A DNA stretch of 64,000 nt from Gluconobacter cerinus (GTDB lineage: Bacteria > Pseudomonadota > Alphaproteobacteria > Acetobacterales > Acetobacteraceae): positions 310,001 to 374,000 of the forward strand of contig NZ_BEWM01000003.1 of assembly GCF_002723935.1 (NCBI RefSeq), written 5' to 3'. This document shows positions 1 to 64,000 of the stretch, piece by piece. The position numbers and the translations under genes are program-made. The notes beneath the pieces were generated by a model, which was not told the origin of the DNA, made no database searches, and worked only from the letters and a program-made list of their open reading frames with translations. The stretch's first letter is position 1. Every line of letters begins with the position of its first letter.

Positions 1-1595
1 ACCACTGTTCGCCCCTCAGCCAGACGATGAAGGCTGGTCAGGATGTCTGCCTCTGTCGCCGGGTCCAGATGTGATGTGGGTTCGTCCAGAAGCAGAAGTG
101 GCGCGTTCTTGAGGAAAGCTCTGGCAATCGCAATGCGCTGGGCCTGTCCGCCTGAAAGACCAAACCCGCCTTCTCCGATCCGCGTTTCCAAGCCTTCGGG
201 AAGATGCGGGATATAGCTATCCATTGCTGCGTGAGAAATTGCTGACTGCAACTCCTGGTCGGAAGCCTCAGGTTTAGCGAAAAGAATGTTCTCGCGAATT
301 GTTCCTGCAAAAAGGACCGGTTTCTGCCCGATCCAGCTAATGCGGGATGAAATCTGTCGTGGCGTCAGGGTGGCCATGTTTGTGCCGTCCAGAAGGATGC
401 GGCCCTGTGTCGGGTCTACAAAACCCAGAAGAAGTTCGAGAAGTGTGGATTTGCCCGCGCCCGATGGCCCTTCCAAAATCAATGTCTCGCCGGCCGGGAG
501 CGTGAAGCTCACGTTTTCGATCACGGGACCGCGTTCTTCGTTCCAGGAAAACGACAGGTTTTCAGCGGTCACGGTGAGGCCACGACCATTCTGTACAGCA
601 GCAAGTGCGGGCGTTGACGACAGTTCTTCAGGAAGGTCAGCCAACTCATGCATAGCCTCGGCGGCTGCTGTCGCATGGGCGCGATCCTGATAAGCCGCAG
701 ACAAGGCACGAAAAGAGGCGAATGCTTCTGGCACAAGAAGAATGGCGTAAAGGGCTCGTGTCAGGGCAATTTCAGGCGTCGCGCTGCTAAGGCTATGGCT
801 CTGGGTGATGACGATCAACACCAGCGCTACGACCATGGCGATATCTGTCGTAGCGGATGCAATGAAGGCAATACGCAGGACCTTCATGGTCCGTAGGCGG
901 AGATCATCGGCACTCGCTGCCAGCGCCTGGGCTTCACGTTCCGTGCTGCCAGACAGAACAATCGTAGCAATTCCCTTAACGCGATCCAGAAAGCGCGTCT
1001 GCAGACGTGTCATCGCCAGAAACTGACGGCGGGACGCAACGGCAGTGGCGATCCCGAAGAATGCCTGAAAGACCGGAAGGGACGCGCAGCAGATTGCGAG
1101 GATGATGCCCGCACGATGGTTCTGCCAAAAGACAGCCGCAACAACGATCCATTGTGAGACGAGCCAAAGCGCAGATGCCGGGAGCCAACGTGCGAAATAC
1201 CCATCCAGCGCTTCCACGCGATCCACAAGGGTGGAGGCGATTGCCGAGCTGTGTTGCCGACGCAGAAGCGCAGGACCTTCGCCAATAATGCGGGCCATGA
1301 TTTCAGAACGAAGTCGGCGGCGGGCTGAAAGACTTGCGGACGATGCTCTGATGTCCTGCACTGCCGTCAGGCCTACGCGGATCACGCTCACGGCAATGAA
1401 CATTCCGATAGCCGGAGGTGCGTTGCCCGGATGTCCGGTCAGAATGGCGGCAAGTGTCCGGGCCAGAGCCCATGCCTGCAGAAGACCCAGGAGAGTCGAG
1501 AGCAGTCCGAGGATCACTATAACGGAGGTCAGGGAACGGCTGGCACGCCCCTGAGCTTTTATCCACGCTTTTGCGATTGTCTTGTCGGCCTTCAT
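1..1595 (-). CDS. cydD: Thiol reductant ABC exporter subunit, CydD-like (3' end cut by window)
   Basis: This is the membrane-plus-ATPase half of an ABC exporter, read on the reverse strand from ATG 1595 and leaving the window before its stop. About 531 residues are visible where CydD/CydC proteins usually have 550-590. The N-terminal half is hydrophobic with several membrane segments. The C-terminal half is an ATPase with the signature LSGGQAQRIAIARAF and a Walker B region LLLLDEPTSHLDPATEAD, the CydD/CydC style of this motif. CydDC exports cysteine and glutathione to the periplasm and is needed for cytochrome bd assembly. CydC would be expected downstream, outside the window. CydD rather than CydC is a judgement from the ATPase wording; another type I exporter half is possible. 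Confidence 0.75.
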   Translation of the reverse strand, partial: MKADKTIAKAWIKAQGRASRSLTSVIVILGLLSTLLGLLQAWALARTLAAILTGHPGNAPPAIGMFIAVSVIRVGLTAVQDIRASSASLSARRRLRSEIMARIIGEGPALLRRQHSSAIASTLVDRVEALDGYFARWLPASALWLVSQWIVVAAVFWQNHRAGIILAICCASLPVFQAFFGIATAVASRRQFLAMTRLQTRFLDRVKGIATIVLSGSTEREAQALAASADDLRLRTMKVLRIAFIASATTDIAMVVALVLIVITQSHSLSSATPEIALTRALYAILLVPEAFASFRALSAAYQDRAHATAAAEAMHELADLPEELSSTPALAAVQNGRGLTVTAENLSFSWNEERGPVIENVSFTLPAGETLILEGPSGAGKSTLLELLLGFVDPTQGRILLDGTNMATLTPRQISSRISWIGQKPVLFAGTIRENILFAKPEASDQELQSAISHAAMDSYIPHLPEGLETRIGEGGFGLSGGQAQRIAIARAFLKNAPLLLLDEPTSHLDPATEADILTSLHRLAEGRTV

Positions 1596-1679
1596 GATCC
1601 CTGCATATAGGTCGCAAAGTCGCCACAAGACAGTCTTTGACGCATTTCTTGCTGCTTATTTAGATTTTAAGTGGTTATT

Positions 1680-3506
1680 TCAGGAGTCGGACGGGCTGCC
1701 GGAGCCTGCGGACGATGGCGACTCTTCGCTGTGGATTGCTTTATGGGCAATCGCGACAGCTGTTGGCGACGGATCTGCGGGTACGAACTTCATGTTGTAC
1801 CATGTGCCGTCCTCATTTGAGATGAGAAGATCCGCATTGATCTGGCGGGCAAATCCCCGGATCAACTGAATGCCAATCCCTTCCCGTCTGTTCCGTGATT
1901 CGGTCGCGCGGGACGCTTCGAGCCCGATCCCGTCATCTCCGAGCTCAAATTCTACCAACCCGGATTTGTCGGCAGGCGGATTTTTGACGCGATGAAGCGA
2001 AATGCGAACGACGCCCGCACGATTTTCTGGAAAAGCATAACGGAGAGCATTGCTGACAACTTCAGTCACGATCAGAGCAACAGGGACTGCTTGATCGGGT
2101 GAAATCAGGACATGTTCGATGTCCAGCTCCAGCCGAATGCGTGTCTGTGTATTCATGCTGTGGGCGGAGAAGAGAATGGAACACAGCTCTTCCAGAAAAC
2201 TCTGAACATCCAGCGCGGAAAGGCCGTTTTCGGAATACAGATAACGATGCAGCGTGGCGAGCGCGCGGACCCTGTCCCGCACTAGTCTGAATTCTTCGCG
2301 GGCCTCATGGGACCGGATGCGACTGGCTTGAAGATTCAGGAGAGATGCAATGACCTGAAGATTGTTTTTAACCCGATGATGAATTTCCCGGATGAGCATG
2401 TCCTGATGGTGTGCGGACTTCTCAAGGGCGCGTTCATGTCGCGTGAGCCGGCGCGTTGCTCTCAGAAAGGCACGCTCAAGATGACGGATTTCCAGAGGGA
2501 TAGAACGATTGATACGCGGGTCGAATGGCGCCCCTCGCCGCCACTCCGCTACGGCCAGGGCAAGCCTTTCCAAGGGTTCTACAAGGAAAGTCCGTGCAGC
2601 CCACGCGACGATCAACAGCTCCAAGACTAGGAGCGTCGCAATCAGACCCACGCGGATCAGAAAAATATTAAGTGCCCGACTTTCTTCGCGGGTCCGCTCG
2701 GTAGCAACAAGAAGGCTGACCGGGCCATAGGCGTTTTGCAGAACGTAAGTCGTGCCGTGAAACGTGAACGAGTCATGCAAAGCATGATTCGCAATATCTC
2801 TTTTCAGCCGATCATGAACAGCCGTGGGAAGTTCTGGAATATTGGGTCGATCTGGAAAAAGCGAAAAGATCGATCCATCCCCCATCATGAGGAGGTTTCT
2901 CGCATTGTCGTTGACACCGAGGAGCAGTCTTCCATCACCAGCTGGGAGATGGCTGCGCTGCCAGCCCAGTGTCCTTACCGCGATGATATAGCCTGCGATC
3001 GTACCCTGATTCATCAGGGGAACGACGAATCTTATGAGAGGGCCACGCCCCCCCTTGATGACGTCAACACCGATATTAGGGCGTGCGCCATTCTGGTTCA
3101 ATGTCGTAAGGAGTTGCCCGGACGGACAGATCGCCGGGTCTTGAGACGACGGTGGAGGAAGCACAACTGACGGATGCCCCTGCGCGTCAGTCAGCATTAG
3201 CGAGCAATAATGATGCTGGGAAATCGTCTGGACGAGGCCGAATTCACGGAGAGCCGTTTCCGCGGTGATGTCCCTGTCAGCCAGCATGTCCAGCACGCTG
3301 TGGGTCTGGTCCAGATCGCTTGATAATTCGGAAAGCGCTGCCTGAGCGTCGCGCTCGGTTCTGGCCAAAGCGTTGCCAACGTTTTCCTGGTAGCTATGCC
3401 ACGCCAGAAGACCCGCGATTGTCGCAAGGGGAAGCGTTGTCGCGACGATCAGGGCCATAACGCGAGCCCCAACCGTATCGAACATGCGAACGCTGCGAAA
3501 AACCAT
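1680..3506 (-). CDS. Membrane sensor histidine kinase of the HisKA_2 type, general stress response
   Basis: A 608-residue kinase. It has a first membrane segment at about 15-37, an extracytoplasmic sensor region to about 278, a second membrane segment at about 281-306, a HAMP-like linker, and a HisKA_2 phosphoacceptor block with REIHHRVKNNLQ (His376/377). A HATPase_c domain follows, with an N-box around TEVVSNALRYAF and glycine boxes DDGIGL and GIGIQLIRGF. HisKA_2/HWE kinases are the usual phosphodonors of PhyR. The gene sits immediately downstream of nepR in the same orientation (70 bp gap), so co-transcription with the anti-sigma factor is likely. That makes a PhyK-like role probable, but the signal it senses cannot be read from the sequence. 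No strong ribosome binding site is visible before the chosen ATG; Met8 is an alternative start. Confidence 0.85.
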   Translation of the reverse strand: MVFRSVRMFDTVGARVMALIVATTLPLATIAGLLAWHSYQENVGNALARTERDAQAALSELSSDLDQTHSVLDMLADRDITAETALREFGLVQTISQHHYCSLMLTDAQGHPSVVLPPPSSQDPAICPSGQLLTTLNQNGARPNIGVDVIKGGRGPLIRFVVPLMNQGTIAGYIIAVRTLGWQRSHLPAGDGRLLLGVNDNARNLLMMGDGSIFSLFPDRPNIPELPTAVHDRLKRDIANHALHDSFTFHGTTYVLQNAYGPVSLLVATERTREESRALNIFLIRVGLIATLLVLELLIVAWAARTFLVEPLERLALAVAEWRRGAPFDPRINRSIPLEIRHLERAFLRATRRLTRHERALEKSAHHQDMLIREIHHRVKNNLQVIASLLNLQASRIRSHEAREEFRLVRDRVRALATLHRYLYSENGLSALDVQSFLEELCSILFSAHSMNTQTRIRLELDIEHVLISPDQAVPVALIVTEVVSNALRYAFPENRAGVVRISLHRVKNPPADKSGLVEFELGDDGIGLEASRATESRNRREGIGIQLIRGFARQINADLLISNEDGTWYNMKFVPADPSPTAVAIAHKAIHSEESPSSAGSGSPSDS

Positions 3507-3576
3507 TCTGCGATAAGGAATGACGAGACCCTTTATGACCTGCTGCCCAGGATCTCAGGCCAGGTTTCCTGTGCAA

Positions 3577-3750
3577 TCACTTTTTCCGGTCTTCTTCGAT
3601 CAGCTTTAAAAGCTCTTCAGGGATAGGTTCGCTCGCAACATCGTCAAAGAGCTGATGAAGTCCGCGGCTCAGCCAGATACCAAAGGGAGAATCCTGATCA
3701 TCGCCTTTGGATTTTCCGGATGAGGATTGGGACTTGTCTCCTCCGGTCAT
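3577..3750 (-). CDS. nepR: NepR anti-sigma factor
   Basis: This 57-residue gene is easily missed because of its size. It has the NepR core: WLSRGLHQLFDDVASEP followed by IPEELLKLIEE, which is the two-helix segment that binds EcfG sigma factors and is captured by phosphorylated PhyR. An AGGA ribosome binding site lies about 8 nt before ATG 3750. It lies between the ecfG gene upstream and the kinase gene downstream, all on the reverse strand, and phyR is close by. In unstressed cells NepR should hold the sigma factor inactive; phospho-PhyR should release it by partner switching. A sigma-EcfG-like promoter lies 27 bp upstream, which would give feedback control. Confidence 0.88.
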   Translation of the reverse strand: MTGGDKSQSSSGKSKGDDQDSPFGIWLSRGLHQLFDDVASEPIPEELLKLIEEDRKK

Positions 3751-3776
3751 TGTCTAGTCCTGAGCCTCTCTGTGAC

Positions 3777-3801
3777 AACGCAGAATAATCGCCTCTGCTC
3801 C
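3777..3801 (-). promoter_or_regulatory. Candidate sigma-EcfG promoter of nepR
   Basis: Reading the reverse strand, GGAGC (3801-3797), 16 nt, then CGTT (3780-3777). The known EcfG consensus is GGAAC-N16/17-CGTT, so this differs at one position and has an allowed spacer. The predicted start of transcription would leave about a 20-nt leader before nepR. Inferred from pattern only. Confidence 0.5.
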
Positions 3802-3958
3802 CTGCAGATCGCCGTGAGGTTCTGAGGCTGTTCGAAAGCTACAGACCTGCACGGCGGTAAAGAACTGTTTACAAAAACGGCTCAGTTACCGCAATCGCTT
3901 CAATTCCAAAATGGGCGAAATACGAACGTTTCCGAGAGGCTAAAAGTTCAATCCAGGC

Positions 3959-4534
3959 TTACGAGAAAAGCAGATCATCTGCTGACTGTCCGGCACGATG
4001 GCGCACATCGATAGCATCACGCAGGGCCTTCACCTTCACGCGCAGCTTGTCGTTGCTCGGCATATCGCCTGTCATCCATGCTTCAAGCTGGCGGCGAGCA
4101 CGGAAAACGCGGCTTTTAGCTGTACCAACAGCGCAGTCAGTTGCTTCAGCCAGAGCTTCGTAGCTCATGCCCTGAATAACGACCATAACGAGTGCCTCGC
4201 GCTGGTCAGCCGGCAAGCGAGAGAGTGCCAGCGACAGATCCTTCAAAGCGAGACGATCTTCATGTGTTGCCGGGCTTGCGAATGTTGATGCTGGCACATC
4301 GTCAATGTCGGTCGTCTCACGACGCTTGCGCAGGTCGGAGATGAAGCGGTTACGCAGGATACGATGCATCCACGCTGAGAAATTCGTGCCGGGAATGAAG
4401 CTGTTCTGGGCGGCTAGAGCATTGCACACGGCGTCCTGAACAAGGTCCTCCGCAGCAGCGCGGTTACGCGTCAGGGACAGGGCCTGCACACGCAGCTTCG
4501 GTAGGATTGCGATGACCTGATCATGGAACGTCAT
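3959..4534 (-). CDS. ecfG: EcfG-family ECF sigma factor
   Basis: An RNA polymerase sigma factor of the ECF type. The sigma-2 region contains DLVQDAVCNALAAQ and FSAWMHRILRNRFISDLRKRR. The sigma-4 region contains SRLPADQREALVMVVIQG and the helix-turn-helix MSYEALAEATDCAVGTAKSRVFRARR. I chose ATG 4534 (191 residues) because AGGAGT lies 6 nt before it; an ATG 30 bp further upstream is in frame but has no such site. It is upstream of nepR in the same direction, the common sigma/anti-sigma arrangement of the alphaproteobacterial general stress response. A short C-terminal tail after sigma-4 is unusual in length for EcfG. A second, somewhat more EcfG-typical sigma gene follows at 4649-5206, so division of labour between them is open. 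Confidence 0.85.
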   Translation of the reverse strand: MTFHDQVIAILPKLRVQALSLTRNRAAAEDLVQDAVCNALAAQNSFIPGTNFSAWMHRILRNRFISDLRKRRETTDIDDVPASTFASPATHEDRLALKDLSLALSRLPADQREALVMVVIQGMSYEALAEATDCAVGTAKSRVFRARRQLEAWMTGDMPSNDKLRVKVKALRDAIDVRHRAGQSADDLLFS

Positions 4535-4648
4535 GGAAGTACTCCTGGTTTCGTCCTGTTTCATGGGATCAATGAACGGAGTTCCAGGATCGTTGCATCA
4601 AAAAGAGATTTTTTTGATATTTTTTAAAAATTATTATTTGTCAGTTGG

Positions 4649-5206
4649 TTAGAGAGTCATTTCCTGATGATTTTTTCCTTCGGCCAACATGGAAAGTTGG
4701 CTTCTTGCTCGTGAGACGCGTGCTTTCATGGTTCCCGATGGAACATTGCAGATGCAGGCGGCTTCTTCATAAGACAGCTCCTGTGCGCCCACGAGGATGA
4801 TAGCTTCGCGCAGAAGGTCCGGAAGTTTCCAGATAAGTTCTCCGAGATCCGTTACGGCATCTCGGGCACTTTGCATGGAGGGGATTTCGGACGACAGGGG
4901 CATGTCCATTTCGACGTTCTGCATGATCTCCTGTTCGCGGGAAGATCGTCTGCGCTGCTCATAGAAGGCATTTCTCTGAATTGTGAACAGCCACGCTTTC
5001 AGCGTCGTTCCTGCCTGGAACTGTGCTTGCGCAGCGAGTGCGCGAACAACTGTGTCCTGCACCAGATCGTCTGCTGCGACGGCATCACGTGTCAGGAACC
5101 GTGCGAAACCACGGAGGTCTGGCAACGTCTTCAGGAGTTCCTGATGAAAGGAAACGCCTCTTTTCTCCTGTGGAGCCGTTTCAGGCTCGGAAACAGGTGC
5201 CGTCAG
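4649..5206 (-). CDS. Second EcfG-like sigma factor, probable non-AUG start
   Basis: The reading frame encodes an ECF sigma factor with ADDLVQDTVVRALAAQ and TTLKAWLFTIQRNAFYEQRRR in sigma-2, then LPDLLREAIILVGAQ and LSYEEAACICNVPSGTMKARVSRAR in sigma-4. The first ATG/GTG/TTG codon in frame is TTG 5125, but this falls inside the conserved first helix (HQELLKTLPDLRGFARFL). The frame stays open upstream to a stop just before 5218 without any ATG, GTG or TTG. CTG at 5206 has AAAGGA 7 nt before it and is the best candidate start, giving about 185 residues. A strong EcfG-type promoter lies about 90 bp upstream and phyR is divergent. If CTG is not used, TTG 5125 gives a shortened 158-residue protein. 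Confidence 0.75.
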   Translation of the reverse strand: MTAPVSEPETAPQEKRGVSFHQELLKTLPDLRGFARFLTRDAVAADDLVQDTVVRALAAQAQFQAGTTLKAWLFTIQRNAFYEQRRRSSREQEIMQNVEMDMPLSSEIPSMQSARDAVTDLGELIWKLPDLLREAIILVGAQELSYEEAACICNVPSGTMKARVSRARSQLSMLAEGKNHQEMTL

Positions 5207-5297
5207 AGGGAGGTCCTTTCAGGAAGGTGAAGTCTGCGGATGCAGACAGACACTAGGCGTATCCGGTCGCTCGTGTCATGATTATTCAATCGCCACA

Positions 5298-5323
5298 AAC
5301 GGATAGTCCTTCATAAGGTTTCC
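5298..5323 (-). promoter_or_regulatory. Sigma-EcfG promoter of the second sigma gene
   Basis: On the reverse strand GGAAA (5323-5319) is followed by exactly 17 nt and CGTT (5301-5298). This fits the known GGAAC-N16/17-CGTT element with one change. It lies in the intergenic region shared with the divergent phyR and points toward the sigma gene, which suggests autoactivation. Confidence 0.6.
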
Positions 5324-5357
5324 GCGCGGCTGTCCAATATTAAGAGGCTGAGGATCC

Positions 5358-6089
5358 ATGGCTGACACGTCACGTCACGAACTCATTGCGGCGCTACCCT
5401 ATGCTCGCCGTTTTGCCCGTGCCCTGACTGGAGATCAGGCTCAGGGAGACCGGTTGGTAGCCGGTGCCCTGAAGGATTTTCTGGCAGCAGAGAAATCAGA
5501 TCTCCCTCCCCGGCTGGCACTATACGGCAAGCTCGTGCAGGAGTTCTCGAAGGAGAATGCTGATCGGCCAGACATGACTCTTGTTCAAAGGGCTCTCATG
5601 CTTCTGACCTCGCTTGAGGAGCAGTCGCTGGCGTCGGCCGCTCGGGCTCTCTCCATTACTGAAGAGGATGCCGCTGCAAATCTGGCGGTAGCTCGGCAGG
5701 CTCTTCAGGGCATTGCGCAGACGACGGTTCTTATCATTGAAGATGAGCCGATCATTGCCATGGATATTCAGGATCTGGTCGAGCGCTGTGGCCATAAAAT
5801 CGCGGGTGTTGCGTACACGGAGGCTGATGCCGTGAAGCTGGCTGCCGAGACAAAGCCAGGTCTTATTCTGGCTGATATCAATCTTGGCGGCGGCGGTGAT
5901 GGAATGCACGCTGTTGGGCGTATTCTGAAAACACATGAAACGCCTGTGATTTTCGTCACGGCTTATCCGGAGCGCTTGTTAACCGGAGAAGCGCATGAGC
6001 CTTCCTTCGTGATTACGAAACCATTCGAGCCGATGGCGCTGGCCGTAGCGACCTATCAGGCCGTAACGGGTGGCATAAAATCCGTCTGA
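5358..6089 (+). CDS. phyR: PhyR anti-anti-sigma response regulator
   Basis: A 243-residue protein with the PhyR layout. An N-terminal sigma-like domain (about 1-115: SRHELIAALPYARRFARALTG and a degenerate sigma-4 part) precedes a C-terminal receiver domain (about 122-240). The receiver has the acidic pocket IIEDEP (Glu128, Asp129), the phosphoacceptor Asp173 in LILADINLG, Thr201 in FVTAYPE and Lys221 in TKPFEP. When phosphorylated by a HisKA_2/HWE kinase, PhyR exposes its sigma-like domain, binds NepR and frees the sigma factor. The gene is divergent from the second sigma gene with 150 bp between. No clear EcfG promoter faces phyR itself. Confidence 0.93.
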   Translation: MADTSRHELIAALPYARRFARALTGDQAQGDRLVAGALKDFLAAEKSDLPPRLALYGKLVQEFSKENADRPDMTLVQRALMLLTSLEEQSLASAARALSITEEDAAANLAVARQALQGIAQTTVLIIEDEPIIAMDIQDLVERCGHKIAGVAYTEADAVKLAAETKPGLILADINLGGGGDGMHAVGRILKTHETPVIFVTAYPERLLTGEAHEPSFVITKPFEPMALAVATYQAVTGGIKSV

Positions 6090-6147
6090 GAGAAAATCCG
6101 TCTTTGGGTGCCTTGCGGGCAAACGTTCCCTGCGACACATAGGGGAT

Positions 6148-7959
6148 ATGTCGGCACCCATTCTTCTTCTTCAGAATATTACTTACACTCTTGGCGGACG
6201 CCCGCTCCTTAATGGCGCCGAGCTCGGCGTTCTTCCGGGCGAACGCATCTGCCTTGTGGGGCGGAATGGCTCCGGTAAGTCTACACTCCTCAAAATAGCG
6301 GCTGGCGACATCGTTGCTGACGACGGGACCCGGTTTGTACAGCCGGGCGTCAAGGTGCATTACCTTGCGCAGGAGCCTGATCTGACGGCCTACTCCTCCA
6401 CCTTCGATTATGTCGCAGATGGGCTGGATGAGACGGAGCACTATCGGGCCCGATCCATGCTCGCTGAACTTGGCATGACGGGTGACGAAGGGTGCGAACG
6501 GTTATCTGGCGGCGAGGTTCGCCGCTGCGCCCTCGCCCGCGCCTTGGCTGCGGAGCCAGATCTTCTGCTGCTGGACGAGCCGACAAACCATCTGGATCTT
6601 CCGACGATTACCTGGCTGGAAAAAGAGCTGGCCGCGTCGCGCTGCGCCATGATTGTCATCAGCCATGATCGACGCCTTCTTGAGACGTTATCCCGAAGTG
6701 TGGTGTGGCTTGAGCAGGGCAAGACGCGGCGTCTGGACCAAGGCTTTTCGCGCTATGAGACTTGGCGGGACGAAGTGCTGGAGCAGGAAGAACGTGATGC
6801 CCACAAGCTGGATCGTCAGATCGCTCGGGAAGAGGACTGGATGCGCTATGGCGTGACAGCGCGCCGGAAGCGTAACGTGCGCCGTGTTGCTGAACTGGCG
6901 TCCTTGAGGAATAACCGTCGAGAAATCTCCGCGCGCGGCACCAGCACGCTGCGCATGTCTGCGACAGAAGCAGATGGCGGCGGCAAGATTACGATCGGTA
7001 CGGAAAGCCTGGGGTGGGCATATGGGGATCGCACGATTGTAAAAAATCTCGATCTCAAAATTCTGCGCGGAGACCGTTTGGGATTGGTTGGCGCCAATGG
7101 TGCAGGAAAGACCACTCTTATTCGTCTTCTGACCGGTCGCATGCCCCCGCAGGAAGGATCTGTTTATATCGGACCGTCTGTTGCCATGGTGACGCTGGAT
7201 CAGCAGCGTGAAAGTCTGGACCCTACCAAGAGCCTTTCTGACACGCTTACAGGCGGCAGTGGGGATATGGTTCAGGTCGGGAATGAGAAGCGTCACGTTA
7301 TCGGATATATGAAGGACTTCATGTTCCGTCCGGAACAGGCACGTACGCCCGTTGGAAAATTATCTGGTGGTGAGCGGGGGCGTCTTGCTCTTGCGTGCGC
7401 GCTGGCCAAGCCATCCAGCTTGATGGTGCTCGATGAGCCCACCAATGACCTTGATCTGGAAACGTTGGATCTGTTGCAGGAAATGCTGGCGGACTATGCG
7501 GGAACCGTTCTTCTGGTCAGCCATGATCGTGATTTTCTTGATCGTGTAGCGGGGTCTGTTCTCGTGTCCGAGGGGGATGGACAGTGGATCGAGTACGCCG
7601 GCGGCTACTCGGACATGCTGGTTCAGAGGCGCGGTGAAGCTCCTGCCGAGCGTTATTCAGAAGATCGGGGTGAGAATGACCTTGTATCGAAAAATACTGT
7701 AAAATCAGAAAAGAAGCAGACGAAGCTTAGTTATAATGACAAGCGGGCCCTTGACCTTCTTCCCGGAAAAATGACTAAACTGGAAAAGGCTATTGTCACG
7801 TATCGCGAGGCATTGTCTGACCCCGTGCTTTACAGCAAGGACCCAGCAAAATTCACCAAAATCAGTGATGCCCTTCAGGCGGCAGAGCGTGAATTGACTG
7901 ATGCTGAAGAGCAATGGCTTGAACTGGAAGCCAAAAAAGAAGAGCTGGAAAGCCAGTAA
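6148..7959 (+). CDS. uup: ABC-F family ATPase, Uup-like
   Basis: A soluble protein of 603 residues with two ABC ATPase domains and no membrane segments. The first has GRNGSGKST, LSGGEVRRCALARAL and LLLLDEPTNHLD. The second has GANGAGKTT, LSGGERGRLALACAL and MVLDEPTNDLDLET. The linker between them is charged and helical, and the C-terminal ~80 residues form a predicted coiled coil (LLPGKMTKLEKAIVTYREAL and onward), which is the Uup hallmark among ABC-F proteins. Family members act on the ribosome; Uup is also linked to precise transposon excision and DNA junction binding in E. coli. It follows phyR on the same strand but there is no reason to tie it to stress signalling. Confidence 0.88.
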   Translation: MSAPILLLQNITYTLGGRPLLNGAELGVLPGERICLVGRNGSGKSTLLKIAAGDIVADDGTRFVQPGVKVHYLAQEPDLTAYSSTFDYVADGLDETEHYRARSMLAELGMTGDEGCERLSGGEVRRCALARALAAEPDLLLLDEPTNHLDLPTITWLEKELAASRCAMIVISHDRRLLETLSRSVVWLEQGKTRRLDQGFSRYETWRDEVLEQEERDAHKLDRQIAREEDWMRYGVTARRKRNVRRVAELASLRNNRREISARGTSTLRMSATEADGGGKITIGTESLGWAYGDRTIVKNLDLKILRGDRLGLVGANGAGKTTLIRLLTGRMPPQEGSVYIGPSVAMVTLDQQRESLDPTKSLSDTLTGGSGDMVQVGNEKRHVIGYMKDFMFRPEQARTPVGKLSGGERGRLALACALAKPSSLMVLDEPTNDLDLETLDLLQEMLADYAGTVLLVSHDRDFLDRVAGSVLVSEGDGQWIEYAGGYSDMLVQRRGEAPAERYSEDRGENDLVSKNTVKSEKKQTKLSYNDKRALDLLPGKMTKLEKAIVTYREALSDPVLYSKDPAKFTKISDALQAAERELTDAEEQWLELEAKKEELESQ

Positions 7960-7967
7960 AAAATAAG

Positions 7968-8008
7968 GCTCTCAGGCCTTATCTGCTACCGGGATAAGGC
8001 CTGAGAGC
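7968..8008 (-). terminator. 16-bp hairpin terminator overlapping the oxidoreductase 3' end
   Basis: Positions 7968-7983 and 7993-8008 form a perfect 16-bp inverted repeat around a 9-nt loop. On the reverse strand the hairpin is followed by CTTATTTTTT. The last dozen codons of the reverse-strand oxidoreductase gene lie inside the stem, so coding and termination signals overlap. It also separates the convergent uup gene. Confidence 0.7.
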
Positions 8009-8967
8009 TCCATTGCCTTGCGAGACGCATGGATGCTTTCGGTGACGCGGATTGCCGCATCGAGCGCTCGGATTCCAGCTTGGGCATCAACCAGCACTGG
8101 TGCACCGTTAAGGCATGATTCAGCAAAAGCTTCGTGCTCTACGGCAAGGTTGTCGTGGTCATGCCAGCTGATGGCTTCGCGTTTGAAGCCTCCAGTTCCC
8201 GGTAGAAAGAGGCCACGTTCTCTGCCAATGAAGCTGAGTTTGCGCTCCATGAAGTCTGCTGACAGGTAGCCTTCCTGTGAGAAAAGTCTCATACGGCGTT
8301 CTGTTTTAAGGGAAATTCTGCTTGCCGTGATTGTGGCGACGCATCCGTTCTCAAAGCGGACCCGCGCGTTCGCGATGTCTTCGTGTTCGCTTGAAACGGC
8401 TGCTCCAATGGCATCGATGTCCGTAATCGGGCTGTCTACAATTGCAAGAACCAGATCCAGGTCATGGATCATCAGGTCCAGAATGACAGACACATCTGTC
8501 CCTCTCGGCTTGAAAGGCGCGATGCGTGTGGCTTCAATGTAAAGCGGCTTATCGATGCGCTCTGTGATTGCCCTGTGCTCTGCGGAGTAGCGCAGCAGAT
8601 GGCCCACCTGAAGAACTTTGCCCGTCCGGGATGCGAGATCCGCCAGATTGCGAGCTTCATCCAAAGTGGCTGCGATCGGCTTCTCAACGAGAACATGGCG
8701 GTCCGCGTTAAGGGCCTCGCTGGCAAGTCGGAAATGATGTTCGGCTGGAGCCGCAATGATCACAGCCTCGACCGAATTCAGCAGAGCCTCGTAAGTTTCT
8801 GCAACGGCACAACGTGCCTCACGCGCGACTGTTGTCGCACGTGCCGGATCAGGGTCGAAAAGCGCCACCAGATTTTCAGCCGGATTTGCGGCTGATTTGA
8901 GGGCGTGAAATCGCCCGAAGTGACCGGCACCGACGATGCCGACCCGAAGCTGTCGCCGAGTGTTCAT
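7972..8967 (-). CDS. Gfo/Idh/MocA family NAD(P)-dependent oxidoreductase, possibly GnnA-like
   Basis: From ATG 8967 the protein is 331 residues and starts right at the Rossmann fold (RVGIVGAGHFGRFHALK). Typical family motifs are present: the cofactor/substrate stretch HVLVEKPIAATLDEA, QVGHLLRYSAEHRA, and LDLMIHDLDLVLAI carrying the conserved HDLD. The family oxidises sugars or sugar nucleotides with a bound NAD(P). The HDLD segment and compact size resemble UDP-N-acetylglucosamine 3-dehydrogenase (GnnA), which works in lipid A synthesis in several Alphaproteobacteria, but no lipid A gene is adjacent, so substrate assignment is inference. An in-frame ATG at 9045 exists, but the extra 26 residues add nothing conserved. 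Confidence 0.8.
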   Translation of the reverse strand: MNTRRQLRVGIVGAGHFGRFHALKSAANPAENLVALFDPDPARATTVAREARCAVAETYEALLNSVEAVIIAAPAEHHFRLASEALNADRHVLVEKPIAATLDEARNLADLASRTGKVLQVGHLLRYSAEHRAITERIDKPLYIEATRIAPFKPRGTDVSVILDLMIHDLDLVLAIVDSPITDIDAIGAAVSSEHEDIANARVRFENGCVATITASRISLKTERRMRLFSQEGYLSADFMERKLSFIGRERGLFLPGTGGFKREAISWHDHDNLAVEHEAFAESCLNGAPVLVDAQAGIRALDAAIRVTESIHASRKAMELSGLIPVADKA

Positions 8968-9115
8968 GGGTGACAGGATTACCAGTCCATCACGGCTTCG
9001 CAAAGCCGTCAGGGGCGGAATGTTGGTGAAAGGTTGCATCGGCATTGCGGAAGCGGCATGGTCCCGCGCAAGAAACTCGAACCGTCCAAACCCGCCGAGG
9101 ACATCTCGACCCGTT

Positions 9116-10660
9116 ATGATGTATTATAGCCGGCTCAGACTGCTGGGCGTCGCAGGCATCTGCCTGATCGGCCTCCTGTTCTGTCTGCCCAATTTCATGC
9201 GTGCCCCCACGCAGTCCCTGCCCTGGCGGCAGATCCACCTTGGCCTTGATCTCCGTGGTGGTTCTTATCTGCTGCTGCAGCTTGACCTGAAGTCCCTGGA
9301 GCATGACCGCCTGCAGTCCTTGCAGGATCAGGCACGTCAGACCCTTCTGGACAAATCTCTTGGTTACCGTGATTTCCAGAAGGATGATCAAACGGCCAGC
9401 CTGAGCTTTGAGCCACGTTCCGATGCGGAGCGCGCTGTTGCCCTGAAGACAATGCAGGATCTTCCTGTCGTTGTGCCTGATGAATTTCATGTCACTGAGG
9501 CCAATGGTCGTATTGTGCTTACGCTTCAGCATGATGCCATGTTGGCGCGTGCCCGGGACGCTGTTGCTCAGTCCATTGAGATCGTTCGCCGCCGTATTGA
9601 TGCCACGGGTGCCATTGATCCAAGCATTGCCCGTGAGGGCGATGACCGGATCGTGGTGGAACTGCCTGGTGTCAGTGATCCAGAGCGGATCAAGACTCTT
9701 CTGGGAACAACTGCCCGTCTGACATTCCGTCTACTGGCGCCAAACCCAAGTGTTGCCAGCCCCGGTTCGGCGATGCTGGAAGACATCAGCACTCATTCTC
9801 AGGTCGCCGTACAGGACCATGTGGATGTTGATGGTACGGATCTGACGAACGCAGGTGCGGTGATCGATCAGCAGAGCGGTGGCTGGGCCGTGACGTTCCA
9901 GCTCAATAGCGCTGGTGCAACAGCTTTTGCCAATACGACCCGCGCCAACGTGGGTAAGCGGTTTGCGATCGTGCTTGATAACAAGGTTATCGAAGCGCCG
10001 AACATTATTAATCCGATTACGGCAGGGAGTGGTCAGATCACAGGTGGCTTTGATGCCCACAGTGCGTCCGATCTCGCGCTTCTGCTGCGTGCTGGTGCTC
10101 TGCCCGCTCCATTGGCTGTTATCGAGCAGCGCACGATTGGTCCGAGCCTTGGCGCTGCGTCCATCCATGCTGGCATTCTTAGCCTTGCGGCCGGATTTGT
10201 TTTGGTCGTGGTGTTCATGGTGCTCTTCTACGGTCGCTTCGGCCTGTATGCGGATATTGCGCTGTTCGCCAACCTGATCCTGATGGTCGCGATCCTGTCT
10301 CTTTTCCAGGCGACGCTGACGCTGCCAGGTATGGCGGGTATGCTGTTGACGCTTGGTATGGCTGTGGATGCCAATATCCTCATCAATGAGCGCATCCGAG
10401 AAGAAGTGAAGCGCGGGCGTGCGCCGCTTCAGGCACTGCAAGCTGGCTTCGAGCGCGCAACCAGCACAATCGTTGACAGTAATGCGACGGCGTTTCTCGC
10501 CCATGTCATGCTGTTCGTGTTCGGCACGGGTCCCGTGCGGAACTTCGCCCTGACGATTACCATCGGCATCGTGACGACCCTCTTCACGACCCTGCTGCTG
10601 TCACGCTTCCTTGTCGTGCGGTGGTATGCCCTTGCCCGTCCTAAAGAACTGCCGGTCTGA
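9116..10660 (+). CDS. secD: Protein translocase subunit SecD
   Basis: About 514 residues from the paired ATG codons at 9116/9119. The frame is open 60 codons further upstream, but the protein-like sequence begins here with MYYSRLRLLGVAGICLIGLL, the first membrane helix. It contains the SecD P1 head motif LGLDLRGGSYLLLQ, a repeat of the head region around IEIVRRRIDATGAIDPSI, and the SecD/SecF membrane domain with GMAVDANILINERIREE in transmembrane helix 4/5. SecDF uses the proton motive force to complete export through SecYEG. secF follows after 5 nt, so the two form an operon. The gene is divergent from the oxidoreductase gene. Confidence 0.93.
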   Translation: MMYYSRLRLLGVAGICLIGLLFCLPNFMRAPTQSLPWRQIHLGLDLRGGSYLLLQLDLKSLEHDRLQSLQDQARQTLLDKSLGYRDFQKDDQTASLSFEPRSDAERAVALKTMQDLPVVVPDEFHVTEANGRIVLTLQHDAMLARARDAVAQSIEIVRRRIDATGAIDPSIAREGDDRIVVELPGVSDPERIKTLLGTTARLTFRLLAPNPSVASPGSAMLEDISTHSQVAVQDHVDVDGTDLTNAGAVIDQQSGGWAVTFQLNSAGATAFANTTRANVGKRFAIVLDNKVIEAPNIINPITAGSGQITGGFDAHSASDLALLLRAGALPAPLAVIEQRTIGPSLGAASIHAGILSLAAGFVLVVVFMVLFYGRFGLYADIALFANLILMVAILSLFQATLTLPGMAGMLLTLGMAVDANILINERIREEVKRGRAPLQALQAGFERATSTIVDSNATAFLAHVMLFVFGTGPVRNFALTITIGIVTTLFTTLLLSRFLVVRWYALARPKELPV

Positions 10661-10665
10661 ACGTC

Positions 10666-11610
10666 ATGCTGTCACGTCCCCTTCTCCGTTTTGTCCGTGA
10701 CGATCGGCGCATCAACTTCATGCGCGGCCGTCATATGGGGCTTATCGTTTCGGCGGTTCTCTCCATTGCTTCTGTCATCCTGTTTTTCGAGCCGGGCCTG
10801 AAACTCGGCCTCGATTTCCGGGGTGGTATCATCGTCGAAGCCCAGACGCCGGGAGCCGCAGATTTTGGCAAGCTGCGCTCTGCTTTGGAAAAGGCAGACA
10901 TTCATCCGGATGCTGTTCAGGCCTTCGGTTCTCCGCGGGATGTCCGCATCTCAATCAATGCGCCGGAAGGTGCGGATCGTGAAGCGCAGACACAGAAGCT
11001 CGTCGATGGCGTAAAGACCGCCATCTCAGCGGCCGAACCCGGTACGCAGGTTCTGCGGGCTGATGCTGTCGGTGCGTCGGTATCTTCCGAGCTTTTCCGT
11101 GATGGCCTGTTGGCACTCGGTTTCAGTCTGGCCATGATTCTGGCTTACATCTGGATCCGCTTTGAGCGTGAGTTCGCCATTAGTGCTGTGGTGACACTTA
11201 TTCTGGATCTGACGAAAACCGTGGGCTTCCTCGCCATTACGCGTTTTGAGTTTGATCTGGTGATGGTTGCCGCATTGCTGACGATCCTCGGATATTCCAC
11301 CAATGACAAGGTGGTTGTTTATGATCGTATCCGTGAGAATCTTCGCAAATACCGTACGATGCCGCTGCGGGAGCTTCTGGATCTCTCCATTAATGAGACC
11401 CTGAATCGTACGCTCGGCACCTCCATGACCGTCTTTCTGGCGGCCCTGCCGCTGGCTTTGTTTGGTGGCAGCACGCTGACCGGGTTCGCAACGGTCATGC
11501 TGTTCGGTATCGTTGTTGGTACATCGTCTTCCATCTTCATCGCTGCTCCCCTGCTGCTTTTGATGGGTGAAAAGCGACTTCGGAAAACTCCTTCCTCCGA
11601 TACGGAATGA
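10666..11610 (+). CDS. secF: Protein translocase subunit SecF
   Basis: A 314-residue membrane protein with the SecF start LKLGLDFRGGIIVEAQ after a first membrane helix and the SecF signature ILGYSTNDKVVVYDRIREN in the membrane domain. Six membrane segments can be counted. It is 5 nt downstream of secD and is closed by a strong terminator, so it ends the operon. It works with SecD and possibly YajC in the inner membrane. Length is normal for the family. Confidence 0.93.
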   Translation: MLSRPLLRFVRDDRRINFMRGRHMGLIVSAVLSIASVILFFEPGLKLGLDFRGGIIVEAQTPGAADFGKLRSALEKADIHPDAVQAFGSPRDVRISINAPEGADREAQTQKLVDGVKTAISAAEPGTQVLRADAVGASVSSELFRDGLLALGFSLAMILAYIWIRFEREFAISAVVTLILDLTKTVGFLAITRFEFDLVMVAALLTILGYSTNDKVVVYDRIRENLRKYRTMPLRELLDLSINETLNRTLGTSMTVFLAALPLALFGGSTLTGFATVMLFGIVVGTSSSIFIAAPLLLLMGEKRLRKTPSSDTE

Positions 11611-11631
11611 TGCTCTGAAGACTTTATCATG

Positions 11632-11670
11632 CACAAAAAAACCGGCTCAGTTAGAGCCGGTTTTTTTGTG
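11632..11670. terminator. Bidirectional rho-independent terminator
   Basis: A perfect 17-bp stem (11632-11648 with 11654-11670) around the loop AGTTA, with seven A before and seven T after the GC core CCGGCTC. It serves secF on the forward strand and the lipoprotein gene on the reverse strand. Confidence 0.92.
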
Positions 11671-11686
11671 CCGTGAGGCGGAATGT

Positions 11687-12019
11687 CTAGCTATCGAAGC
11701 TGGTCAGAAATGCTGCGATTGCGGCGTCTGCCTGACTATTTTTCGATGATGTCTGAAGTCTTGTAGCGTTCAGAACTGCTTTTTGAGCATCATGGTCGAG
11801 GCTTATGAGCTTTTGAACATTCTGAGGGGTAACTTTTCCCCTCATTAACGCCCCTCGTGCCATGCCGTGAGCAATCAGATACGCATAAAGTCTGGCATTC
11901 GGAGATGGGGGCACGCCTTCGAAAGGACGTGCCACGCATCCACAGAGCAGGCTCCCCACCAAAACAAAACCTGTCAGTTTGCGGGTGAAGGTTGCTCCGA
12001 AAGGAGCCTGCCGTGACAT
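11687..12019 (-). CDS. Small putative lipoprotein, translationally coupled to mscL
   Basis: A 110-residue protein with a basic N-terminus, a hydrophobic stretch LTGFVLVGSLLCGC and a cysteine that fits a loose lipobox, followed by a short helical domain without recognised family. Its ATG overlaps the mscL stop codon in an ATGA junction, so the two are probably translated together. This suggests an envelope role linked with osmotic stress, which is inference. The gene ends at a shared terminator with secF. Confidence 0.6.
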   Translation of the reverse strand: MSRQAPFGATFTRKLTGFVLVGSLLCGCVARPFEGVPPSPNARLYAYLIAHGMARGALMRGKVTPQNVQKLISLDHDAQKAVLNATRLQTSSKNSQADAAIAAFLTSFDS

Positions 12020-12477
12020 CAGGAAGCCTTGGTGGCCAGAATGTCGCGGATCTCTGTCAGGAGAACTTCTTCCTTGGTTGGTGCTGGCGGCGCTGCTGGT
12101 GCAGCTTCTTCCTTGCGGTGAAGCTTGCCGATGAGGCGCACAACCCAGAAAATGAAGAATGCCACGATCAGGAACTGAATGACAGCATTCAGGAAAACAC
12201 CAAGATTGACGGTAACCGCACCGGCCTTCTGTGCTTCTGCAAGGGTATCCTTGACCGGGCCCTTCAGGGTGATGAAGAGGTTAGAGAAATCCACACCACC
12301 TGTCAGGAGGCCGATGAAAGGCGTCAGGACGTCTTTGACGGCGCTGTTCACAATTGTGGTGAAGGCCGCACCGATGATGACACCGACGGCGAGATCCAGC
12401 ACGTTTCCGCGCATAATGAATTTCTGGAAGTCGCTCAGCCAGCCCGGAGTATGCAGGGCATGTTTCGTTTCGCTCAT
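12019..12477 (-). CDS. mscL: Large-conductance mechanosensitive channel MscL
   Basis: A 152-residue channel from ATG 12477, preceded by AGAGG 8 nt upstream. The cytoplasmic N-terminal helix and first pore helix read [20 protein letters not shown], a near-canonical MscL sequence, followed by [20 protein letters not shown]. The second membrane helix is [18 protein letters not shown], then an Ala/Pro-rich linker and a C-terminal helix [17 protein letters not shown]. MscL opens as a pentamer at near-lytic membrane tension. A longer in-frame start at 12567 adds 30 residues that are not family-like. Confidence 0.95.
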
Positions 12478-12628
12478 ATTTCGAACCTCTCTTGGGGGAA
12501 CCCGCATCACTGCGGTTGCAGGCCGGAAAAGCGCTACCTGCATCGCCCAAGGGATAAACGGACTCATGCGATCCCGTAAAGTGTACTTTCATCCTTGAGC
12601 GGTTTCCGTTATACGCGCCTCATGATTC

Positions 12629-12654
12629 GCTCCGGTCGGTATCGGAGCTTTTTT
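12629..12654 (+). terminator. Terminator-like hairpin in the rpmE leader
   Basis: GCTCCG (12629-12634), an 8-nt loop, CGGAGC (12643-12648) and six T. It points toward rpmE and ends 18 nt before its ATG. No promoter fits between hairpin and gene, so transcription must cross it. It may be an attenuator or a ribosomal-protein leader element; alternatively it only ends a short upstream RNA. Confidence 0.5.
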
Positions 12655-12671
12655 CCTGGAGTAGAGAATTC

Positions 12672-12896
12672 ATGAAATCCGGCATTCATCCCGACTACCA
12701 CGAAATCAACGTCATCATGACCGATGGCACCGAGTACAAGACCCGCTCCTGCTATGGTCAGCCTGGTGCTACGCTGCGTCTCGACGTTGATCCGAAGTCC
12801 CATCCGGCCTGGACTGGCGTGCAGCGTATGCTCGACACAGGAGGCCAGGTTGCCAAGTTCAACAAGCGCTTCGCTGGTATCGGTACCCGCAAGTAA
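12672..12896 (+). CDS. rpmE: 50S ribosomal protein L31
   Basis: A 74-residue protein beginning [22 protein letters not shown], the standard L31 start. It ends in the conserved [21 protein letters not shown] segment. Of the zinc-ligand cysteines of C+ L31 only Cys27 in RSCYGQ remains, so this is probably a zinc-independent form. Ribosome binding site CTGGAG lies about 10 nt upstream. It stands alone with a hairpin leader. Confidence 0.95.
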
Positions 12897-12920
12897 GCTT
12901 GTCTGCCTCCACGCTCCCCT

Positions 12921-12949
12921 CTTGAAGGGGCGCAGGACAGGTACCATCT
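12921..12949 (+). promoter_or_regulatory. Sigma-32 (RpoH)-like heat shock promoter of hsp20
   Basis: CTTGAAG at 12921-12927, 14 nt spacer, TACCATCT at 12942-12949. The known RpoH pattern is CTTGAAA, 11-16 nt, CCCCATNT. It predicts a transcript starting near 12956 with a leader of about 95 nt before the small heat shock gene. Confidence 0.65.
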
Positions 12950-12960
12950 GGAATATCGGT

Positions 12961-13050
12961 CATGATGCCTTCGGGGTCATGGCCGGTAAACCAAGAGCAG
13001 TCTGCCAATTGGGGATTGCATCAGATGAACCCTGCCTTGAGGAGGTTTTC
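12961..13050 (+). promoter_or_regulatory. Probable ROSE-like RNA thermometer in the hsp20 leader
   Basis: A first hairpin at 12961-12981 pairs CATGA with TCATG and closes on a UUCG tetraloop. A second at 13031-13045 pairs CCTGCC with the ribosome binding site GGAGG across the loop TTGA, leaving one bulged G opposite the site. A bulged G opposite the Shine-Dalgarno sequence is the hallmark of ROSE thermometers, which control hsp20 genes in Alphaproteobacteria. Melting at heat shock temperature would free the site for translation. Confidence 0.55.
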
Positions 13051-13533
13051 ATGACATACGATTTTACGCCGCTGTTTCGCAGCGCAATTGGCTTTGATCG
13101 CCTTGCCCGTATGGCTGGCAACGCTGCCAATGCTCAGGCTATGCCGAGCTACCCCCCCTACAATATCGAAAAAACTGCCGAGACAGACTACGCCCTGACC
13201 ATGGCTCTTGCCGGTTTTGGCCCCGATGATGTCGAGGTTCTCCAGGAAGACAATACGCTCGTCATTCGTGGCAGCGTTCCCGAAAATACCCGGGATCGTG
13301 AGTGGCTTCATCGCGGTATTGCGACGAGAGCTTTTGAGCGGCGCTTCGTGCTTGCCGATCACACAGAAATTGATCAGGCCGAGCTTCAGAATGGTCTGTT
13401 GACCATCGTAGTGCGGCAGGTTGTTCCTGAAGCTGTCCGGCCGCGCCGTATTCCGATTGTTACAGGGAATGGTGTTCCTGGTCATCAGAACGTAGCGGCA
13501 TCCACATACGCTGGCACGCAGCACGCTGCATGA
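13051..13533 (+). CDS. hsp20: Small heat shock protein, Hsp20/alpha-crystallin family
   Basis: A 160-residue chaperone from ATG 13051 with GAGGAGG 7 nt upstream. The N-terminal arm is MTYDFTPLFRSAIGFDRLARM. The alpha-crystallin domain runs from about 35 (YPPYNIEKTAETDYALTMAL) to about 130, with the conserved strands DNTLVIRGSVP and AFERRFVLADHTEIDQAELQ and the family signature NGLLTIVV. The C-terminal extension carries RRIPIV, an IxI-type tail motif that docks dimers into oligomers. It holds unfolding proteins for refolding by DnaK. Its promoter and leader indicate transcriptional and translational heat control. Confidence 0.93.
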   Translation: MTYDFTPLFRSAIGFDRLARMAGNAANAQAMPSYPPYNIEKTAETDYALTMALAGFGPDDVEVLQEDNTLVIRGSVPENTRDREWLHRGIATRAFERRFVLADHTEIDQAELQNGLLTIVVRQVVPEAVRPRRIPIVTGNGVPGHQNVAASTYAGTQHAA

Positions 13534-13743
13534 CGGAGGATCGGCAGGGCGGTTTTTGGATTTGCCCTGCCGTTTCGACCTTGACCAGATGTGTGATGGT
13601 GCCCCATACCGTTTCTCATTATCGCCGTGCATCCAGCAGGTGCCGCGATCATATCCCGAGCGGCCTTTCGTTCCTCTCCGGGTACGCCAATCGGTGCCTG
13701 CGCTCTCGCCGGCCCCTTAGCGCCCCAAAAGGAACGCACTGAC

Positions 13744-14328
13744 ATGACCCTGCCTTTGATGCCCAAGGCCACGGCCGTCTGGCTAATCGAGAAAACCGGC
13801 CTGACCTTTACTCAAATTGCTGAATTCTGTGGCATGCATCCGCTTGAAGTTCAGGCAATTGCTGATGGTGAAGTTGCAGCCGGAATCAACGGTTACGATC
13901 CCGTCAAAAATCATCAGCTGTCTGACGCCGAGATCAAGCGCTGCGAAGCGAACCCGGACTCCAAGCTGAAGATCCTGTCATCTGGCAGTCCGGTGAAGCG
14001 TCGCGCCAAGGGCGCGCGTTATACGCCTGTTGCAAAGCGCAATGACCGCCCTGACGCCATTGCGTTTGTTCTTCGTCAGTTCCCGCATCTGACGGAAGCT
14101 CAGATCGTAAAGCTGCTGGGCACGACGAAGGACACCATCATTAAGGTGCGTGACCGCCAGCATTGGAACAGCGCCAATATCAAGCCGCGCGATCCCGTCA
14201 TTCTCGGTCTTTGCACCCAGATGGATCTGAACGCAGCGGTCTCAGCCGCCAACGACCGTCTTGCCCGTGAAGGTCAGACGCTTCCTGTGGTGAGTGCTTA
14301 CGACGCTCATGAAGACAGCGCTCACTGA
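13744..14328 (+). CDS. trcR: DUF1013 family regulator, TrcR-like
   Basis: A 194-residue cytoplasmic protein matching the DUF1013 family, whose named member is the cell cycle transcriptional regulator TrcR of Alphaproteobacteria. An N-terminal helix-turn-helix-like part (VWLIEKTGLTFTQIAEFCGMHPLEVQAIADGE) is followed by a conserved block ending YDPVKNHQLSDAEI. A second such part is PDAIAFVLRQFPHLTEAQIVKLLGTTKDTIIKVRDR. Both look DNA-binding. The chosen ATG 13744 follows a stop-free but non-conserved upstream stretch. The gene is closed by its own terminator. Confidence 0.82.
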   Translation: MTLPLMPKATAVWLIEKTGLTFTQIAEFCGMHPLEVQAIADGEVAAGINGYDPVKNHQLSDAEIKRCEANPDSKLKILSSGSPVKRRAKGARYTPVAKRNDRPDAIAFVLRQFPHLTEAQIVKLLGTTKDTIIKVRDRQHWNSANIKPRDPVILGLCTQMDLNAAVSAANDRLAREGQTLPVVSAYDAHEDSAH

Positions 14329-14337
14329 GCTGAGATC

Positions 14338-14374
14338 AAGGATGTAGCTTTTCACGAAGCTGCATCCTTTTTTT
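14338..14374 (+). terminator. Rho-independent terminator after the TrcR-like gene
   Basis: The stem AAGGATGTAGCTT pairs with AAGCTGCATCCTT (one G-U pair) around a short loop and is followed by a run of T interrupted by one A. It closes the trcR-like gene and precedes the DUF465-purEK operon. Confidence 0.85.
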
Positions 14375-14489
14375 ATTGGTGCGGGCCTGACTGGTTTAGG
14401 CCGCCTCAGCCGTGATATGGATTCATGACGATGGACGGAATGAATTCTGTTCGTCATCATGCCGTGACAGAGTTCCGGGACCGATAGCA

Positions 14490-14690
14490 ATGATGACCGA
14501 TAACAATGCCATGCTCCGCCGCCTCCACGAACTCCGGAGCGAGCATCGCGATCTTGATACGGTTATTGAGCGCCTGGTGGACCATCCCCTCAATCAGCTC
14601 CAGATCCTGCGCCTTAAAAAGCGCAAGCTGCAGCTAAAAGACGAGATTTCCTGGATCGAGACCCGTCTGATTCCGGATAACATTGCCTGA
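14490..14690 (+). CDS. DUF465 (YdcH/SlyX-like) small coiled-coil protein
   Basis: A 66-residue protein starting at ATG 14490 (or the adjacent ATG 14493). It is almost entirely one helical hairpin: [20 protein letters not shown], a short loop, then [18 protein letters not shown], which is the DUF465 pattern with the [13 protein letters not shown] signature. Its stop overlaps the purE start by one base (TGATG), so it is coupled to the purine operon. The function of the family is not known. Confidence 0.78.
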
Positions 14691-15214
14691 TGAGCCAGAT
14701 TCTTTCTCCGAGCGAGACCATTCAAGCAGAAGACGCTGTGCGCGTTGGTGTCATTATGGGGAGCCAGTCTGACTGGGAAACCATGCGGCATGCCTGTGAC
14801 ATTCTGGACGAACTGGGCATTGCCCATGAACGTCGGATTGTCTCTGCGCACCGGACGCCAGATCGTCTTGCGGACTATGCGCGTACGGCCCGCAGTCGTG
14901 GATTGCATGTCGTTATCGCTGGCGCGGGTGGTGCTGCCCATTTGCCCGGCATGTGCGCGGCGTGGACGTCCCTTCCCGTTCTTGGTGTTCCGGTGGAAAG
15001 TCATGCCCTGAAGGGACAGGATAGCCTGCTGTCCATCGTTCAGATGCCAGGTGGCGTGCCTGTTGGAACGCTGGCGATTGGCAAGGCTGGGGCCAAGAAT
15101 GCTGGCCTGTTGGCGGCTTCCATTCTCTCTTTGGCCGATCCGGAGCTGGCTGCACGTCTTGATGCGTGGCGCGGTACTCAGACGGCAGCTGTTGCGGACA
15201 TTCCTGTCGAATGA
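14690..15214 (+). CDS. purE: N5-carboxyaminoimidazole ribonucleotide mutase PurE
   Basis: A 174-residue class I PurE. It has the nucleotide-binding start [21 protein letters not shown], the active-site motif [10 protein letters not shown] with its catalytic His, and [11 protein letters not shown]. It converts N5-CAIR to CAIR in purine synthesis. Its stop overlaps the purK start as ATGA, so purE and purK form one operon with the small gene before them. Confidence 0.95.
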
Positions 15215-16341
15215 CGGCTCAGAATAATCAGGTTTTTGCACCTGGAAGTACAATCGGGATTATTGGTGGCGGCCAGTTGGGACGCATGTCAGCAATGGCT
15301 GCGGCCAAGCTTGGTTATCGTGTTCATATCCTGAATCCGGCAGCCACGAGCCCGGCTATTGAAGTTTCAGCCTCCGCGACGGTCGGATTTTACGATGATC
15401 CCGTAGCGCTGGAAGATTTTGCTTCTCGCTGTGACGTTGTGACGTTCGAGTTCGAGAATATCAGCGTCGAGGGGCTGTCACTGCTCGAAAAACGTCGCCC
15501 CGTCCGTCCAGGTGGCGAGATCCTCAGGATCAGTCAGGATCGTGTTCTGGAAAAGACCCGGCTGGCTCAGGCTGGGGTGGAGCTTGCCCCGTGGAAAGAA
15601 GTATCCGGACCGGCTGATCTTTCTGCTGTGGGAGAGCTGGGTTTCCCTCTCATCCTGAAGACAACCCGTTTTGGTTATGACGGGAAAGGACAGTTTCGGG
15701 TTGAGAATGCGGAAGCTCTCTCGGCTTTGACGGATCTGCCGTATCCGCTTGTTGCGGAAAAGATGATCGACTTTCAGCGTGAGCTGAGCGTGATGGTTGT
15801 TCGCGGAAGTGACGGAACGGTACGGTGTTTCGACGCGGTGGAAAATCGCCATCGTGACGGCATTCTGGACATCACCCTTGCTCCCGCGCGCGTCATGCCA
15901 GAGGTTGCAGAACGCGCTCAGGCCATTGCAATGCGTATTGCGACAGATCTTGGGCTGGTTGGCATCATGGGGGTGGAGATGTTCCATGCCGCTGATGGTC
16001 AGTTACTGGTCAATGAAATTGCTCCCCGGCCCCACAATTCAGGGCACTGGACGATGGACGCCTGTCTGATCGACCAGTTTGAAATGCATATTCGGGCTGT
16101 AGCGGGGCTGCCCCTTCCACCCGCGCGCCGTCATTCGGACGCTGTCATGCATAATCTTGTCGGGCCGGAAGATATGGCGCGGGTTCCTGCCATACTGGCC
16201 ACGGACGGTGCATCACTGCATCTCTACGGCAAGCACGAGGCGCGTCCGGGCCGGAAGATGGGGCACGTCAACACGCTCTTTCCGCGGGGTGCATTGCCGG
16301 GAGAACTGGCCCTTGAAGGTTTACTGCCTCCGCGGGGCTGA
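15211..16341 (+). CDS. purK: 5-(carboxyamino)imidazole ribonucleotide synthase PurK
   Basis: A 376-residue ATP-grasp enzyme from ATG 15211. The N-terminal domain begins [22 protein letters not shown]. The ATP-grasp part has [12 protein letters not shown], the [21 protein letters not shown] metal and AIR-site segment and a C-terminal [15 protein letters not shown]. It uses ATP and bicarbonate to carboxylate AIR to N5-CAIR, the PurE substrate. The start overlaps the purE stop, so the longer frame from 15166 was rejected. The gene ends just before the convergent radC. Confidence 0.95.
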
Positions 16342-16353
16342 GAGTGGCTTGTG

Positions 16354-17127
16354 CTAGATCAGGCCAAGCCGCTGGAAACTGGTATGTTTGCCGTTACCGA
16401 TGATGAGGTGATCCGTGAGTTGGACGCCCACAACGTCCAGAGCGGCCTGAACCTGCTGGGTCATCTGGATGTCGGCTTGTGAGGGCGTTGGGTCACCGCT
16501 TGGGTGGTTGTGCACCAAGATGAGGGATGCAGCTTCAATTTCGATTGCGCGGCGGGCGACCTCCCTGGGGTACACAGGGGTGTGGTTGACCGTACCGCGC
16601 GCCTGAGCTTCATCAGCGATCAGGCTGTTTTTCTCATTGAGGAAAAGAATACGGAATTGCTCGATGTTTTCTCGGGCAAGTCTGGCCGTCAGATAGTCGA
16701 GAAGCTTCTGCTCGCTATCGAGAATATCAATTTTGGGTAGCCGCTCACGATTATAGCGAAGTGCAGCTTCATGCAGGACCCGGATCATTGGGATCATGTG
16801 TGATCCCATATCCTTTATGCTGGCCAATTCCCGGTTTGTGGCTGCCAGGATGCCCGCCAGTGATCCAAATCGCTCCAGCAGTAACGGGCTTAGGGTCTCT
16901 GCTTTTGCTTCGTGGCTGGTGAAAAGAGTGACGACCATTCTGAGAAGAGTATCGTCATCCAGATGACGACCTCGTCCGCTCAGTAAGGCCCGGGGCGGTT
17001 CGGGGAGCTCGACCGATTGCTGCGTGGCTACAGCTACGGACTTTATGGTCTGAAGCAGTTCACTATTCAGAACTTCAGAAAATCCGTCTTCGGTAGCCAG
17101 GGTATCGTCCATGCGTTTTTGTGGCAT
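16354..17127 (-). CDS. radC: RadC family JAB/MPN-domain protein
   Basis: A 257-residue protein with a helix-hairpin-helix-type N-terminal half and a C-terminal JAB1/MPN domain. The complete metal-site motif is LVHNHPSGDPTPSQAD (HxH, then Ser and Asp), preceded by NHTPVYPREVARRAIEIEA. RadC proteins have a metalloprotease-like fold, but their cellular task is unsettled; the old DNA repair role has been disputed. It is convergent with purK. A related but degenerate copy lies 63 bp upstream in the same orientation. Confidence 0.9.
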   Translation of the reverse strand: MPQKRMDDTLATEDGFSEVLNSELLQTIKSVAVATQQSVELPEPPRALLSGRGRHLDDDTLLRMVVTLFTSHEAKAETLSPLLLERFGSLAGILAATNRELASIKDMGSHMIPMIRVLHEAALRYNRERLPKIDILDSEQKLLDYLTARLARENIEQFRILFLNEKNSLIADEAQARGTVNHTPVYPREVARRAIEIEAASLILVHNHPSGDPTPSQADIQMTQQVQAALDVVGVQLTDHLIIGNGKHTSFQRLGLI

Positions 17128-17190
17128 TTCCCAAGTGTTGTTATCAAGCCAACGGATATGAGCCTATGCCTCTTAGGCCACCTTGCAAAG

Positions 17191-17886
17191 TTACAGCAGG
17201 CCTTCCTGACGAAAGCTGCGAACTGCTGTGTTGGGCGTATCTAACAGAATGTCATGCAGAACAATCGAGAGCGGCCTGAGCGCTGTTTCCAGCGTTCGGG
17301 CTGCGGTTGAAAGCGCGACGGGCTTCAAAGCTGGTTGAACATGAAGTCCAATGACGGCGGTGGCGTGCAGGGCGAGTGCGCGGATTGCGATAGCGCGATT
17401 CAGGAAGGTAATATCTTCGAGTTCTGGAGCTGCTTCATCGGATAAAAGACGATTGCGATTGTCTAGGTAAAAAAGGCGGAATTGCCCGCGGATGGCTCCC
17501 GTCAGGGCGGTCTCAAGATATTTCATCAGCTGAGGCCAATCCCCCAAAACGGGTCGTTCGCGGTGCTCGGCAGATGCCAGTCGTTCTGCCGCAACGGCTG
17601 GCAGTCTCAGTGCACGAATGGTGTCGTCGTTGAGGCCTGCGCTTCTCAAATCCTGTGTGGGCGCGCGGAAGACGTCGATCAGGCTTCCGAAATGGCTGAT
17701 GAGGCCTTTTGCGAGCGGCTTGGTATCCTTACGCGGGATGCCCAAGAACAGCAGCATTTCCAGAATTTCGTAATCTGCAAGGGTTTCTGCGCCGTTGGTT
17801 TCAACGCGTGTTCGCATTCTGGCGCGATGTCCCTGCGGGCCTGTGCCGCGTGTCAGGTCGATCCGGGGAGATGATGTGTTGGCCAT
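17191..17886 (-). CDS. RadC-like protein with a degenerate active site
   Basis: A 231-residue protein from ATG 17886 with the RadC plan: ADYEILEMLLFLGIPRKDTKPLAKGLISHFGSL in the helical N-terminal half, then a JAB-like half with QFRLFYLDNRNRLLSDEAAP and DITFLNRAIAIRALALHATAVIG. Where RadC has HNHPSGDPTPS this protein has LHVQPALKPVALS, keeping one His but losing the second His, the Ser and the Asp. It therefore cannot bind metal in the usual way. It sits upstream of the canonical radC and is divergent from uvrD with only 27 bp between. Its frame is intact, so it may be a regulatory or structural paralogue. Confidence 0.75.
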   Translation of the reverse strand: MANTSSPRIDLTRGTGPQGHRARMRTRVETNGAETLADYEILEMLLFLGIPRKDTKPLAKGLISHFGSLIDVFRAPTQDLRSAGLNDDTIRALRLPAVAAERLASAEHRERPVLGDWPQLMKYLETALTGAIRGQFRLFYLDNRNRLLSDEAAPELEDITFLNRAIAIRALALHATAVIGLHVQPALKPVALSTAARTLETALRPLSIVLHDILLDTPNTAVRSFRQEGLL

Positions 17887-17913
17887 AGGGCCATCACACT
17901 CTATATCGGGAGT

Positions 17914-20142
17914 GTGCCGCAAGACCCTCTCATCCCCACCCCCGAGTATCTCTCCCGCTTGAACCCGGAGCAGAGACGTGCCATCGAGACAACCGAAGGC
18001 CCGTTGCTGATTCTTGCCGGTGCAGGAACGGGAAAGACGCGCGTGTTGACGACGCGCTTTGCCCACCTCCTTCTGACCGGACGGGCTTACCCCAGTCAGA
18101 TTCTGGCCGTGACATTCACCAACAAGGCTGCGCGTGAAATGCGCGAGCGTGTTGGTGCTCTTCTGGGGGAGCCTGCTGAAGGGCTCTGGCTTGGCACATT
18201 CCACGCCATTTGCGCGCGGATGCTGCGGCGTCATGCGGAATATGTGGGCCTGACGAGCGGATTCAATATTCTGGATACGGATGATCAGCTTCGTTTGTTG
18301 AAGCAGATCATGGAACCCTTCCGGCTGGATACGAAGCGTTGGCCGCCTAACCAGCTCATGGGCATCATCCAGCGCTGGAAAGATCGTGGCCTGACGCCGG
18401 ATCGCGTGACGCCTGCCGAAGATACGGATTTTGCCAATGGGCAGGCCTTGGCCATCTATCGCGGATACCAGCAGCGGCTACGCGAACTGAATACCTGCGA
18501 TTTCGGCGATCTGATGCTGCACATGGTGGAGATTCTGCGGTCCCAGCCGAATGTGCTGGCGCAGTATCATCGGATCTTCCGCTATATTCTGGTGGACGAG
18601 TATCAGGATACCAACACGATCCAGCATCTGTGGTTGCGTTTGCTAGCGAAGCGCGAGCAGGGTCCATCCAACATTGCCTGCGTGGGGGACGACGATCAGT
18701 CGATCTACTCCTGGCGCGGTGCCGAAGTTGAAAATATTCTCCGGTTTGAGAAGGATTTTCCCGGTGCCGCTGTTGTCCGGCTGGAGCAGAATTATCGTTC
18801 GACGGCGCAAATCCTGGCGGCGGCGGCGGGATTGATTGCTCACAATGAAGGACGGTTAGGCAAGACGCTCCGTCCCGGCCGCGAAGATGCGCAGGGCGAG
18901 AAGGTTCAGATTATCGGGGTTCGGGATTCCGATGAGGAGGCCCGGATTGTTGGTGGCGCGATTGAACGCCTTCATGCCGATGGTCATCCGCTGTCTGAAA
19001 TGGCCATCCTGATGCGTGCAGGCTTCCAGACGCGGCCATTTGAAGAGCGCCTGATGACGATAGGCATACCCTATCGGATTGTTGGCGGTCTGCGGTTTTA
19101 TGAACGCTCGGAAATCCGGGACTGTCTGGCTTACATGCGCGTTCTGTCGCAGCCTTCGGACGATCTGGCGTTCGAACGGATCATTAATGTTCCGAAGCGC
19201 GGCGTAGGGGCTGTGGCTGTGCAGAAGCTACATGGTGTAGCGCGCACCCTGCCCGGCCCGTTAACTGCTGGTGTTTTGACGCAGATTGAACAAGGTGCGC
19301 TCAAGGGAAAGTCCAAAGAGGCCCTGACCAGTCTGATGGAAGCGTTTCAGCGCGCGAAAGCGACGCTTGAGACGGAAGGTCAGGTGGTGGCTGTTGAGCA
19401 GCTTCTGGAAGACAGCGGCTATCTGCAAATGTGGCGTGATGACCGCTCTGTGGAAGCTCCGGGCCGACTTGATAACATCCGTGAGCTTTTGCGGGCGATT
19501 GGCGAGTTCGCGACGCTCGAAGGTTTTCTGGAACACGTCGCGCTTGTCATGGATACGGAAAGCGAGACGAGCGACGACAAAGTTAGCCTCATGACGTTGC
19601 ACGGCTCCAAAGGGCTGGAGTTCGATACTGTGTTCCTTCCTGGGTGGGAGGAAGGCGTTTTCCCGTCTCAGCGGTCCCTGGACGAAGGCGGCAACCGGGC
19701 GCTGGAGGAAGAACGGCGTCTGGCTTATGTCGGGCTGACACGGGCAAGGCTTCGGGCGATCGTTGTTCATGCGGCCAGCCGCCGCATTTATGCGAACTGG
19801 CAAGCCTCGATGCCGAGCCGGTTTATTGAGGAAATTCCGTCCGAATACGTTCAGACGAGCGGGCAGTCTCTTGAGAGCCGGAGGCAGGCTGCGGCAGCGC
19901 CTTCCATGTTTGCATCCGGCCCGTTTACGAGTACGCGTCGTTCTTCAGGGGGGCCTCAGACCCCTCGCCCGCGCGTTACGGACGTGCAGCCGCAGGCGAA
20001 TGTTCCGGTTGGCGCGACGGTTTTTCATCAGAAGTTTGGCGAAGGCACCGTGGTTGCGGTGGATGGCAGCCGACTGGAAATCAACTTTGAAAATGGCGGC
20101 ATCAAGCGCGTCATGGCAAATTTCGTGGAGATCAGATCGTGA
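17914..20142 (+). CDS. uvrD: ATP-dependent DNA helicase UvrD/PcrA
   Basis: A 742-residue superfamily 1A helicase starting at GTG 17914. It has the Q-motif LNPEQRRAIETTEGPLLILA, Walker A AGAGTGKTRVL, AVTFTNKAAREMRERV, Walker B ILVDEYQDTN, GDDDQSIYSWRGAEVENILRF, LEQNYRST, LMTLHGSKGLEFDTVFLPG and RLAYVGLTRAR. The C-terminal end has the PcrA/UvrD Tudor-like segment VFHQKFGEGTVVAVDG, which contacts RNA polymerase or MutL in relatives. It unwinds DNA in nucleotide excision and mismatch repair. The stop overlaps the prmA start. Confidence 0.95.
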   Translation: MPQDPLIPTPEYLSRLNPEQRRAIETTEGPLLILAGAGTGKTRVLTTRFAHLLLTGRAYPSQILAVTFTNKAAREMRERVGALLGEPAEGLWLGTFHAICARMLRRHAEYVGLTSGFNILDTDDQLRLLKQIMEPFRLDTKRWPPNQLMGIIQRWKDRGLTPDRVTPAEDTDFANGQALAIYRGYQQRLRELNTCDFGDLMLHMVEILRSQPNVLAQYHRIFRYILVDEYQDTNTIQHLWLRLLAKREQGPSNIACVGDDDQSIYSWRGAEVENILRFEKDFPGAAVVRLEQNYRSTAQILAAAAGLIAHNEGRLGKTLRPGREDAQGEKVQIIGVRDSDEEARIVGGAIERLHADGHPLSEMAILMRAGFQTRPFEERLMTIGIPYRIVGGLRFYERSEIRDCLAYMRVLSQPSDDLAFERIINVPKRGVGAVAVQKLHGVARTLPGPLTAGVLTQIEQGALKGKSKEALTSLMEAFQRAKATLETEGQVVAVEQLLEDSGYLQMWRDDRSVEAPGRLDNIRELLRAIGEFATLEGFLEHVALVMDTESETSDDKVSLMTLHGSKGLEFDTVFLPGWEEGVFPSQRSLDEGGNRALEEERRLAYVGLTRARLRAIVVHAASRRIYANWQASMPSRFIEEIPSEYVQTSGQSLESRRQAAAAPSMFASGPFTSTRRSSGGPQTPRPRVTDVQPQANVPVGATVFHQKFGEGTVVAVDGSRLEINFENGGIKRVMANFVEIRS

Positions 20143-21047
20143 TGGCACCCCGCAGCATTGGCCGACGCCATGCCAGTGCGCTTGAAACCCTGTCCATTAC
20201 GGTAGAGGAGGAATTTGTTCCTCTTTTCGAGCAGGCCCTGATGTGTGTCTGTGAGACTGTCGGGATTTTTGAGGCTGATGATGCGCAGAAATACTGGCGC
20301 ATCGAAGGTGTCAAAGACACTGGTTACAAGGAAGACGAGCTTGAAAGTGCGTTGTCCGTTGCGCGTCTTCTGACGGGCTGTGAGGCAGAACTGCTTCGTG
20401 AGGCAACGGAAGCCGAAGGCTGGCTGGCACGAACCTATGAATCCTTCCCGCAGCAGGACGTTGGCAAACGTTTTGCCATCCGAGGGACCCATCTGCATGG
20501 AGAGCCTGACCGCTCTCGCCTGACCATTACCCTTGATGCCGGTATTGCCTTTGGGTCGGGTGAACACGGATCAACGCGAGGATGCCTGCGAGCACTGGAA
20601 ATGGTGGCATATCGCAAACCTCATCATATTCTGGATATGGGGTGTGGCTCGGGTATTCTGGCAATGGCTGCAGCGAAGCTGTTGCATCGCCCGGTTCTGG
20701 CTGTCGATATTGAGCCATGGTCTGTGCGGACAGCTAAAGCCAATGCCCGTCTGAACGGACAGGGCAACCTGCTGGACTGTCGCTTCGGAAATGGCTGGAA
20801 CACGGCTCAGGTGCGCGTCAAGGCGCCGTATGATCTTGTGTTTGCCAATATCCTGGCGCGTCCCCTCTGCCGGATGGCGCAGTCTCTCGCCATCAATCTG
20901 GCACCGAACGGCACGGCCATTCTTGCTGGGCTGTTATACACACAGGCGAATATGGTTCTGGCTGCGCATCGCCGTCAGGGGCTGGTTCTTGAGCGTCTGT
21001 TGCGTGAAGGCGACTGGGCGACCCTGATTTTGCGTAAAAGAGGCTAA
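20142..21047 (+). CDS. prmA: Ribosomal protein L11 methyltransferase PrmA
   Basis: A 301-residue SAM-dependent methyltransferase. The N-terminal substrate-recognition part precedes the family-specific GIAFGSGEHGSTRGCLRALE. The SAM site is ILDMGCGSGILAMAAAK, followed by VLAVDIEPWSVRTAKANAR and the PrmA signature LVFANILARPL. It trimethylates L11 lysines and the N-terminus. ATG 20142 overlaps the uvrD stop (20140-20142); a GTG three bases earlier is also possible. The GNAT gene starts 1 nt after its stop. Confidence 0.92.
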   Translation: MAPRSIGRRHASALETLSITVEEEFVPLFEQALMCVCETVGIFEADDAQKYWRIEGVKDTGYKEDELESALSVARLLTGCEAELLREATEAEGWLARTYESFPQQDVGKRFAIRGTHLHGEPDRSRLTITLDAGIAFGSGEHGSTRGCLRALEMVAYRKPHHILDMGCGSGILAMAAAKLLHRPVLAVDIEPWSVRTAKANARLNGQGNLLDCRFGNGWNTAQVRVKAPYDLVFANILARPLCRMAQSLAINLAPNGTAILAGLLYTQANMVLAAHRRQGLVLERLLREGDWATLILRKRG

Positions 21048-21048
21048 G

Positions 21049-21579
21049 ATGTCTGTCGTAATCCGCGAGGTTCAGGAGGCCGACCTTCCCACAATTCTGC
21101 GGATTACGAACGATGCCATCGAGCGTACCGATGCACTCTGGATCAGCACGCCGTTCACGATGGAGCAGCGTCGAAAATGGGTTGCTGATCGACAGGCCCA
21201 GAATTTTCCGGTTTTCGTGGCCGTTGATGGCAATGGCGTGGTCTGTGGGTACGCATCCTATGGGCCGTTCCGGGCTTTCGAATGTTACGCAGGCACGGTC
21301 GAACACTCCGTATATGTTTCATCCGAGTGCCAGGGACGCGGACTAGGCAGGCTTTTGCTAAATCAGTTGATCCAGCACGCAAAACGGGCCGGATTTCATG
21401 TGATGGTGGCCGGGATTACGGCTGGCAACGAGGCCTCCATCGCGCTGCATCATCGCTTAGGCTTTCAAAATAACGGTATTTTGCCTCAGGTTGGACGAAA
21501 GGGTGGCCGTTGGCTGGATCTTTTGTTCATGACGCTCTGCCTTGAGGCTGTTTCCAAACCGGAAAAGGACTTTCCATGA
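21049..21579 (+). CDS. GNAT acetyltransferase, phosphinothricin/methionine sulfone type
   Basis: A 176-residue N-acetyltransferase. Its sequence follows the Pat/MnaT subfamily: IREVQEADLPTILRITNDAIE at the start, GYASYGPFRAF, EHSVYVSSECQGRGLGRLLL (acetyl-CoA loop QGRGLG), MVAGITAGNEASIALHHRLGF and GGRWLDLLFM at the end. Subfamily members acetylate methionine derivatives or phosphinothricin-like compounds. It lies in a tight run prmA-GNAT-pepP with an ATGA overlap to the next gene, so it is co-transcribed with them. The true substrate is unknown. Confidence 0.85.
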   Translation: MSVVIREVQEADLPTILRITNDAIERTDALWISTPFTMEQRRKWVADRQAQNFPVFVAVDGNGVVCGYASYGPFRAFECYAGTVEHSVYVSSECQGRGLGRLLLNQLIQHAKRAGFHVMVAGITAGNEASIALHHRLGFQNNGILPQVGRKGGRWLDLLFMTLCLEAVSKPEKDFP

Positions 21580-23375
21580 CCCTTTCCTCCATTCCGCTCA
21601 AAGAGCGCCCTACTCTTGTTCGCAAGGCGTGTGAGGCGCTGGGCGTTGCAGGTTTCATCATCCCGCGGGGGGATGAATATCTTGGGGAATATGTTGCCCC
21701 CTGCTCTGACCGTCTGGCCTGGCTGACTGGCTTTACGGGGAGCGCGGGTCTGGCGGTTATTCTTCAGGACGCTGCTGCCGTCTTCTCGGATGGACGATAT
21801 ACCGTTCAGATGGAGGAACAGGTTCCCCATGATCTCTGGGAGCGGCGACATGTGAGCATGGAGCCTGCGTCCGACTGGCTGGAAAAAAATGCGCAGGGTG
21901 CGCGCGTTGGATATGACCCGAAACTGGTTAGCCGTTCCATGCTGGCATCCTGGAGTGCTCCCGGGGTTGAACTGGTGCCGCTGGCATCTAACCCGATCGA
22001 TCAGGCATGGCTCGACCGCCCTGCTGCGCCGGCTAATCCCGTCATTAATCACGGTGTGGAACTGGCGGGGGAAGCAAGCTCAAGTAAGCGCCATCGCCTC
22101 GCTGCCGGGGTACGGAAAGCTGGACAGGATGCTGTGGTGCTGGCGGACTGCACGTCTGTCGCCTGGCTCCTGAATATTCGCGGTAGTGATGTCCCGCTAA
22201 CGCCTGTGGCCCATGGCTATGGCCTGCTGCATGCTGATGGTCAGGCAGAGCTGTTTGTGGACCCCGCCCGCCTTGAAAGCGGATTGGCTGCAGCGCTTGG
22301 TGAAGAGGTCACTGTTCAGGCACCAAGTGCATTGGAAAGACGCCTTGCTGCGCTGGGTGGCAAAGTCGTACGGCTTGATCCTGTGACGACGCCAGTCTGG
22401 TTCGAAACGACCCTGAAAGCCGCTGGCGCTTCGGTGGTTGATGGGAATGATCCCTGCACGCTTCCCAAGGCTGTCAAAAACCTGACCGAACAGGCTGGTG
22501 CACGTCAGGCGCACCAGCGCGACGGTATTGCGATGGCACGTTTCCTCCATTCCGTTTCGATGTCTGCTGCGGGACAACGGGAGACGGATCTTGTGGAGCG
22601 TCTTGGGATGTTCCGCCAACGCTCTGCCGACTATCGGGAACAGAGTTTTGATGCGATTTCGGCCTCGGGACCGAATGGGGCATATCCGCATTATCGTGCA
22701 GAAGTCGGGAAGGACCGCGTGCTTCCGGCCAATAGCGTTTATCTAATTGATAGTGGTGGACAGTATCCGTTCGGGACGACTGACATCACACGGACGCTCT
22801 GGGTTGGGCCGGAGTCAGCTCCTCAGGACGTCAAGGAAGCGTTCACGCGTGTTCTAAAGGGAAATATTGCGTTGTCGCGCGTGCGTTTCCCCTCGGGGAC
22901 CACAGGGCATCGTCTGGATGTTCTGGCGCGTGCTGCTCTTTGGCAGGTTGGGCTGGATTATGATCATGGGACCGGACACGGCATTGGCAGTTATCTGTCC
23001 GTGCATGAGGGCCCGCAGAATATTTCCCCTGCGCCGCGTCCAACAGCCTTGGAAGCGGGGATGATTGTCTCCAATGAACCTGGGTATTACGAGCCCGGGG
23101 CTTATGGCATCCGAATTGAAAATCTGATGCTTGTTAAGCCTTCCTCCTATCAAGGGGCGAAGGGCGTATTTCTCGAATTTGAAATCCTGAGTTACACGCC
23201 GATTGATCGAGAGCTCATTGATGTGACGCTACTCGATGATGCTGAACTCGCATGGCTTAATGCGTATCACGCAGAGGTTTTGACGCGCGTAGGACCGGTT
23301 GTTGAGTCTGATGTGCAGGAGTGGCTTGAGAAGGTCTGTGCGCCGATGATGCGCGAAACGCCCGGTATTCAGTAA
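21576..23375 (+). CDS. pepP: Xaa-Pro aminopeptidase (M24B, aminopeptidase P family)
   Basis: A 599-residue three-domain enzyme of the longer, eukaryote-like aminopeptidase P type. Two creatinase-like N-terminal domains run to about 310. The M24 catalytic domain follows, with metal ligands in YLIDSGGQY and TTDITRTLW, then DHGTGHGIGSYLSVHEGP, IVSNEPGYYEPGAYGIR and FLEFEIL. It removes N-terminal residues preceding proline. The start overlaps the GNAT stop (ATGA). The gene is followed by a hairpin that also involves the next start codon. Confidence 0.9.
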   Translation: MTLSSIPLKERPTLVRKACEALGVAGFIIPRGDEYLGEYVAPCSDRLAWLTGFTGSAGLAVILQDAAAVFSDGRYTVQMEEQVPHDLWERRHVSMEPASDWLEKNAQGARVGYDPKLVSRSMLASWSAPGVELVPLASNPIDQAWLDRPAAPANPVINHGVELAGEASSSKRHRLAAGVRKAGQDAVVLADCTSVAWLLNIRGSDVPLTPVAHGYGLLHADGQAELFVDPARLESGLAAALGEEVTVQAPSALERRLAALGGKVVRLDPVTTPVWFETTLKAAGASVVDGNDPCTLPKAVKNLTEQAGARQAHQRDGIAMARFLHSVSMSAAGQRETDLVERLGMFRQRSADYREQSFDAISASGPNGAYPHYRAEVGKDRVLPANSVYLIDSGGQYPFGTTDITRTLWVGPESAPQDVKEAFTRVLKGNIALSRVRFPSGTTGHRLDVLARAALWQVGLDYDHGTGHGIGSYLSVHEGPQNISPAPRPTALEAGMIVSNEPGYYEPGAYGIRIENLMLVKPSSYQGAKGVFLEFEILSYTPIDRELIDVTLLDDAELAWLNAYHAEVLTRVGPVVESDVQEWLEKVCAPMMRETPGIQ

Positions 23376-23387
23376 GCGTTTATTCAT

Positions 23388-23422
23388 TTTTCCCGGTCAT
23401 AAGGTTGGTATGACCGGGAAAC
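23388..23422 (+). promoter_or_regulatory. Perfect hairpin enclosing the start codon of the next gene
   Basis: The 13 bases 23388-23400 pair perfectly with 23410-23422 around a 9-nt loop AAGGTTGGT. The right arm begins with the ATG of the transglycosylase gene and the loop carries its AAGG ribosome binding site. This could limit translation initiation; it could also act as a weak terminator for pepP. Confidence 0.55.
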
Positions 23423-24243
23423 TCCTGTTTTTTCTATTCTGCATAAGTGTTGCCACCTCATCGGCAGGCGCCAATGACTGGGATATGGCGCGGGCATGTA
23501 GCGAGGCCGTGTCTGTTGCAGAGCCACAGGCTGGTATTCCGAACGGTCTTTTGGGGGCTATCAGCCGTGTAGAGAGTGGTCGTCGTGACCCTTTATCGGG
23601 CCGGACGGTCGCTTGGCCATGGACTGTGAATGCTGCCGGAAAAGGATATTTTTATCCCTCAAAAGTCGAGGCTGTTGCTGCGGTCGAGGCATTTCAGAGT
23701 GCAGGTATCACATCGATTGACGTCGGTTGCATGCAGGTTAATCTTCATCACCACCCGAATGCATTTCTCTCGTTAGAAGAGGCTTTCGACCCCCTCACCA
23801 ATGTCAGATATGGGGCTTCTTTTCTAAAGAATCTTTTTACGCAATTGCGTGGCTGGAGTGCGGCAACGGCTGCCTATCATTCTTTAACGCCCGCTTTGGG
23901 TGCGGAATATGAAGAGCATGTCATGGCAGTCTGGAATGGGAAGAATGACATTTACAGGCCGCCAGACTTCCTGCCTCAGGTAGTCATGACTGGTTCCGGT
24001 CTGCGGGTTATTGTGCCGCAGTCTGATGAACGAATAGCAGCCAATGTGCCAAGAAGTTCCTTGTCGGCGAGAACGACTACTTCTAGCAGCTTTCCGCCAT
24101 CAACTGTGAGCCATACTGCTTACGCTCCTCCTCCGCGCATTATTCACCATGTGATAAGTAACGGAGGAGGAACTGAAAGCCATGGCCGCGATCTAATGTC
24201 TTATCGTGCAAGTCCAGTCAGGATGGCCTGGCGACAGAACTGA
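23410..24243 (+). CDS. Secreted lytic transglycosylase-like protein (SLT domain)
   Basis: A 277-residue exported protein. It has a signal peptide (KLLFFLFCISVATSSAGA, cleavage near residue 21) and an SLT domain at about 38-180 with the catalytic Glu55 in ISRVESGRRDP, SIDVGCMQVNLHHHPNAF and ATAAYHS. The C-terminal ~100 residues are rich in Ser, Thr and Pro and look unstructured. Such enzymes cleave peptidoglycan with 1,6-anhydromuramic acid formation. Short SLT proteins of this type are often used to place envelope machines, but no secretion or conjugation genes are next to it, so the role is general. Confidence 0.82.
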   Translation: MTGKLLFFLFCISVATSSAGANDWDMARACSEAVSVAEPQAGIPNGLLGAISRVESGRRDPLSGRTVAWPWTVNAAGKGYFYPSKVEAVAAVEAFQSAGITSIDVGCMQVNLHHHPNAFLSLEEAFDPLTNVRYGASFLKNLFTQLRGWSAATAAYHSLTPALGAEYEEHVMAVWNGKNDIYRPPDFLPQVVMTGSGLRVIVPQSDERIAANVPRSSLSARTTTSSSFPPSTVSHTAYAPPPRIIHHVISNGGGTESHGRDLMSYRASPVRMAWRQN

Positions 24244-24252
24244 CGTGGCTTA

Positions 24253-24420
24253 TTACCTGCCGGGTGCTGTCCAGTTATTATGTTTGTATCCAGAATATGG
24301 ACCTGGCGTGTCGCCCTGACGCCAATGGGTGCGATCAACACGATCGGAGTGATGGTCGTGGGCGCAGGATGTTAGCCCAAGGACCAACAGAACAGGCCCC
24401 AGAAGAAAGCGGAACCTCAT
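24253..24420 (-). CDS. Small lipoprotein, 55 residues
   Basis: A short gene read on the reverse strand from ATG 24420, with GGAGAG 6 nt upstream. It encodes a signal segment FLLGPVLLVLGLTSC with a clear lipobox LTSC, then a short polar tail rich in His, Asp and Arg (HDHHSDRVDR) and aromatic residues. It is convergent with the transglycosylase gene. No family is recognised. The good ribosome binding site and lipobox support it being real. Confidence 0.6.
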   Translation of the reverse strand: MRFRFLLGPVLLVLGLTSCAHDHHSDRVDRTHWRQGDTPGPYSGYKHNNWTAPGR

Positions 24421-24936
24421 AATTTCTCTCCACGATATAGCCAGCCTAGCAGCAGGAGGCTGACGACAACGCGTTAGAGGGGATCAATGTTGCGGGGAGA
24501 AACCTGTCAAAAGATGATAGAGATACAGCATAAGCCAGTAGAGTTCTTTCAGGAGCACCCAGAAAGCACGGAAGACCTCAAATGGATCAAAATTTGCGCT
24601 AACTGACAGATGGCTGTTCCTTCGGGCTTCAAAGTTGCTTTTCGATAAACGAAAAATATCTCCCTAAGAAGCCTGCGTATGATTTCAAAGCGTTCTGAAA
24701 GATTTCATGAACGTAACAACGGATTGAGATTTTTTGGAGGGCTTGAGGTCAGTAGCTACCCGATAGTCTTTTCCCGTTGCCTCGCTTCACATAGTGTTTG
24801 GAGTTTTGCTCAAAATGCCTTTTCGAGCAGTTGCTGCGCGCAGGCGAATTTCGCTACGGCATACAACTCAGGAGTAAATTCCCTGATATATCTAAACGGC
24901 ATCAGGCCAGAATTATCTTGGCAATTCCTTATATTC
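24421..24936. other. About 500 bp without a supported gene
   Basis: AT-richer than its surroundings. Short open frames here lack ribosome binding sites and protein-like composition. The stretch ends in a strong forward terminator at 24937-24961, so it may hold a small RNA or a long leader for the downstream lipoprotein. I do not recognise 6S, tmRNA, SRP RNA or RNase P RNA in it. Confidence 0.4.
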
Positions 24937-24961
24937 AACCGCCCCAGAGGGCGGTTTTTTT
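24937..24961 (+). terminator. Rho-independent terminator just before a lipoprotein gene
   Basis: ACCGCCC and GGGCGGT pair around the loop CAGA, followed by seven T. The next coding start is only 22 nt downstream. It ends either an upstream small transcript or acts as an attenuator. Confidence 0.85.
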
Positions 24962-24982
24962 ATGTCTGGAGACTTGTATTCT

Positions 24983-25492
24983 ATGCGTATTTTTAATCGC
25001 CTTGCAGCTCTTGGTCTTTCATTTTTCTTGATGGCTACCACGGTAGCATGTTCTACCAACGGCAATATCACCACGTTCGATACCGCGGCCCTCAATAAAG
25101 ATGCCACGGCAATTGCCTATGCCGTACAGGTTATCGAAACGATGCCGGGTGTGGTTGATCACCTTTCGGCTGATGACAAGGCCAAGTTCGATAGTCTTGT
25201 TGCTCAGATCAAGAGTGTTACGGCCTCTATTGACGCCAGTTCGGACGGTGCCGTCACGGTTGATACTGGCAAAGACTGGGCTAAGTCCCTTGGGGCGGAT
25301 CTGAATACGCTCTTGAGCCTCGCCAGCCCGATTGTACAAACTTATTATCCATCTGCCAGTTCATATATACAGACCGTTCAGTCTATGATCCCTCTGGTAG
25401 AAATGCTGGCTGGTCTGGTTGCAGCTCCGTATGAGAATATGTCCCCAGATAATGCGGATTCGATTAGGGCTCGTGTTTATCGCGGGGTTTGA
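24983..25492 (+). CDS. Putative lipoprotein of unknown function
   Basis: A 169-residue protein from ATG 24983, with a signal MRIFNRLAALGLSFFLMATTVAC and lipobox TVAC. GGAG lies about 12 nt upstream; an in-frame ATG at 24962 overlaps the terminator T-run and is less likely. The mature part is helical and acidic (KDATAIAYAVQVIETMPGVV, LSADDKAKFDSLVAQIKS) and ends with a hydrophobic stretch YIQTVQSMIPLVEMLAGLVAAP that may associate with the membrane. I recognise no named family with confidence. It is a single-gene unit between two terminators. Confidence 0.65.
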   Translation: MRIFNRLAALGLSFFLMATTVACSTNGNITTFDTAALNKDATAIAYAVQVIETMPGVVDHLSADDKAKFDSLVAQIKSVTASIDASSDGAVTVDTGKDWAKSLGADLNTLLSLASPIVQTYYPSASSYIQTVQSMIPLVEMLAGLVAAPYENMSPDNADSIRARVYRGV

Positions 25493-25509
25493 TCAGACAT
25501 TTGAGGCCT

Positions 25510-25553
25510 ACCATAAAGGAGAGCAGGCCTACCTGTTCTCTTTTATGGTTTTT
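25510..25553 (+). terminator. Long-stem rho-independent terminator
   Basis: A 17-nt left arm (25510-25526) pairs with 25533-25549, including two G-U pairs, around the loop GCCTAC, followed by T residues. It ends the lipoprotein gene at 24983. Confidence 0.8.
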
Positions 25554-25718
25554 GGAAATGCTGGCAAACTTATAAAGGCGCTGGTGAACCGGGCTATATG
25601 TTCACGATTTGCGATGTTTCGCGTTGGGTAGGGCGGCCGTTTTTATTATGGAGGCCAGCGCAGTTCCGGCAATGTGGCTTAGAGTGTTCTAGTCGATAAA
25701 TGAGAGGCATGGAGCCTA

Positions 25719-26117
25719 ATGAAAGAAAGCAAAGCCAATATTTCTGGTTTTCATCACGTAGCAATCATTGCTTCGGATTATCAGCGCTCCCGAGCTTTTT
25801 ATGTCGATGTGTTGGGGGGCACTGTTGTTGCTGAAAATTTTCGGGAAGAGCGGAATTCTTGGAAATGCGATTTGCAGGTTGGTGATGCGCAAATCGAGCT
25901 CTTTTCTTTTCCGCACGCACCGCCAAGAGTTTCTCGTCCAGAAGCCTGTGGTCTGCGCCATCTTGCATTTCGTGTTCAAGATATTGCTGCGACTGTCGGA
26001 CATTTGGAGAAGCATGGCGTTGCCTCCGAACCAATCCGAATGGACCCTTATACAGGGCGGCAGTTCACTTTTTTTGCCGACCCGGATGATCTTCCGCTCG
26101 AACTATACGAAATATAG
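25719..26117 (+). CDS. gloA2: VOC superfamily protein, GloA2/YaeR type
   Basis: A 132-residue glyoxalase-fold protein made of two beta-alpha-beta-beta-beta units. Putative metal ligands are His in FHHVAI, Glu in DAQIELFSFP, His in LRHLAFRV and Glu in LPLELYEI, the usual four positions. The sequence matches the YaeR/SMU1112c subgroup (SGFHHVAIIASDYQRSRAFYVDVLGG; GRQFTFFADPDDLPLELYEI). These are presumed lyases or dioxygenases of small reactive metabolites; the substrate is not known. It stands alone upstream of a tRNA gene. Confidence 0.85.
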   Translation: MKESKANISGFHHVAIIASDYQRSRAFYVDVLGGTVVAENFREERNSWKCDLQVGDAQIELFSFPHAPPRVSRPEACGLRHLAFRVQDIAATVGHLEKHGVASEPIRMDPYTGRQFTFFADPDDLPLELYEI

Positions 26118-26357
26118 TTGAATATGGGTTTTCTTAAGTTTTCAAATCCTGAAGAAGCCTTGTGTCATTTATTTAAAGCGAAATGAAACGAGAATGGCGC
26201 GAAATCTACTCATTTGGATGGCGTTACTGAGGTGCCTTGTCTCCACTGGGCACAAGGAATACATGCCGTGAATTCAGGTCGAATTAGGCTAGCCCTATAT
26301 CAGTCAGGATAATGAGCACTAAGTATTTTTTTAGGGGAGATTTCTGACCGGATCGGG

Positions 26358-26432
26358 TGGTGGGCGCAACAGGGATTGAACCTGTGACCCCTACCATGTC
26401 AAGGTAGTGCTCTACCGCTGAGCTATGCGCCC
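26358..26432 (-). tRNA. tRNA-Val (anticodon GAC)
   Basis: On the reverse strand the acceptor stem GGGCGCA (26432-26426) pairs with TGCGCCC (26368-26362). The discriminator A and an encoded CCA follow (26361-26358). The D arm contains AGCTCAGCGGTAGAGC, the anticodon arm is CTACC-TTGACAT-GGTAG with anticodon GAC for GUC codons, and the T arm contains GGTTCAATCC. All stems are intact. Confidence 0.96.
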
Positions 26433-26510
26433 CCGATCCGGTGAGGCGGTGTTTAGCTGTCTCGAATGGGCGTGACAACCCCCCTTTGAACAAAAAAATG
26501 CACTGAGGTT

Positions 26511-27383
26511 ATGACCACCCCTACCCCCTATCCTGCTGTAATCATTCAAAAGCCTCAGAAAACGGCCATTCCTCTGGTGGTTTCCTCTCCGCATTCCGGG
26601 CAGAAATATTTTCAGGACTTTTTGCAGAGCAGTCGTCTCTCGTTATGGGAGCTGCAACAGACGGAAGATCGATTTGTCGATCAGTTGTTTGGGTGTGTTC
26701 CGGTCACGGGGGGCGCATTGCTTTCAACAGAATTTCCCCGGATCTGGTGTGACGTAAACCGGGACTGTCGAGAACTGGATTCGGGAATGTTCAAACCTCC
26801 CCTTCCTCCTTCTGGTCTTCTGCAGACTTCCAAAGTTCGTGCGGGTTTTGGTGTTATTCCCCGTTGTGCCACGCAGGGTCGGCCAATTTACACGCATTGC
26901 CTGCCATTGGATGAGGTCCAAAGGCGGCTGGTTACGTCTTGGGTGCCTTATCATGAGGCCCTGCATAATCTTTTGCGCGAAATGAAGGAGCAGTTTGGCT
27001 CGGTCATTCTTCTTGAGGCTCACTCCATGCCTCGCCTGCATCAGGCGAAAAGCTGCGACATGGTTTTGGGAGACTTGCATGGGAAATCCTGTTCCCCTGC
27101 CCTGACGGACTTTGTGGAGCAGTATCTTTCAGGGCAAGGTTATGCTGTTCGCAGAAATGTGCCCTATGCGGGTGGTTACATCACGCGGCATTACGGTCGG
27201 CCATCTGATGGAATCCATGTTCTTCAACTGGAAATCTGCCGATCCCGGTATTTGAATCCAGCGACGCTCCAGCCGTCGCGCGGTTTTGAGCAGGTTAAAG
27301 CGGATATGGAAGGTCTCGTTCGGGAATTGGCTGACTTCGTATGTCACTCTTTTGAGGCGGCCGAAGTAGAAGCAGCCGAATGA
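26511..27383 (+). CDS. N-formylglutamate amidohydrolase family protein
   Basis: A 290-residue protein of the FGase family, a zinc amidohydrolase fold related to carboxypeptidases. Motifs are PLVVSSPHSGQKY near the start, STEFPRIWCDVNRDCRELD with the conserved DVNR, VILLEAHSMPR, GYAVRRNVPYAGGYITRHYG and VLQLEICRSRYL. Authentic FGase (HutG) cleaves N-formylglutamate in histidine degradation, but no hut genes are here, and many family members act on other N-acyl amino acids or peptides. It is transcribed away from the tRNA. Confidence 0.85.
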   Translation: MTTPTPYPAVIIQKPQKTAIPLVVSSPHSGQKYFQDFLQSSRLSLWELQQTEDRFVDQLFGCVPVTGGALLSTEFPRIWCDVNRDCRELDSGMFKPPLPPSGLLQTSKVRAGFGVIPRCATQGRPIYTHCLPLDEVQRRLVTSWVPYHEALHNLLREMKEQFGSVILLEAHSMPRLHQAKSCDMVLGDLHGKSCSPALTDFVEQYLSGQGYAVRRNVPYAGGYITRHYGRPSDGIHVLQLEICRSRYLNPATLQPSRGFEQVKADMEGLVRELADFVCHSFEAAEVEAAE

Positions 27384-27501
27384 TCCTAATGGCTTTTTTA
27401 TGGTTTTCTGCTGAGAAACGCGGTCACTAAATTGTGCCCTGATTATTCTCCAAAACTATGCGCTAAGCTCCAGATTTTAAACTCGGGTTTGGGACATAGG
27501 C

Positions 27502-28962
27502 ATGTTTCTGGGAATTGATGTCGGAACTTCCGGAATCAAGGTTCTGTTAGTGGACGAAAACCAGCAGGAAGTTGCGTCCCATACAGAGGGATTGACGGTT
27601 AGCCGGCTGCACGATGGCTGGAGTGAACAGAACCCTGAAGACTGGTGGACTGCGACCTGTCGCGGCATCGACGTTTTAAAGTCCAGAGTTCCGGACGCTG
27701 TTGCTGCGATCCGGGGAATTGGTCTTTCTGGCCAGCAGCATGGTGCGGTTTTACTGGATTCTGCGGGAGAGGTGCTGCGGCCTTGCATTCTATGGAATGA
27801 TACCCGTGCAGAAGCTGAATGCGTCCTTTTTGAAGAGCGTTTCCCAGGGAGCAGGGAAATTACAGGCAATGTGGCAATGCCAGGCTTTACCGCTCCAAAA
27901 ATTCTTTGGGTCGCACGACATGAACCTGAAATCTTCGAACGTCTTCAGCATGTTCTGCTACCCAAGGCCTGGTTGCGCTACAAAATGACGGGCCAGATGA
28001 TTGAAGACATGTCTGATGCGTCAGGCACTCTCTGGCTGGACGTGGGAAAGCGTGAATGGTCAGTTGAGGCCTTGAAAGCAACGGGTCTGACGCGCGCGAA
28101 CGTGCCGGAGCTCCGTGAAGGAACCGTGGCCGCGGGGTATCTGAACGACGAGCTAACAAAACGGTGGGGAATGGCCGCCTCTCCTGTCTTCGCTGGAAGC
28201 GCTGGCGATAATGCTGCGGGTGCTGTCGGGTTGGGTGCAATTCGCAATGGCGATGCGTTCATTTCGCTGGGAACGTCCGGTGTGGTTTGGGTCACGACCA
28301 ACGTATTTCGTCCCGAGCACCAATCTGCCATCCATGCGTTCTGTCATGCGGTTCCTGAGACGTGGCATCAGATGGGTGTCACCCTCTCTGCTGCGGCCTC
28401 ACTAGCCTGGTGGGCGAGAACATGCGGAATGAAGGAGGTTGATTTGCTGGCCGAACTGCCTGAAAAGCCTGCTCACCCTTCGCCTGTCTTGTTTGCGCCT
28501 TATCTCTCTGGCGAAAGAACGCCTCATAACGATGGTACTATTCGTGGGGCCTTTATCGGACTTTCACAAGATACAAGCCGTGCTGAACTGACCCAGGCTG
28601 TGCTGGAAGGAGTAGCATTCTCCTTTCGGGACGCTCTTGAGGGCCTGAAAGTGTCAGGATCTTCCATTCAGGAAGCTGATGTGATTGGCGGAGGTTCACG
28701 AAGCCCATTCTGGATTTCCATTCTGGCGTCCGTGTTGGGACTAAGGCTCCATTGTCTGGCACATGGTGAGCATGGTGGAGCATTCGGCGCCGCTAGGCTG
28801 GCTCGTATCGCGGCAACGGGTGAAAGCGTGGAGAGCGTTTGCACGTCTCCGGAGCGTGTTTCGGCGACAGACCCTGATTCACATCTTCAAAATGAGTATG
28901 CGACGGCATATCGCAGATACCGAAGGATATATCCTGCACTTCGTAATATTCAGGATGCGTGA
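27502..28962 (+). CDS. xylB: Xylulokinase
   Basis: A 486-residue FGGY-family carbohydrate kinase. It shows the phosphate 1 motif FLGIDVGTSGIKVLLVD, the substrate region GIGLSGQQHGAVLLD, the phosphate 2 motif FISLGTSGVVWVTT, and the FGGY signature region EADVIGGGSRSPFWISILAS followed by GEHGGAFGAARLARIA. The residues match the xylulokinase subgroup, which phosphorylates D-xylulose to xylulose 5-phosphate for the pentose phosphate pathway. That fits acetic acid bacteria, which obtain xylulose by arabitol or xylitol oxidation. The following gene begins about 60 bp downstream and could share its transcript. Confidence 0.92.
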   Translation: MFLGIDVGTSGIKVLLVDENQQEVASHTEGLTVSRLHDGWSEQNPEDWWTATCRGIDVLKSRVPDAVAAIRGIGLSGQQHGAVLLDSAGEVLRPCILWNDTRAEAECVLFEERFPGSREITGNVAMPGFTAPKILWVARHEPEIFERLQHVLLPKAWLRYKMTGQMIEDMSDASGTLWLDVGKREWSVEALKATGLTRANVPELREGTVAAGYLNDELTKRWGMAASPVFAGSAGDNAAGAVGLGAIRNGDAFISLGTSGVVWVTTNVFRPEHQSAIHAFCHAVPETWHQMGVTLSAAASLAWWARTCGMKEVDLLAELPEKPAHPSPVLFAPYLSGERTPHNDGTIRGAFIGLSQDTSRAELTQAVLEGVAFSFRDALEGLKVSGSSIQEADVIGGGSRSPFWISILASVLGLRLHCLAHGEHGGAFGAARLARIAATGESVESVCTSPERVSATDPDSHLQNEYATAYRRYRRIYPALRNIQDA

Positions 28963-29022
28963 ATTAATTTTGGCGCTGCGAGAAGAAGAGGTTTTTTCTG
29001 CTGCAAACGCGTGATAGGGCCC

Positions 29023-29628
29023 ATGTCTATGCAGACAAAACTTCCTTCCGTCTATCTTGCTGGGGATTTGGTCTTCCGACCTGAGGCCCTCTCCATATTT
29101 GAGCGTCTCAAAGCCATTTGCGCAGACTATGGGCTTGAAGGAGTTGCTCCGTTCGACGGGCAGGCAGAGGCTCGCCTGATGCCGCCAGGGCGGGAGACCA
29201 TTCTGGCATTTGTTCGCGCTGACCGTGCCCTGATGGATCAGTGCGATGCAGGCTTGTTCTGTGTGGATCCTTTTCGCCGTGCGGCGGATATGGATCCAGG
29301 GACTGCCGTAGAGATCGGGTATATGCACGGTCTGGGGAAGCCGATGGAGGGCTATACGGTTGATGGACGGCTGTATCCCGAAAAAGTTGAAGCCTATTGG
29401 GGGAAATCCTGGAAACAGACACTTCGCCCACGGGTAGAGGATGGTGCGCCAGCATCAGGAAGTCAGGAAGATCCGGATGGAATGCTGGTTCATTCTGAAG
29501 GCCTTTTTCAGAATGGGATGGTCGATGGATTTATTGGTTTCTCGGGTGGAGAAATTTCTGTGGATCCAGATTTTTATGAAGCATTTCGAAAAGCAGCAAA
29601 ACGTCTCTCAGAGCGCCTTGGGAGTTAA
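29023..29628 (+). CDS. Nucleoside 2-deoxyribosyltransferase-like protein
   Basis: A 201-residue protein from ATG 29023 (a GTG at 29011 is in frame). It has the fold signs of nucleoside 2-deoxyribosyltransferases: SVYLAGDLVFRPEALSIFERLK at the start, FVRADRALMDQCDAGLFCVDPFR with the conserved Asp region, and the catalytic-Glu segment MDPGTAVEIGYMHGLGKPM. Such enzymes exchange bases on deoxynucleosides; distant members hydrolyse nucleoside monophosphates. The C-terminal 60 residues are extra and include QNGMVDGFIGFSGGE. It follows xylB closely. Confidence 0.8.
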   Translation: MSMQTKLPSVYLAGDLVFRPEALSIFERLKAICADYGLEGVAPFDGQAEARLMPPGRETILAFVRADRALMDQCDAGLFCVDPFRRAADMDPGTAVEIGYMHGLGKPMEGYTVDGRLYPEKVEAYWGKSWKQTLRPRVEDGAPASGSQEDPDGMLVHSEGLFQNGMVDGFIGFSGGEISVDPDFYEAFRKAAKRLSERLGS

Positions 29629-29723
29629 AGTGTATTCCACTCTTTGGTACAGGATCTGAACAGGCTCGCCAGCAGGCTTTAAGATCAAAAGCGGTGCGCC
29701 TATCATTCTGAGAGGTTACCGCC

Positions 29724-29963
29724 TTGCAATTTCACAGACTGACCATTGTCTGTTTCAGCATCCTATCCGGGTGTGCTTCTTCACCTCAGAAAGATGCCCG
29801 CGGGGATCTTTTGAAGCCTGTTCATTCTGCATCTCCAGAGAGTAATGCGATGAATGAGTTGAAGGATGGCAAAGTTCATGGCTCCATGTCGATGAGTACG
29901 GGTTTTGGAGCCGGTCGCGCCCCTAATGGAGTGGGGAACGCTGGGCCGTTGGGTGGCTGGTAA
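29724..29963 (+). CDS. Small putative lipoprotein, Gly-rich tail
   Basis: A 79-residue protein starting at TTG 29724, with AGAGG about 10 nt upstream. The signal LTIVCFSILSGC ends in the lipobox LSGC. The mature part is polar and ends in a glycine-rich stretch (GFGAGRAPNGVGNAGPLGGW). No family is recognised. It is one of several tiny lipoproteins in this part of the window. Confidence 0.6.
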   Translation: MQFHRLTIVCFSILSGCASSPQKDARGDLLKPVHSASPESNAMNELKDGKVHGSMSMSTGFGAGRAPNGVGNAGPLGGW

Positions 29964-30148
29964 AAGACACAATTATTAAAAGTGATTTTGTTGTTTTTCT
30001 ATTTCGGGAAACATGACAATTTGTGTTTGTAGGTCTTTATCAGGGTATTTACGTACGCCCATAAGCGCTTCTTAATGGTTTGGAAAACATGTTTGATGCA
30101 GACTTCAAGAGGTCGGCTTATTGTAAATCTGGGATAGTTTGATTTTTC

Positions 30149-31567
30149 ATGCTTTTACGTCTGACAAAAAAATGTCCACCATTTCTTTTTGTCGGCGTCG
30201 TTGTATTTGTTGCAGCAACGATTGGCATATCTTCCCGCTACATCGGGCAGCTTGCCCAGATCTGGCCAGCAAACGCTTTGTTGCTCTGGCTGATGATCAC
30301 TTACCCGCGCTTTAGCCAAAAAAGCTGCTGGATTAGCGCATCTGTCGGTTTTTTGCTTGCCGGGTGGATAATGTCGGATCCACTTTTCGTAAATATTTGG
30401 CTGGCCATGGCTAATCTAGCTGGCGTCAGTGTAGGGTATGCTCTGTTTCGACGATTGGAGCGACAAGAAAAAGAGCTGGATGGCCCTCAGTCTGTTCTTG
30501 CTTTGCTTCTCGTTTGTTCTGGTGCAGCCGGGGCGGCCGCGTTAGTAGGAACTGGAATAGCATTTTCCCTTCCCGGTAGTACGCCGTGGGGCCGTTTCAT
30601 TCTGTGGTTCAGTAGCGAACTGAACCGATATCTCGTTTTGCTCCCTGTCTGTTTTGCAGGGAAAAAATGGTTTTCAGATCTCGTACATGCGGGCTGGCGC
30701 AGCGTCCTGTCAGCGCAAAGCTTCAATATTGCTCCGATTGTAAGTTTGGCAGCCTCAGTTGTTCTTGCGACCCTTACCGGAGGCCCCGGTGCTATTGCCT
30801 TTCCCGTCCCTGCCCTGCTGTGGTGTGCCCTCACTTATAGCGTGTTGCCAATGTGCCTTGTCGTTCTGATTTTCAACGTCACGGTGATGGGAATTGTAGA
30901 AGCTGGCCTGCTGAATTTTCATCAAACGAACGAGACTATTGGCGTCACTGTTTCTTTTCGGCTTGGGCTCTCTTTTTTAGTGCTTGGCCCACTGACAGTG
31001 GCCGCCATTATGAATACCCAGCGTGCTCTGGTCGCTCGGCTGAATCAGTCCATAACCTGGGATAGTTTGACGCACGTTCTGAGTCGCCAAGCTTATCTGG
31101 AGAGAAGTGCGGATCTGATAAAAAATGTTAGGGAAACGCGGAAGGATGAGGGCGTCGCCATACTGATGCTGGACCTCGATCGCTTCAAGGATATCAATGA
31201 CACGTATGGCCATTTCACCGGAGACGCAGCACTTGTTGCTGTAAGTGCGGCTATTTCTGATGCTTTGTGTGCCGAGCAAATATTTGGTCGAGTGGGTGGA
31301 GAAGAATTCGCAATTACTATTGCTGCCATTGATGAAAACATGGTTCTCCATCTGGCTGAAAAAATCCGCCAGACCGTAGAGAATGTTTCGTGCTTTATCT
31401 CTGACGTAGGCTTGCAAATGACGGTGAGTATAGGCGTTGTTTATCGAAAGGAGGCGGACGTTATAGATTTTCAGTCTCTTCTGACGCAAGCCGATGCAGC
31501 TCTGTATGCGGCCAAGACTGCTGGCCGTAATTGTGTTGTGAAGTACTCGACTTTAAATGGAAATTGA
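30149..31567 (+). CDS. Diguanylate cyclase with MASE1-like membrane sensor
   Basis: A 472-residue protein. The first ~290 residues form about eight membrane segments in the style of MASE1 sensors (GISSRYIGQLAQIWPANALLLWLMI is the conserved pattern). The C-terminal GGDEF domain starts at about 300 (WDSLTHVLSRQAYLERS) and contains ILMLDLDRFKDINDTYGH and the active-site variant GRVGGEEF. The RxxD inhibitory site is absent before the active loop, so product inhibition through it is not expected. It makes the messenger c-di-GMP at the inner membrane. No effector gene is adjacent. Confidence 0.9.
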   Translation: MLLRLTKKCPPFLFVGVVVFVAATIGISSRYIGQLAQIWPANALLLWLMITYPRFSQKSCWISASVGFLLAGWIMSDPLFVNIWLAMANLAGVSVGYALFRRLERQEKELDGPQSVLALLLVCSGAAGAAALVGTGIAFSLPGSTPWGRFILWFSSELNRYLVLLPVCFAGKKWFSDLVHAGWRSVLSAQSFNIAPIVSLAASVVLATLTGGPGAIAFPVPALLWCALTYSVLPMCLVVLIFNVTVMGIVEAGLLNFHQTNETIGVTVSFRLGLSFLVLGPLTVAAIMNTQRALVARLNQSITWDSLTHVLSRQAYLERSADLIKNVRETRKDEGVAILMLDLDRFKDINDTYGHFTGDAALVAVSAAISDALCAEQIFGRVGGEEFAITIAAIDENMVLHLAEKIRQTVENVSCFISDVGLQMTVSIGVVYRKEADVIDFQSLLTQADAALYAAKTAGRNCVVKYSTLNGN

Positions 31568-31636
31568 TTTTTTAACTGTTTTTAAAGTATTATTTTTTGA
31601 AATTTAAAAAATTTTTGTAAATTAACACTTGTTAAA

Positions 31637-31660
31637 AAGAAACCCAGCCGAAGCTGGGGT
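31637..31660 (-). terminator. Terminator of the glycine-rich lipoprotein gene
   Basis: On the reverse strand AACCCCAGC, loop TTCG, GCTGGGTTT and then CTTTTT. It lies 7 nt after the reverse-strand gene at 31667-31900. Confidence 0.75.
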
Positions 31661-31666
31661 TCCAAA

Positions 31667-31900
31667 TTACATGCCGCCGTTGGGACCGTTGCCGCCGCCC
31701 ATTCCGCCGCCACGGCCTCCACCTTGGTTGTATCCACCACCGCCATTGCCGCCCGGCCCATTACCATAACTGCCTTGGCCGCCCCCGTGATGATGGCCAC
31801 CACCATGACGGCCGCCCATACCATCAGGTCCGGGACCCCAGCAGGCTGACAGAGCAAGTGCCAAGCTGATGCCTGTACCAATTTTTACAATCTTGTTCAT
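31667..31900 (-). CDS. Glycine-rich small lipoprotein
   Basis: A 77-residue protein with a signal MNKIVKIGTGISLALALSAC (lipobox LSAC). The mature part is almost wholly Gly, His, Asn, Gln and Pro in short repeats such as GGRHGGGHHHGGGQG. AGGAGG lies 6 nt before ATG 31900. The histidine clusters could bind metal ions; otherwise the protein is low complexity. It has its own terminator. The other frame across this region (99 residues) is a shadow. Confidence 0.7.
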   Translation of the reverse strand: MNKIVKIGTGISLALALSACWGPGPDGMGGRHGGGHHHGGGQGSYGNGPGGNGGGGYNQGGGRGGGMGGGNGPNGGM

Positions 31901-32089
31901 AGGTTCCTCCTGACGCCATTAACGCACGAACTTTGGAGCAGAGGGATGGCGAACTTGAAACAAAAAGAAACTGAGGCACTGCCTTTATCATGCTGAATCT
32001 ATTGAAATAGATAGGCTTCTTGTATGTATGGACAAACGTCTAATGCTATTTTCTTGGATAGCTACATAAAATGGCCTTATGAAATTCTT

Positions 32090-32713
32090 CTAAATCACTT
32101 TGCTCGGATTAAAGGAGGATTTTCCAACTTTAAATGCTCGCAAAAAGCCCTCTATATCGTCGTTCATCAAGAGTTTCATTCTTGTTCGGATAACGTCTTC
32201 AGGCCAATCCCACCACGCAATTTCCAAAAGCTGTTCTATTACTTCTTCAGGAAATCGATATTTTATAACACGTGCCGGGTTTCCCCCAACAATGGCGTAG
32301 GGGGGAACATTTTTGGTCACCACTGCAGCAGTGGCAACGATTGCACCAGAACCAATGGTGACACCGGACATTATATTAGCGCGCGCTCCAACCCAAACAT
32401 CATTTCCAATAATGATATCTCCTTTTGTGGAGTGGTCATCAACTGCATCGGCAGCTTCTGGCCATGAAAATGAAATATCTTTGAATGGATATGTAGTAAT
32501 AGTATCGTATCTATGATTTCCTAAAATCATTAAAACTTCACTGGCGATGGAGCAATATTTTCCTACGTGAAGTCTGGCATATTTTTCCTCTATAATTATA
32601 GGAGACCCTTTGGCTCCATATGAATGCTCGCCAATTTCCCACCCCCATTCTTCAATCTCATATGCGAGAGAATGCCGGAGGAGTAGTGAGAAGATATTGT
32701 TACGGCGTAGCAT
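32090..32713 (-). CDS. CatB-like hexapeptide-repeat acetyltransferase
   Basis: A 207-residue member of the xenobiotic (Vat/CatB) acetyltransferases. It has a left-handed beta-helix built of hexapeptide repeats ([51 protein letters not shown]). The loop [16 protein letters not shown] carries the His expected to be catalytic. Family members acetylate chloramphenicol or streptogramins, but many act on sugars. Codon use is AT-rich compared with neighbours (many AAT, ATT, GAA), which suggests acquisition by transfer. An AGGA lies upstream of ATG 32713. Confidence 0.82.
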
Positions 32714-32904
32714 GGATTTTTGTTCCTCCGGGTAAGAGTTTACAAAACCTATAATCGTCTTTCTATCGTCTCACAGATATCTTTTTACTGAGAAATTGGA
32801 ATGATCTCAATTGTGCAAATGGGGCATCTAATTCTGAATGTTTCACCACGTGTTGAGTATCGAGATGATTGAGAAGAGCTTTTAATCGGATGACATGAAG
32901 TTCA

Positions 32905-33831
32905 TTATGTCGCGCATTCATCGTGCGACGATGACATCCCCGCGAGAAGCGGGGCATGGGCAGCAAGCCTTCGGGATATAAATTCGGTGAACAATCGCAC
33001 GCGTTTTGTCTTGCGTGCCTCTCCTTGTGTCAGAAGCCACAGTGCTCCGTGCCCGTACAACTCGGTGTTAGGAACCCTGACGAGCGAGGGGTCCACATCC
33101 CCCACGAAGCATGGGAGTTTCGTCATCCCAATCCCCTGCTGAACTGCAACAATTTGCGTTTCTGCATCCGGAGTTCTGAACAAAGCCCCAGTGGTACGCA
33201 CCTCTCCCTCGCGCGCCCACCCCGGTTGCCCTTCGGTGTTTGCGACGATTCAGCGCATGGGGGGCGGCCTATCAGAGCGCCACGCCACCAGAAGATCGCG
33301 AGACATGTAGATACCGCTGGATACAACAGGGCCGATCAGACCGTGAAGATTAAGTGGCAACGTGTCACGGTTCAGCACGATGCGGATGGCGACATCGGCG
33401 TCCCGGTTGGTCAGATTCGCGACTGCACCTGTTGGGACGACATTCATCTCGATGTCCGGATGCAATCGTGAAAACTCGGCGAGATCCGGCATCAGGAGAT
33501 GTGTCGCCAGAAACGGCGGCAACGTCACGCGTAAGAGGCCTCGTACGGTCTGATCACGTCCCAGAACGCGCGTCTCGAGTTGATGAGATGATGCCTCCAT
33601 CTGGGCTGCAAACTCGATGATTTCCCGACCGGCCAAAGTCAGGCGGTAGCCTGCAGGCAGCTTTTCGAATATTTGCGCCCCAAGGCGTTCTTCAAGCTGG
33701 GCGATGCGGCGCAGTACCGTCGAGTGATTAACCTTCAGACAGTTGGCTGCAGATCGCACGGAAACACCCCGTGCTACCGCAAGAAAGTAACGAACGTCAT
33801 CCCAGTCAATCATGGTGCACTCGGGCACCAC
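32905..33831 (-). pseudogene. LysR-family regulator broken by an in-frame stop
   Basis: From ATG 33831 the frame gives a LysR helix-turn-helix (VRYFLAVARGVSVRSAANCLKVNHSTVLRRIAQLEERLG) and most of the effector domain. It then hits TGA at 33252-33250 after RPPPMR. The same frame continues without shift as IVANTEGQPGWAREGEVRTT and TLSLYSR-type effector sequence to a natural stop at 32905. Homologues commonly have Trp at such a site (RWIVA), so a TGG to TGA change is likely. It is divergent from the broken SDR gene, probably once its target. Confidence 0.8.
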
Positions 33832-34082
33832 GAAGCGGCTCTTTCAAAACCATATTCGACATTTTTTTCTCCTGACCATCATTTGACCTTAGCGGCCCCA
33901 GACAGCCGTCGCTGGGTCTTTCGCGAGTAAGGTCTAGGGACTCGATTTGCGTCAAACGGAAGTCCGGATCGATTTTGCACCACCAATATGCACGGTTGCG
34001 CACTCACAGGTCCATGAACAGCAGCCCAATTTGAGTGGCACGGGGCAGTCCCGGACAACCAAAGACAAAGTGGAAAAAACTC

Positions 34083-34818
34083 ATGGGAAAGCTTGAAGGT
34101 AAGGTCGCCGTCATCACAGGTGGATCAAGCGGCATGGCGCTGGCGAGCGCACAACTGTTTTGTTGAAGAAGGCGCCTATGTTTTTATCACGGGCCGAAGG
34201 CAGGAGACCCTGGACGAGGCTGTTAGGCAGATCGGCCGAAACGTGACGGGCGTACGTGGAGATGCCGCCACTCTTGATGACCTTGACCGTCTCTTTGAGA
34301 CGGTCAAACGCGAAAAAGGCACGATCGACATCCTTTACGCCAGTGCAGGTACTGGTGAAGCCCTCCCATTGGGCGAGATTACCGAGCAGCACTTCGATAC
34401 GACTTTTAACCTGAATGTGCGTGGCACGCTGTTCACGGTGCAGAAAGCGTTACTGCTCTTCAATGACGGTGGGTCGATCTTTATGACCGGGTCCGTTGCG
34501 GCGCTCAAAGGTTTTTCTGGCTACAGCGTGTACGCGGCGAGCAAGGCCACGCTGCATGCCTTTGCGCTCGGGTGGCTCAATGACTTAAAGGGCTGGAATA
34601 TCCGTGTGAACGTGTTGCATCCGGGGCCAATCGCCACGGCAATGCAGGATCAGGTTCTGACCCCGGAAGCCAAACAGATGTTCGAATCCCTGATTCCGCG
34701 CGGAACGATGGGTCGTCCTGAGGAAATTGCCGCTGCTGCGCTGTTTCTCGCTTCAAAGGATTCAAGCTTCGTGAGCGGTATGGAGTTCTGTGTCGACGGT
34801 GGTTTCTCGGCCATCTGA
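34083..34818 (+). pseudogene. SDR-family oxidoreductase with a frameshift near the start
   Basis: ATG 34083 begins a classic short-chain dehydrogenase: GKLEGKVAVITGGSSGMALA, the NAD(P) motif. At 34158-34161 a run of four T, where three would keep the frame, moves translation to a stop a few codons later. The other frame then continues perfectly as VEEGAYVFITGRRQETLDEA, with YASAGTGEALPLGE, the catalytic Ser in FMTGSVAALKG, YSVYAASKATLHAFA (Tyr and Lys) and the C-terminal SFVSGMEFCVDGGFSAI. The rest is intact, so either a recent homopolymer mutation or a sequencing error. An internal start at 34093 gives only a truncated Rossmann fold. Confidence 0.8.
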
Positions 34819-34901
34819 GCTACGAACCGGAGGGTGGAGCGTGTTCGCTACTGAACATTTTCCAGTCTCCAAGATTATCGTCGCGAATAAAAATTGGACA
34901 C

Positions 34902-35507
34902 ATGATAATGAGCTACGCCATCATCGGGTTTGGCAGGATTGGCCAAGCCCTTGCCCATGCTTTCGCCCGTAAAAACATCACCGTGGCTGTCGCAAGTCGT
35001 CAGTCGCCTGAAGTACTGGCCCCCCTCGCCCAAGCAATTGGTTCTACGGTCGTCGCCTCCTCGCTACAGAATGCGCTGCAAGCCGAAACTATTATTCTCG
35101 CAATTCCGTTTGAGCAGCATGGTGAAGTGGCGAAGAGCCTTCCAAATTGGGAGGGTAAAACGGTCATCGACGCGATGAACTCGTTGGCACCTCTTGGCGA
35201 GATGGACGGCCTCCTGTCATCCGTTTACGCCATGAAGGCCTTTGCAGGTGCAAGGTTTGTAAAAGATTTCAACCATCTGATTGCTGCCACCCTGGCGACT
35301 GATCCGTGCGTCGAGGGCAGCCATCGGGTTGTCTTTTTGTCTAGCGACGAGGAAGATGCGATCGCGCCTGTCGCGACTTTGGCCAAGTATCTCGGGTTTG
35401 CTCCCATTAATCTGGGGAAGCTTAACGAAGGTGGCGCGTTGGTCCATGCACGTGGGCGCATCTGGGGGCCGCTCATTTTCCAGGATGTGTTCAAGAAAAA
35501 GCAGTAA
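34902..35507 (+). CDS. NADPH-dependent F420 reductase-like protein
   Basis: About 200 residues starting at ATG 34902 or 34908. The N-terminal Rossmann motif SYAIIGFGRIGQALAHAFARK, then TVAVASRQSPEVL, TIILAIPFEQHGEVAKSL and KTVIDAMNS place it in the F420-dependent NADP reductase / NAD-binding 2-domain family. The C-terminal half includes AFAGARFVKDFNHLIAATLA, as in family members that reduce small substrates with NADPH. The F420 requirement is not expected in this organism. It follows the SDR gene on the same strand and likely shared its promoter. Confidence 0.8.
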   Translation: MIMSYAIIGFGRIGQALAHAFARKNITVAVASRQSPEVLAPLAQAIGSTVVASSLQNALQAETIILAIPFEQHGEVAKSLPNWEGKTVIDAMNSLAPLGEMDGLLSSVYAMKAFAGARFVKDFNHLIAATLATDPCVEGSHRVVFLSSDEEDAIAPVATLAKYLGFAPINLGKLNEGGALVHARGRIWGPLIFQDVFKKKQ

Positions 35508-35598
35508 CTGAGGCCCGGTGGGTAAGATACGCTCGACCCGCCGCCTCTATCACAATGATAATAAAGGCGGCTTCTAAAGTGCGCAAAAGTACACGCAT

Positions 35599-36390
35599 TT
35601 ATTTATTTCTGTTCTGAAGGTGCAGAGCGAACCCTGTGACGCCCGGCTCTTCAAGATTAGGCAGAAGTTGCATCGTGGGGATCTGATAGTCGCCGCCGTT
35701 CTGCTGCCGATAGGCGATAGGAGGCGTCTCGGTCAGAGCACTCATCCGCATTCGGAGGTCTCTTTCCAAGAGAGCAAATTTCGCATCGTCAGTGCGATCG
35801 GCACGATAGGCCACGAACGGCGGTAGCACTGTAAAGCCCGGGTAGAACAGAATGCCGTGGTGGATCGGGAATAATAAATCGTTGATCGGACCGTTGATTC
35901 CACGTGCAGAGTAATGCTCCGGCCAGCCGCCGGTGGTGACGATGAGCATGGCGCGCTTTCCGGCCATGACGCCTTCGCCATAACGGTCCCCCCAGCGACT
36001 GTCGCTGTGTTCCCCAACCCCATATGCGAAGCCGCAGGCATACACCCGATCCACCCACCCCTTAAGAATTGCGGGCATCGTGAACCACCACAGAGGAAAC
36101 TGAAGTATCACGGTATCAGCCCAGAGCAGCTTCTCCTGTTCTGCTTTGACGTCGTCCGTGAGTGTACGGGCTGTGAACTCCTTTGATGACTCTGCCGCAA
36201 CTTTCAGGCGGTCCGTGGTTTTGAGCCCCGGAAAATCGTCACGGTCGACGGTTGCTTTCCAGTTCATGGCATAGAGGTCCGAGACCTGAACCTGGTGGCC
36301 TTGGGCATGCAGTGCGCTGACAGCGACATCCAGCAGGGCACCGTTCAGCGACTGCCTCTCAGGATGGGCGAACACAATCAAAACATTCAT
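35599..36390 (-). CDS. NAD(P)H:quinone oxidoreductase, flavodoxin-like fold
   Basis: A 263-residue flavoprotein of the NQO1/MdaB/KefF superfamily. It has the FMN/FAD phosphate-binding start VLIVFAHPERQSLNGALL, the quinone-site segment LQFPLWWFTMPAILKGWVDRVYACGFAYG and LIVTTGGWPEHYSARGING. It performs two-electron reduction of quinones with NAD(P)H, protecting from redox cycling. It is transcribed divergently from a LysR gene about 100 bp away, the standard layout for a regulator and its target. Confidence 0.88.
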   Translation of the reverse strand: MNVLIVFAHPERQSLNGALLDVAVSALHAQGHQVQVSDLYAMNWKATVDRDDFPGLKTTDRLKVAAESSKEFTARTLTDDVKAEQEKLLWADTVILQFPLWWFTMPAILKGWVDRVYACGFAYGVGEHSDSRWGDRYGEGVMAGKRAMLIVTTGGWPEHYSARGINGPINDLLFPIHHGILFYPGFTVLPPFVAYRADRTDDAKFALLERDLRMRMSALTETPPIAYRQQNGGDYQIPTMQLLPNLEEPGVTGFALHLQNRNK

Positions 36391-36491
36391 GAGTGTTTTC
36401 TCGCTCGATAGAGAATTGAAACGCCCACTCAGAATAGGAGACCGGATATTGTTCCTCTATAGATATGGTATGAATAGGACTATGCCATTTT

Positions 36492-37409
36492 ATGGAACAA
36501 TCTGACATCACACTCGATCGAATGCGGACCTTCGTACGGATTGCGGAACGGGGAAACCTGACAGCTGTTGCGCGAGAGTTCGGTCATGGCCAGTCAACCA
36601 TCACACGGCATCTCCATGAACTGGAACAGGCGCTTGGTGTGTCCCTTTTTACCCGGACGACGCGACGTGTGGCGCTGACCGATGAAGGTCTGCGCTACTA
36701 TGAGCATTGCCTGAAAATTTTATGTCTCGTGGAGCAGGCCACTCAGGAGATGCGGGAAACGCGCCAGGCAACAGCTGGCACAATCCGGATATCATGCACG
36801 GCAGCTTTGGGAGTCTTTCATATCAGCCAACTGATCTTCGCTTTTCAGGACAAGCATCCGGGTATCCGTGTTGAATTCAACTTGAACGACGAACGGATCG
36901 ATCTCGTACAAGAAGGCGTCGATATTGCTCTCCGGCTCGGTCCTCTGACGGATAGCGCGATGAAACTGCGCGCCCTCGGGGAAAGCCATCGTGTATTGGT
37001 CGCCTCACCTGCGTGGTTGGCGGATCATGGCAGGCCTCAAGTGCCAGAGGATCTTGTCGGTCTGGAAGGAATTCGGCTTTCACGGGTGCAAGGCTCTGAC
37101 AGGCTTGTTCTTCATGGCCCTGACGGCAAACGCTCAACCTTGCCATTTAGAGGGCGTTTGACTGTCGATCACGGGCTTGCAGCACGAGAGGCATTTCTGG
37201 CCGGCCGCGGATTTGGTCCTGCACATCGTTGGCTGGTGGAAGATTGTCTCGCTGACGGGCGACTTGAGCGCGTCCTGCCAGACTACGAACTGACGTCTTC
37301 TCCGCTTAGCATGTTGATCTCTCCAGAACGGGCAAGCCTGAACCGGGTCAGACTCTGCGTGGATTTTCTAGCCGAAAGGATCGCGAAAATTCCAGGGATC
37401 GTTCGATGA
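36492..37409 (+). CDS. LysR-family transcriptional regulator
   Basis: A 305-residue regulator. The N-terminal winged helix-turn-helix is DRMRTFVRIAERGNLTAVAREFGHGQSTITRHLHELEQALGVSLF. A linker helix and a two-lobed effector domain follow (AGTIRISCTAALGVFHISQLI; VDIALRLGPLTDSAMKLRALGESHRVLVASP), typical of the group that controls reductases and SDR genes. It is divergent from the quinone reductase gene, so it probably controls it and itself. The shared 101-bp region is AT-rich with partial symmetry near 36455-36475. The frame is intact, in contrast with the broken LysR gene 3 kb away. Confidence 0.88.
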   Translation: MEQSDITLDRMRTFVRIAERGNLTAVAREFGHGQSTITRHLHELEQALGVSLFTRTTRRVALTDEGLRYYEHCLKILCLVEQATQEMRETRQATAGTIRISCTAALGVFHISQLIFAFQDKHPGIRVEFNLNDERIDLVQEGVDIALRLGPLTDSAMKLRALGESHRVLVASPAWLADHGRPQVPEDLVGLEGIRLSRVQGSDRLVLHGPDGKRSTLPFRGRLTVDHGLAAREAFLAGRGFGPAHRWLVEDCLADGRLERVLPDYELTSSPLSMLISPERASLNRVRLCVDFLAERIAKIPGIVR

Positions 37410-37666
37410 TCTGTACGATGAAAAAATCATGGCCCGCTTGCGGAGCGCCAGAATAATAAAAGATTTTCGTAAAGGAAGGCGGCTTAGCTTTCAGCTAAAC
37501 CGTGACACGTCCAAAGCGTGCCTGATGCTTTCTATGACCGAGATGTGACTGTCGCCTATACTTGTCCACATTGCTGATCAGAAAGACCGTCTGGCAAGGA
37601 TAGGGGCCGGACAGATATTGGATTTATATTCTCCAAGTCGGAAATACCCCTGTAGTAGTTAATACA
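37410..37666. other. Intergenic stretch at the island boundary
   Basis: No convincing gene. A small inverted repeat (GGCTTAGCT, TTC, AGCTAAACC) lies near 37480-37501. This stretch marks the change from the redox cluster to an AT-richer block and may hold a boundary of inserted DNA, but no direct repeat pair was found by eye. Confidence 0.3.
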
Positions 37667-38353
37667 TTAATCACGTGTATTTTTTCTATTTCTCTTCAAA
37701 GTAACTACCATTCTATCTTGCGTTGTCTTTATAGATAATAGAGAAAATTGTGTCAGACGAGTTAACATCGAATTGGATGGTAAAATATATACAGGTATAT
37801 GCTCTAGAATAGCACTTATGGCCGTTTCTCCTGTACCCATCAAGATCTTCTCAAGAGTGGCACGATAGCCGCTGATTAATATATCAGCTTTCTCTTCAAC
37901 GTTAAGAGCCTTAATTGCCCCGTGCAAAGCCGATGCCCAAGTATTTTGCGTAGGTGCTTTTTTTTCTGAAGAATTCAAAGTAATTTTACCGATGATAATT
38001 TTTTCAATTGCAAACCCAGAAAGGTAAAATTTAGCATCACGATATAATAAAGATGCTGATAGCTGGAAGTCGGTTTCCGCTGTGAATATATTTTTATCTG
38101 CGCTTACTGCAGTCGAGATATGTACGCGGTTGTTTTCCATCAATGAAATTAAAACCTCAGATATTTGGAGATCGAAACCTCCCACCTCGGTTGCAATTGG
38201 CAATGCTGCATTGACAGATTTTTGGATTGCAAAAGCAGGAATTGAAATAGAAAACTGCCGTTGATAGATCCATTTCCAAATGAGGATTGCAATGCCTAAT
38301 GTGCTAGCAATTACAATAATCAAAAACATCAACATGTTATTAAAATTTAGCAC
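37667..38353 (-). CDS. Membrane-anchored protein, DUF1439-like pattern
   Basis: A 228-residue protein with one N-terminal membrane anchor (MLMFLIIVIASTLGIAILIWKWIY). The extracytoplasmic domain resembles the DUF1439/YceB layout: SISIPAFAIQKSVNAALP, a long beta-rich middle (AKFYLSGFAIEKIIIGKI), a helix with ALHGAIKALNVEEKADILISGY, and HIPVYILPSN near the end. DUF1439 proteins are envelope proteins of unknown role, and the match is by pattern only. It is AT-rich and on the same strand as the dynamin operon but separated from it by 356 bp, so membership is uncertain. Confidence 0.55.
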   Translation of the reverse strand: MLNFNNMLMFLIIVIASTLGIAILIWKWIYQRQFSISIPAFAIQKSVNAALPIATEVGGFDLQISEVLISLMENNRVHISTAVSADKNIFTAETDFQLSASLLYRDAKFYLSGFAIEKIIIGKITLNSSEKKAPTQNTWASALHGAIKALNVEEKADILISGYRATLEKILMGTGETAISAILEHIPVYILPSNSMLTRLTQFSLLSIKTTQDRMVVTLKRNRKNTRD

Positions 38354-38709
38354 TTAAAGAGTCCATTTTTGGTTGTAACCGCCATTGGTTACGGCGAATG
38401 TTTGACCCAGCGTTCCCAAGACCGCAACTCCTGAAGATTTGCTGCCAACATTAGGTTTTGCGCGAATTCTCGTCACTCGTGCATGCCAGAATCATGGTCA
38501 TACTACTACATTTTAAGGTTGCTAAAGTTGGTTTTGAAGCAATATCCTATATCCCGCATTGAACTCATGTTCTCAGTCCGATCCGTAATGGTAATAATTG
38601 AGAAATACAGCGATTATAACGAAAATATTATGTTAATCATTGGCAACTTAACCGCCAATGATTAACTTTTTCGGCAGAACCAATCCACCCGCTAGAAATC
38701 GGCGCTCGA
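38354..38709. other. Gap of 356 bp without a supported gene
   Basis: AT-rich. A 60-residue forward frame at 38483 has no ribosome binding site or family features. A promoter for the reverse-strand gene at 37667-38353 could lie here; none stands out. Confidence 0.3.
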
Positions 38710-39285
38710 CTAGCCCTCTAAGAAGCCAAAGTGCGTGGGATTAAGGACCAGTGGGCAGTTATAGAAGCCAGAAAAAACGAGCTTCTTCTCTACCGCTGCA
38801 TTCTCTACGCAGGAACACATATCTAACCTGTTAGTCGGAATTTTGTATTCGGGAAGAGAACTCGTGAACGTCACAATTACGTCTTTGCCGTCCTCTTCAG
38901 GACATTCCGAAAGGGGCAGAACACCCATCTGGTTAGTGTTGTCGTTCCATTTCGCCTCAGATCCAGCCCATCGCATGGAAGCATCCGAGAAAAGCTTCTC
39001 CGCCTTGTCTGGAGACTGTCCTGTTTCGCGCAATAGCTGCGCCTCGACGACGGCAGCAAAGCGGACCTGTGTTTCGGCAACGCTAGACGAAGTGCCTGTT
39101 TCTGACGGATTGGAATGCGGATAATTAGTTTCTGCATTATATCTGTAAATTTTAACTAAAATAGTACCGACGATCGCTACTAATGCACCCGCCACGGCCA
39201 AGCATAGAGTCTCACCGCCTCCGGAATTATCCATTGTTTTCATCCTATTTGTTTCTTTTGAGAAATACTGCGAATCAAACGACAT
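38710..39285 (-). CDS. Small membrane-anchored protein overlapping the dynamin gene
   Basis: A 191-residue protein with one membrane segment at about 27-45 (LCLAVAGALVAIVGTILVKIY) and an acidic soluble domain. That domain contains several cysteines (SECPEEDGKD, DMCSCVENAAVEK, FYNCPLVL), which may form disulfides if exported or bind metal if not. No family is recognised. Its start lies 11 bp inside the end of the dynamin gene, so it is translationally coupled and likely part of the same functional unit. Confidence 0.6.
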   Translation of the reverse strand: MSFDSQYFSKETNRMKTMDNSGGGETLCLAVAGALVAIVGTILVKIYRYNAETNYPHSNPSETGTSSSVAETQVRFAAVVEAQLLRETGQSPDKAEKLFSDASMRWAGSEAKWNDNTNQMGVLPLSECPEEDGKDVIVTFTSSLPEYKIPTNRLDMCSCVENAAVEKKLVFSGFYNCPLVLNPTHFGFLEG

Positions 39286-41737
39286 CAGCGCCTCCTAGCG
39301 TTTCTGCCTGTTTCCACTCAGGTAAATATACTGAAGCATTCAAAAGCTTTATAAGGACACTCTTATGCTGTTTCAGAGTTTGAAGCTCGAGTTCTTTCTT
39401 CTGGTCAACTGTATCAATACTCTGGTCTATAGCCCTTTTATAGCCATCAATGCCTTTTTCGATCTTGTTTGTTACATATTTTGAAAAAACATCGACAAGA
39501 GTATAAATATATTTCTTAAAAGTTTCCACGAGAGGTATAATTTCCGTGCTTCTATGAAACCCAGCGAACAGGTCACCTAATCCGGCGACTGAAATGCCTC
39601 TTATCTCGTATTCTTCATTCACACATCTCTCTACTTCATGAACATAAAGATAAAGAGTCCAGATTGATCTTTCGTGAGAAATTTCTTTTTTTTCACGTAT
39701 TTCGGTGCGATGCCAATTTTCGATTTTTGGGATAAGTTTAATACCTGTCCCTTTGAATGAAGGGAATGTTATTTCACCGTCGAAAATGGTTTTTAGGCCC
39801 GGAAAGGCTTGTAATTCCTGCTCAAGGGCTTCACCGCCTTTCTTCTCGATTCCATTGATAAGCAGAGAGGCGCATTCCTTAAAGACGATCCCGATGCGAT
39901 CCCCGGATTGATTTGCAGCAACGGGAATAATGAAATTGATGATTATGGATAATTGCTTTCCAAATTCGTTCAAAGCAGATTTGACCGCAGTTCCATCTGA
40001 GCCTTCTGAGAAACGGCCTCCACTCTGCCAGACCCTTCCGTAAGGGGAAGCCTGCAGCTTTTCCAAGGCTTCTGTAAACTCAGCAAGAGTCGGAATTCCT
40101 ATCATGAGAGGTGAAGGAACGGGAGTTTCTCTCCTCATAACGATTTTAGCATAATCCGCGAGATCATTGAGAGGACGTTTAAAGACGTCATCAGAAAGAT
40201 TTTTGATCGGCGCCAAAAGACCCGGCTTGCCCACACTGCGTCCTATGTAATCAAGCGCCTCACGAATATCCAGAAATGTACTCATGGCTGATATTTCTAA
40301 TTCGGGTTTGTGACTGATATTGAGCTTTTCAAGAAGCCTTATGGCGTCTTCGGCTTCTCGCGTCAGTAAATCCTCGATTTCCGCCAGACGCTTTTTTGCA
40401 GTTGCCGCTTCTTCCTCTGTCCGCGTCATATGTGCTTCGAGTGTTTGGTCAAGTGCGATCAGGAGTTCATTGGCGGCCTTTGATACTGCATCCATTGGTC
40501 CTGCAAGGGCGATTTCCGGTAGATTGGCGGCAATATGCTCTCCCAGACGTCTTTCGAAATCACTGGCATGAGAGTAACGCAAGGTGTCGGCAATGAGGTG
40601 CCGGCGCAAATCGCCCGTTAACTCTTCAAAGTCACGTGGATAAGTTTTCCAGTAACCCTTTGGGAAAATGGTCTTGAAATTCGCTTCAATTTTTTCCAGA
40701 CGGTCCTGCTGCTTTTCCGGAGTGGATTGAAAAAAACCGGCCTCGACAGCCCAAAGCGCAGGAAGCGATGAAATGGTGGCAGGCTCTATACCGTCGATTA
40801 TTACTTTTTCTTCGGGTAGCTCATTTATCAGACCGCCGCGAAGCTGCTGTGTAACGTAGCTCCTAAATTTATTGAGACTTGTATCTGGGTTGCTGTCATT
40901 GCGACTGAAGGCATCGATCCGGTTGAGTAGAAACAGCATCCTTCCTAGAACAGAGGAGGTTTTCCGCCATGATGTGACTTGGTTTATGACCTGATTGAGC
41001 AGTTCCTTTTGCTTTCTGTCGTCAGTTTCCTCTGCATTGTAAGCCACAAGGCAGAGCGCCTGGGTAATGTTCTTACGAATGATCGGGCCATTTCGCTCAT
41101 CGTTCATCGCTTTCAGCCCCGGCAGATCCAAGATCGTGATGCGAGTGCCTTCAGGTAGGCCGAAGCGTACCTTTTCCCCGGCGAGACGGATAGGCCAGTC
41201 AATCTCGAAATGGACTGCTTCGATAGAAGGATTTTCTTTCTCCGCAGCCCGGAATTGTTCCATGGTTTCTTCAAGGCGAGCGCGCAATTCCTCTGCGCTT
41301 AGGTCGTCCCATTCACCAGTGTCCCAAGTAGCGCCGCGCGTGGATGCAATTTTCAACGTGTGACGTTGATCGTGATGCCGTACCGTTACAAGCCCCGCGC
41401 TCATTTCCTGTACGGCAGATGGCAGGAGACTGTCACCAATCAAGAAATTTGCCAAAGTGCTCTTACCCGAGCTTGTTGTGCCGGTCGTAGCCAGAATGAG
41501 TTCAGGAGATTTCACATGCTCCAGAAGCGTCTGAACCGCATTTCCCAGAGCCTCGCGCTTTCTCGTCAGACTCTCGCGCCTCGCACTGTCCAGCCTGTCA
41601 GAGAGGGCTTTCTCGATGTCATCGGCGACGGAAGTGATCTCTATGGTGCGCTGCTGCCAGTAAGCAGCACAATCTCTGAAAAGCCCCTTGAGATCGAGCG
41701 TTGGGTGGGCAGTTTCATTCATGGTCTGGATTTCCAA
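39275..41737 (-). CDS. Dynamin-family GTPase
   Basis: An 820-residue large GTPase. G1 is ATTGTTSSGKSTLANFLIG (residues 83-101), G2 probably Thr118 in SAGLVTVR, G3 ILDLPGLKA (Asp204) and G4 LLNRIDAF (272-277). A long mostly helical region with coiled-coil parts follows (TRTEEEAATAKKRLAEIEDL), as in bacterial dynamin-like proteins. These remodel or tether membranes, and some (LeoA, others in defence islands) respond to phage or membrane damage. An ATG 15 bp further in is an alternative start. The upstream HNH-motif gene ends 23 bp before it and a small membrane protein overlaps its end. Confidence 0.85.
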   Translation of the reverse strand: MEIQTMNETAHPTLDLKGLFRDCAAYWQQRTIEITSVADDIEKALSDRLDSARRESLTRKREALGNAVQTLLEHVKSPELILATTGTTSSGKSTLANFLIGDSLLPSAVQEMSAGLVTVRHHDQRHTLKIASTRGATWDTGEWDDLSAEELRARLEETMEQFRAAEKENPSIEAVHFEIDWPIRLAGEKVRFGLPEGTRITILDLPGLKAMNDERNGPIIRKNITQALCLVAYNAEETDDRKQKELLNQVINQVTSWRKTSSVLGRMLFLLNRIDAFSRNDSNPDTSLNKFRSYVTQQLRGGLINELPEEKVIIDGIEPATISSLPALWAVEAGFFQSTPEKQQDRLEKIEANFKTIFPKGYWKTYPRDFEELTGDLRRHLIADTLRYSHASDFERRLGEHIAANLPEIALAGPMDAVSKAANELLIALDQTLEAHMTRTEEEAATAKKRLAEIEDLLTREAEDAIRLLEKLNISHKPELEISAMSTFLDIREALDYIGRSVGKPGLLAPIKNLSDDVFKRPLNDLADYAKIVMRRETPVPSPLMIGIPTLAEFTEALEKLQASPYGRVWQSGGRFSEGSDGTAVKSALNEFGKQLSIIINFIIPVAANQSGDRIGIVFKECASLLINGIEKKGGEALEQELQAFPGLKTIFDGEITFPSFKGTGIKLIPKIENWHRTEIREKKEISHERSIWTLYLYVHEVERCVNEEYEIRGISVAGLGDLFAGFHRSTEIIPLVETFKKYIYTLVDVFSKYVTNKIEKGIDGYKRAIDQSIDTVDQKKELELQTLKQHKSVLIKLLNASVYLPEWKQAETLGGADVV

Positions 41738-41760
41738 GTTGTGTTGAAAGAATGTGTCGG

Positions 41761-44388
41761 TCAGGAAAACGCTTGGGCAAGAGCGAGACGGTTGTTCTCG
41801 ATCAAGGCAGGCGCTTCGCGCATGAGTTCAAGAGCGGAGGCACCAAGAGTGACTTCTGCGGGGATGCCCAGACGGTGACGGAGTTGCGTCATCGGAATTT
41901 CATTCACGTTCGTTCCCCTCGGCAATCCCATTAGCTTCTGCCAGCCGTGTCTGTCGTCGAATGTCCTGACCGGCAAGACAGATAGAGGCTCTTCCGCCTT
42001 GGCGTACTCGATCAGATCCCTTGCGCGCTGGAGACCGTCGTTCCAGCCGATCAGCGTAAAAGACAGGGTGGCGGGGACGAGGTTGTCGTCCGTATCGATC
42101 TCGAAAGTCCTCTGGGAGGAAGGCATCTTGATGAGCGTGCGGCGGAGCAGAATATACTGGCCAGTCAGCCACGAGTTTTCCTGAGCCAGCTCCCAGAGGG
42201 TAGCGCACCCGGTCAAAGCATGAAGTTCTCGAAGTGCCAGTTCCGCGAAAACGCGCGCGCGCTGGAAACACATCTCAAGCCCGTCGCCCAGTGCGTTCCG
42301 GGCGTCGCGCCATGTGCTGAGTGCAAAGGTCATTCCAGTCAGGAGTGGCAGGCGAGCCGGAGAACCGGGACGTTGATCGTTGAAGCGCGTCTGGAATTTA
42401 CCGATAAGTGAACTTGCCAGTTCCTCAATTTTTTCCAGATCACGCTTCAGTGGAAACTCACCTCGCTCCAAGATGGCGGCGCAGTCGCGATAGTTTGCCA
42501 ACAGCTCATTCAGATTTTCCTGAAGCTGCCGAATTGCACTGAGTTCGACGCCTTCTAGTTTGGCGAGATGGATGGTGTCATGCATTTCTGCGAAACCAGA
42601 ACGTAATTGGTTCCTGATTTCAGCCAGCATGGTCATCTGACGTTCCTGGCCGTCGATGACGCAATGTAAAAGCGCGGTATTTTCCCGAACCAGACGCTCG
42701 ACTGACGCGAAGCCTGTTCGCATAGTCGAGTTGAGGCTCTCAATCCTGTTTTTTATCTGTTCCTGTCCTTGTTCCACGCGGCTCAAAGTAGTTTCGATGC
42801 GATTAAGCCTACGGTTGAAATAAAGCGCCACACCGAGGGGAGGACACGCAACGAAAGCAGCAAGATCGACGGCAGGCGAGTTCGCAATGTCAGTTAGGGT
42901 GTCAATGCTGCTCTTCAGGTTCTGCCAGAAAATTCCGGTGATATGGGCGATCTTCTGATAGGTAGCATCCGTGAAGTCGGCGATTTTGTGCGCGATTTCG
43001 ACTACTTTTAGTACGAGTGGCGAGTTGTCGATTGCATAAGCGAGTGTTACGCTGATCATCCCGCCAACAGCTGCACCTGCGAATTCCGACAGAACCTCAC
43101 GCAGAAAACCCGGCAACACGGAAGCGTATGTCATGATCAGCTTGTCGATCGCCTCGGAGATGATCGGCTGAATTACCGCACCGACGGCAATGGACAGAAG
43201 GCGCATTACAGCAGCGAGTTTTTCTTCTTGGCCGAGGTTGTCAGGATTATAGATAAGGATGCGGAGAGAAGTGACGATCGCGCTCCAGAAACTCCTCAGC
43301 ATCTTCATGGCTTTTTTGGCTGTGCCGGTGAAGATGTTGATGATCGTGGTCACGATCTCAGAGAGCACGCCAGCGGTAAAGCCGCTCTTCATTTCACTCC
43401 AGATGTGACTCAATCTCCCTTTTATGCGCTCCCATGCGTTGCGGAGCACGGTGGCCACATGTTCGAGAATGGGTTTCAGATCAAGCTTTTCCTTCCAGGT
43501 CGGTGTTTGCTGCCATCGCTGGATAAGTGATGGGAATTCTTCCTGCACAGCGACTGAAAGTTCGAGCAAAACCACGCCTAGTCCCTGCCTGGCACCCATC
43601 TTAAAACCGGCAGCTAAAGCATGCTTGGATGTAGCGCCAATAAAGTCCTTACTCGTATAGTAAGCGACGTTGTGTTGCCGTGACATCGCCCTCTCTGCGT
43701 TGTGCGTCGCTTCTTTCAGTTTTGTCTCATCAACAACTAGTTTGGCTTCGAGCGATTTAAGTTTCTTTTCTGCGCCATCAGGAGCGGAGCCGTCCACAAT
43801 TGACTTTCGCAGGCTTGCGGCTTCGGCAAGATTTGATTCCCGCTGTTTTTGTAGTCTTATAAGAAATACTTCAGCAGAGTCGGCTTGTTTAGAGCGGTTT
43901 ATTGAGCGATCTGTCGGTTGAAGATTGCTACTTTGGTTGGCGAGATCCACTCCATTCAGAGAAGACAAGGCTCTCCGTGGATCGTCATGAATTGTTTTAG
44001 CTGCAACCACATGGTCACGGTCATATTTGTCGCCAGGTTTTATAGTCTTGCCTGTGTAAGCATCCCTTAAATTGCCAGCATCGCGTTCTTTATTCCACTC
44101 TTTGCCTTTGGCAATATACGCGGAATCAGAGTGATATTGCGCGCTTTCGTATTCTCCGCGTCTGGCATATGCATCGGCATGTTTCGTTCTTTTGAACGTC
44201 GGATTTTCACCATTTTTCGCGCTCTTGGCAACGTTGTGGATTGTGTCCACATGGCCGTTCGCTTCATCATTGCTAAATAGCAGGGCGTCCAGACCGAAGC
44301 TAGTAATGACGCTCGAAAACAGCACCTCTCTGTAACGCCCAGAGAGTTCTTGGAAAACAGACGGACTTTGATCTGGAACAGCCGACAT
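41761..44388 (-). CDS. Large HNH-motif protein with hydrophobic core and coiled coil, unknown
   Basis: From ATG 44388 the protein has 875 residues. Residues 108-168 carry an HNH nuclease-like block: DAYTGKTIKPGDKYDRDHVV (Asp125, His126) and NLQPTDRSINRSK (Asn155, Asn164, Lys167), without zinc cysteines. Next come a charged coiled coil (about 180-240), an amphipathic and hydrophobic region (about 330-490, such as SIAVGAVIQPIISEAIDKLI and FAGAAVGGMISVTLAYAI), another coiled coil (RLNRIETTLSRVEQGQEQIK) and a helical C-terminal domain. I know no named family for the whole. It is 23 bp upstream of the dynamin gene and divergent from a WYL regulator, so it may be a membrane-linked nuclease effector. 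A start at 44535 is in frame but would overlap the promoter region. Confidence 0.65.
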   Translation of the reverse strand: MSAVPDQSPSVFQELSGRYREVLFSSVITSFGLDALLFSNDEANGHVDTIHNVAKSAKNGENPTFKRTKHADAYARRGEYESAQYHSDSAYIAKGKEWNKERDAGNLRDAYTGKTIKPGDKYDRDHVVAAKTIHDDPRRALSSLNGVDLANQSSNLQPTDRSINRSKQADSAEVFLIRLQKQRESNLAEAASLRKSIVDGSAPDGAEKKLKSLEAKLVVDETKLKEATHNAERAMSRQHNVAYYTSKDFIGATSKHALAAGFKMGARQGLGVVLLELSVAVQEEFPSLIQRWQQTPTWKEKLDLKPILEHVATVLRNAWERIKGRLSHIWSEMKSGFTAGVLSEIVTTIINIFTGTAKKAMKMLRSFWSAIVTSLRILIYNPDNLGQEEKLAAVMRLLSIAVGAVIQPIISEAIDKLIMTYASVLPGFLREVLSEFAGAAVGGMISVTLAYAIDNSPLVLKVVEIAHKIADFTDATYQKIAHITGIFWQNLKSSIDTLTDIANSPAVDLAAFVACPPLGVALYFNRRLNRIETTLSRVEQGQEQIKNRIESLNSTMRTGFASVERLVRENTALLHCVIDGQERQMTMLAEIRNQLRSGFAEMHDTIHLAKLEGVELSAIRQLQENLNELLANYRDCAAILERGEFPLKRDLEKIEELASSLIGKFQTRFNDQRPGSPARLPLLTGMTFALSTWRDARNALGDGLEMCFQRARVFAELALRELHALTGCATLWELAQENSWLTGQYILLRRTLIKMPSSQRTFEIDTDDNLVPATLSFTLIGWNDGLQRARDLIEYAKAEEPLSVLPVRTFDDRHGWQKLMGLPRGTNVNEIPMTQLRHRLGIPAEVTLGASALELMREAPALIENNRLALAQAFS

Positions 44389-44411
44389 ACTTTCACACGC
44401 CCTTTCTACAA

Positions 44412-44430
44412 CATGTAAACGTGATACATG
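44412..44430. promoter_or_regulatory. Inverted repeat, possible WYL-regulator operator
   Basis: CATGTA, 7 nt, TACATG, lying 24 bp before the HNH-motif gene and 125 bp before the WYL gene. Repressors of this regulator class bind inverted repeats in the promoters they share with defence operons. Three TGTCA repeats lie nearer the WYL start (44530-44560). Function inferred from place only. Confidence 0.4.
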
Positions 44431-44554
44431 CTGTGCTAATGGTAACCCTTTGATGCAAAAGCGTAGCATATGGATACACAAAGAGAACCCTTGCTTTCGC
44501 CCTTTGAGAGACCTTATATCTTGATAGGGTGTCAAAATCTGTCATGAGAGCTGT

Positions 44555-45547
44555 ATGTCATTCGCAAAGGCGCAGGATATCCTCCAACTGGCTATGATGG
44601 CCACCAAGCAGGGGGGCGTTGCTCTCGAAGAGATCGCGGAAACGTTTGGTTGCTCCCATAGGACCGCTCAACGCATGACTTCGGCCCTTGAGGCTATTTT
44701 TCCTCAGGTTGTATCCATCCAAGGACAGGATCGCCGTATGCGATGGCTGATGGCGGTACGGACTATTGCACCGTTACTTACGCCCTCGTCAGACGAACTT
44801 ATAGCGCTATCAGAAGCTGTGACACTGCTTGATCGTGCTGGAATGAAACACGAGGCTGCACGCGTTCGAAATCTTGAGTGCAAAATCAACGCTCTTGTCC
44901 CGCCAGTTCAGCGGACGCGTCTGGATGTTGATAAAGAGGCGGTGCTTGAGATGCTCGGATATGCTACTCGTCCGGGTCCTCGTCCAGCGGCAGCAGACGA
45001 TGTAATCAAAGCGATTTATGAGGCACTTAAGGGGCCAAATCTGCTTCGTATTCTTTATCAAAAACATCGGGAAGATGTGCCGCATGAACGAATTGTGGCT
45101 CCCTATGGCTTACTTCTAGGAGTGCGCCGTTATCTTGTCGCTCGAGATGTAAAAAAAGGAATGGATGCACAGATACGACACTTTCGCGTGGAAGAACTCC
45201 ATGAAGCCAAAGTGCTTGATCATGCATTCGAAATCGATCCTGATTTCGATTTGAAAAAACATGCGGAACGTGGATTTGGTTCTTTCATAAATGATGCTGA
45301 GTTCGGAGAGGTTGTCTGGTGTTTTCGCCCCGAGGCAGCAGAACACGCACGGCGCTACGTCTTTCATCCGAACCAGACAACCGAGACAACTGAAGACGGT
45401 TCTTTGATTGTGAAATTTAAGGCTTCAGGCCATCTTGAAATGGCGTGGCATCTTTATTCTTGGGGGGAGTCTGTCGAGGTTCTCGCTCCGGAAACGCTGC
45501 GTCAAATGGTTCTTGGTTATCAGAGGGTGTTTCGAGCTTTGCCGTGA
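44555..45547 (+). CDS. WYL-domain transcriptional regulator
   Basis: A 330-residue regulator. The N-terminal helix-turn-helix is ALEEIAETFGCSHRTAQRMTSALEAIFP. A WYL ligand-binding domain at about 150-225 has LRILYQKHREDVPHERIVAPYGLLLGVRRYLVARD, with the basic and aromatic residues of the class. A WCX domain ends the protein (EVVWCFRPEAAEHARRYVFHP; EMAWHLYSWGESVEVLAP). Such proteins (for example BrxR, CapW) sense nucleic acid or nucleotide ligands and repress anti-phage operons. It is divergent from the HNH-dynamin operon with a 166-bp shared region, supporting control of that operon. Confidence 0.88.
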   Translation: MSFAKAQDILQLAMMATKQGGVALEEIAETFGCSHRTAQRMTSALEAIFPQVVSIQGQDRRMRWLMAVRTIAPLLTPSSDELIALSEAVTLLDRAGMKHEAARVRNLECKINALVPPVQRTRLDVDKEAVLEMLGYATRPGPRPAAADDVIKAIYEALKGPNLLRILYQKHREDVPHERIVAPYGLLLGVRRYLVARDVKKGMDAQIRHFRVEELHEAKVLDHAFEIDPDFDLKKHAERGFGSFINDAEFGEVVWCFRPEAAEHARRYVFHPNQTTETTEDGSLIVKFKASGHLEMAWHLYSWGESVEVLAPETLRQMVLGYQRVFRALP

Positions 45548-45716
45548 GGCCAACCGATATAAGGTTTGACCTGGACGGATAGGAGCATCATTATTGGGAT
45601 TAATGGCGTCTCGCTGGTTTTCTACAAGGTTTTCCGAATTCCGCCAGGCGGAAGCATGTCGGCATGTTGTATATCCGGTGTGTAGGCTGAAGCTGGATTT
45701 TTACCAAGAAAGTAGT

Positions 45717-45899
45717 TTACTCTGTCAGTTTCGAAGTTAATTCATAAATCTCATTATCGATTTTCCGGACAGCAGTAATCACATAGATAACGATCTGTTC
45801 GCCGATGAACTGATAAACAAGGCGCTACTCATCTTTTGGAAGTATTGATCTGGTAAAGTTCTGATAAACCGCGATGAAGCAAAAGATGGCTGATACCGA
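45717..45899 (-). pseudogene. Remnant of a RelE/ParE-type toxin gene
   Basis: On the reverse strand the frame reads RLVYQFIGEQIVIYVITAVR, the C-terminal half of a RelE/ParE toxin, ending at a stop at 45717. A TAG at 45827-45825 replaces the residue before RLVY, usually Tyr or Trp, and no start or antitoxin gene is intact upstream. The rest of the 545-bp gap (45548-46093) shows nothing I can support. Relics of toxin-antitoxin modules are common in accessory islands. Confidence 0.45.
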
Positions 45900-46093
45900 T
45901 GTCTGCTTGCGAGAAACAAGATCGGCCTTCGGAAACGGCAAAAAGTAGGCGAAAGCACCCGGTCCGCTTACGCCTTCATGCTGGCCGTTCGATCGAATTT
46001 CGTGCCTTTCCGAAGCCAGACGTGATTAAGGCCCCGCACCCAACGATGGGCTCGTGCCAGAACGATTCAAAATACTTGATTCAAGGAATATTA

Positions 46094-47320
46094 CTAATTT
46101 GATGGAGGAGCAGAAAGCACCTTGAGACTGGCGTCTCCGAATCTCAGGAAAACGCTTCTGATAGTGGTTTCTTCCTTGTTCTGAACCATGTTCGAAATGG
46201 TATCAATGAGCTGGTTCCCAGCCTGTGAAAGAAGCTCCTGAATCTGCCCAGTTTCTGGCCCGCTCGCCCGGAACAAATAGGAGAAAAATGCTAAAGGGAA
46301 AAAGAAAAGTGTGAAGATGGACGTATTACCGTTTGATGCTTCAGCTTTCTCTCGATGCTCTCGAAGATGGGTTGTGACGAGCTTGGCAACCTGCTTTACA
46401 TCATTCCCGTCATTTGCAACGCCGAATATATAACAGATCCTGATATACATAGCCGAAATAATGGACGGAACAATATCTGCTTCGTCCGCTTTGTTTTGCA
46501 GAATTATTGTACGTAGTGCTGTAGCATTATTTGCGCTGAATTTGGCGACAAAACTACGGGCTTCTTTTTCCCTGAGTTCTTTTGCTGTTTTGTTCAGGCC
46601 TGAGATAACATTCGTAAAAGCCTGACGCTGGGCTTCTGGGATAAAACGATAAGACATCGAGATGAGGTCATCAAGGCCCTTGACTTTATACCTATGGACA
46701 ATTGGATTGCCGTCATCACCTTCGGCCTCTTCGTCTTCTTCTTCGTAGGCCAGCCCTCTGGTCATTACGATGCAAGCGACATAAGGACCAAGGATTTTTT
46801 CGACCTGCTCCAAAAAACTTTTGTCCTTGAAAAGCCGAACCTTTGTCAGGACCACAATGACTTTTAGCCCAAGGTCAGTCAGAGCTTTTGCCAATCGTAT
46901 TTCAGCATCTTCAATACGGGCAGAATCATTGCTGATACAAAGCCATGCCACATGGACATAGTCGTCCGGGTCTGCACCGCGACGACGTTTCACTTCGTCG
47001 ATAATTCCGCCGAGGATCGTTGCGTAATCCGCGAGCTCCAAACCTTTTGTATCGAGGATACGGATAGGGTTGGGGGGATTCTCGATGAGTTCAATGCCTT
47101 GGGTAACAGGTTGTCCAATTCCCGTCTTGGCAAGATGATCACCAAAAACAGCATTAATGAGGGTACTTTTACCCACCCCCGTCTTGCCGCAAATCAGGAT
47201 ATTGGCAGCATTGTTGCCCGCCAGAAATTTCTTGTAGAAATCCCGTGTCTGTAATTGGAAGTCCTCAAGGGTTTTTCGCGCTTCATCGCTCAGACCATTA
47301 TCGACTTTGGCGTCAGTCAT
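46094..47320 (-). CDS. Era-like GTPase, paralogue of the next gene
   Basis: A 408-residue GTPase. G1 is ILICGKTGVGKSTLINAVFG (residues 41-60), a Thr in GQPVTQGIEL (switch I) follows, G3 is RILDTKGLEL (Asp90), and the G4 position reads VVLTKVRLF, with Thr-Lys instead of Asn-Lys-x-Asp. The C-terminal half is helical, with a hydrophobic segment IFTLFFFPLAFFSYLF that may insert in the membrane. Proteins with this DTKG motif occur in many bacteria next to defence or mobile genes; their role is unknown. It lies 21 bp downstream of the paralogue at 47342, in one operon. Confidence 0.75.
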   Translation of the reverse strand: MTDAKVDNGLSDEARKTLEDFQLQTRDFYKKFLAGNNAANILICGKTGVGKSTLINAVFGDHLAKTGIGQPVTQGIELIENPPNPIRILDTKGLELADYATILGGIIDEVKRRRGADPDDYVHVAWLCISNDSARIEDAEIRLAKALTDLGLKVIVVLTKVRLFKDKSFLEQVEKILGPYVACIVMTRGLAYEEEDEEAEGDDGNPIVHRYKVKGLDDLISMSYRFIPEAQRQAFTNVISGLNKTAKELREKEARSFVAKFSANNATALRTIILQNKADEADIVPSIISAMYIRICYIFGVANDGNDVKQVAKLVTTHLREHREKAEASNGNTSIFTLFFFPLAFFSYLFRASGPETGQIQELLSQAGNQLIDTISNMVQNKEETTIRSVFLRFGDASLKVLSAPPSN

Positions 47321-47341
47321 AAATTGATATTCCTAAAACCC

Positions 47342-48517
47342 TTACAGACCGATCTTGTTTTTGAGGGCATTGAGGGCTTCCCCTAGTTCCAGCGGACGGC
47401 CTTCTTCAGTCAAGCTCACTAATACATCTACATAGGTCGAGCCCATAGCAGACGTTAGACGGTTGGCAACTGTGGCCGACAGGGCTCCTCCAATGAACGA
47501 ACCAAGACCCGGAACCATTTTCATAATGCCGGTCACGACTGTTTTGCCCACTAGTGTGGCAGTTGAAGAGCCAATCAGAGTGGTCAGGACAGGAAGAACG
47601 CTGCTTTTTGTGACTGACATCCCAAATATAGTCGAGATCTTCACAATCATCGTGGCTTGGACCGGGAACAGCAGAATTGCGTCTGAGAAAGGAATGGGGG
47701 TCGCTCCAATAGCAGCTGCCGCAGCGCTGGAGACAGTGATAATTTTGGCTGCTTCCTCCTTCTTTTTCTGAAGGCCTTCTTTGGTCTCGATATTCAGGGC
47801 ATTGGCAAATGCCTGCTGCTGGGCTTCCGGGATAACCTCGTAGGACACATGGATAAGTTCGTCGATGCCACGGATATTGTAAGCGCCCACAACATTCTCG
47901 TCATCGTCATAACGAGGCGTTTTAATGGCCCGGGTCTGAACCACAGCGTGTGCGAGCCCTTCAAACTTAGCTTTCACGATGGCAACGAACTCATTGGCCA
48001 TAATAAAGGAATGGGATTTCGTCAGAACGACAATGACCTTCACTCCAAGTTCGTGCAGATCCCAGGCGAGCTGAAACTCAGCATCTTCAATACGCTTTCC
48101 TGGTTCAGCAATGCACAGCCAGGCCACATGAACGTAGTCATCACCATCATGCCCGCGTCGACGACGAACCTCGTTGATGATTCCGTCGCGAATGACTTGA
48201 TAGTCTTCAAGCTCAAGGCCCTTAGTATCTAGAATATTCAGAGGTACACCATCGACACTAACCACGCTGAGCTTCTGCGTGACGGGACGTCCAATACCAG
48301 TTTCGGCCAGTTTGTCCCGGAAAACGGCATTAATGAGAGTGCTTTTTCCGACACCGGTCTTGCCGCAGATAAGGATATTAGCCTTCTTATGCTTTTTGGA
48401 AATTTCATCCCAGAAACCAAGGGCATCATCCTTGAGTTTCAGTATAGAATCTGCAGATGGAATAGACCTTACCACAATGAAGCACTCACCTAAATTCTTT
48501 TCCGTTACAGGATTCAA
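47342..48517 (-). CDS. Era-like GTPase with DUF697-like membrane tail
   Basis: A 391-residue protein, a close relative of the GTPase after it: NILICGKTGVGKSTLINAVF, GRPVTQKLSVV, LNILDTKGLELEDYQVI and VVLTKSHSF follow the same order and spacing. Its C-terminal third differs and resembles DUF697: SSAAAAAIGATPIPFSDAIL, FPVQATMIVKISTIFGM and glycine-rich hydrophobic helices (GLGSFIGGALSATVANRL), suggesting membrane association. The pair probably arose by duplication and now has distinct tails, so they may work as a heteromer. It is the first gene of the two-gene operon. Confidence 0.78.
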   Translation of the reverse strand: MNPVTEKNLGECFIVVRSIPSADSILKLKDDALGFWDEISKKHKKANILICGKTGVGKSTLINAVFRDKLAETGIGRPVTQKLSVVSVDGVPLNILDTKGLELEDYQVIRDGIINEVRRRRGHDGDDYVHVAWLCIAEPGKRIEDAEFQLAWDLHELGVKVIVVLTKSHSFIMANEFVAIVKAKFEGLAHAVVQTRAIKTPRYDDDENVVGAYNIRGIDELIHVSYEVIPEAQQQAFANALNIETKEGLQKKKEEAAKIITVSSAAAAAIGATPIPFSDAILLFPVQATMIVKISTIFGMSVTKSSVLPVLTTLIGSSTATLVGKTVVTGIMKMVPGLGSFIGGALSATVANRLTSAMGSTYVDVLVSLTEEGRPLELGEALNALKNKIGL

Positions 48518-48819
48518 TCAGATAATCGCCTGAATGACAATCTATGTCACAAAAACTTTCGAGAATGTTTGTCGCCAAAATTACGTTTTACTTGGCATGA
48601 AGGTCGATAATATGAATGACGGCTTTCTACTCTCGTTGTCTAACAGCAGACATACCGCTCCCCCCCCCCGCCCAAGAGCGACATTTTTTGAATACCACTT
48701 GCCCTACGACATACGTCCGGAATCTACACGCATTTCCACGCCAACGCCGAGCAAGTATCAGGCTGTCGCGTTTATAAATCGCGCATTACCCACCAAGCTT
48801 TACCTCCATAGCGCAAGCC
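48518..48819. other. Intergenic region with a run of ten C
   Basis: No supported gene. Positions 48660-48669 are ten C in a row, followed by G and three more C. A forward frame across it (120 residues from 48534) has no family features. It likely contains the promoter for the GTPase operon and the end of the gene at 48820. Confidence 0.35.
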
Positions 48820-49158
48820 TCACAGCCGCCCGGCCTCCCGGCATATCCCTAGAAGATGCGCGAGCTTCTGATACAGCACGGTGCCCAGAACAATGACGCC
48901 TTCCAGAATGTGGGCCGCCTCACTCTCGGCCTTCAGACCACCGAGCCGGCTGCAGAGCAGATAATGCTGGAGTTCCACCAGTCGCATCACTTTATGCAAC
49001 CCTGCGTGCAACTCCTCCAGTCGAGGGTCCCGGTGAGAGGACAGGGACAGGCCATGCGCATCGTCGGTTATGAAAACCCCTTGGACAGAACAGTCGGGAT
49101 ATGCGGGCATCCCGCGATGACCTACGAGGCTCCGCGTCACCATTTGATGCAGAAACAT
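48820..49158 (-). CDS. Hypothetical protein divergent from the S24 repressor
   Basis: A 112-residue protein, reverse strand from ATG 49158 (or ATG 49143). Codon use is GC-rich and like that of real genes here. The last 65 residues look helical (RLEELHAGLHKVMRLVELQHYLL; ESEAAHILEGVIVLGTVLYQKLAHLLG). No family is recognised. It is divergent from the repressor with about 70 bp of AT-rich DNA holding a putative operator, so it could be under repressor control as in phage-like immunity regions. The opposite-strand frame over the same bases is less protein-like. Confidence 0.5.
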   Translation of the reverse strand: MFLHQMVTRSLVGHRGMPAYPDCSVQGVFITDDAHGLSLSSHRDPRLEELHAGLHKVMRLVELQHYLLCSRLGGLKAESEAAHILEGVIVLGTVLYQKLAHLLGICREAGRL

Positions 49159-49181
49159 ACGTTTATTCGACTATATATTAA

Positions 49182-49196
49182 AGCGTATTTTCGCCT
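49182..49196. promoter_or_regulatory. Putative repressor operator upstream of the S24 gene
   Basis: AGCGTATTTTCGCCT resembles the palindromes downstream of the gene (AGGCGATTCGTCGCCT) and shares the half-site TCGCCT. It lies between the divergent genes, next to an AT-rich TATATATTA that may be a -10 element. Suggests autoregulation. Confidence 0.4.
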
Positions 49197-49228
49197 AAAT
49201 ACAGACATCTCTGGTTCAGGATGTTTGC

Positions 49229-49915
49229 ATGGCCCGATCACGCCTTCGAAAGCGCCCCCTCATGGATGACCAACTCACCCTCCTCCGCGAGCGCGGCGAG
49301 CGCCTGCGTCAAGCCGCCCAAAGCATCGGCATCACCCACGCCGCCAAGGCCGCAGGCGTCCCCTATACGACCCTGAGGGATTATATGGGCGGTAGTGAGA
49401 TGAAGCTGTCGGCTGTCGCTTCCCTCGCCCGGGTTTGTGGCGTCTCCCTGGACTGGCTTGCTTTCGGCGTTGGGGATGCCCCCATCACAACGGCTCATGT
49501 AGCAGGCTCCTCTGAAGCCCCGACGCGTGGCGGCCACCAGACTGTCATCCCCTGGATCGATGATCGCGATGAGGGTCTGCGCGTCAGCAAAGCCTGGCTT
49601 GAAGCCACCGTCGCACGTGAGACGACCGGATTAAGACTGATCAGCGTGACAGGCGATGCCATGACACCCACCCTGCGGGAGGGCGACCTCGCCATGATTG
49701 ATACGGCCAGCGTCACCGTTCAGGGCGGTTCTGTCTTTGCCTTACGGGTCGAGGGCAACATTCTCATCTGTCGTCTTGAGCGATGTCTGGGCGGCGGGAT
49801 CCGTGCACTCGCAGATCATGATCGCTATCCCCCGCAGGATCTCTCACCAGACGAAGCGCAGGCCCTGACACTTCTGGGGGAAGTGATCTGGTCAGGCGGA
49901 CCGCTGGTCAGTTAG
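49229..49915 (+). CDS. S24/LexA-like phage-type repressor lacking the autocleavage residues
   Basis: A 228-residue CI-like protein. An N-terminal helix-turn-helix (GERLRQAAQSIGITHAAKAAGVPYTTLRDYMGG) and VCGVSLDWLAFG linker precede an S24 peptidase-fold domain (about 135-220). In active repressors the segment is GDSMxPT with a catalytic Ser; here it is SVTGDAMTPTLREGD with Ala144. The catalytic Lys position in ALRVEGNILICRLER is Cys181. It therefore should not self-cleave and would not respond to RecA in the usual way. ATG 49262 is an alternative start. Related palindromes lie on both sides. Members of this kind also occur as host regulators in Proteobacteria. Confidence 0.82.
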   Translation: MARSRLRKRPLMDDQLTLLRERGERLRQAAQSIGITHAAKAAGVPYTTLRDYMGGSEMKLSAVASLARVCGVSLDWLAFGVGDAPITTAHVAGSSEAPTRGGHQTVIPWIDDRDEGLRVSKAWLEATVARETTGLRLISVTGDAMTPTLREGDLAMIDTASVTVQGGSVFALRVEGNILICRLERCLGGGIRALADHDRYPPQDLSPDEAQALTLLGEVIWSGGPLVS

Positions 49916-49944
49916 GCTTGCCCAGGCAGATAGAAACGTCTTAT

Positions 49945-49956
49945 GCGATTAATCGC
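49945..49956. promoter_or_regulatory. Palindrome GCGATTAATCGC, probable operator
   Basis: A perfect 12-bp palindrome 30 bp after the repressor gene and 24 bp upstream of the -35 box of the next promoter. It shares the GCGA/TCGC arms with the second palindrome, so both may be bound by the repressor. Confidence 0.45.
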
Positions 49957-49979
49957 GCCATTCTATATACGAATAATCA

Positions 49980-50007
49980 TTGACTAAGGCGATTCGTCGC
50001 CTATTAT
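49980..50007 (+). promoter_or_regulatory. Sigma-70 promoter with an operator filling its spacer
   Basis: TTGACT (49980-49985), 16 nt, TATTAT (50002-50007), a near-consensus promoter. The spacer together with one flanking base is the palindrome AGGCGATTCGTCGCCT (49987-50002), so a bound repressor would block polymerase. It drives the leader and membrane protein gene downstream. Confidence 0.65.
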
Positions 50008-50050
50008 GGCCTGAGATTCACCGCCCTATCGGGTATCTCAGGAGGCCGCC

Positions 50051-50095
50051 ATGATCGTTATCCTCTCTCTCCCCTGCCCGCTGACCGAGCTGTAA
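50051..50095 (+). CDS. Possible 14-residue leader peptide
   Basis: ATG 50051 follows AGGAGG at ideal distance, and the frame MIVILSLPCPLTEL ends at TAA 50093-50095. It lies between the repressible promoter and the membrane protein gene at 50158, and a GAGAT/ATCTC hairpin (50012-50038) precedes it. It could be a regulatory leader or a tiny membrane peptide. Support is only the strong ribosome binding site and position. Confidence 0.4.
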   Translation: MIVILSLPCPLTEL

Positions 50096-50157
50096 CGCTC
50101 CTCCTGCCCTTTCGCCATTTCACGAGAGCATGCGGAACGTCTGTTTCGGAGAGCGTC

Positions 50158-50697
50158 ATGGACCAGAAAGATATCGACTTCGAGAAGATCAAAGAGCGGC
50201 TTGTGCTCTTTGCACGGCGGCCTGAAGACCTCCTGATCGCCTCCGTGATCTGTGTCATTCTGGCCGGACTTCTGCCCTGTGCCCACCGCCATGTCGAACG
50301 CGATATGGCGTCCTATCAGCAGATTGGCTTCAGCGGCTTTCATGTTCTTGGCTTCCTGCTCTGGATCACGGTTGCCGCTTTCGCAGCCTCCACCCTCAGC
50401 CGGGTACGGGCAAGCTTCAATGTCCCACGTCATTACTGCGATCGCGCCTGCTATGCGCTGTCCCTGTTCTGCCTGGTCAGGATCTACATCTTCCTGCAAT
50501 CCGCCCAGACGACCACAAGCGGATTTTTCTTCTTCTTTTCGACCTTCCAGCTTTATTTCACGCCCGCCATCGGTGCTGTGTTTCTCCTGATCGCCCCGGC
50601 CCTGCTCTGGCGGGCCACGCATCTCGAGAACGAACAGGTGCAGGCGATCTCGCAGGATCAGACGCAGATGTCCCCGCCCGAAGGTCCTGACACCTGA
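50158..50697 (+). CDS. Inner membrane protein of unknown function
   Basis: A 179-residue protein with four likely membrane segments (LLIASVICVILAGLLPCAH; GFHVLGFLLWITVAAFAAST; CYALSLFCLVRIYIFLQSA; LYFTPAIGAVFLLIAPALLW), an amphipathic N-terminus and a polar C-terminal tail (QDQTQMSPPEGPDT). CGGAGAG lies 6 nt before ATG 50158. No family is recognised. Its promoter is overlapped by a palindrome related to those near the S24 repressor, so it is probably repressed in normal growth. A five-Phe run (GFFFFFSTF) is unusual. Confidence 0.65.
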   Translation: MDQKDIDFEKIKERLVLFARRPEDLLIASVICVILAGLLPCAHRHVERDMASYQQIGFSGFHVLGFLLWITVAAFAASTLSRVRASFNVPRHYCDRACYALSLFCLVRIYIFLQSAQTTTSGFFFFFSTFQLYFTPAIGAVFLLIAPALLWRATHLENEQVQAISQDQTQMSPPEGPDT

Positions 50698-50903
50698 CCT
50701 GACGCTTTTCGACCCATCAGATCTCAAAGACCCTGAGTTTCCAGACACAAGGATTGGCAGAGCCGGATCCTTCCCAAGGCCTGCTTCCTGAACGCGCCCA
50801 CACAGCAAAATGGTCCGGTTTCGAAATGGTTTTCCTCATTTCTGTCGGACATAAGTAAAGGAACACACCCTCAAAATATCCCCTCGCACTGCCTGGTCTG
50901 CTG

Positions 50904-51182
50904 ATGATGGCAGGCTGCACACAGATGCAGCCCAATGACGCGATCGTGCCGTTGCAGGCTGCAACAGCACAGATGATCGGACTGGCCTCTTCCGATGAAC
51001 TGACGGTCAGCAATGTTCAGGCCACCAGCCCCGACGGACTGGGCGGTCAGCAGTTGTCCTATACAGCCACAACAGTGCGTGGACGCGTCTTTTCCTGCTC
51101 TGCGCTGATGACGCCAGGCCTGCTTACAGAACCCCCCAAAGTGTCAGCACCCCACTGCACGCCCGTCCTCGTCCATCAATGA
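50904..51182 (+). CDS. Small putative lipoprotein with an uncertain start
   Basis: The mature part is GCTQMQPNDAIVPLQAATAQMIG and onward, about 88 residues, with a lipobox LLMMAGC. The nearest ATG (50904) leaves almost no signal peptide. The frame upstream reads KYPLALPGLLMMAGC, a good signal sequence, but has no ATG, GTG or TTG before a stop. A TCA precedes that Lys where an ATG might be expected. AAAGGA lies just upstream. Start loss by mutation, or a rare start codon, are both possible. Family unknown; the two cysteines at 70 and 84 may pair. Confidence 0.5.
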   Translation: MMAGCTQMQPNDAIVPLQAATAQMIGLASSDELTVSNVQATSPDGLGGQQLSYTATTVRGRVFSCSALMTPGLLTEPPKVSAPHCTPVLVHQ

Positions 51183-51271
51183 TCCGGCGCTGAACCGCGT
51201 CGGACGACGTCTGATGACATGCCTCCCCTGAAACACGACGCCTTCACGCCCAAAATGTAAGGTTGCTCTCC

Positions 51272-51601
51272 ATGTCCGATATTTTTCTGTCCTCAGGTCA
51301 GTCTTTAAACACTGTCACGATAGGTGACGGTGACAGTGTCTATGTCGGTTCCGGGGCCAGCACCTCGGATCTTCAACTGGAGCCTGGTGGCAACGAATAT
51401 GTCATGGCAGGCGGTCAGGCCCTTGGGACCGTTGTCAGCGCAGGCGGCTTTCTTTTTGCAGCAGGCGGAACCGACGCAGCATCAGCCATCGTCTCCGGGG
51501 GCACAATCGACGCAGGCGCCGAGGCGATACTTCATGCGCCGTCGTTGCGAGCCGTTGAGCTATACGAAAATGAACAAGCCCCCGTATCAGCATGTCTGTA
51601 A
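51272..51601 (+). pseudogene. N-terminal fragment of an AIDA-type autotransporter adhesin
   Basis: From ATG 51272 the frame reads IFLSSGQSLNTVTIGDGDSVYVGSGASTSDLQLEPGGNEYVMAGG and GTVVSAGGFLFAAGGTDAASAIVSGGTIDAGAEA, the glycine-rich repeats of AIDA/Ag43-like passenger domains in Acetobacteraceae. After about 84 residues the similarity stops and the frame closes at 51601. Full adhesins run to over a thousand residues with a beta-barrel, neither of which is here. It is therefore a decayed remnant, probably cut by rearrangement at the island edge. Confidence 0.55.
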
Positions 51602-51986
51602 GGTTTTTCTGCTGGCTTAAGGCCACGCAAGCTGAATATCCGTCAGCATCCGATACCCCAATATATACCCCGACGCTGCATGAGCTTAAGGGCTATCACA
51701 GAGCGAATAAAATGACGGGAAAATACCAGATCTACGACACTAAAAGCGCTATGAAATTTTATAGAATATATAGAATGGCGGGGGGATGTCAATGTATTTG
51801 AACGGTTAATTGTATGATTTTTCAAAGAGAACTTTCGATAAGCATTTTATAATACCCCTAATTATACCCCGGCTCTTAATCCAACATATTATAGTGGCAA
51901 TTTGAGAGGGTTACGGAGCTTATAAATGAAGAAACCTGCCTATCTCACATGGCGTTTGCAAACCTGCTTTTTCCTTGCGGAAGATA
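51602..51986. other. AT-rich gap at the right edge of the accessory block
   Basis: No supported gene. The stretch contains two similar segments, ATATATACCCC (near 51661) and ATTATACCCC (near 51860), and a run of seven G. It separates decayed genes on the left from the intact export system on the right, so it may hold an insertion scar. No matching att pair was found. Confidence 0.3.
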
Positions 51987-53207
51987 TTATAATTGTACAT
52001 CAAACGTTGTTTTCCAATGTGATTTCTCGTCCGTGATCCCTAATCCCAGTCTACCACCGTGACCTCTGATAATTTGGCGCGCGAGAGGCAATCCGATTCC
52101 GTTTCCTCCAGATTTGAATGACACAAACGGCTCGAAGATTTGGTCCCGTAGATCCATATCTATACCCGGTCCATTATCGCGAACACGGATAGCAATTGTG
52201 TCATTCACTGCTTCGACAGCCAGTTGCACATGAGGATCAGGCTGTGTGAGAGCAGCCTCCGCGCCATTGTTCAGAAGGTTTAACAGCGCCTGCTCCATCT
52301 GCACGGCATCAAGCCGAACCATGATACGGCCGGACGGTACAACGACATCCAGCGCCACGCATTCCTTCCATCGCGCAGTAAAAATTCGGACAATCTCCTG
52401 AACCAATGCACCAAGATCCGTTAATTTCAGATCCGGCTCTGGCAGGCGGGCAAGATCACGGTAACCACGAACAAAACGATCTAACCCTTCAGTACGGCGA
52501 CGGATTGTCCCAAGTGCCTCGATGATCAGATCGTCTGTCTCATAACGCTCTCTCTTCAAATTGCATTGTTCGGCAAACAGATCCTCTGCCGTCGCCGACA
52601 GAGAAACGATGGGTGTGAGGGAGTTCATGATTTCATGACTCAAAATCTGCAACAGATCACGAAGTGCCTGTGCTTCAGCAGCGTTCAGTCCGGCTTCAAC
52701 GTCTGTCAGTGCTAGATACGCCACGATGCCTCCGGCGCCCCCACCCTTCCCCACTGATAACGCGTAGACCCGGGATGAGCCTCCGCTGGACGCCAGTCGG
52801 ATCAAACGTTTCTCTGGCCCCGTCGCGTCATTTTCTAATGCCATTACAAGTGGTGGTGGTGGATCGCGGAGGACACCTTCCGTCATGAAGAGACGCCGTG
52901 CCGCGCGATTGGCAGCATGCAGGGTGCCATCAACATACTGGATCAGCAGCGGAACCGGAGCATGGTCCAGCAGCGCCCGATTGCGTAGTTTTTCCCGATC
53001 CACAGATCGCACGACAGAAGGTTCCTGTCGTTTCAGGCGTCGCGCCATACGGATCTGTGCATCTACGACAGAGCCAGCACAAAACAATCCCAGGCACGAT
53101 AGCAGAACAGCCGTTGCGTAAAACCCGTGCTGCCACGCCGGAGCCGTGATCAGACAGGCCGCTACGATGCCGGAAAGCAGCAGAAGCGTTTCAATCGCAA
53201 CCCGCAT
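51987..53207 (-). CDS. NtrB/NtrY-like sensor histidine kinase
   Basis: A 406-residue kinase with two membrane segments in the first 55 residues and almost no periplasmic loop, so it probably senses in the membrane or cytoplasm. A PAS-like region follows (LDHAPVPLLIQYVDGTLHAANRAARRLF), then a HisKA box ILSHEIMNSLTPIVSLSATAE. The HATPase domain has QALLNLLNNGAEA, VRDNGPGID, IFEPFVSFKSGGNGIGLPLARQII and a final GGRLGL. Its start adjoins the stop of the upstream response regulator gene directly, so the two form an operon. The pair is divergent from an ABC export operon. Confidence 0.9.
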   Translation of the reverse strand: MRVAIETLLLLSGIVAACLITAPAWQHGFYATAVLLSCLGLFCAGSVVDAQIRMARRLKRQEPSVVRSVDREKLRNRALLDHAPVPLLIQYVDGTLHAANRAARRLFMTEGVLRDPPPPLVMALENDATGPEKRLIRLASSGGSSRVYALSVGKGGGAGGIVAYLALTDVEAGLNAAEAQALRDLLQILSHEIMNSLTPIVSLSATAEDLFAEQCNLKRERYETDDLIIEALGTIRRRTEGLDRFVRGYRDLARLPEPDLKLTDLGALVQEIVRIFTARWKECVALDVVVPSGRIMVRLDAVQMEQALLNLLNNGAEAALTQPDPHVQLAVEAVNDTIAIRVRDNGPGIDMDLRDQIFEPFVSFKSGGNGIGLPLARQIIRGHGGRLGLGITDEKSHWKTTFDVQL

Positions 53208-54419
53208 TTAAAGCCCATACCTTGCCATCCGGCGGTAGAGCGCCGGTCGTGTCAGGCCCAGCTCCCGCGCCGCTTGTGTGACATTGAATCCGTGTTTGTG
53301 AAGAGTTGCCTCGATCAAGGACCGCTCTGTATCGCGCAATGTAGGCGTGCTTTTTGAAGCCGCGTCCTGCCCGTTGGATGATGTCCAGCTCCATCTTCCC
53401 GTGAGGACCGCCCGCTCAACGGTTGCACGAAGGCTTCGCACGTTTTGCGGCCATGCTTCTCCACAGAGCAACTGACGCCGCTCTTCATCTATCACTGGCT
53501 CAATCAGCCCGTGTCGAACTGAGGAATAGCGTGAAAAATGTCCGCTTAGGGCAAGGATATCCTCCGGTCGCTCGTGAAGAGGCGACAGCGGCAGTATTAC
53601 CATCCCAAGATGCAGCATCAGTCGCGGGTCAAGAGCAGCCTTCAAACCAGTATGATCCACAGATGAAAGGGCAATGACCCGTGGGGGTGCGGGTTCATCC
53701 AGCCTGTCTGCCAGATGTCGTTGCATAGGTGCAGACAGCGCTTCAAAGTTGCGAAAGATCCACGTTCCGCCTTCTTCCGGCAGTTCCTCGCAATCTTCCG
53801 CGCGGATCGTCACTGCAGGATTGCTCTCCTGAGAAAGCGCATGAATGCGCCGTGCAAGCAGCATCTTTCCAACCCCGGACGGCCCTGTAATGACCAGTGG
53901 AGCACGAGTAATGGCCAAGCGGTCGGCTTCAGTGACAACACGGCGCAGTTTTTCCGATGCCACGATCATAACAGGATCGGTTTCAGCCGCCTGATCGGCC
54001 CGACGCCCCTTCAAAGTTGTGCCAACCAGCGCAAGAAGGCGCTCATTATTCCAGGGCTTCATAACGAAATCAGCAGCGCCTGCCCGCATCGCTGCAACCG
54101 CAATCGTTACGCCGCTATGGCCGGTTACGACGATCACGGGCAGATCCTGACGGAGAACCAGGATATCTCTGAGTAAGGCCAGTCCCTCTGCGCCGCTACT
54201 TTCGCCCTTCCTGTAATTGAGATCCAGCAGCACAAGGTCCACAGGGAAAGATGCAAGCTGTGTCAGAGCCTCTTCCGCTCCATACGCGGACAGCATCTCG
54301 ATCCCACTTTTGCGAAATAATAGCCTCGCAGCAATCTGCACATCGCGATCATCATCGACGAAGAGAAGACGGGGCACTAAGGACTTTCCTTCTCCCGATT
54401 CGTTGCGGAAGTCATTCAT
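53208..54419 (-). CDS. NtrC-like response regulator without the sigma-54 contact loop
   Basis: A 403-residue regulator. The receiver domain (about 15-130) has LLFVDDDRDVQIA, phosphoacceptor Asp in DLVLLDLNYRKGE, VIVVTGHSG and VMKPWNNERLL. A reduced AAA+ domain has Walker A VITGPSGVGKMLLARRI, but neither the GAFTGA loop nor a normal Walker B (GGTWIFRNFEALSAPM). It ends in a Fis-type helix-turn-helix (ATLHKHGFNVTQAARELGLTRPALYRRMARYGL). Without GAFTGA it should not activate sigma-54 polymerase, so it likely acts as a plain DNA-binding regulator. A 20-bp palindrome lies 25 bp upstream of its start. Confidence 0.88.
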   Translation of the reverse strand: MNDFRNESGEGKSLVPRLLFVDDDRDVQIAARLLFRKSGIEMLSAYGAEEALTQLASFPVDLVLLDLNYRKGESSGAEGLALLRDILVLRQDLPVIVVTGHSGVTIAVAAMRAGAADFVMKPWNNERLLALVGTTLKGRRADQAAETDPVMIVASEKLRRVVTEADRLAITRAPLVITGPSGVGKMLLARRIHALSQESNPAVTIRAEDCEELPEEGGTWIFRNFEALSAPMQRHLADRLDEPAPPRVIALSSVDHTGLKAALDPRLMLHLGMVILPLSPLHERPEDILALSGHFSRYSSVRHGLIEPVIDEERRQLLCGEAWPQNVRSLRATVERAVLTGRWSWTSSNGQDAASKSTPTLRDTERSLIEATLHKHGFNVTQAARELGLTRPALYRRMARYGL

Positions 54420-54443
54420 TTCGATCTTGACAGGCCTTTCAAA

Positions 54444-54480
54444 GGTGTCCGGTTCCGGACACCACGTTCGAAACCGGACA
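54444..54480. promoter_or_regulatory. Palindromic operator between the two-component and export operons
   Basis: GGTGTCCGGTTCCGGACACC (54444-54463) is a perfect inverted repeat of 9-bp arms, and a third half-site CCGGACA ends at 54480, repeating at 19-bp spacing. It sits between the divergent regulator and adaptor genes and is the obvious candidate for response regulator binding. Confidence 0.65.
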
Positions 54481-54576
54481 TATCCTAGATAGATACCTTA
54501 ATTTCTCCCTTATTTGTCAATGAGATAAATTCGATAATCTCCATGATACACTGTTTGCCAACAGGAGAAACAGTGC

Positions 54577-55896
54577 ATGGATCAACCCGTTTCCAAAGCG
54601 TCGTCGAACACTACGATGCGCCCGGCATCAGGCGCAGTTATGGATCGGGTGGTCCCTCCTTCACGGCGTAAGGTCGTACTCCGGAAGACCCTGCGTTATG
54701 GCGCTCCCGTTGTAGTCATCGGTCTTCTCTGGGCTGGATGGCGTCTCGTACCCGCGTCGGGAACGCTTTCGGTATCTCAGGACCAGCTGACAGTCGCGAC
54801 AGTACAGTCCGCACCCTTTCTCGATTACCTTCCAGTTCGCGCCACCGTTGCTCCGCTCAACGTCACTTTTATCGACGCCATACAGGGCGGAGAGGTTTCT
54901 GAAGTCGTGGCAAAGGATGGTGCCCTCGTGAAAAAGGGGGACGTTCTGGCACATCTGACCAATCCTCAGCTCCAGTTGGACGTCACATCCAGAGAAGCGC
55001 AGATCGCAAGCCAACTCGGTGCAGTTAGTGCCCAGCGCCTGACCCTGCAACAGACGCGCACAACCGAAGAAACGCAGCTCGCCGAGGCCCGATATAATCT
55101 CCTCAAGGCCCAGCGCGAGCTTTCCATCCGCCAGCAACTTCACGGACAAGGCTTTGAATCTGACGCGAACGTTCAGTCCTATCGTGACGAGGCTGACTAT
55201 TACGCCCAGCGCCTAAAACGCCTTGAAAATGCACTGACACTGGATCTGAAGGTCGCGGATCGGCAGGGAAACGAGATCGACGAAGAAGCCCAGCGGCTGC
55301 GGTCCAATCTGGACGTCGTGGAGAGCAGCCTCAATGCACTCGTCCTTCGTGCGCCGTTGGATGGCCGACTGACCAATTTTGACCTCCAGCCGGGGCAGTC
55401 ACTGAAAGCTGGAGATAAGATCGGTCAGATCGACAGCGAGGGACAGTATCGTCTCGATGCAGACATTGACGAGTTCTATCTAGGTCGCGTCGCAATCGGC
55501 GAACGGGCCGAGGCTGATCTTGGCGACACAAAACTGCCAATGACCGTATCCCGCGTGCATCCACAGGTTACGAACGGCCAGTTTCGCGCGGAACTCACGT
55601 TCGACCGTCCTCCGCCAGCAGGGTTAAGGCGCGGAGAAAGCGTCGATCTGCGTATCACGCTCGGTGAAACTCATCGTGCTCTCGTCCTGCCAAATGGCGC
55701 ATGGCTGGAGGCGAGTGGCGGCTCTTCGGCCTTTGTCATGGCATCCGGAGATCACAGCGCTGACCGAGTTTCAATTACCTCCGGGCGTCGCAATCCCGAG
55801 CAGCTCGAAATCACCGGCGGGTTGCATGACGGCGATCGGGTGATCGTCTCCTCCTACAATTCCTACAAGAATTTCAACCATCTCTCGATCCACTGA
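54577..55896 (+). CDS. HlyD/MacA-type periplasmic adaptor of an ABC export system
   Basis: A 439-residue membrane fusion protein. It has an N-terminal membrane anchor (YGAPVVVIGLLWAGWRLVP, about 38-58) and a biotinyl-lipoyl half VEPVPGG-like segment (FIDAIQGGEVSEVVAKDGALVKKGDVLAHL). A long helical hairpin runs about 125-235 (LQLDVTSREAQIASQLGAVS to LDVVESSLNALVLRAP), then the second lipoyl half DGRLTNFDLQPGQSLKAGDKIGQI and a beta-barrel domain. It bridges the inner membrane permeases and the TolC-like channel. First gene of a five-gene operon behind the palindromic operator. AGGAG lies about 11 nt before the ATG. Confidence 0.88.
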   Translation: MDQPVSKASSNTTMRPASGAVMDRVVPPSRRKVVLRKTLRYGAPVVVIGLLWAGWRLVPASGTLSVSQDQLTVATVQSAPFLDYLPVRATVAPLNVTFIDAIQGGEVSEVVAKDGALVKKGDVLAHLTNPQLQLDVTSREAQIASQLGAVSAQRLTLQQTRTTEETQLAEARYNLLKAQRELSIRQQLHGQGFESDANVQSYRDEADYYAQRLKRLENALTLDLKVADRQGNEIDEEAQRLRSNLDVVESSLNALVLRAPLDGRLTNFDLQPGQSLKAGDKIGQIDSEGQYRLDADIDEFYLGRVAIGERAEADLGDTKLPMTVSRVHPQVTNGQFRAELTFDRPPPAGLRRGESVDLRITLGETHRALVLPNGAWLEASGGSSAFVMASGDHSADRVSITSGRRNPEQLEITGGLHDGDRVIVSSYNSYKNFNHLSIH

Positions 55897-55910
55897 CAGG
55901 GCCGAACATC

Positions 55911-56594
55911 ATGCTGATCGAACTCTCTCATATCCAGCGCCTCTACCGTTCCGATGAGGTGCAAACCACGGCCCTGCAGGACATCGACCTTCAGATCGAG
56001 ACCGGCGAATTCGTCGCAATCATGGGGCCTTCAGGCTGCGGCAAATCCACCCTGCTCAATATCCTCGGCACGATCGACCGGCCAACCGGTGGCTCCTATC
56101 GCTTCGGCACACAGGAACTGACCGCAATGAACGAAGCAGAACTGGCCAAATTCCGCCGGGAACATCTGGGATATGTATTCCAGAGTTTTAACCTGATCGA
56201 TGAGTTGACGATCGAAGAAAACATCGAACTCGCACTCATCTACCGTGAGATGCCAAAAAGCGAGCGCAGGGAGCGCGTTGCGCATGCGATGGACCATGTC
56301 GGCATCGCGCATCGCGCACGGCATTATCCTTCTCAACTCTCAGGCGGCCAGCAGCAGCGCGCGGCCATTGCGCGCGCCATCGTAGGCCAGCCCAGCCTGA
56401 TCCTCGCTGACGAGCCAACCGGTAACCTGGACACCGATAACGGCGCACAGGTGATGGATATCCTCCAGCGCCTCAATGACGAAGGCGCAACCATTATCAT
56501 GGTCACACACTCTCCCAGCCACGCCGACCTCGCCCGCCGCCGCATCGACATGCTCGACGGTCAGGTCGTGGTCTCCGTCCGCAACGCTATCTGA
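55911..56594 (+). CDS. ABC transporter ATPase, MacB/LolD type
   Basis: A 227-residue ATPase. Walker A is IMGPSGCGKSTLLNILGTID, the Q-loop YVFQSFNLIDELT, the signature YPSQLSGGQQQRAAIARAIV, Walker B LILADEPTGNLDTDNG and the H-loop MVTHSP. The NILGTID and SFNLIDELT wording is typical of the MacB/LolD/FtsE group that drives FtsX-like permeases. These work by mechanotransmission rather than by moving substrates through the membrane helices. It lies 15 nt after the adaptor gene and 16 nt before the first permease gene. Confidence 0.92.
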   Translation: MLIELSHIQRLYRSDEVQTTALQDIDLQIETGEFVAIMGPSGCGKSTLLNILGTIDRPTGGSYRFGTQELTAMNEAELAKFRREHLGYVFQSFNLIDELTIEENIELALIYREMPKSERRERVAHAMDHVGIAHRARHYPSQLSGGQQQRAAIARAIVGQPSLILADEPTGNLDTDNGAQVMDILQRLNDEGATIIMVTHSPSHADLARRRIDMLDGQVVVSVRNAI

Positions 56595-56609
56595 GGTGGA
56601 GTAAGCGTC

Positions 56610-59066
56610 ATGCTCATCACCATCTTGCGCAATATCGTTCGTCAGGCCCGGCGTCAGCCTCTTTATCTGGCTCTCAACGTGATCGGGCTGGGGCTCGGTA
56701 TGGCGGTCTGTCTCGTTCTGACGTTGCAGGTTCGGTATGAATACAGCTTCAACGCATCCATTCCTGACGCTGCGAATGTTCTGCGCTTGGACGCTCATCA
56801 CATGAATCCCGGAAACGCCCCTCAGGAGAACGCCGATGTGCCGTTCATCGCGTTTCCGTTCCTGCATACGGACTTCCCTCAGATCCTTGCCACGACACGC
56901 TACGAAACAGCGGATTATCAGCTTCGTGCAGGCGATCGCAGGGTCACAGCCGACACCGCTATGGTCGATCCATCTTTTTTCGATGTCATCACTCTGAAGC
57001 TCGAACGCGGCAATGCACGCACGGCGTTGACCCGGCCGGACGCGATCGTCCTTTCAGCCAACACGGCACAGGCCCTGTTTGGCACGACGGATGTGCTCGG
57101 ACGCATCATCACGACAGACCATGAAGGCCACCGCGTCAGCCAGACGGTAACGGCCATACTCGCCCGTCCAAGCGGACCTGTGACGATTAGACCAGACGCT
57201 TTAACGCCCATTCCCGCCTACGAGATGGAAAAACCGCAATTCACACGCTGGGGCTCCAGTGCAGGCGATATTTTCATTCGGGTACATAATGCCGTCGATC
57301 GCGGTGTAATCTCACAAAACCTGACCCGTTTTGTGATCGATCACGCATCCGGAGACGCGAATGACGATAACAGCGAAGGTGTCCATCCCGAACGCCACTT
57401 CGGCCTTTCACTGGTCAGCCTGCGCGAAACGCATTTTCACGATCTACAGGTCATTGGCGGAGATGAGGCAACCGACCGCTCGGTCGTGAATATTCTTGAA
57501 CTGATCGGTGTTCTGGCGCTCCTGCTCGCCGTTTTCAACGCCGTCAATCTCGCAACGGCGCGGGCTGGTCTGCGCGCACGCGAGGTGGCTATCCGTAAGA
57601 CACTGGGCGCCACGCGAATGGTACTGTTCGTCCAGTTCGTAGGGGAAGCCATAGTCAATACCGCCGTAGGGGGCGCACTCGCGCTCGCCCTGTGTGAAGT
57701 TGCCCTTCCTTTTACGGCTGCCCTCACCGGTACGACCCTGCATATGGACTATGGCTTTACGCTTCCCTTCCTTTTCGGGGTCGTATTGCTGACTGGCCTT
57801 GCCTGCGGCCTCTACCCGGCGCTCATTCTTTCGTCCTACCAACCGGCACACGTCCTTGCCGCAACCCGGATGCCGTCCGGCGGCCGCAGCGCGGCGCGTC
57901 TGCGGAATGGGCTCGTCATCATACAGTTCGCATTCGCCGTGGCCTTCGCGATCTGTACGCTCGTGGTGAACCGGCAGGCCAATTTCATGCAGACGCTGGA
58001 TTTAGGCTTCGTACGCGAAGGCGTGCTTATCAGTTCCGGCGACATGGCGAATGATGCCGGAAAGCAGCGCGCCCTCATCGAAGCCCTGCGTCACACCCCG
58101 GGCGTGGTGTCCACATGTCTCTCCGAACTCACCCCGAATATCGACAATCGTCACCGATTTGATGTCACACCCGTGGGCTCGCATAGCGGAGACATTCACG
58201 TCCTTGGAGATACGATCGTTGGCGACTATGCCACGACGTATCGTCCTCGCCTGCTTGCCGGGCGCTGGTTTGACAGCAGCCACGGGGAAGACGACAGCCC
58301 CGGGGACGATGCATTCTACAAGGCGCCAGGTAAAACCTGGAACGTGGTCCTCAACCGTACTGCTCTGTCCCGACTGGGGTTTGTGAGGCCTGAAAGCGCT
58401 GTTGGTGCTTTGCTTAAGAGCGGAAGTGTCACGTTACGGGTCATCGGCGTGACCAAAGACATGCTTTTCATTTCCGCACGCGAAGACGTCTCACCCCAGA
58501 TCACGTTCTATTCCACCGCGCCTCAGAGCTATCCGCACGCATCGGTCCGCTTTTCTGGTGCCTCTGAAAACATCATGAGAACACGCCTCAAGTTGGCATG
58601 GGATCAAGTTTTCCCGGATGCCCCTTACGGCTTCGAGACGGTTCAGGAACGTATGTCCACGTTCTACATCACGGAACAGCGACGCGGCTGGCTGTTTTCC
58701 ATCGCCTCAGGGATTGCCGTCACTATTGCGTGCCTCGGGCTGTATGGGCTTGCGTCCTTTATTGCACTTCGCAGAACGCATGAAGTTGGCATCCGCAAGG
58801 CTTTGGGGGCGACGAGCCAGAAGGTCCTCACGCTCATGTTGCGTGATTTTCTGCGCCCCGTGCTTGTTGCCTGCGTCCTCGCCGCTGTCCCGGCATGGCT
58901 CGTGGCGCAGTCCTGGCTTTCAGGCTTCCATCAGCGGATCGCCGTCTCATGGCTCGATTTCGCGATTGTCGTCAGCGTAACCATTGCCATCGCGGCCCTC
59001 ACCGTCCTTGGACAAACACTACGGCTCGCTCGCGCCGAACCGGCCTGTGCGCTCAGAGCGGAGTAA
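56610..59066 (+). CDS. FtsX/MacB-like permease, first of two
   Basis: An 818-residue membrane protein with an N-terminal helix (LALNVIGLGLGMAVCLVLTL), a periplasmic MacB_PCD domain (about 45-275) and a first FtsX core with LLAVFNAVNLATARAGLRAREVAIRKTLGATRMVLFVQF. A second periplasmic domain and a C-terminal FtsX core (VTIACLGLYGLASFIALRRTHEVGIRKALGATSQKVL) follow. Such duplicated permeases export peptides, lipids or antibiotics with TolC. The GIRKALGA motifs are the ATPase coupling helices. It is followed after 5 nt by a related permease. Confidence 0.9.
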   Translation: MLITILRNIVRQARRQPLYLALNVIGLGLGMAVCLVLTLQVRYEYSFNASIPDAANVLRLDAHHMNPGNAPQENADVPFIAFPFLHTDFPQILATTRYETADYQLRAGDRRVTADTAMVDPSFFDVITLKLERGNARTALTRPDAIVLSANTAQALFGTTDVLGRIITTDHEGHRVSQTVTAILARPSGPVTIRPDALTPIPAYEMEKPQFTRWGSSAGDIFIRVHNAVDRGVISQNLTRFVIDHASGDANDDNSEGVHPERHFGLSLVSLRETHFHDLQVIGGDEATDRSVVNILELIGVLALLLAVFNAVNLATARAGLRAREVAIRKTLGATRMVLFVQFVGEAIVNTAVGGALALALCEVALPFTAALTGTTLHMDYGFTLPFLFGVVLLTGLACGLYPALILSSYQPAHVLAATRMPSGGRSAARLRNGLVIIQFAFAVAFAICTLVVNRQANFMQTLDLGFVREGVLISSGDMANDAGKQRALIEALRHTPGVVSTCLSELTPNIDNRHRFDVTPVGSHSGDIHVLGDTIVGDYATTYRPRLLAGRWFDSSHGEDDSPGDDAFYKAPGKTWNVVLNRTALSRLGFVRPESAVGALLKSGSVTLRVIGVTKDMLFISAREDVSPQITFYSTAPQSYPHASVRFSGASENIMRTRLKLAWDQVFPDAPYGFETVQERMSTFYITEQRRGWLFSIASGIAVTIACLGLYGLASFIALRRTHEVGIRKALGATSQKVLTLMLRDFLRPVLVACVLAAVPAWLVAQSWLSGFHQRIAVSWLDFAIVVSVTIAIAALTVLGQTLRLARAEPACALRAE

Positions 59067-59071
59067 GCTTC

Positions 59072-61504
59072 ATGCTGTCCCATATCGCCCTGGTTTTCTG
59101 GCGCGGCATCGTCCAGCGCCGTCTGTTCACAACACTGAACGTGCTTGGCATGGCACTCGGTATGGCAACGTTTCTCACGTTGGCCCTGATCGTGCGTTAC
59201 GAATTCAGCTTTGACCGCTGGATTCCACACGCTGCGGACATTTACCGGCTGGACGCGTTCGATGACAGCGAGGCTTCCGTCTCCAGCATCCGCCTGGTCG
59301 ACGCACTACGCGCCGAACATCCGGACTGGAACGCGACCGCCGTCCTGCGAGGCTTTTCCGGAGCGACCATTCGCGTCAATGAAAACGCCTGGGACGTCTT
59401 CATTGCGCGCACCGACCCGCATCTCTTCGATGTCTTTGCCCTGCCGCTTCTGGAAGGAGATCCCGCAACTGCTCTGGTCCCAGACGGCGTGGTCCTCTCA
59501 CAGGCAGAAGCACTACGCTTCTTCGGGACCGACCATGGCATTCTTGGAAAAACACTCGACCTGACCCAGAAAGGGCAGACTCACAGACTGCATGTCACGG
59601 GCGTTCTGAAGGAACTTCCCGCGAATACCACACCACGATTTGACATCATTGTTCCCTCTTCGGGGGCAGCCCTGCACATCAATGATCTCTGGCCAATGGC
59701 CACATCTGAGATCTGGGTGCGGGTCTCGCCATCGGTCGCATCTCAGTTCCCCGCCCTCCTCCAAGGTCTCGTCCAGCGACATGCCGCAGGGCTGTCGGAA
59801 CAAGAGGCTAAAAAATATGTTGTCCGCGGGCGTGCTCTCACCAGTTTGCACTTCTTCGACGCCACCATTGGTATGCGAGGGACTGATAAACGCCTGCCAG
59901 TGATCCTAGGCATCGTCGGCTTGCTAGCGCTCGGCGCCGGGCTGGTTAACTTCGTCACACTGTCCACAGCTCTTGCGGCAACCCGGGCCCGTGAAGTCGC
60001 TATGCGCAAGGTGTTGGGAGCAACGGTCTTGATGCTGGGGCTGTCGTTTACGGCAGAAGCCATCGGGCTGGCATTGATCGCGGCCTTTGTCGCCCTCGCC
60101 CTGACTGAACTGACGCTGCCCTGGATCACTACGCTGAGTGGCTGGCCCATCCGGCTCGATTTCGGCTTTGCAGTGCCTCTCCTTATCATTACCTCCGTCA
60201 TCGGAGGGGCCTGCGCAGGAGCCTATCCCTCATGGGTCCTCTCACGCTTCCGGCCGGCTACGGTTCTCTCCTCAGCCCGCCTGCCAGGAAGCGGTCGCCT
60301 CGGGAGCCGCCTGCGCGAAGGGCTGACCATCGTTCAGTTCTCCTTCGCTGTGACACTGACAATCTGCACGCTGGTCATCTGGCGCCAGACGCACCTGCTC
60401 CAGACCATGGACCGTGGGTTCCATCAATCCGGCCTTCTCGTAAGCCATCTGCCGAATGACCCGACCGAGCGTCTGCGCCAGCAGCGATTAAGCGATCTTG
60501 TACGTGACCTTCCAGGCGTCACTGGCGCCACGGTTTCAGATGATGCACCCGGTGGAGGCAGCGCAGGTATAACCTTCGACACAACCCGCCCAGGAAATGC
60601 AACGCCTGCCATACTGGCTGTGATCGGAACACAATCCTCGACGCTTCCTGTCTGGGGGGCACACCTTCTCGCCGGGCGCCTGTTCGACAGCTCTCATGAT
60701 TACGACAGTCGCCCTATGCCCGCGGCCCCATTCGACAGTTTCCTCACCGGCCAGGCGTTGGCGTTCGGCACACATAATGTCGTTATCAATGAATCCGCAG
60801 TGCGAGCGCTTGGGTTCGCTAATGATGCAAGTGCCATCGGAACGCCGATCACATTGCATGGCAAGGACGTCCAAACGATCATCGGCGTCATTGCCGACAT
60901 GCGTTTCAAGGACAGTCGGGCCAGCGTCACACCTGCGCTTTACTATGCCATATCAGGACCGATTGGGTACGGCGTACTCTCTGTCCGCTACAGAAACGCT
61001 CCTGAAAACACAACGCGAGCAGCAATCGCTACGATCTGGAAGCAGGTCTACCCGGAAAGCGCGCTGAATCTGCGCAGTGTCGGTGACATCATTGATGAGG
61101 ATGTCCGGCCAGAACAGCAGCGCGGAATGCTGATGATTGTCGCCTCCTTTGTGACTCTCTCTATTTCCTGCGTCGGGCTCTACGGCATCGCCGTGTTCAA
61201 CGTCCGCCGCAGATTATTCGAAATCGGGGTCCGTAAAGTGCTTGGCGCAACAGCCCAACAGGTGACGCGCCTTCTGATCCTTCAGTTCCTGCGGCCCGTC
61301 ATGATTGCGAACATCGCCGCGTGGCCGGTTGCCTGGTGGGTGATGCGTAACTGGCTGTCCGGGTTTGACCGGCGGATCAGCCTTTCTCCGCTCTATTTTG
61401 CTCTGACTGCCCTGATCGTACTCGCGCTCGCCGTTCTCACCACTCTGTTCCAGATCCGCCGCGGTGCCCGCAGTGCACCGGCCATCGCTCTGGGCTCTTC
61501 ATGA
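59072..61504 (+). CDS. FtsX/MacB-like permease, second of two
   Basis: An 810-residue relative of the preceding permease from ATG 59072 (GGAG 9 nt upstream; the frame is open further upstream but overlaps the previous gene). It shows the same order: FTTLNVLGMALGMATFLTLAL, a periplasmic domain, the FtsX core with ATRAREVAMRKVLGATVLMLG, a second periplasmic domain, and VTLSISCVGLYGIAVFNVRRRLFEIGVRKVLGATAQQV. The two probably form a heterodimer served by the one ATPase. Its stop overlaps the TolC-like gene start (ATGA). Confidence 0.9.
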   Translation: MLSHIALVFWRGIVQRRLFTTLNVLGMALGMATFLTLALIVRYEFSFDRWIPHAADIYRLDAFDDSEASVSSIRLVDALRAEHPDWNATAVLRGFSGATIRVNENAWDVFIARTDPHLFDVFALPLLEGDPATALVPDGVVLSQAEALRFFGTDHGILGKTLDLTQKGQTHRLHVTGVLKELPANTTPRFDIIVPSSGAALHINDLWPMATSEIWVRVSPSVASQFPALLQGLVQRHAAGLSEQEAKKYVVRGRALTSLHFFDATIGMRGTDKRLPVILGIVGLLALGAGLVNFVTLSTALAATRAREVAMRKVLGATVLMLGLSFTAEAIGLALIAAFVALALTELTLPWITTLSGWPIRLDFGFAVPLLIITSVIGGACAGAYPSWVLSRFRPATVLSSARLPGSGRLGSRLREGLTIVQFSFAVTLTICTLVIWRQTHLLQTMDRGFHQSGLLVSHLPNDPTERLRQQRLSDLVRDLPGVTGATVSDDAPGGGSAGITFDTTRPGNATPAILAVIGTQSSTLPVWGAHLLAGRLFDSSHDYDSRPMPAAPFDSFLTGQALAFGTHNVVINESAVRALGFANDASAIGTPITLHGKDVQTIIGVIADMRFKDSRASVTPALYYAISGPIGYGVLSVRYRNAPENTTRAAIATIWKQVYPESALNLRSVGDIIDEDVRPEQQRGMLMIVASFVTLSISCVGLYGIAVFNVRRRLFEIGVRKVLGATAQQVTRLLILQFLRPVMIANIAAWPVAWWVMRNWLSGFDRRISLSPLYFALTALIVLALAVLTTLFQIRRGARSAPAIALGSS

Positions 61505-62955
61505 ACCGCTGCTCTACTCACCACTCAGGACTCTGCCCGATCATGAGACACAGCACGCCCCTCGTTCTTGCCCTGCTGGTCGCGTCCACGGCTGCTTTAC
61601 CAGCCATTGCAGATGCTCAAACGTTGCAGGAAGCTTTGGCTCTCGCCTACCGAAGCAATCCGACACTGCGGGGTGAGCAGGCCAATCAGCGCGCCATTAC
61701 CGAAAACTCAGCGCGAGCCAGGTCAGGCTGGAGGCCCACCGTTCAGCTGAACATGGATGCTTCCTATCAACAGGGGCCATACACCAGCGCCTTTGCGCTT
61801 GGCTCCTATACGTCCAACTCTGCTGAAGGTTATGTATCGGCCAAGCAGACGCTGTATTCATTCGGCCATGTCGCCAATCAGGTCCGTGCAGCGGACGCCC
61901 GCTCCGAGGCGGAGCAGCATCAGTTGAGGCTCGTCGAGGCGCAGGTCTTCACCAATGTCGTCACGGCCTACATGAATGTATTGCGAGACCGAAACATTCT
62001 CGACGTCCGTCGGGCAGATCTGGAGATGCTGACAAGGCAGGTCCAGTTGACAACCTCGCGTTACAATCTCGGCGGACAGCCCTCCGAACAGGTCACGCGC
62101 ACCGATGTCGAGCAGGCGGAGACGCGCCGACGGTCAGCAGAGGTTGCCGTTACACAGGCTCAGGCCACGCTTGCCGCATCCGTGGCCCAGTTTCGCGCAG
62201 TTATTGGCGCAGATCCCAGTGAACTCACAATGCCAGATAGCCTGCCGGGCCTGCCTGCAACGCTCGATCAGGCGCTGAAAACTGCGCTTACACTTAATCC
62301 ACAGCTCGCCCAGATGCAGGAAACAAAGAAAGCCACGTCTGCCGACATCGACACCGCCCGCTCACAGTGGGGGCCACAAATTCAGGTTCAGGGCACTTTC
62401 GGAACGATCGGTCCCGCCTCACCGTTCCGGGGTGGACAGTATGGCGAACAGGTGACTGGCGTCGTGCAACTCGTCCAGCCCCTCTACAACGGAGATCTGT
62501 ACAACTCCCAGATCCGGCAGGCTCGGAACATAGACGAACAGGCCCGGGAGAACATTGAACTCGCGCGGCGGACCGCGCTTCAGGACGTGGCAACCAACTG
62601 GCATGCCGTTGAAAACGGATTACAGGCTATCAGTGCCGGAATTGCCGAAGTCAAATCCGGTGAAACGTCTCTCAAGGGATACCAGATCGAATATGGCTAC
62701 GGTCTGCGGAGCACGACCGACGTCCTTTATGCCGATCAGAACCTGCGGTCAGCCCAGGTGGAACTCGCCAGCAGTCGTCATGATACCATCGTCGCAGAAG
62801 CAACACTTCTTGCCGCGATGGGGCGGCTTCAGAGTGATGATCTCCTACCCGGAATGCCTCATTATGACGCTGCGGCAAAATTTCAGCATGCGCGGACACG
62901 CGGCTGGGAACCTCTTCAGGCGCCAATCTCCGCTATCGACAAGGCTGGCTGGTAA
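61501..62955 (+). CDS. TolC-family outer membrane efflux protein
   Basis: A 484-residue outer membrane factor with a signal peptide best read from Met15 (MRHSTPLVLALLVASTAALP, cleavage after AIADA). ATG 61501 overlaps the permease stop, so ATG 61543 is an alternative start. Two TolC repeats are visible: TLQEALALAYRSNPTLRGEQ opening the first and TLDQALKTALTLNPQLAQMQ opening the second. Conserved stretches include YVSAKQTLYSFGHVANQVRAA and GVVQLVQPLYNGDLYNSQIRQA, and VGLRSTTDVLYADQ-like YGLRSTTDVLYADQNLRSAQ. It forms the exit duct of the export complex. Confidence 0.9.
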   Translation: MNRCSTHHSGLCPIMRHSTPLVLALLVASTAALPAIADAQTLQEALALAYRSNPTLRGEQANQRAITENSARARSGWRPTVQLNMDASYQQGPYTSAFALGSYTSNSAEGYVSAKQTLYSFGHVANQVRAADARSEAEQHQLRLVEAQVFTNVVTAYMNVLRDRNILDVRRADLEMLTRQVQLTTSRYNLGGQPSEQVTRTDVEQAETRRRSAEVAVTQAQATLAASVAQFRAVIGADPSELTMPDSLPGLPATLDQALKTALTLNPQLAQMQETKKATSADIDTARSQWGPQIQVQGTFGTIGPASPFRGGQYGEQVTGVVQLVQPLYNGDLYNSQIRQARNIDEQARENIELARRTALQDVATNWHAVENGLQAISAGIAEVKSGETSLKGYQIEYGYGLRSTTDVLYADQNLRSAQVELASSRHDTIVAEATLLAAMGRLQSDDLLPGMPHYDAAAKFQHARTRGWEPLQAPISAIDKAGW

Positions 62956-62972
62956 GAAAGGAGAGCCTGATT

Positions 62973-63779
62973 ATGTTCGCCGATACTCCCAGAGCCACCT
63001 AGCGTACTCTTACCGGTCAGAAACGCTATACATTTCTCAATCTCGCGGGCCTCGCACTCGGCATTGCCGTGTTCCTTACGATGGCACTGATCGTGCGTTA
63101 CGAAAATAGCTACGACGCCAGCGTTCCTAATGTTTCCCACCTTTATGTTCTGAACGGAGTATTTCGACCTACGGGTCATGCGTCGTCCGAAAGCGATGAC
63201 GTCAGTTTTGTTCCTTTCCCATTCCTTAAGCAGGATTTTCCCGAAATTGGAGCAGCCATACGGATGCTGCAAGAACCGCTGGTTGTTCGGGCGGGGCTGA
63301 CTCTGTCACAGGAAAAAGTAACGCTGACGGACCCCGCTTTCTTTTCCGTCTTCAAATTTCCCCTCCTTGCCGGGGATAGCTCTACTGCGCTGGACGGTCC
63401 GGGGAAGGTCGTCATTTCGACGGATATGGCTCGTAAATATTTCGGGACCGAACAGGCTTTGGCAAAGCGCCTGCGGATCGATAATGGTCAGACGGAAGCG
63501 ATCGTAAGCGGCATTCTGGCGCAGCACGATGTCCACAGGCTGGTTTGTATCACTGGCATGGGGGCCGGCGACAGCCGAGGCCATGGCGGCTTCCTCTATG
63601 ATTGTCTGTTCCTGCCGCTGATGCTGCGAAAGGTCTATGAAGACAAGGATCGCCAAGAAGAGGCAATCCGGGCCAGCGCGCTCGACTGGACGATCGCGCG
63701 CGCCGATGTCGCCGATTTCGTCGTGCAGCAACTCATCGCGGATACCTGGCTGCGCAAAGCGCCGCTTATCACCTGGTAA
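62973..63779 (+). pseudogene. Chimeric pseudogene: third FtsX permease fragment joined to an NAD(P)-binding protein tail
   Basis: ATG 62973 (AGGAGAG upstream) begins a permease-like frame interrupted by TAG at 63000-63002. The same frame continues as RYTFLNLAGLALGIAVFLTM and a MacB_PCD domain (FPFLKQDFPEIGAAIRML; VVISTDMARKYFGTEQALAKRL) up to about 63520. From there it changes to RLVCITGMGAGDSRGHGGFL, then DRQEEAIRASALDWTIARADVADFVVQQL and LRKAPLITW, the tail of an atypical SDR (NmrA/YwnB-like) with its own internal loss between DWTI and ADVADF. It is next to an IS481-family element that probably caused the deletion. Confidence 0.7.
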
Positions 63780-63877
63780 GATCCGTGGCGGGTCACATCT
63801 CCCCCAGCAGCTTCGTTAAAGGAGCACGCTCAACGCTGCGGAATCCATTGATGTACCTAGCAGGGCATCTTTCTGGG

Positions 63878-64000
63878 TGTTTAGTCCCGGGGGTTGGTGG
63901 TGTGATATTTTCACGTGAGTGGAAGGAAGCCTTATGGGACAGATACGTCATGGGAGCACCACGACTACGCACGCCGTGCGAGCAGCCACTACAGCGATCG
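63878..64000 (+). mobile_element. Left end of an IS481-family insertion sequence
   Basis: The element enters near 63878, where TGTTTAGTCCCGGGGGTTGG could be the terminal inverted repeat, and runs past the window edge. The boundary is a guess because the right end is not visible. The transposase reading frame starts at 63934. Confidence 0.5.
63934..64000 (+). CDS. IS481-family transposase, first 22 codons
   Basis: ATG 63934, preceded by GGAAGGA, starts the sequence MGQIRHGSTTTTHAVRAATT, which is the usual N-terminus of IS481-type transposases (an XRHGSATTTHAVRA pattern ahead of the helix-turn-helix). The catalytic DDE domain lies outside the window. Identification rests on this short motif and its place beside a broken gene. 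Confidence 0.7.
   Translation, partial: MGQIRHGSTTTTHAVRAATTAI

Follow-up and report, generated by a model that had tools for sequence, protein, structure and literature searches.

An HNH-motif protein paired with a dynamin on an accessory island of Gluconobacter cerinus: a possible partner-swapped variant of a candidate defence family

Three described anti-phage systems offer points of comparison for the operon reported here. SNIPE sits in the inner membrane and cuts phage DNA as it is injected; it unites a transmembrane (TM) part, DUF4041 and a GIY-YIG nuclease in one protein (Nature 2026, PMC13190303). The Bacillus subtilis dynamin DynA gathers in clusters at the membrane when phages infect the cell, and it delays lysis, with no nuclease partner named in the available text (mBio 2022, PMC8844932), and CBASS under control of a WYL factor is described in the accessible portion of PMC9122588. 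By analogy, the operon that we find in a window of 64,000 nucleotides of G. cerinus DNA (contig NZ_BEWM01000003.1, positions 310,001 to 374,000; all positions below are those of the window) may contain the components of an HNH counterpart to SNIPE, controlled by a DynA relative and placed under a WYL protein. It would resemble DynA in having a bacterial dynamin with an anti-phage role, and SNIPE in a possible way of working, as a membrane nuclease that cuts at entry; it differs from SNIPE in combining an HNH protein with a dynamin partner, and neither GIY-YIG nor DUF4041 appeared among the Pfam matches of the island proteins at E<=1.

Other relationships are seen with candidate and accessory loci. 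With PDC-M40, which is a PADLOC candidate only, the operon shares the PDC-M40B match of its HNH protein (1.7e-34, residues 69-504 of the 924-aa open reading frame), whereas the C-terminal domain and the dynamin are additions of the window; PDC-M40A has no match in the whole genome of the strain, and PDC-M40C has none at E<=1 among the eight island proteins scanned. The first-pass annotation had called the block undescribed, a word that the PDC-M40B match takes away in part from the HNH family itself; in our best reading, what is new here is the dynamin-paired, C-terminally extended variant. The operon of WYL, glycine-rich (PDC-M09A-like), HNH and CxxCxxCC proteins on E. coli islands has in common with ours the HNH-membrane core, the frequent WYL protein and the accessory sites, but it carries the glycine-rich and CxxCxxCC proteins where the window has the dynamin and a one-TM protein, and it lacks the C-terminal domain. 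For Eleos (LeoA-LeoBC), a likeness may lie in the dynamin, whose nearest PADLOC profile is LeoA (9.4e-15); the match comes in two stretches that cover only some of that profile, and general dynamin relatedness may explain it. A LeoBC partner was not found among the eight island proteins, the best match (1.1e-5) being to the GTPase encoded at 47342-48517, over its P-loop, and we know of no HNH protein among the parts of Eleos. No description of the operon or of its glycine-rich form was found in the literature covered, which lay mostly outside subscription journals and included the available text of PMC11514479 and PMC7824862.

The divergent arrangement claimed earlier is present: a WYL gene on the forward strand faces away from the genes of the HNH protein, the dynamin and the small one-TM protein on the reverse strand. 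The 875-aa HNH protein (41761..44388) is taken from the ATG near which its relatives begin, and residues are numbered from there (as in His126); the mechanical open reading frame extends to a TTG at 44535 (924 aa). It is separated by 23 bp from the dynamin gene if the latter starts at TTG, or by 38 bp from its ATG, and the frames of the dynamin and the small membrane protein overlap by 11 bp as had been stated, so that three intact frames are overlapping or tightly spaced. Beyond them lies an open reading frame of 228 aa (37667-38353, reverse strand) with one N-terminal TM segment and a sub-threshold DUF1439 match; it is 356 bp from the operon and at most a possible member of it. The regulator (44555..45547, forward strand) carries a WYL domain (37.2 bits against a cut-off of 21.8, 3e-9) and a WCX domain (53.1 bits, 4.1e-14), both above the Pfam cut-off. 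The gap between the WYL and HNH genes is 166 bp and holds an imperfect 27-bp palindrome (44408..44434; 10-nt arms, 90% complementary, 7-nt spacer), which is absent from the first-pass annotation and which we propose as a candidate operator. A sigma-70-like promoter was looked for in this gap and none was found.

The conserved residues of the HNH protein support its reading as a probable nuclease. Within the motif (residues 109-167, 43888..44064, reverse strand; recognized by alignments, HNH_4 and the model), H126, N151, N155 and N164 are invariant in all 31 aligned rows of one alignment, and D125, H126, N155 and N164 in 40 of 40 aligned relatives, 12 of which also match HNH_4 weakly. An AlphaFold2 (AF2) model (pLDDT 91) shows a likeness, at modest Z, to endonuclease I and to the HNH domains of Cas9. 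The nuclease-like character proposed from the sequence thus finds backing in the residues conserved in 40/40 relatives and, at modest strength, in the model. Its description as a membrane protein stands in weaker form: residues about 330-525 (42814..43401, reverse strand) make up a weakly hydrophobic helical stretch, with Kyte-Doolittle values of 1.4-1.9 at 392-418, 432-453 and 506-524 and helices modelled at low confidence, which may be a membrane-inserting part. The C-terminal helical domain (residues about 556-875, 41764..42723, reverse strand) is modelled with pLDDT 80-94 across most of 620-875, and outside the full-length dynamin-type proteins it is seen only in locus L097 of genome G232, where it stands alone. 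When residues 505-875 were searched for other effectors, only the HNH family was returned, 13 proteins including the query itself; since 8 of the 21 known full-length proteins were missed, the search is insensitive and other effectors remain compatible with it.

Homology of the middle of the HNH protein to phage tape-measure proteins was considered and dropped. PHROGs tail tape-measure models match this region (best 2.1e-5), and at E<=0.001 one or more of the 31 aligned proteins match 11 PHROGs families, 9 of them tail families, of which 8 are tape-measure (best 2.7e-8). A tblastn search of phages with residues 290-610 gave tape-measure genes in the best 25 of 25 rows, and in 26 of 30 rows spread over 163 records, those at E 0.08 or worse. 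The same residues reversed matched 22 phage records, 21 of them at tape-measure genes, so the likeness is at least largely one of composition and helix pattern.

Stand-alone relatives of the HNH protein are widespread. In a scan of genome contigs, the best 80 of 109 relatives gave 79 loci, spanning Bacillota, Pseudomonadota, Bacteroidota, Spirochaetota and others, in which the protein is mostly about 520-580 aa and without the C-terminal domain. A glycine-rich hydrophobic membrane protein of about 345 aa, an example of which matches PADLOC PDC-M09A, is present in 78 of the 79 loci, a CxxCxxCC protein in 72 and a TerB-like protein in 23; a WYL protein lies within 3.5 kb in 40 of the 79, 58 of the loci extending more than 4 kb upstream. 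These counts come from neighbour models built partly from the same neighbours. Among 91 neighbours scanned (of 125 picked from 237 near 38 loci), raw counts were 15 WYL proteins, 3 GmrSD restriction enzymes and 2 MzaA. The family is also carried by mobile DNA, with relatives in 49 plasmid records, one adjoining AlpA and inovirus-type genes, and in 7 Aeromonas phage records; an Aeromonas jumbo phage has both the glycine-rich and the HNH genes. In E. coli the HNH gene occurs in 374 of 5,426 genomes, in 367 covering over 80% of the gene, and of three chromosomes that we read, two have it with tRNA-Phe and an integrase, whereas on the third it adjoins a type I restriction system. A gene order of WYL, "chemotaxis protein", "cobalamin adenosyltransferase" and YkgJ recurs, whole or in part, in annotated plasmid and E. 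coli chromosome records; the name "cobalamin adenosyltransferase" for the HNH protein (L112-L114 in E. coli, L108 and L109 on plasmids) looks like a misannotation.

The window's dynamin was found in none of the fetched DNA of these 79 loci, and the full-length form of the HNH protein behaves otherwise. This form of about 875 aa has 20 relatives, 38-82% identical, of which at least 12 appear to be paired with the dynamin against at least 2 of 92 stand-alone proteins, the pairing being called from equal length of the longest contig, a proxy for the same contig, among the 120 of 538 dynamin matches listed. The remaining eight have no matching dynamin contig among those 120 of 538. By this proxy, co-occurrence of the HNH protein and the dynamin in other genomes extends over a wide range of identity, down to 38%. 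In a midpoint-rooted tree, made by a quick method from about the first 500-520 residues of 134 rows, one group of 25 rows with SH-aLRT 100 holds all 21 full-length proteins and 4 shorter ones without the C-terminal domain, which fits a single gain of the architecture followed by losses. Acetobacter cerevisiae, also a member of the Acetobacteraceae, has the glycine-rich type and branches in another part of the tree; the two types therefore seem to have been acquired independently.

The dynamin itself (39275..41722, reverse strand) has 815 aa from an ATG at 41722 that is preceded by GGAAA, as in P0114, or 820 aa from the TTG at 41737. Its designation as a dynamin GTPase holds: Dynamin_N (PF00350) scores 46.5 bits against a cut-off of 27 (5.5e-12), and Lys92, counted from the TTG, is present in 35 of 35 rows of the dynamin alignment. 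The small protein (38710..39285, reverse strand) has one strong TM segment at residues 26-44, in agreement with its earlier description, and its homologues adjoin dynamins in L097 and L121; in L120 of genome G1176, a single 888-aa frame fuses the two, with the small protein behind the dynamin. In L097 of G232, an open reading frame resembling the C-terminal domain without HNH (7556-8536) comes directly before a broken dynamin, which is followed by two small-protein homologues. The training sequences of the small-protein model came from the window and from G232, so only the G1176 matches are independent. Both genomes belong to the same family as the window; G232 has ten dynamin matches and G1176 five, many of them pieces, and among the places read, the C-terminal domain is found at one only and the full HNH protein at none. 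The dynamin and the one-TM protein therefore look like a module of their own that was joined by the HNH family. Dynamins without full-length HNH in other Acetobacteraceae, together with HNH without dynamin in the fetched DNA of the 79 loci, suggest two separate modules that came together in a single lineage. An HNH partner was not found for an Asaia dynamin. Relatives of the dynamin were not found in phages, nor those of the dynamin or the HNH protein in viral contigs, and the plasmid search for the dynamin gave one distant Nostoc dynamin. In G232 and G1176, which are reduced genomes, the dynamin has thus expanded, several copies being beside small one-TM proteins (L097, L098, L118-L124).

The block is accessory. 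In G015, of the same genus, the counterparts of 26340-31573 (82% identity by blastn) and 51511-52509 (90%) are only 506 bp apart, so about 20 kb of the window (31574..51510) is extra DNA relative to G015, a strain-specific island in a 3.58-Mb genome. Among 26 genomes of the genus, the HNH protein is found in one, its own; the dynamin is likewise confined to its own genome, bar one match of 97 residues in G022 (5.4e-4). This distribution and the empty site in G015 argue against a block conserved as core genome in relatives. Eight of 397 genomes of the family match the HNH protein somehow, several weakly, and the strongest match, in G232, is to the C-terminal domain alone; the dynamin occurs in 2 of the 397. 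Beyond the own genome, there are no HNH relatives among 385 genomes of the class and no dynamin relatives among 398 of the phylum.

Based on these findings, we lean somewhat towards the operon being a partner-swapped variant of a candidate defence family, in which a membrane-associated nuclease is gated by a dynamin pair. This reading draws on the HNH residues and, at modest strength, the HNH-like fold, on the identity of the dynamin, the co-occurrence and the C-terminal domain before the dynamin in L097; it draws further on the accessory status, the relatives on mobile DNA, the WYL protein in 40 of 79 loci and the PADLOC candidate status. The constant part of the candidate anti-phage or anti-plasmid family would be an HNH nuclease that also has a helical, hydrophobic part; here, the helical C-terminal adaptor, the dynamin and the one-TM protein would replace the glycine-rich and CxxCxxCC proteins. 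The WYL protein would hold expression of the operon low via the palindrome. The one-TM protein, whose pairing with the dynamin is seen in the neighbourhoods and in one joined frame, may anchor the dynamin at the inner membrane. On entry of a phage or plasmid, disturbance of the membrane could lead to GTP-dependent assembly of the dynamin, which would hold or release the HNH protein through its C-terminal domain, and the HNH domain would then cut membrane-adjacent DNA, at a target and time that we can only propose. The membrane site, the DNA target, the trigger, the WYL repression and defence itself are thus what we infer from the parts.

Our results bear also on other explanations. The interpretation first given, of which the underlying observations are confirmed and the inference holds in part only, was abortive infection: the HNH protein would degrade host and phage DNA, the dynamin would break the membrane and the cell would die. 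A nuclease, hydrophobic segments and a WYL regulator would fit a toxic effector, but the anti-phage dynamin DynA delays lysis, as far as the available text goes (PMC8844932), and the anatomy is no less compatible with cleavage at the membrane of DNA on its way in; we regard abortive infection as rather unlikely. If the nuclease acts on DNA entering by any membrane route, the operon might instead serve to exclude plasmids and conjugation and not phages. The relatives on plasmids, including the one beside AlpA and inovirus-type genes, and in jumbo phages lie on elements that are in competition with others, but no neighbour that we see points there specifically, and this explanation appears improbable.

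An operon for envelope stress or membrane repair, in which the dynamin does the work and the HNH protein is a regulator or relic, would account for the several copies of dynamin and one-TM partner without HNH in G232 and G1176. Against it, the HNH residues are fully conserved, the locus is accessory and the HNH protein occurs without this dynamin in 79 loci, so we give it little credence. That the island has simply decayed and has no function might be suggested by its low GC, its long geneless gaps and the phage-like repressor; the compact, intact frames of the operon, with relatives at 66-82% identity, make this highly improbable.

Dynamins and membrane nucleases are each known in anti-phage defence, and a pair tied through operon and gene architecture would link membrane surveillance to DNA cutting. 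More speculatively, and with doubt prevailing, there might be a widespread immune family in which a membrane-associated HNH nuclease cuts entering DNA with exchangeable membrane-sensing partners. These would be the glycine-rich and CxxCxxCC proteins in most bacteria seen, the dynamin and one-TM protein in the window, and in others, it seems, a PDC-M40C-like protein (distant HNH relative in L103, 7148-9826) or an AAA ATPase (L099, 4645-8245, where a 266-aa protein that ends in a hydrophobic C-terminus also adjoins the distant HNH relative). In that case, the window would show a dynamin serving as sensor or scaffold of a nuclease. The related glycine-rich form is fairly common in E. coli (374 of 5,426 genomes), where the label "cobalamin adenosyltransferase" often hides the putative nuclease; a single experiment could thus reveal what this locus does.

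Other features of the island deserve mention. The AT-richer DNA noted earlier is confirmed, with a GC content of 0.42-0.45 between 37 and 41 kb where much of the window has 0.54-0.60, and so is the phage-like repressor (49229-49915, forward strand), a CI-like protein with HTH and S24 peptidase domains (PHROG 4, 1.8e-27); around this place, 48868-49468 has a counterpart of 69% identity in G005, another genome of the genus. By eye, a possible remnant of a RelE-like toxin can be read at about 45700-46000 (reverse strand). Cumulative GC skew switches from rising to falling near 47000. Just past the WYL gene lie two adjacent, similar P-loop GTPases (46094-47320 and 47342-48517, reverse strand), the latter with DUF697, which are absent from the first-pass annotation and possibly form a second accessory system.
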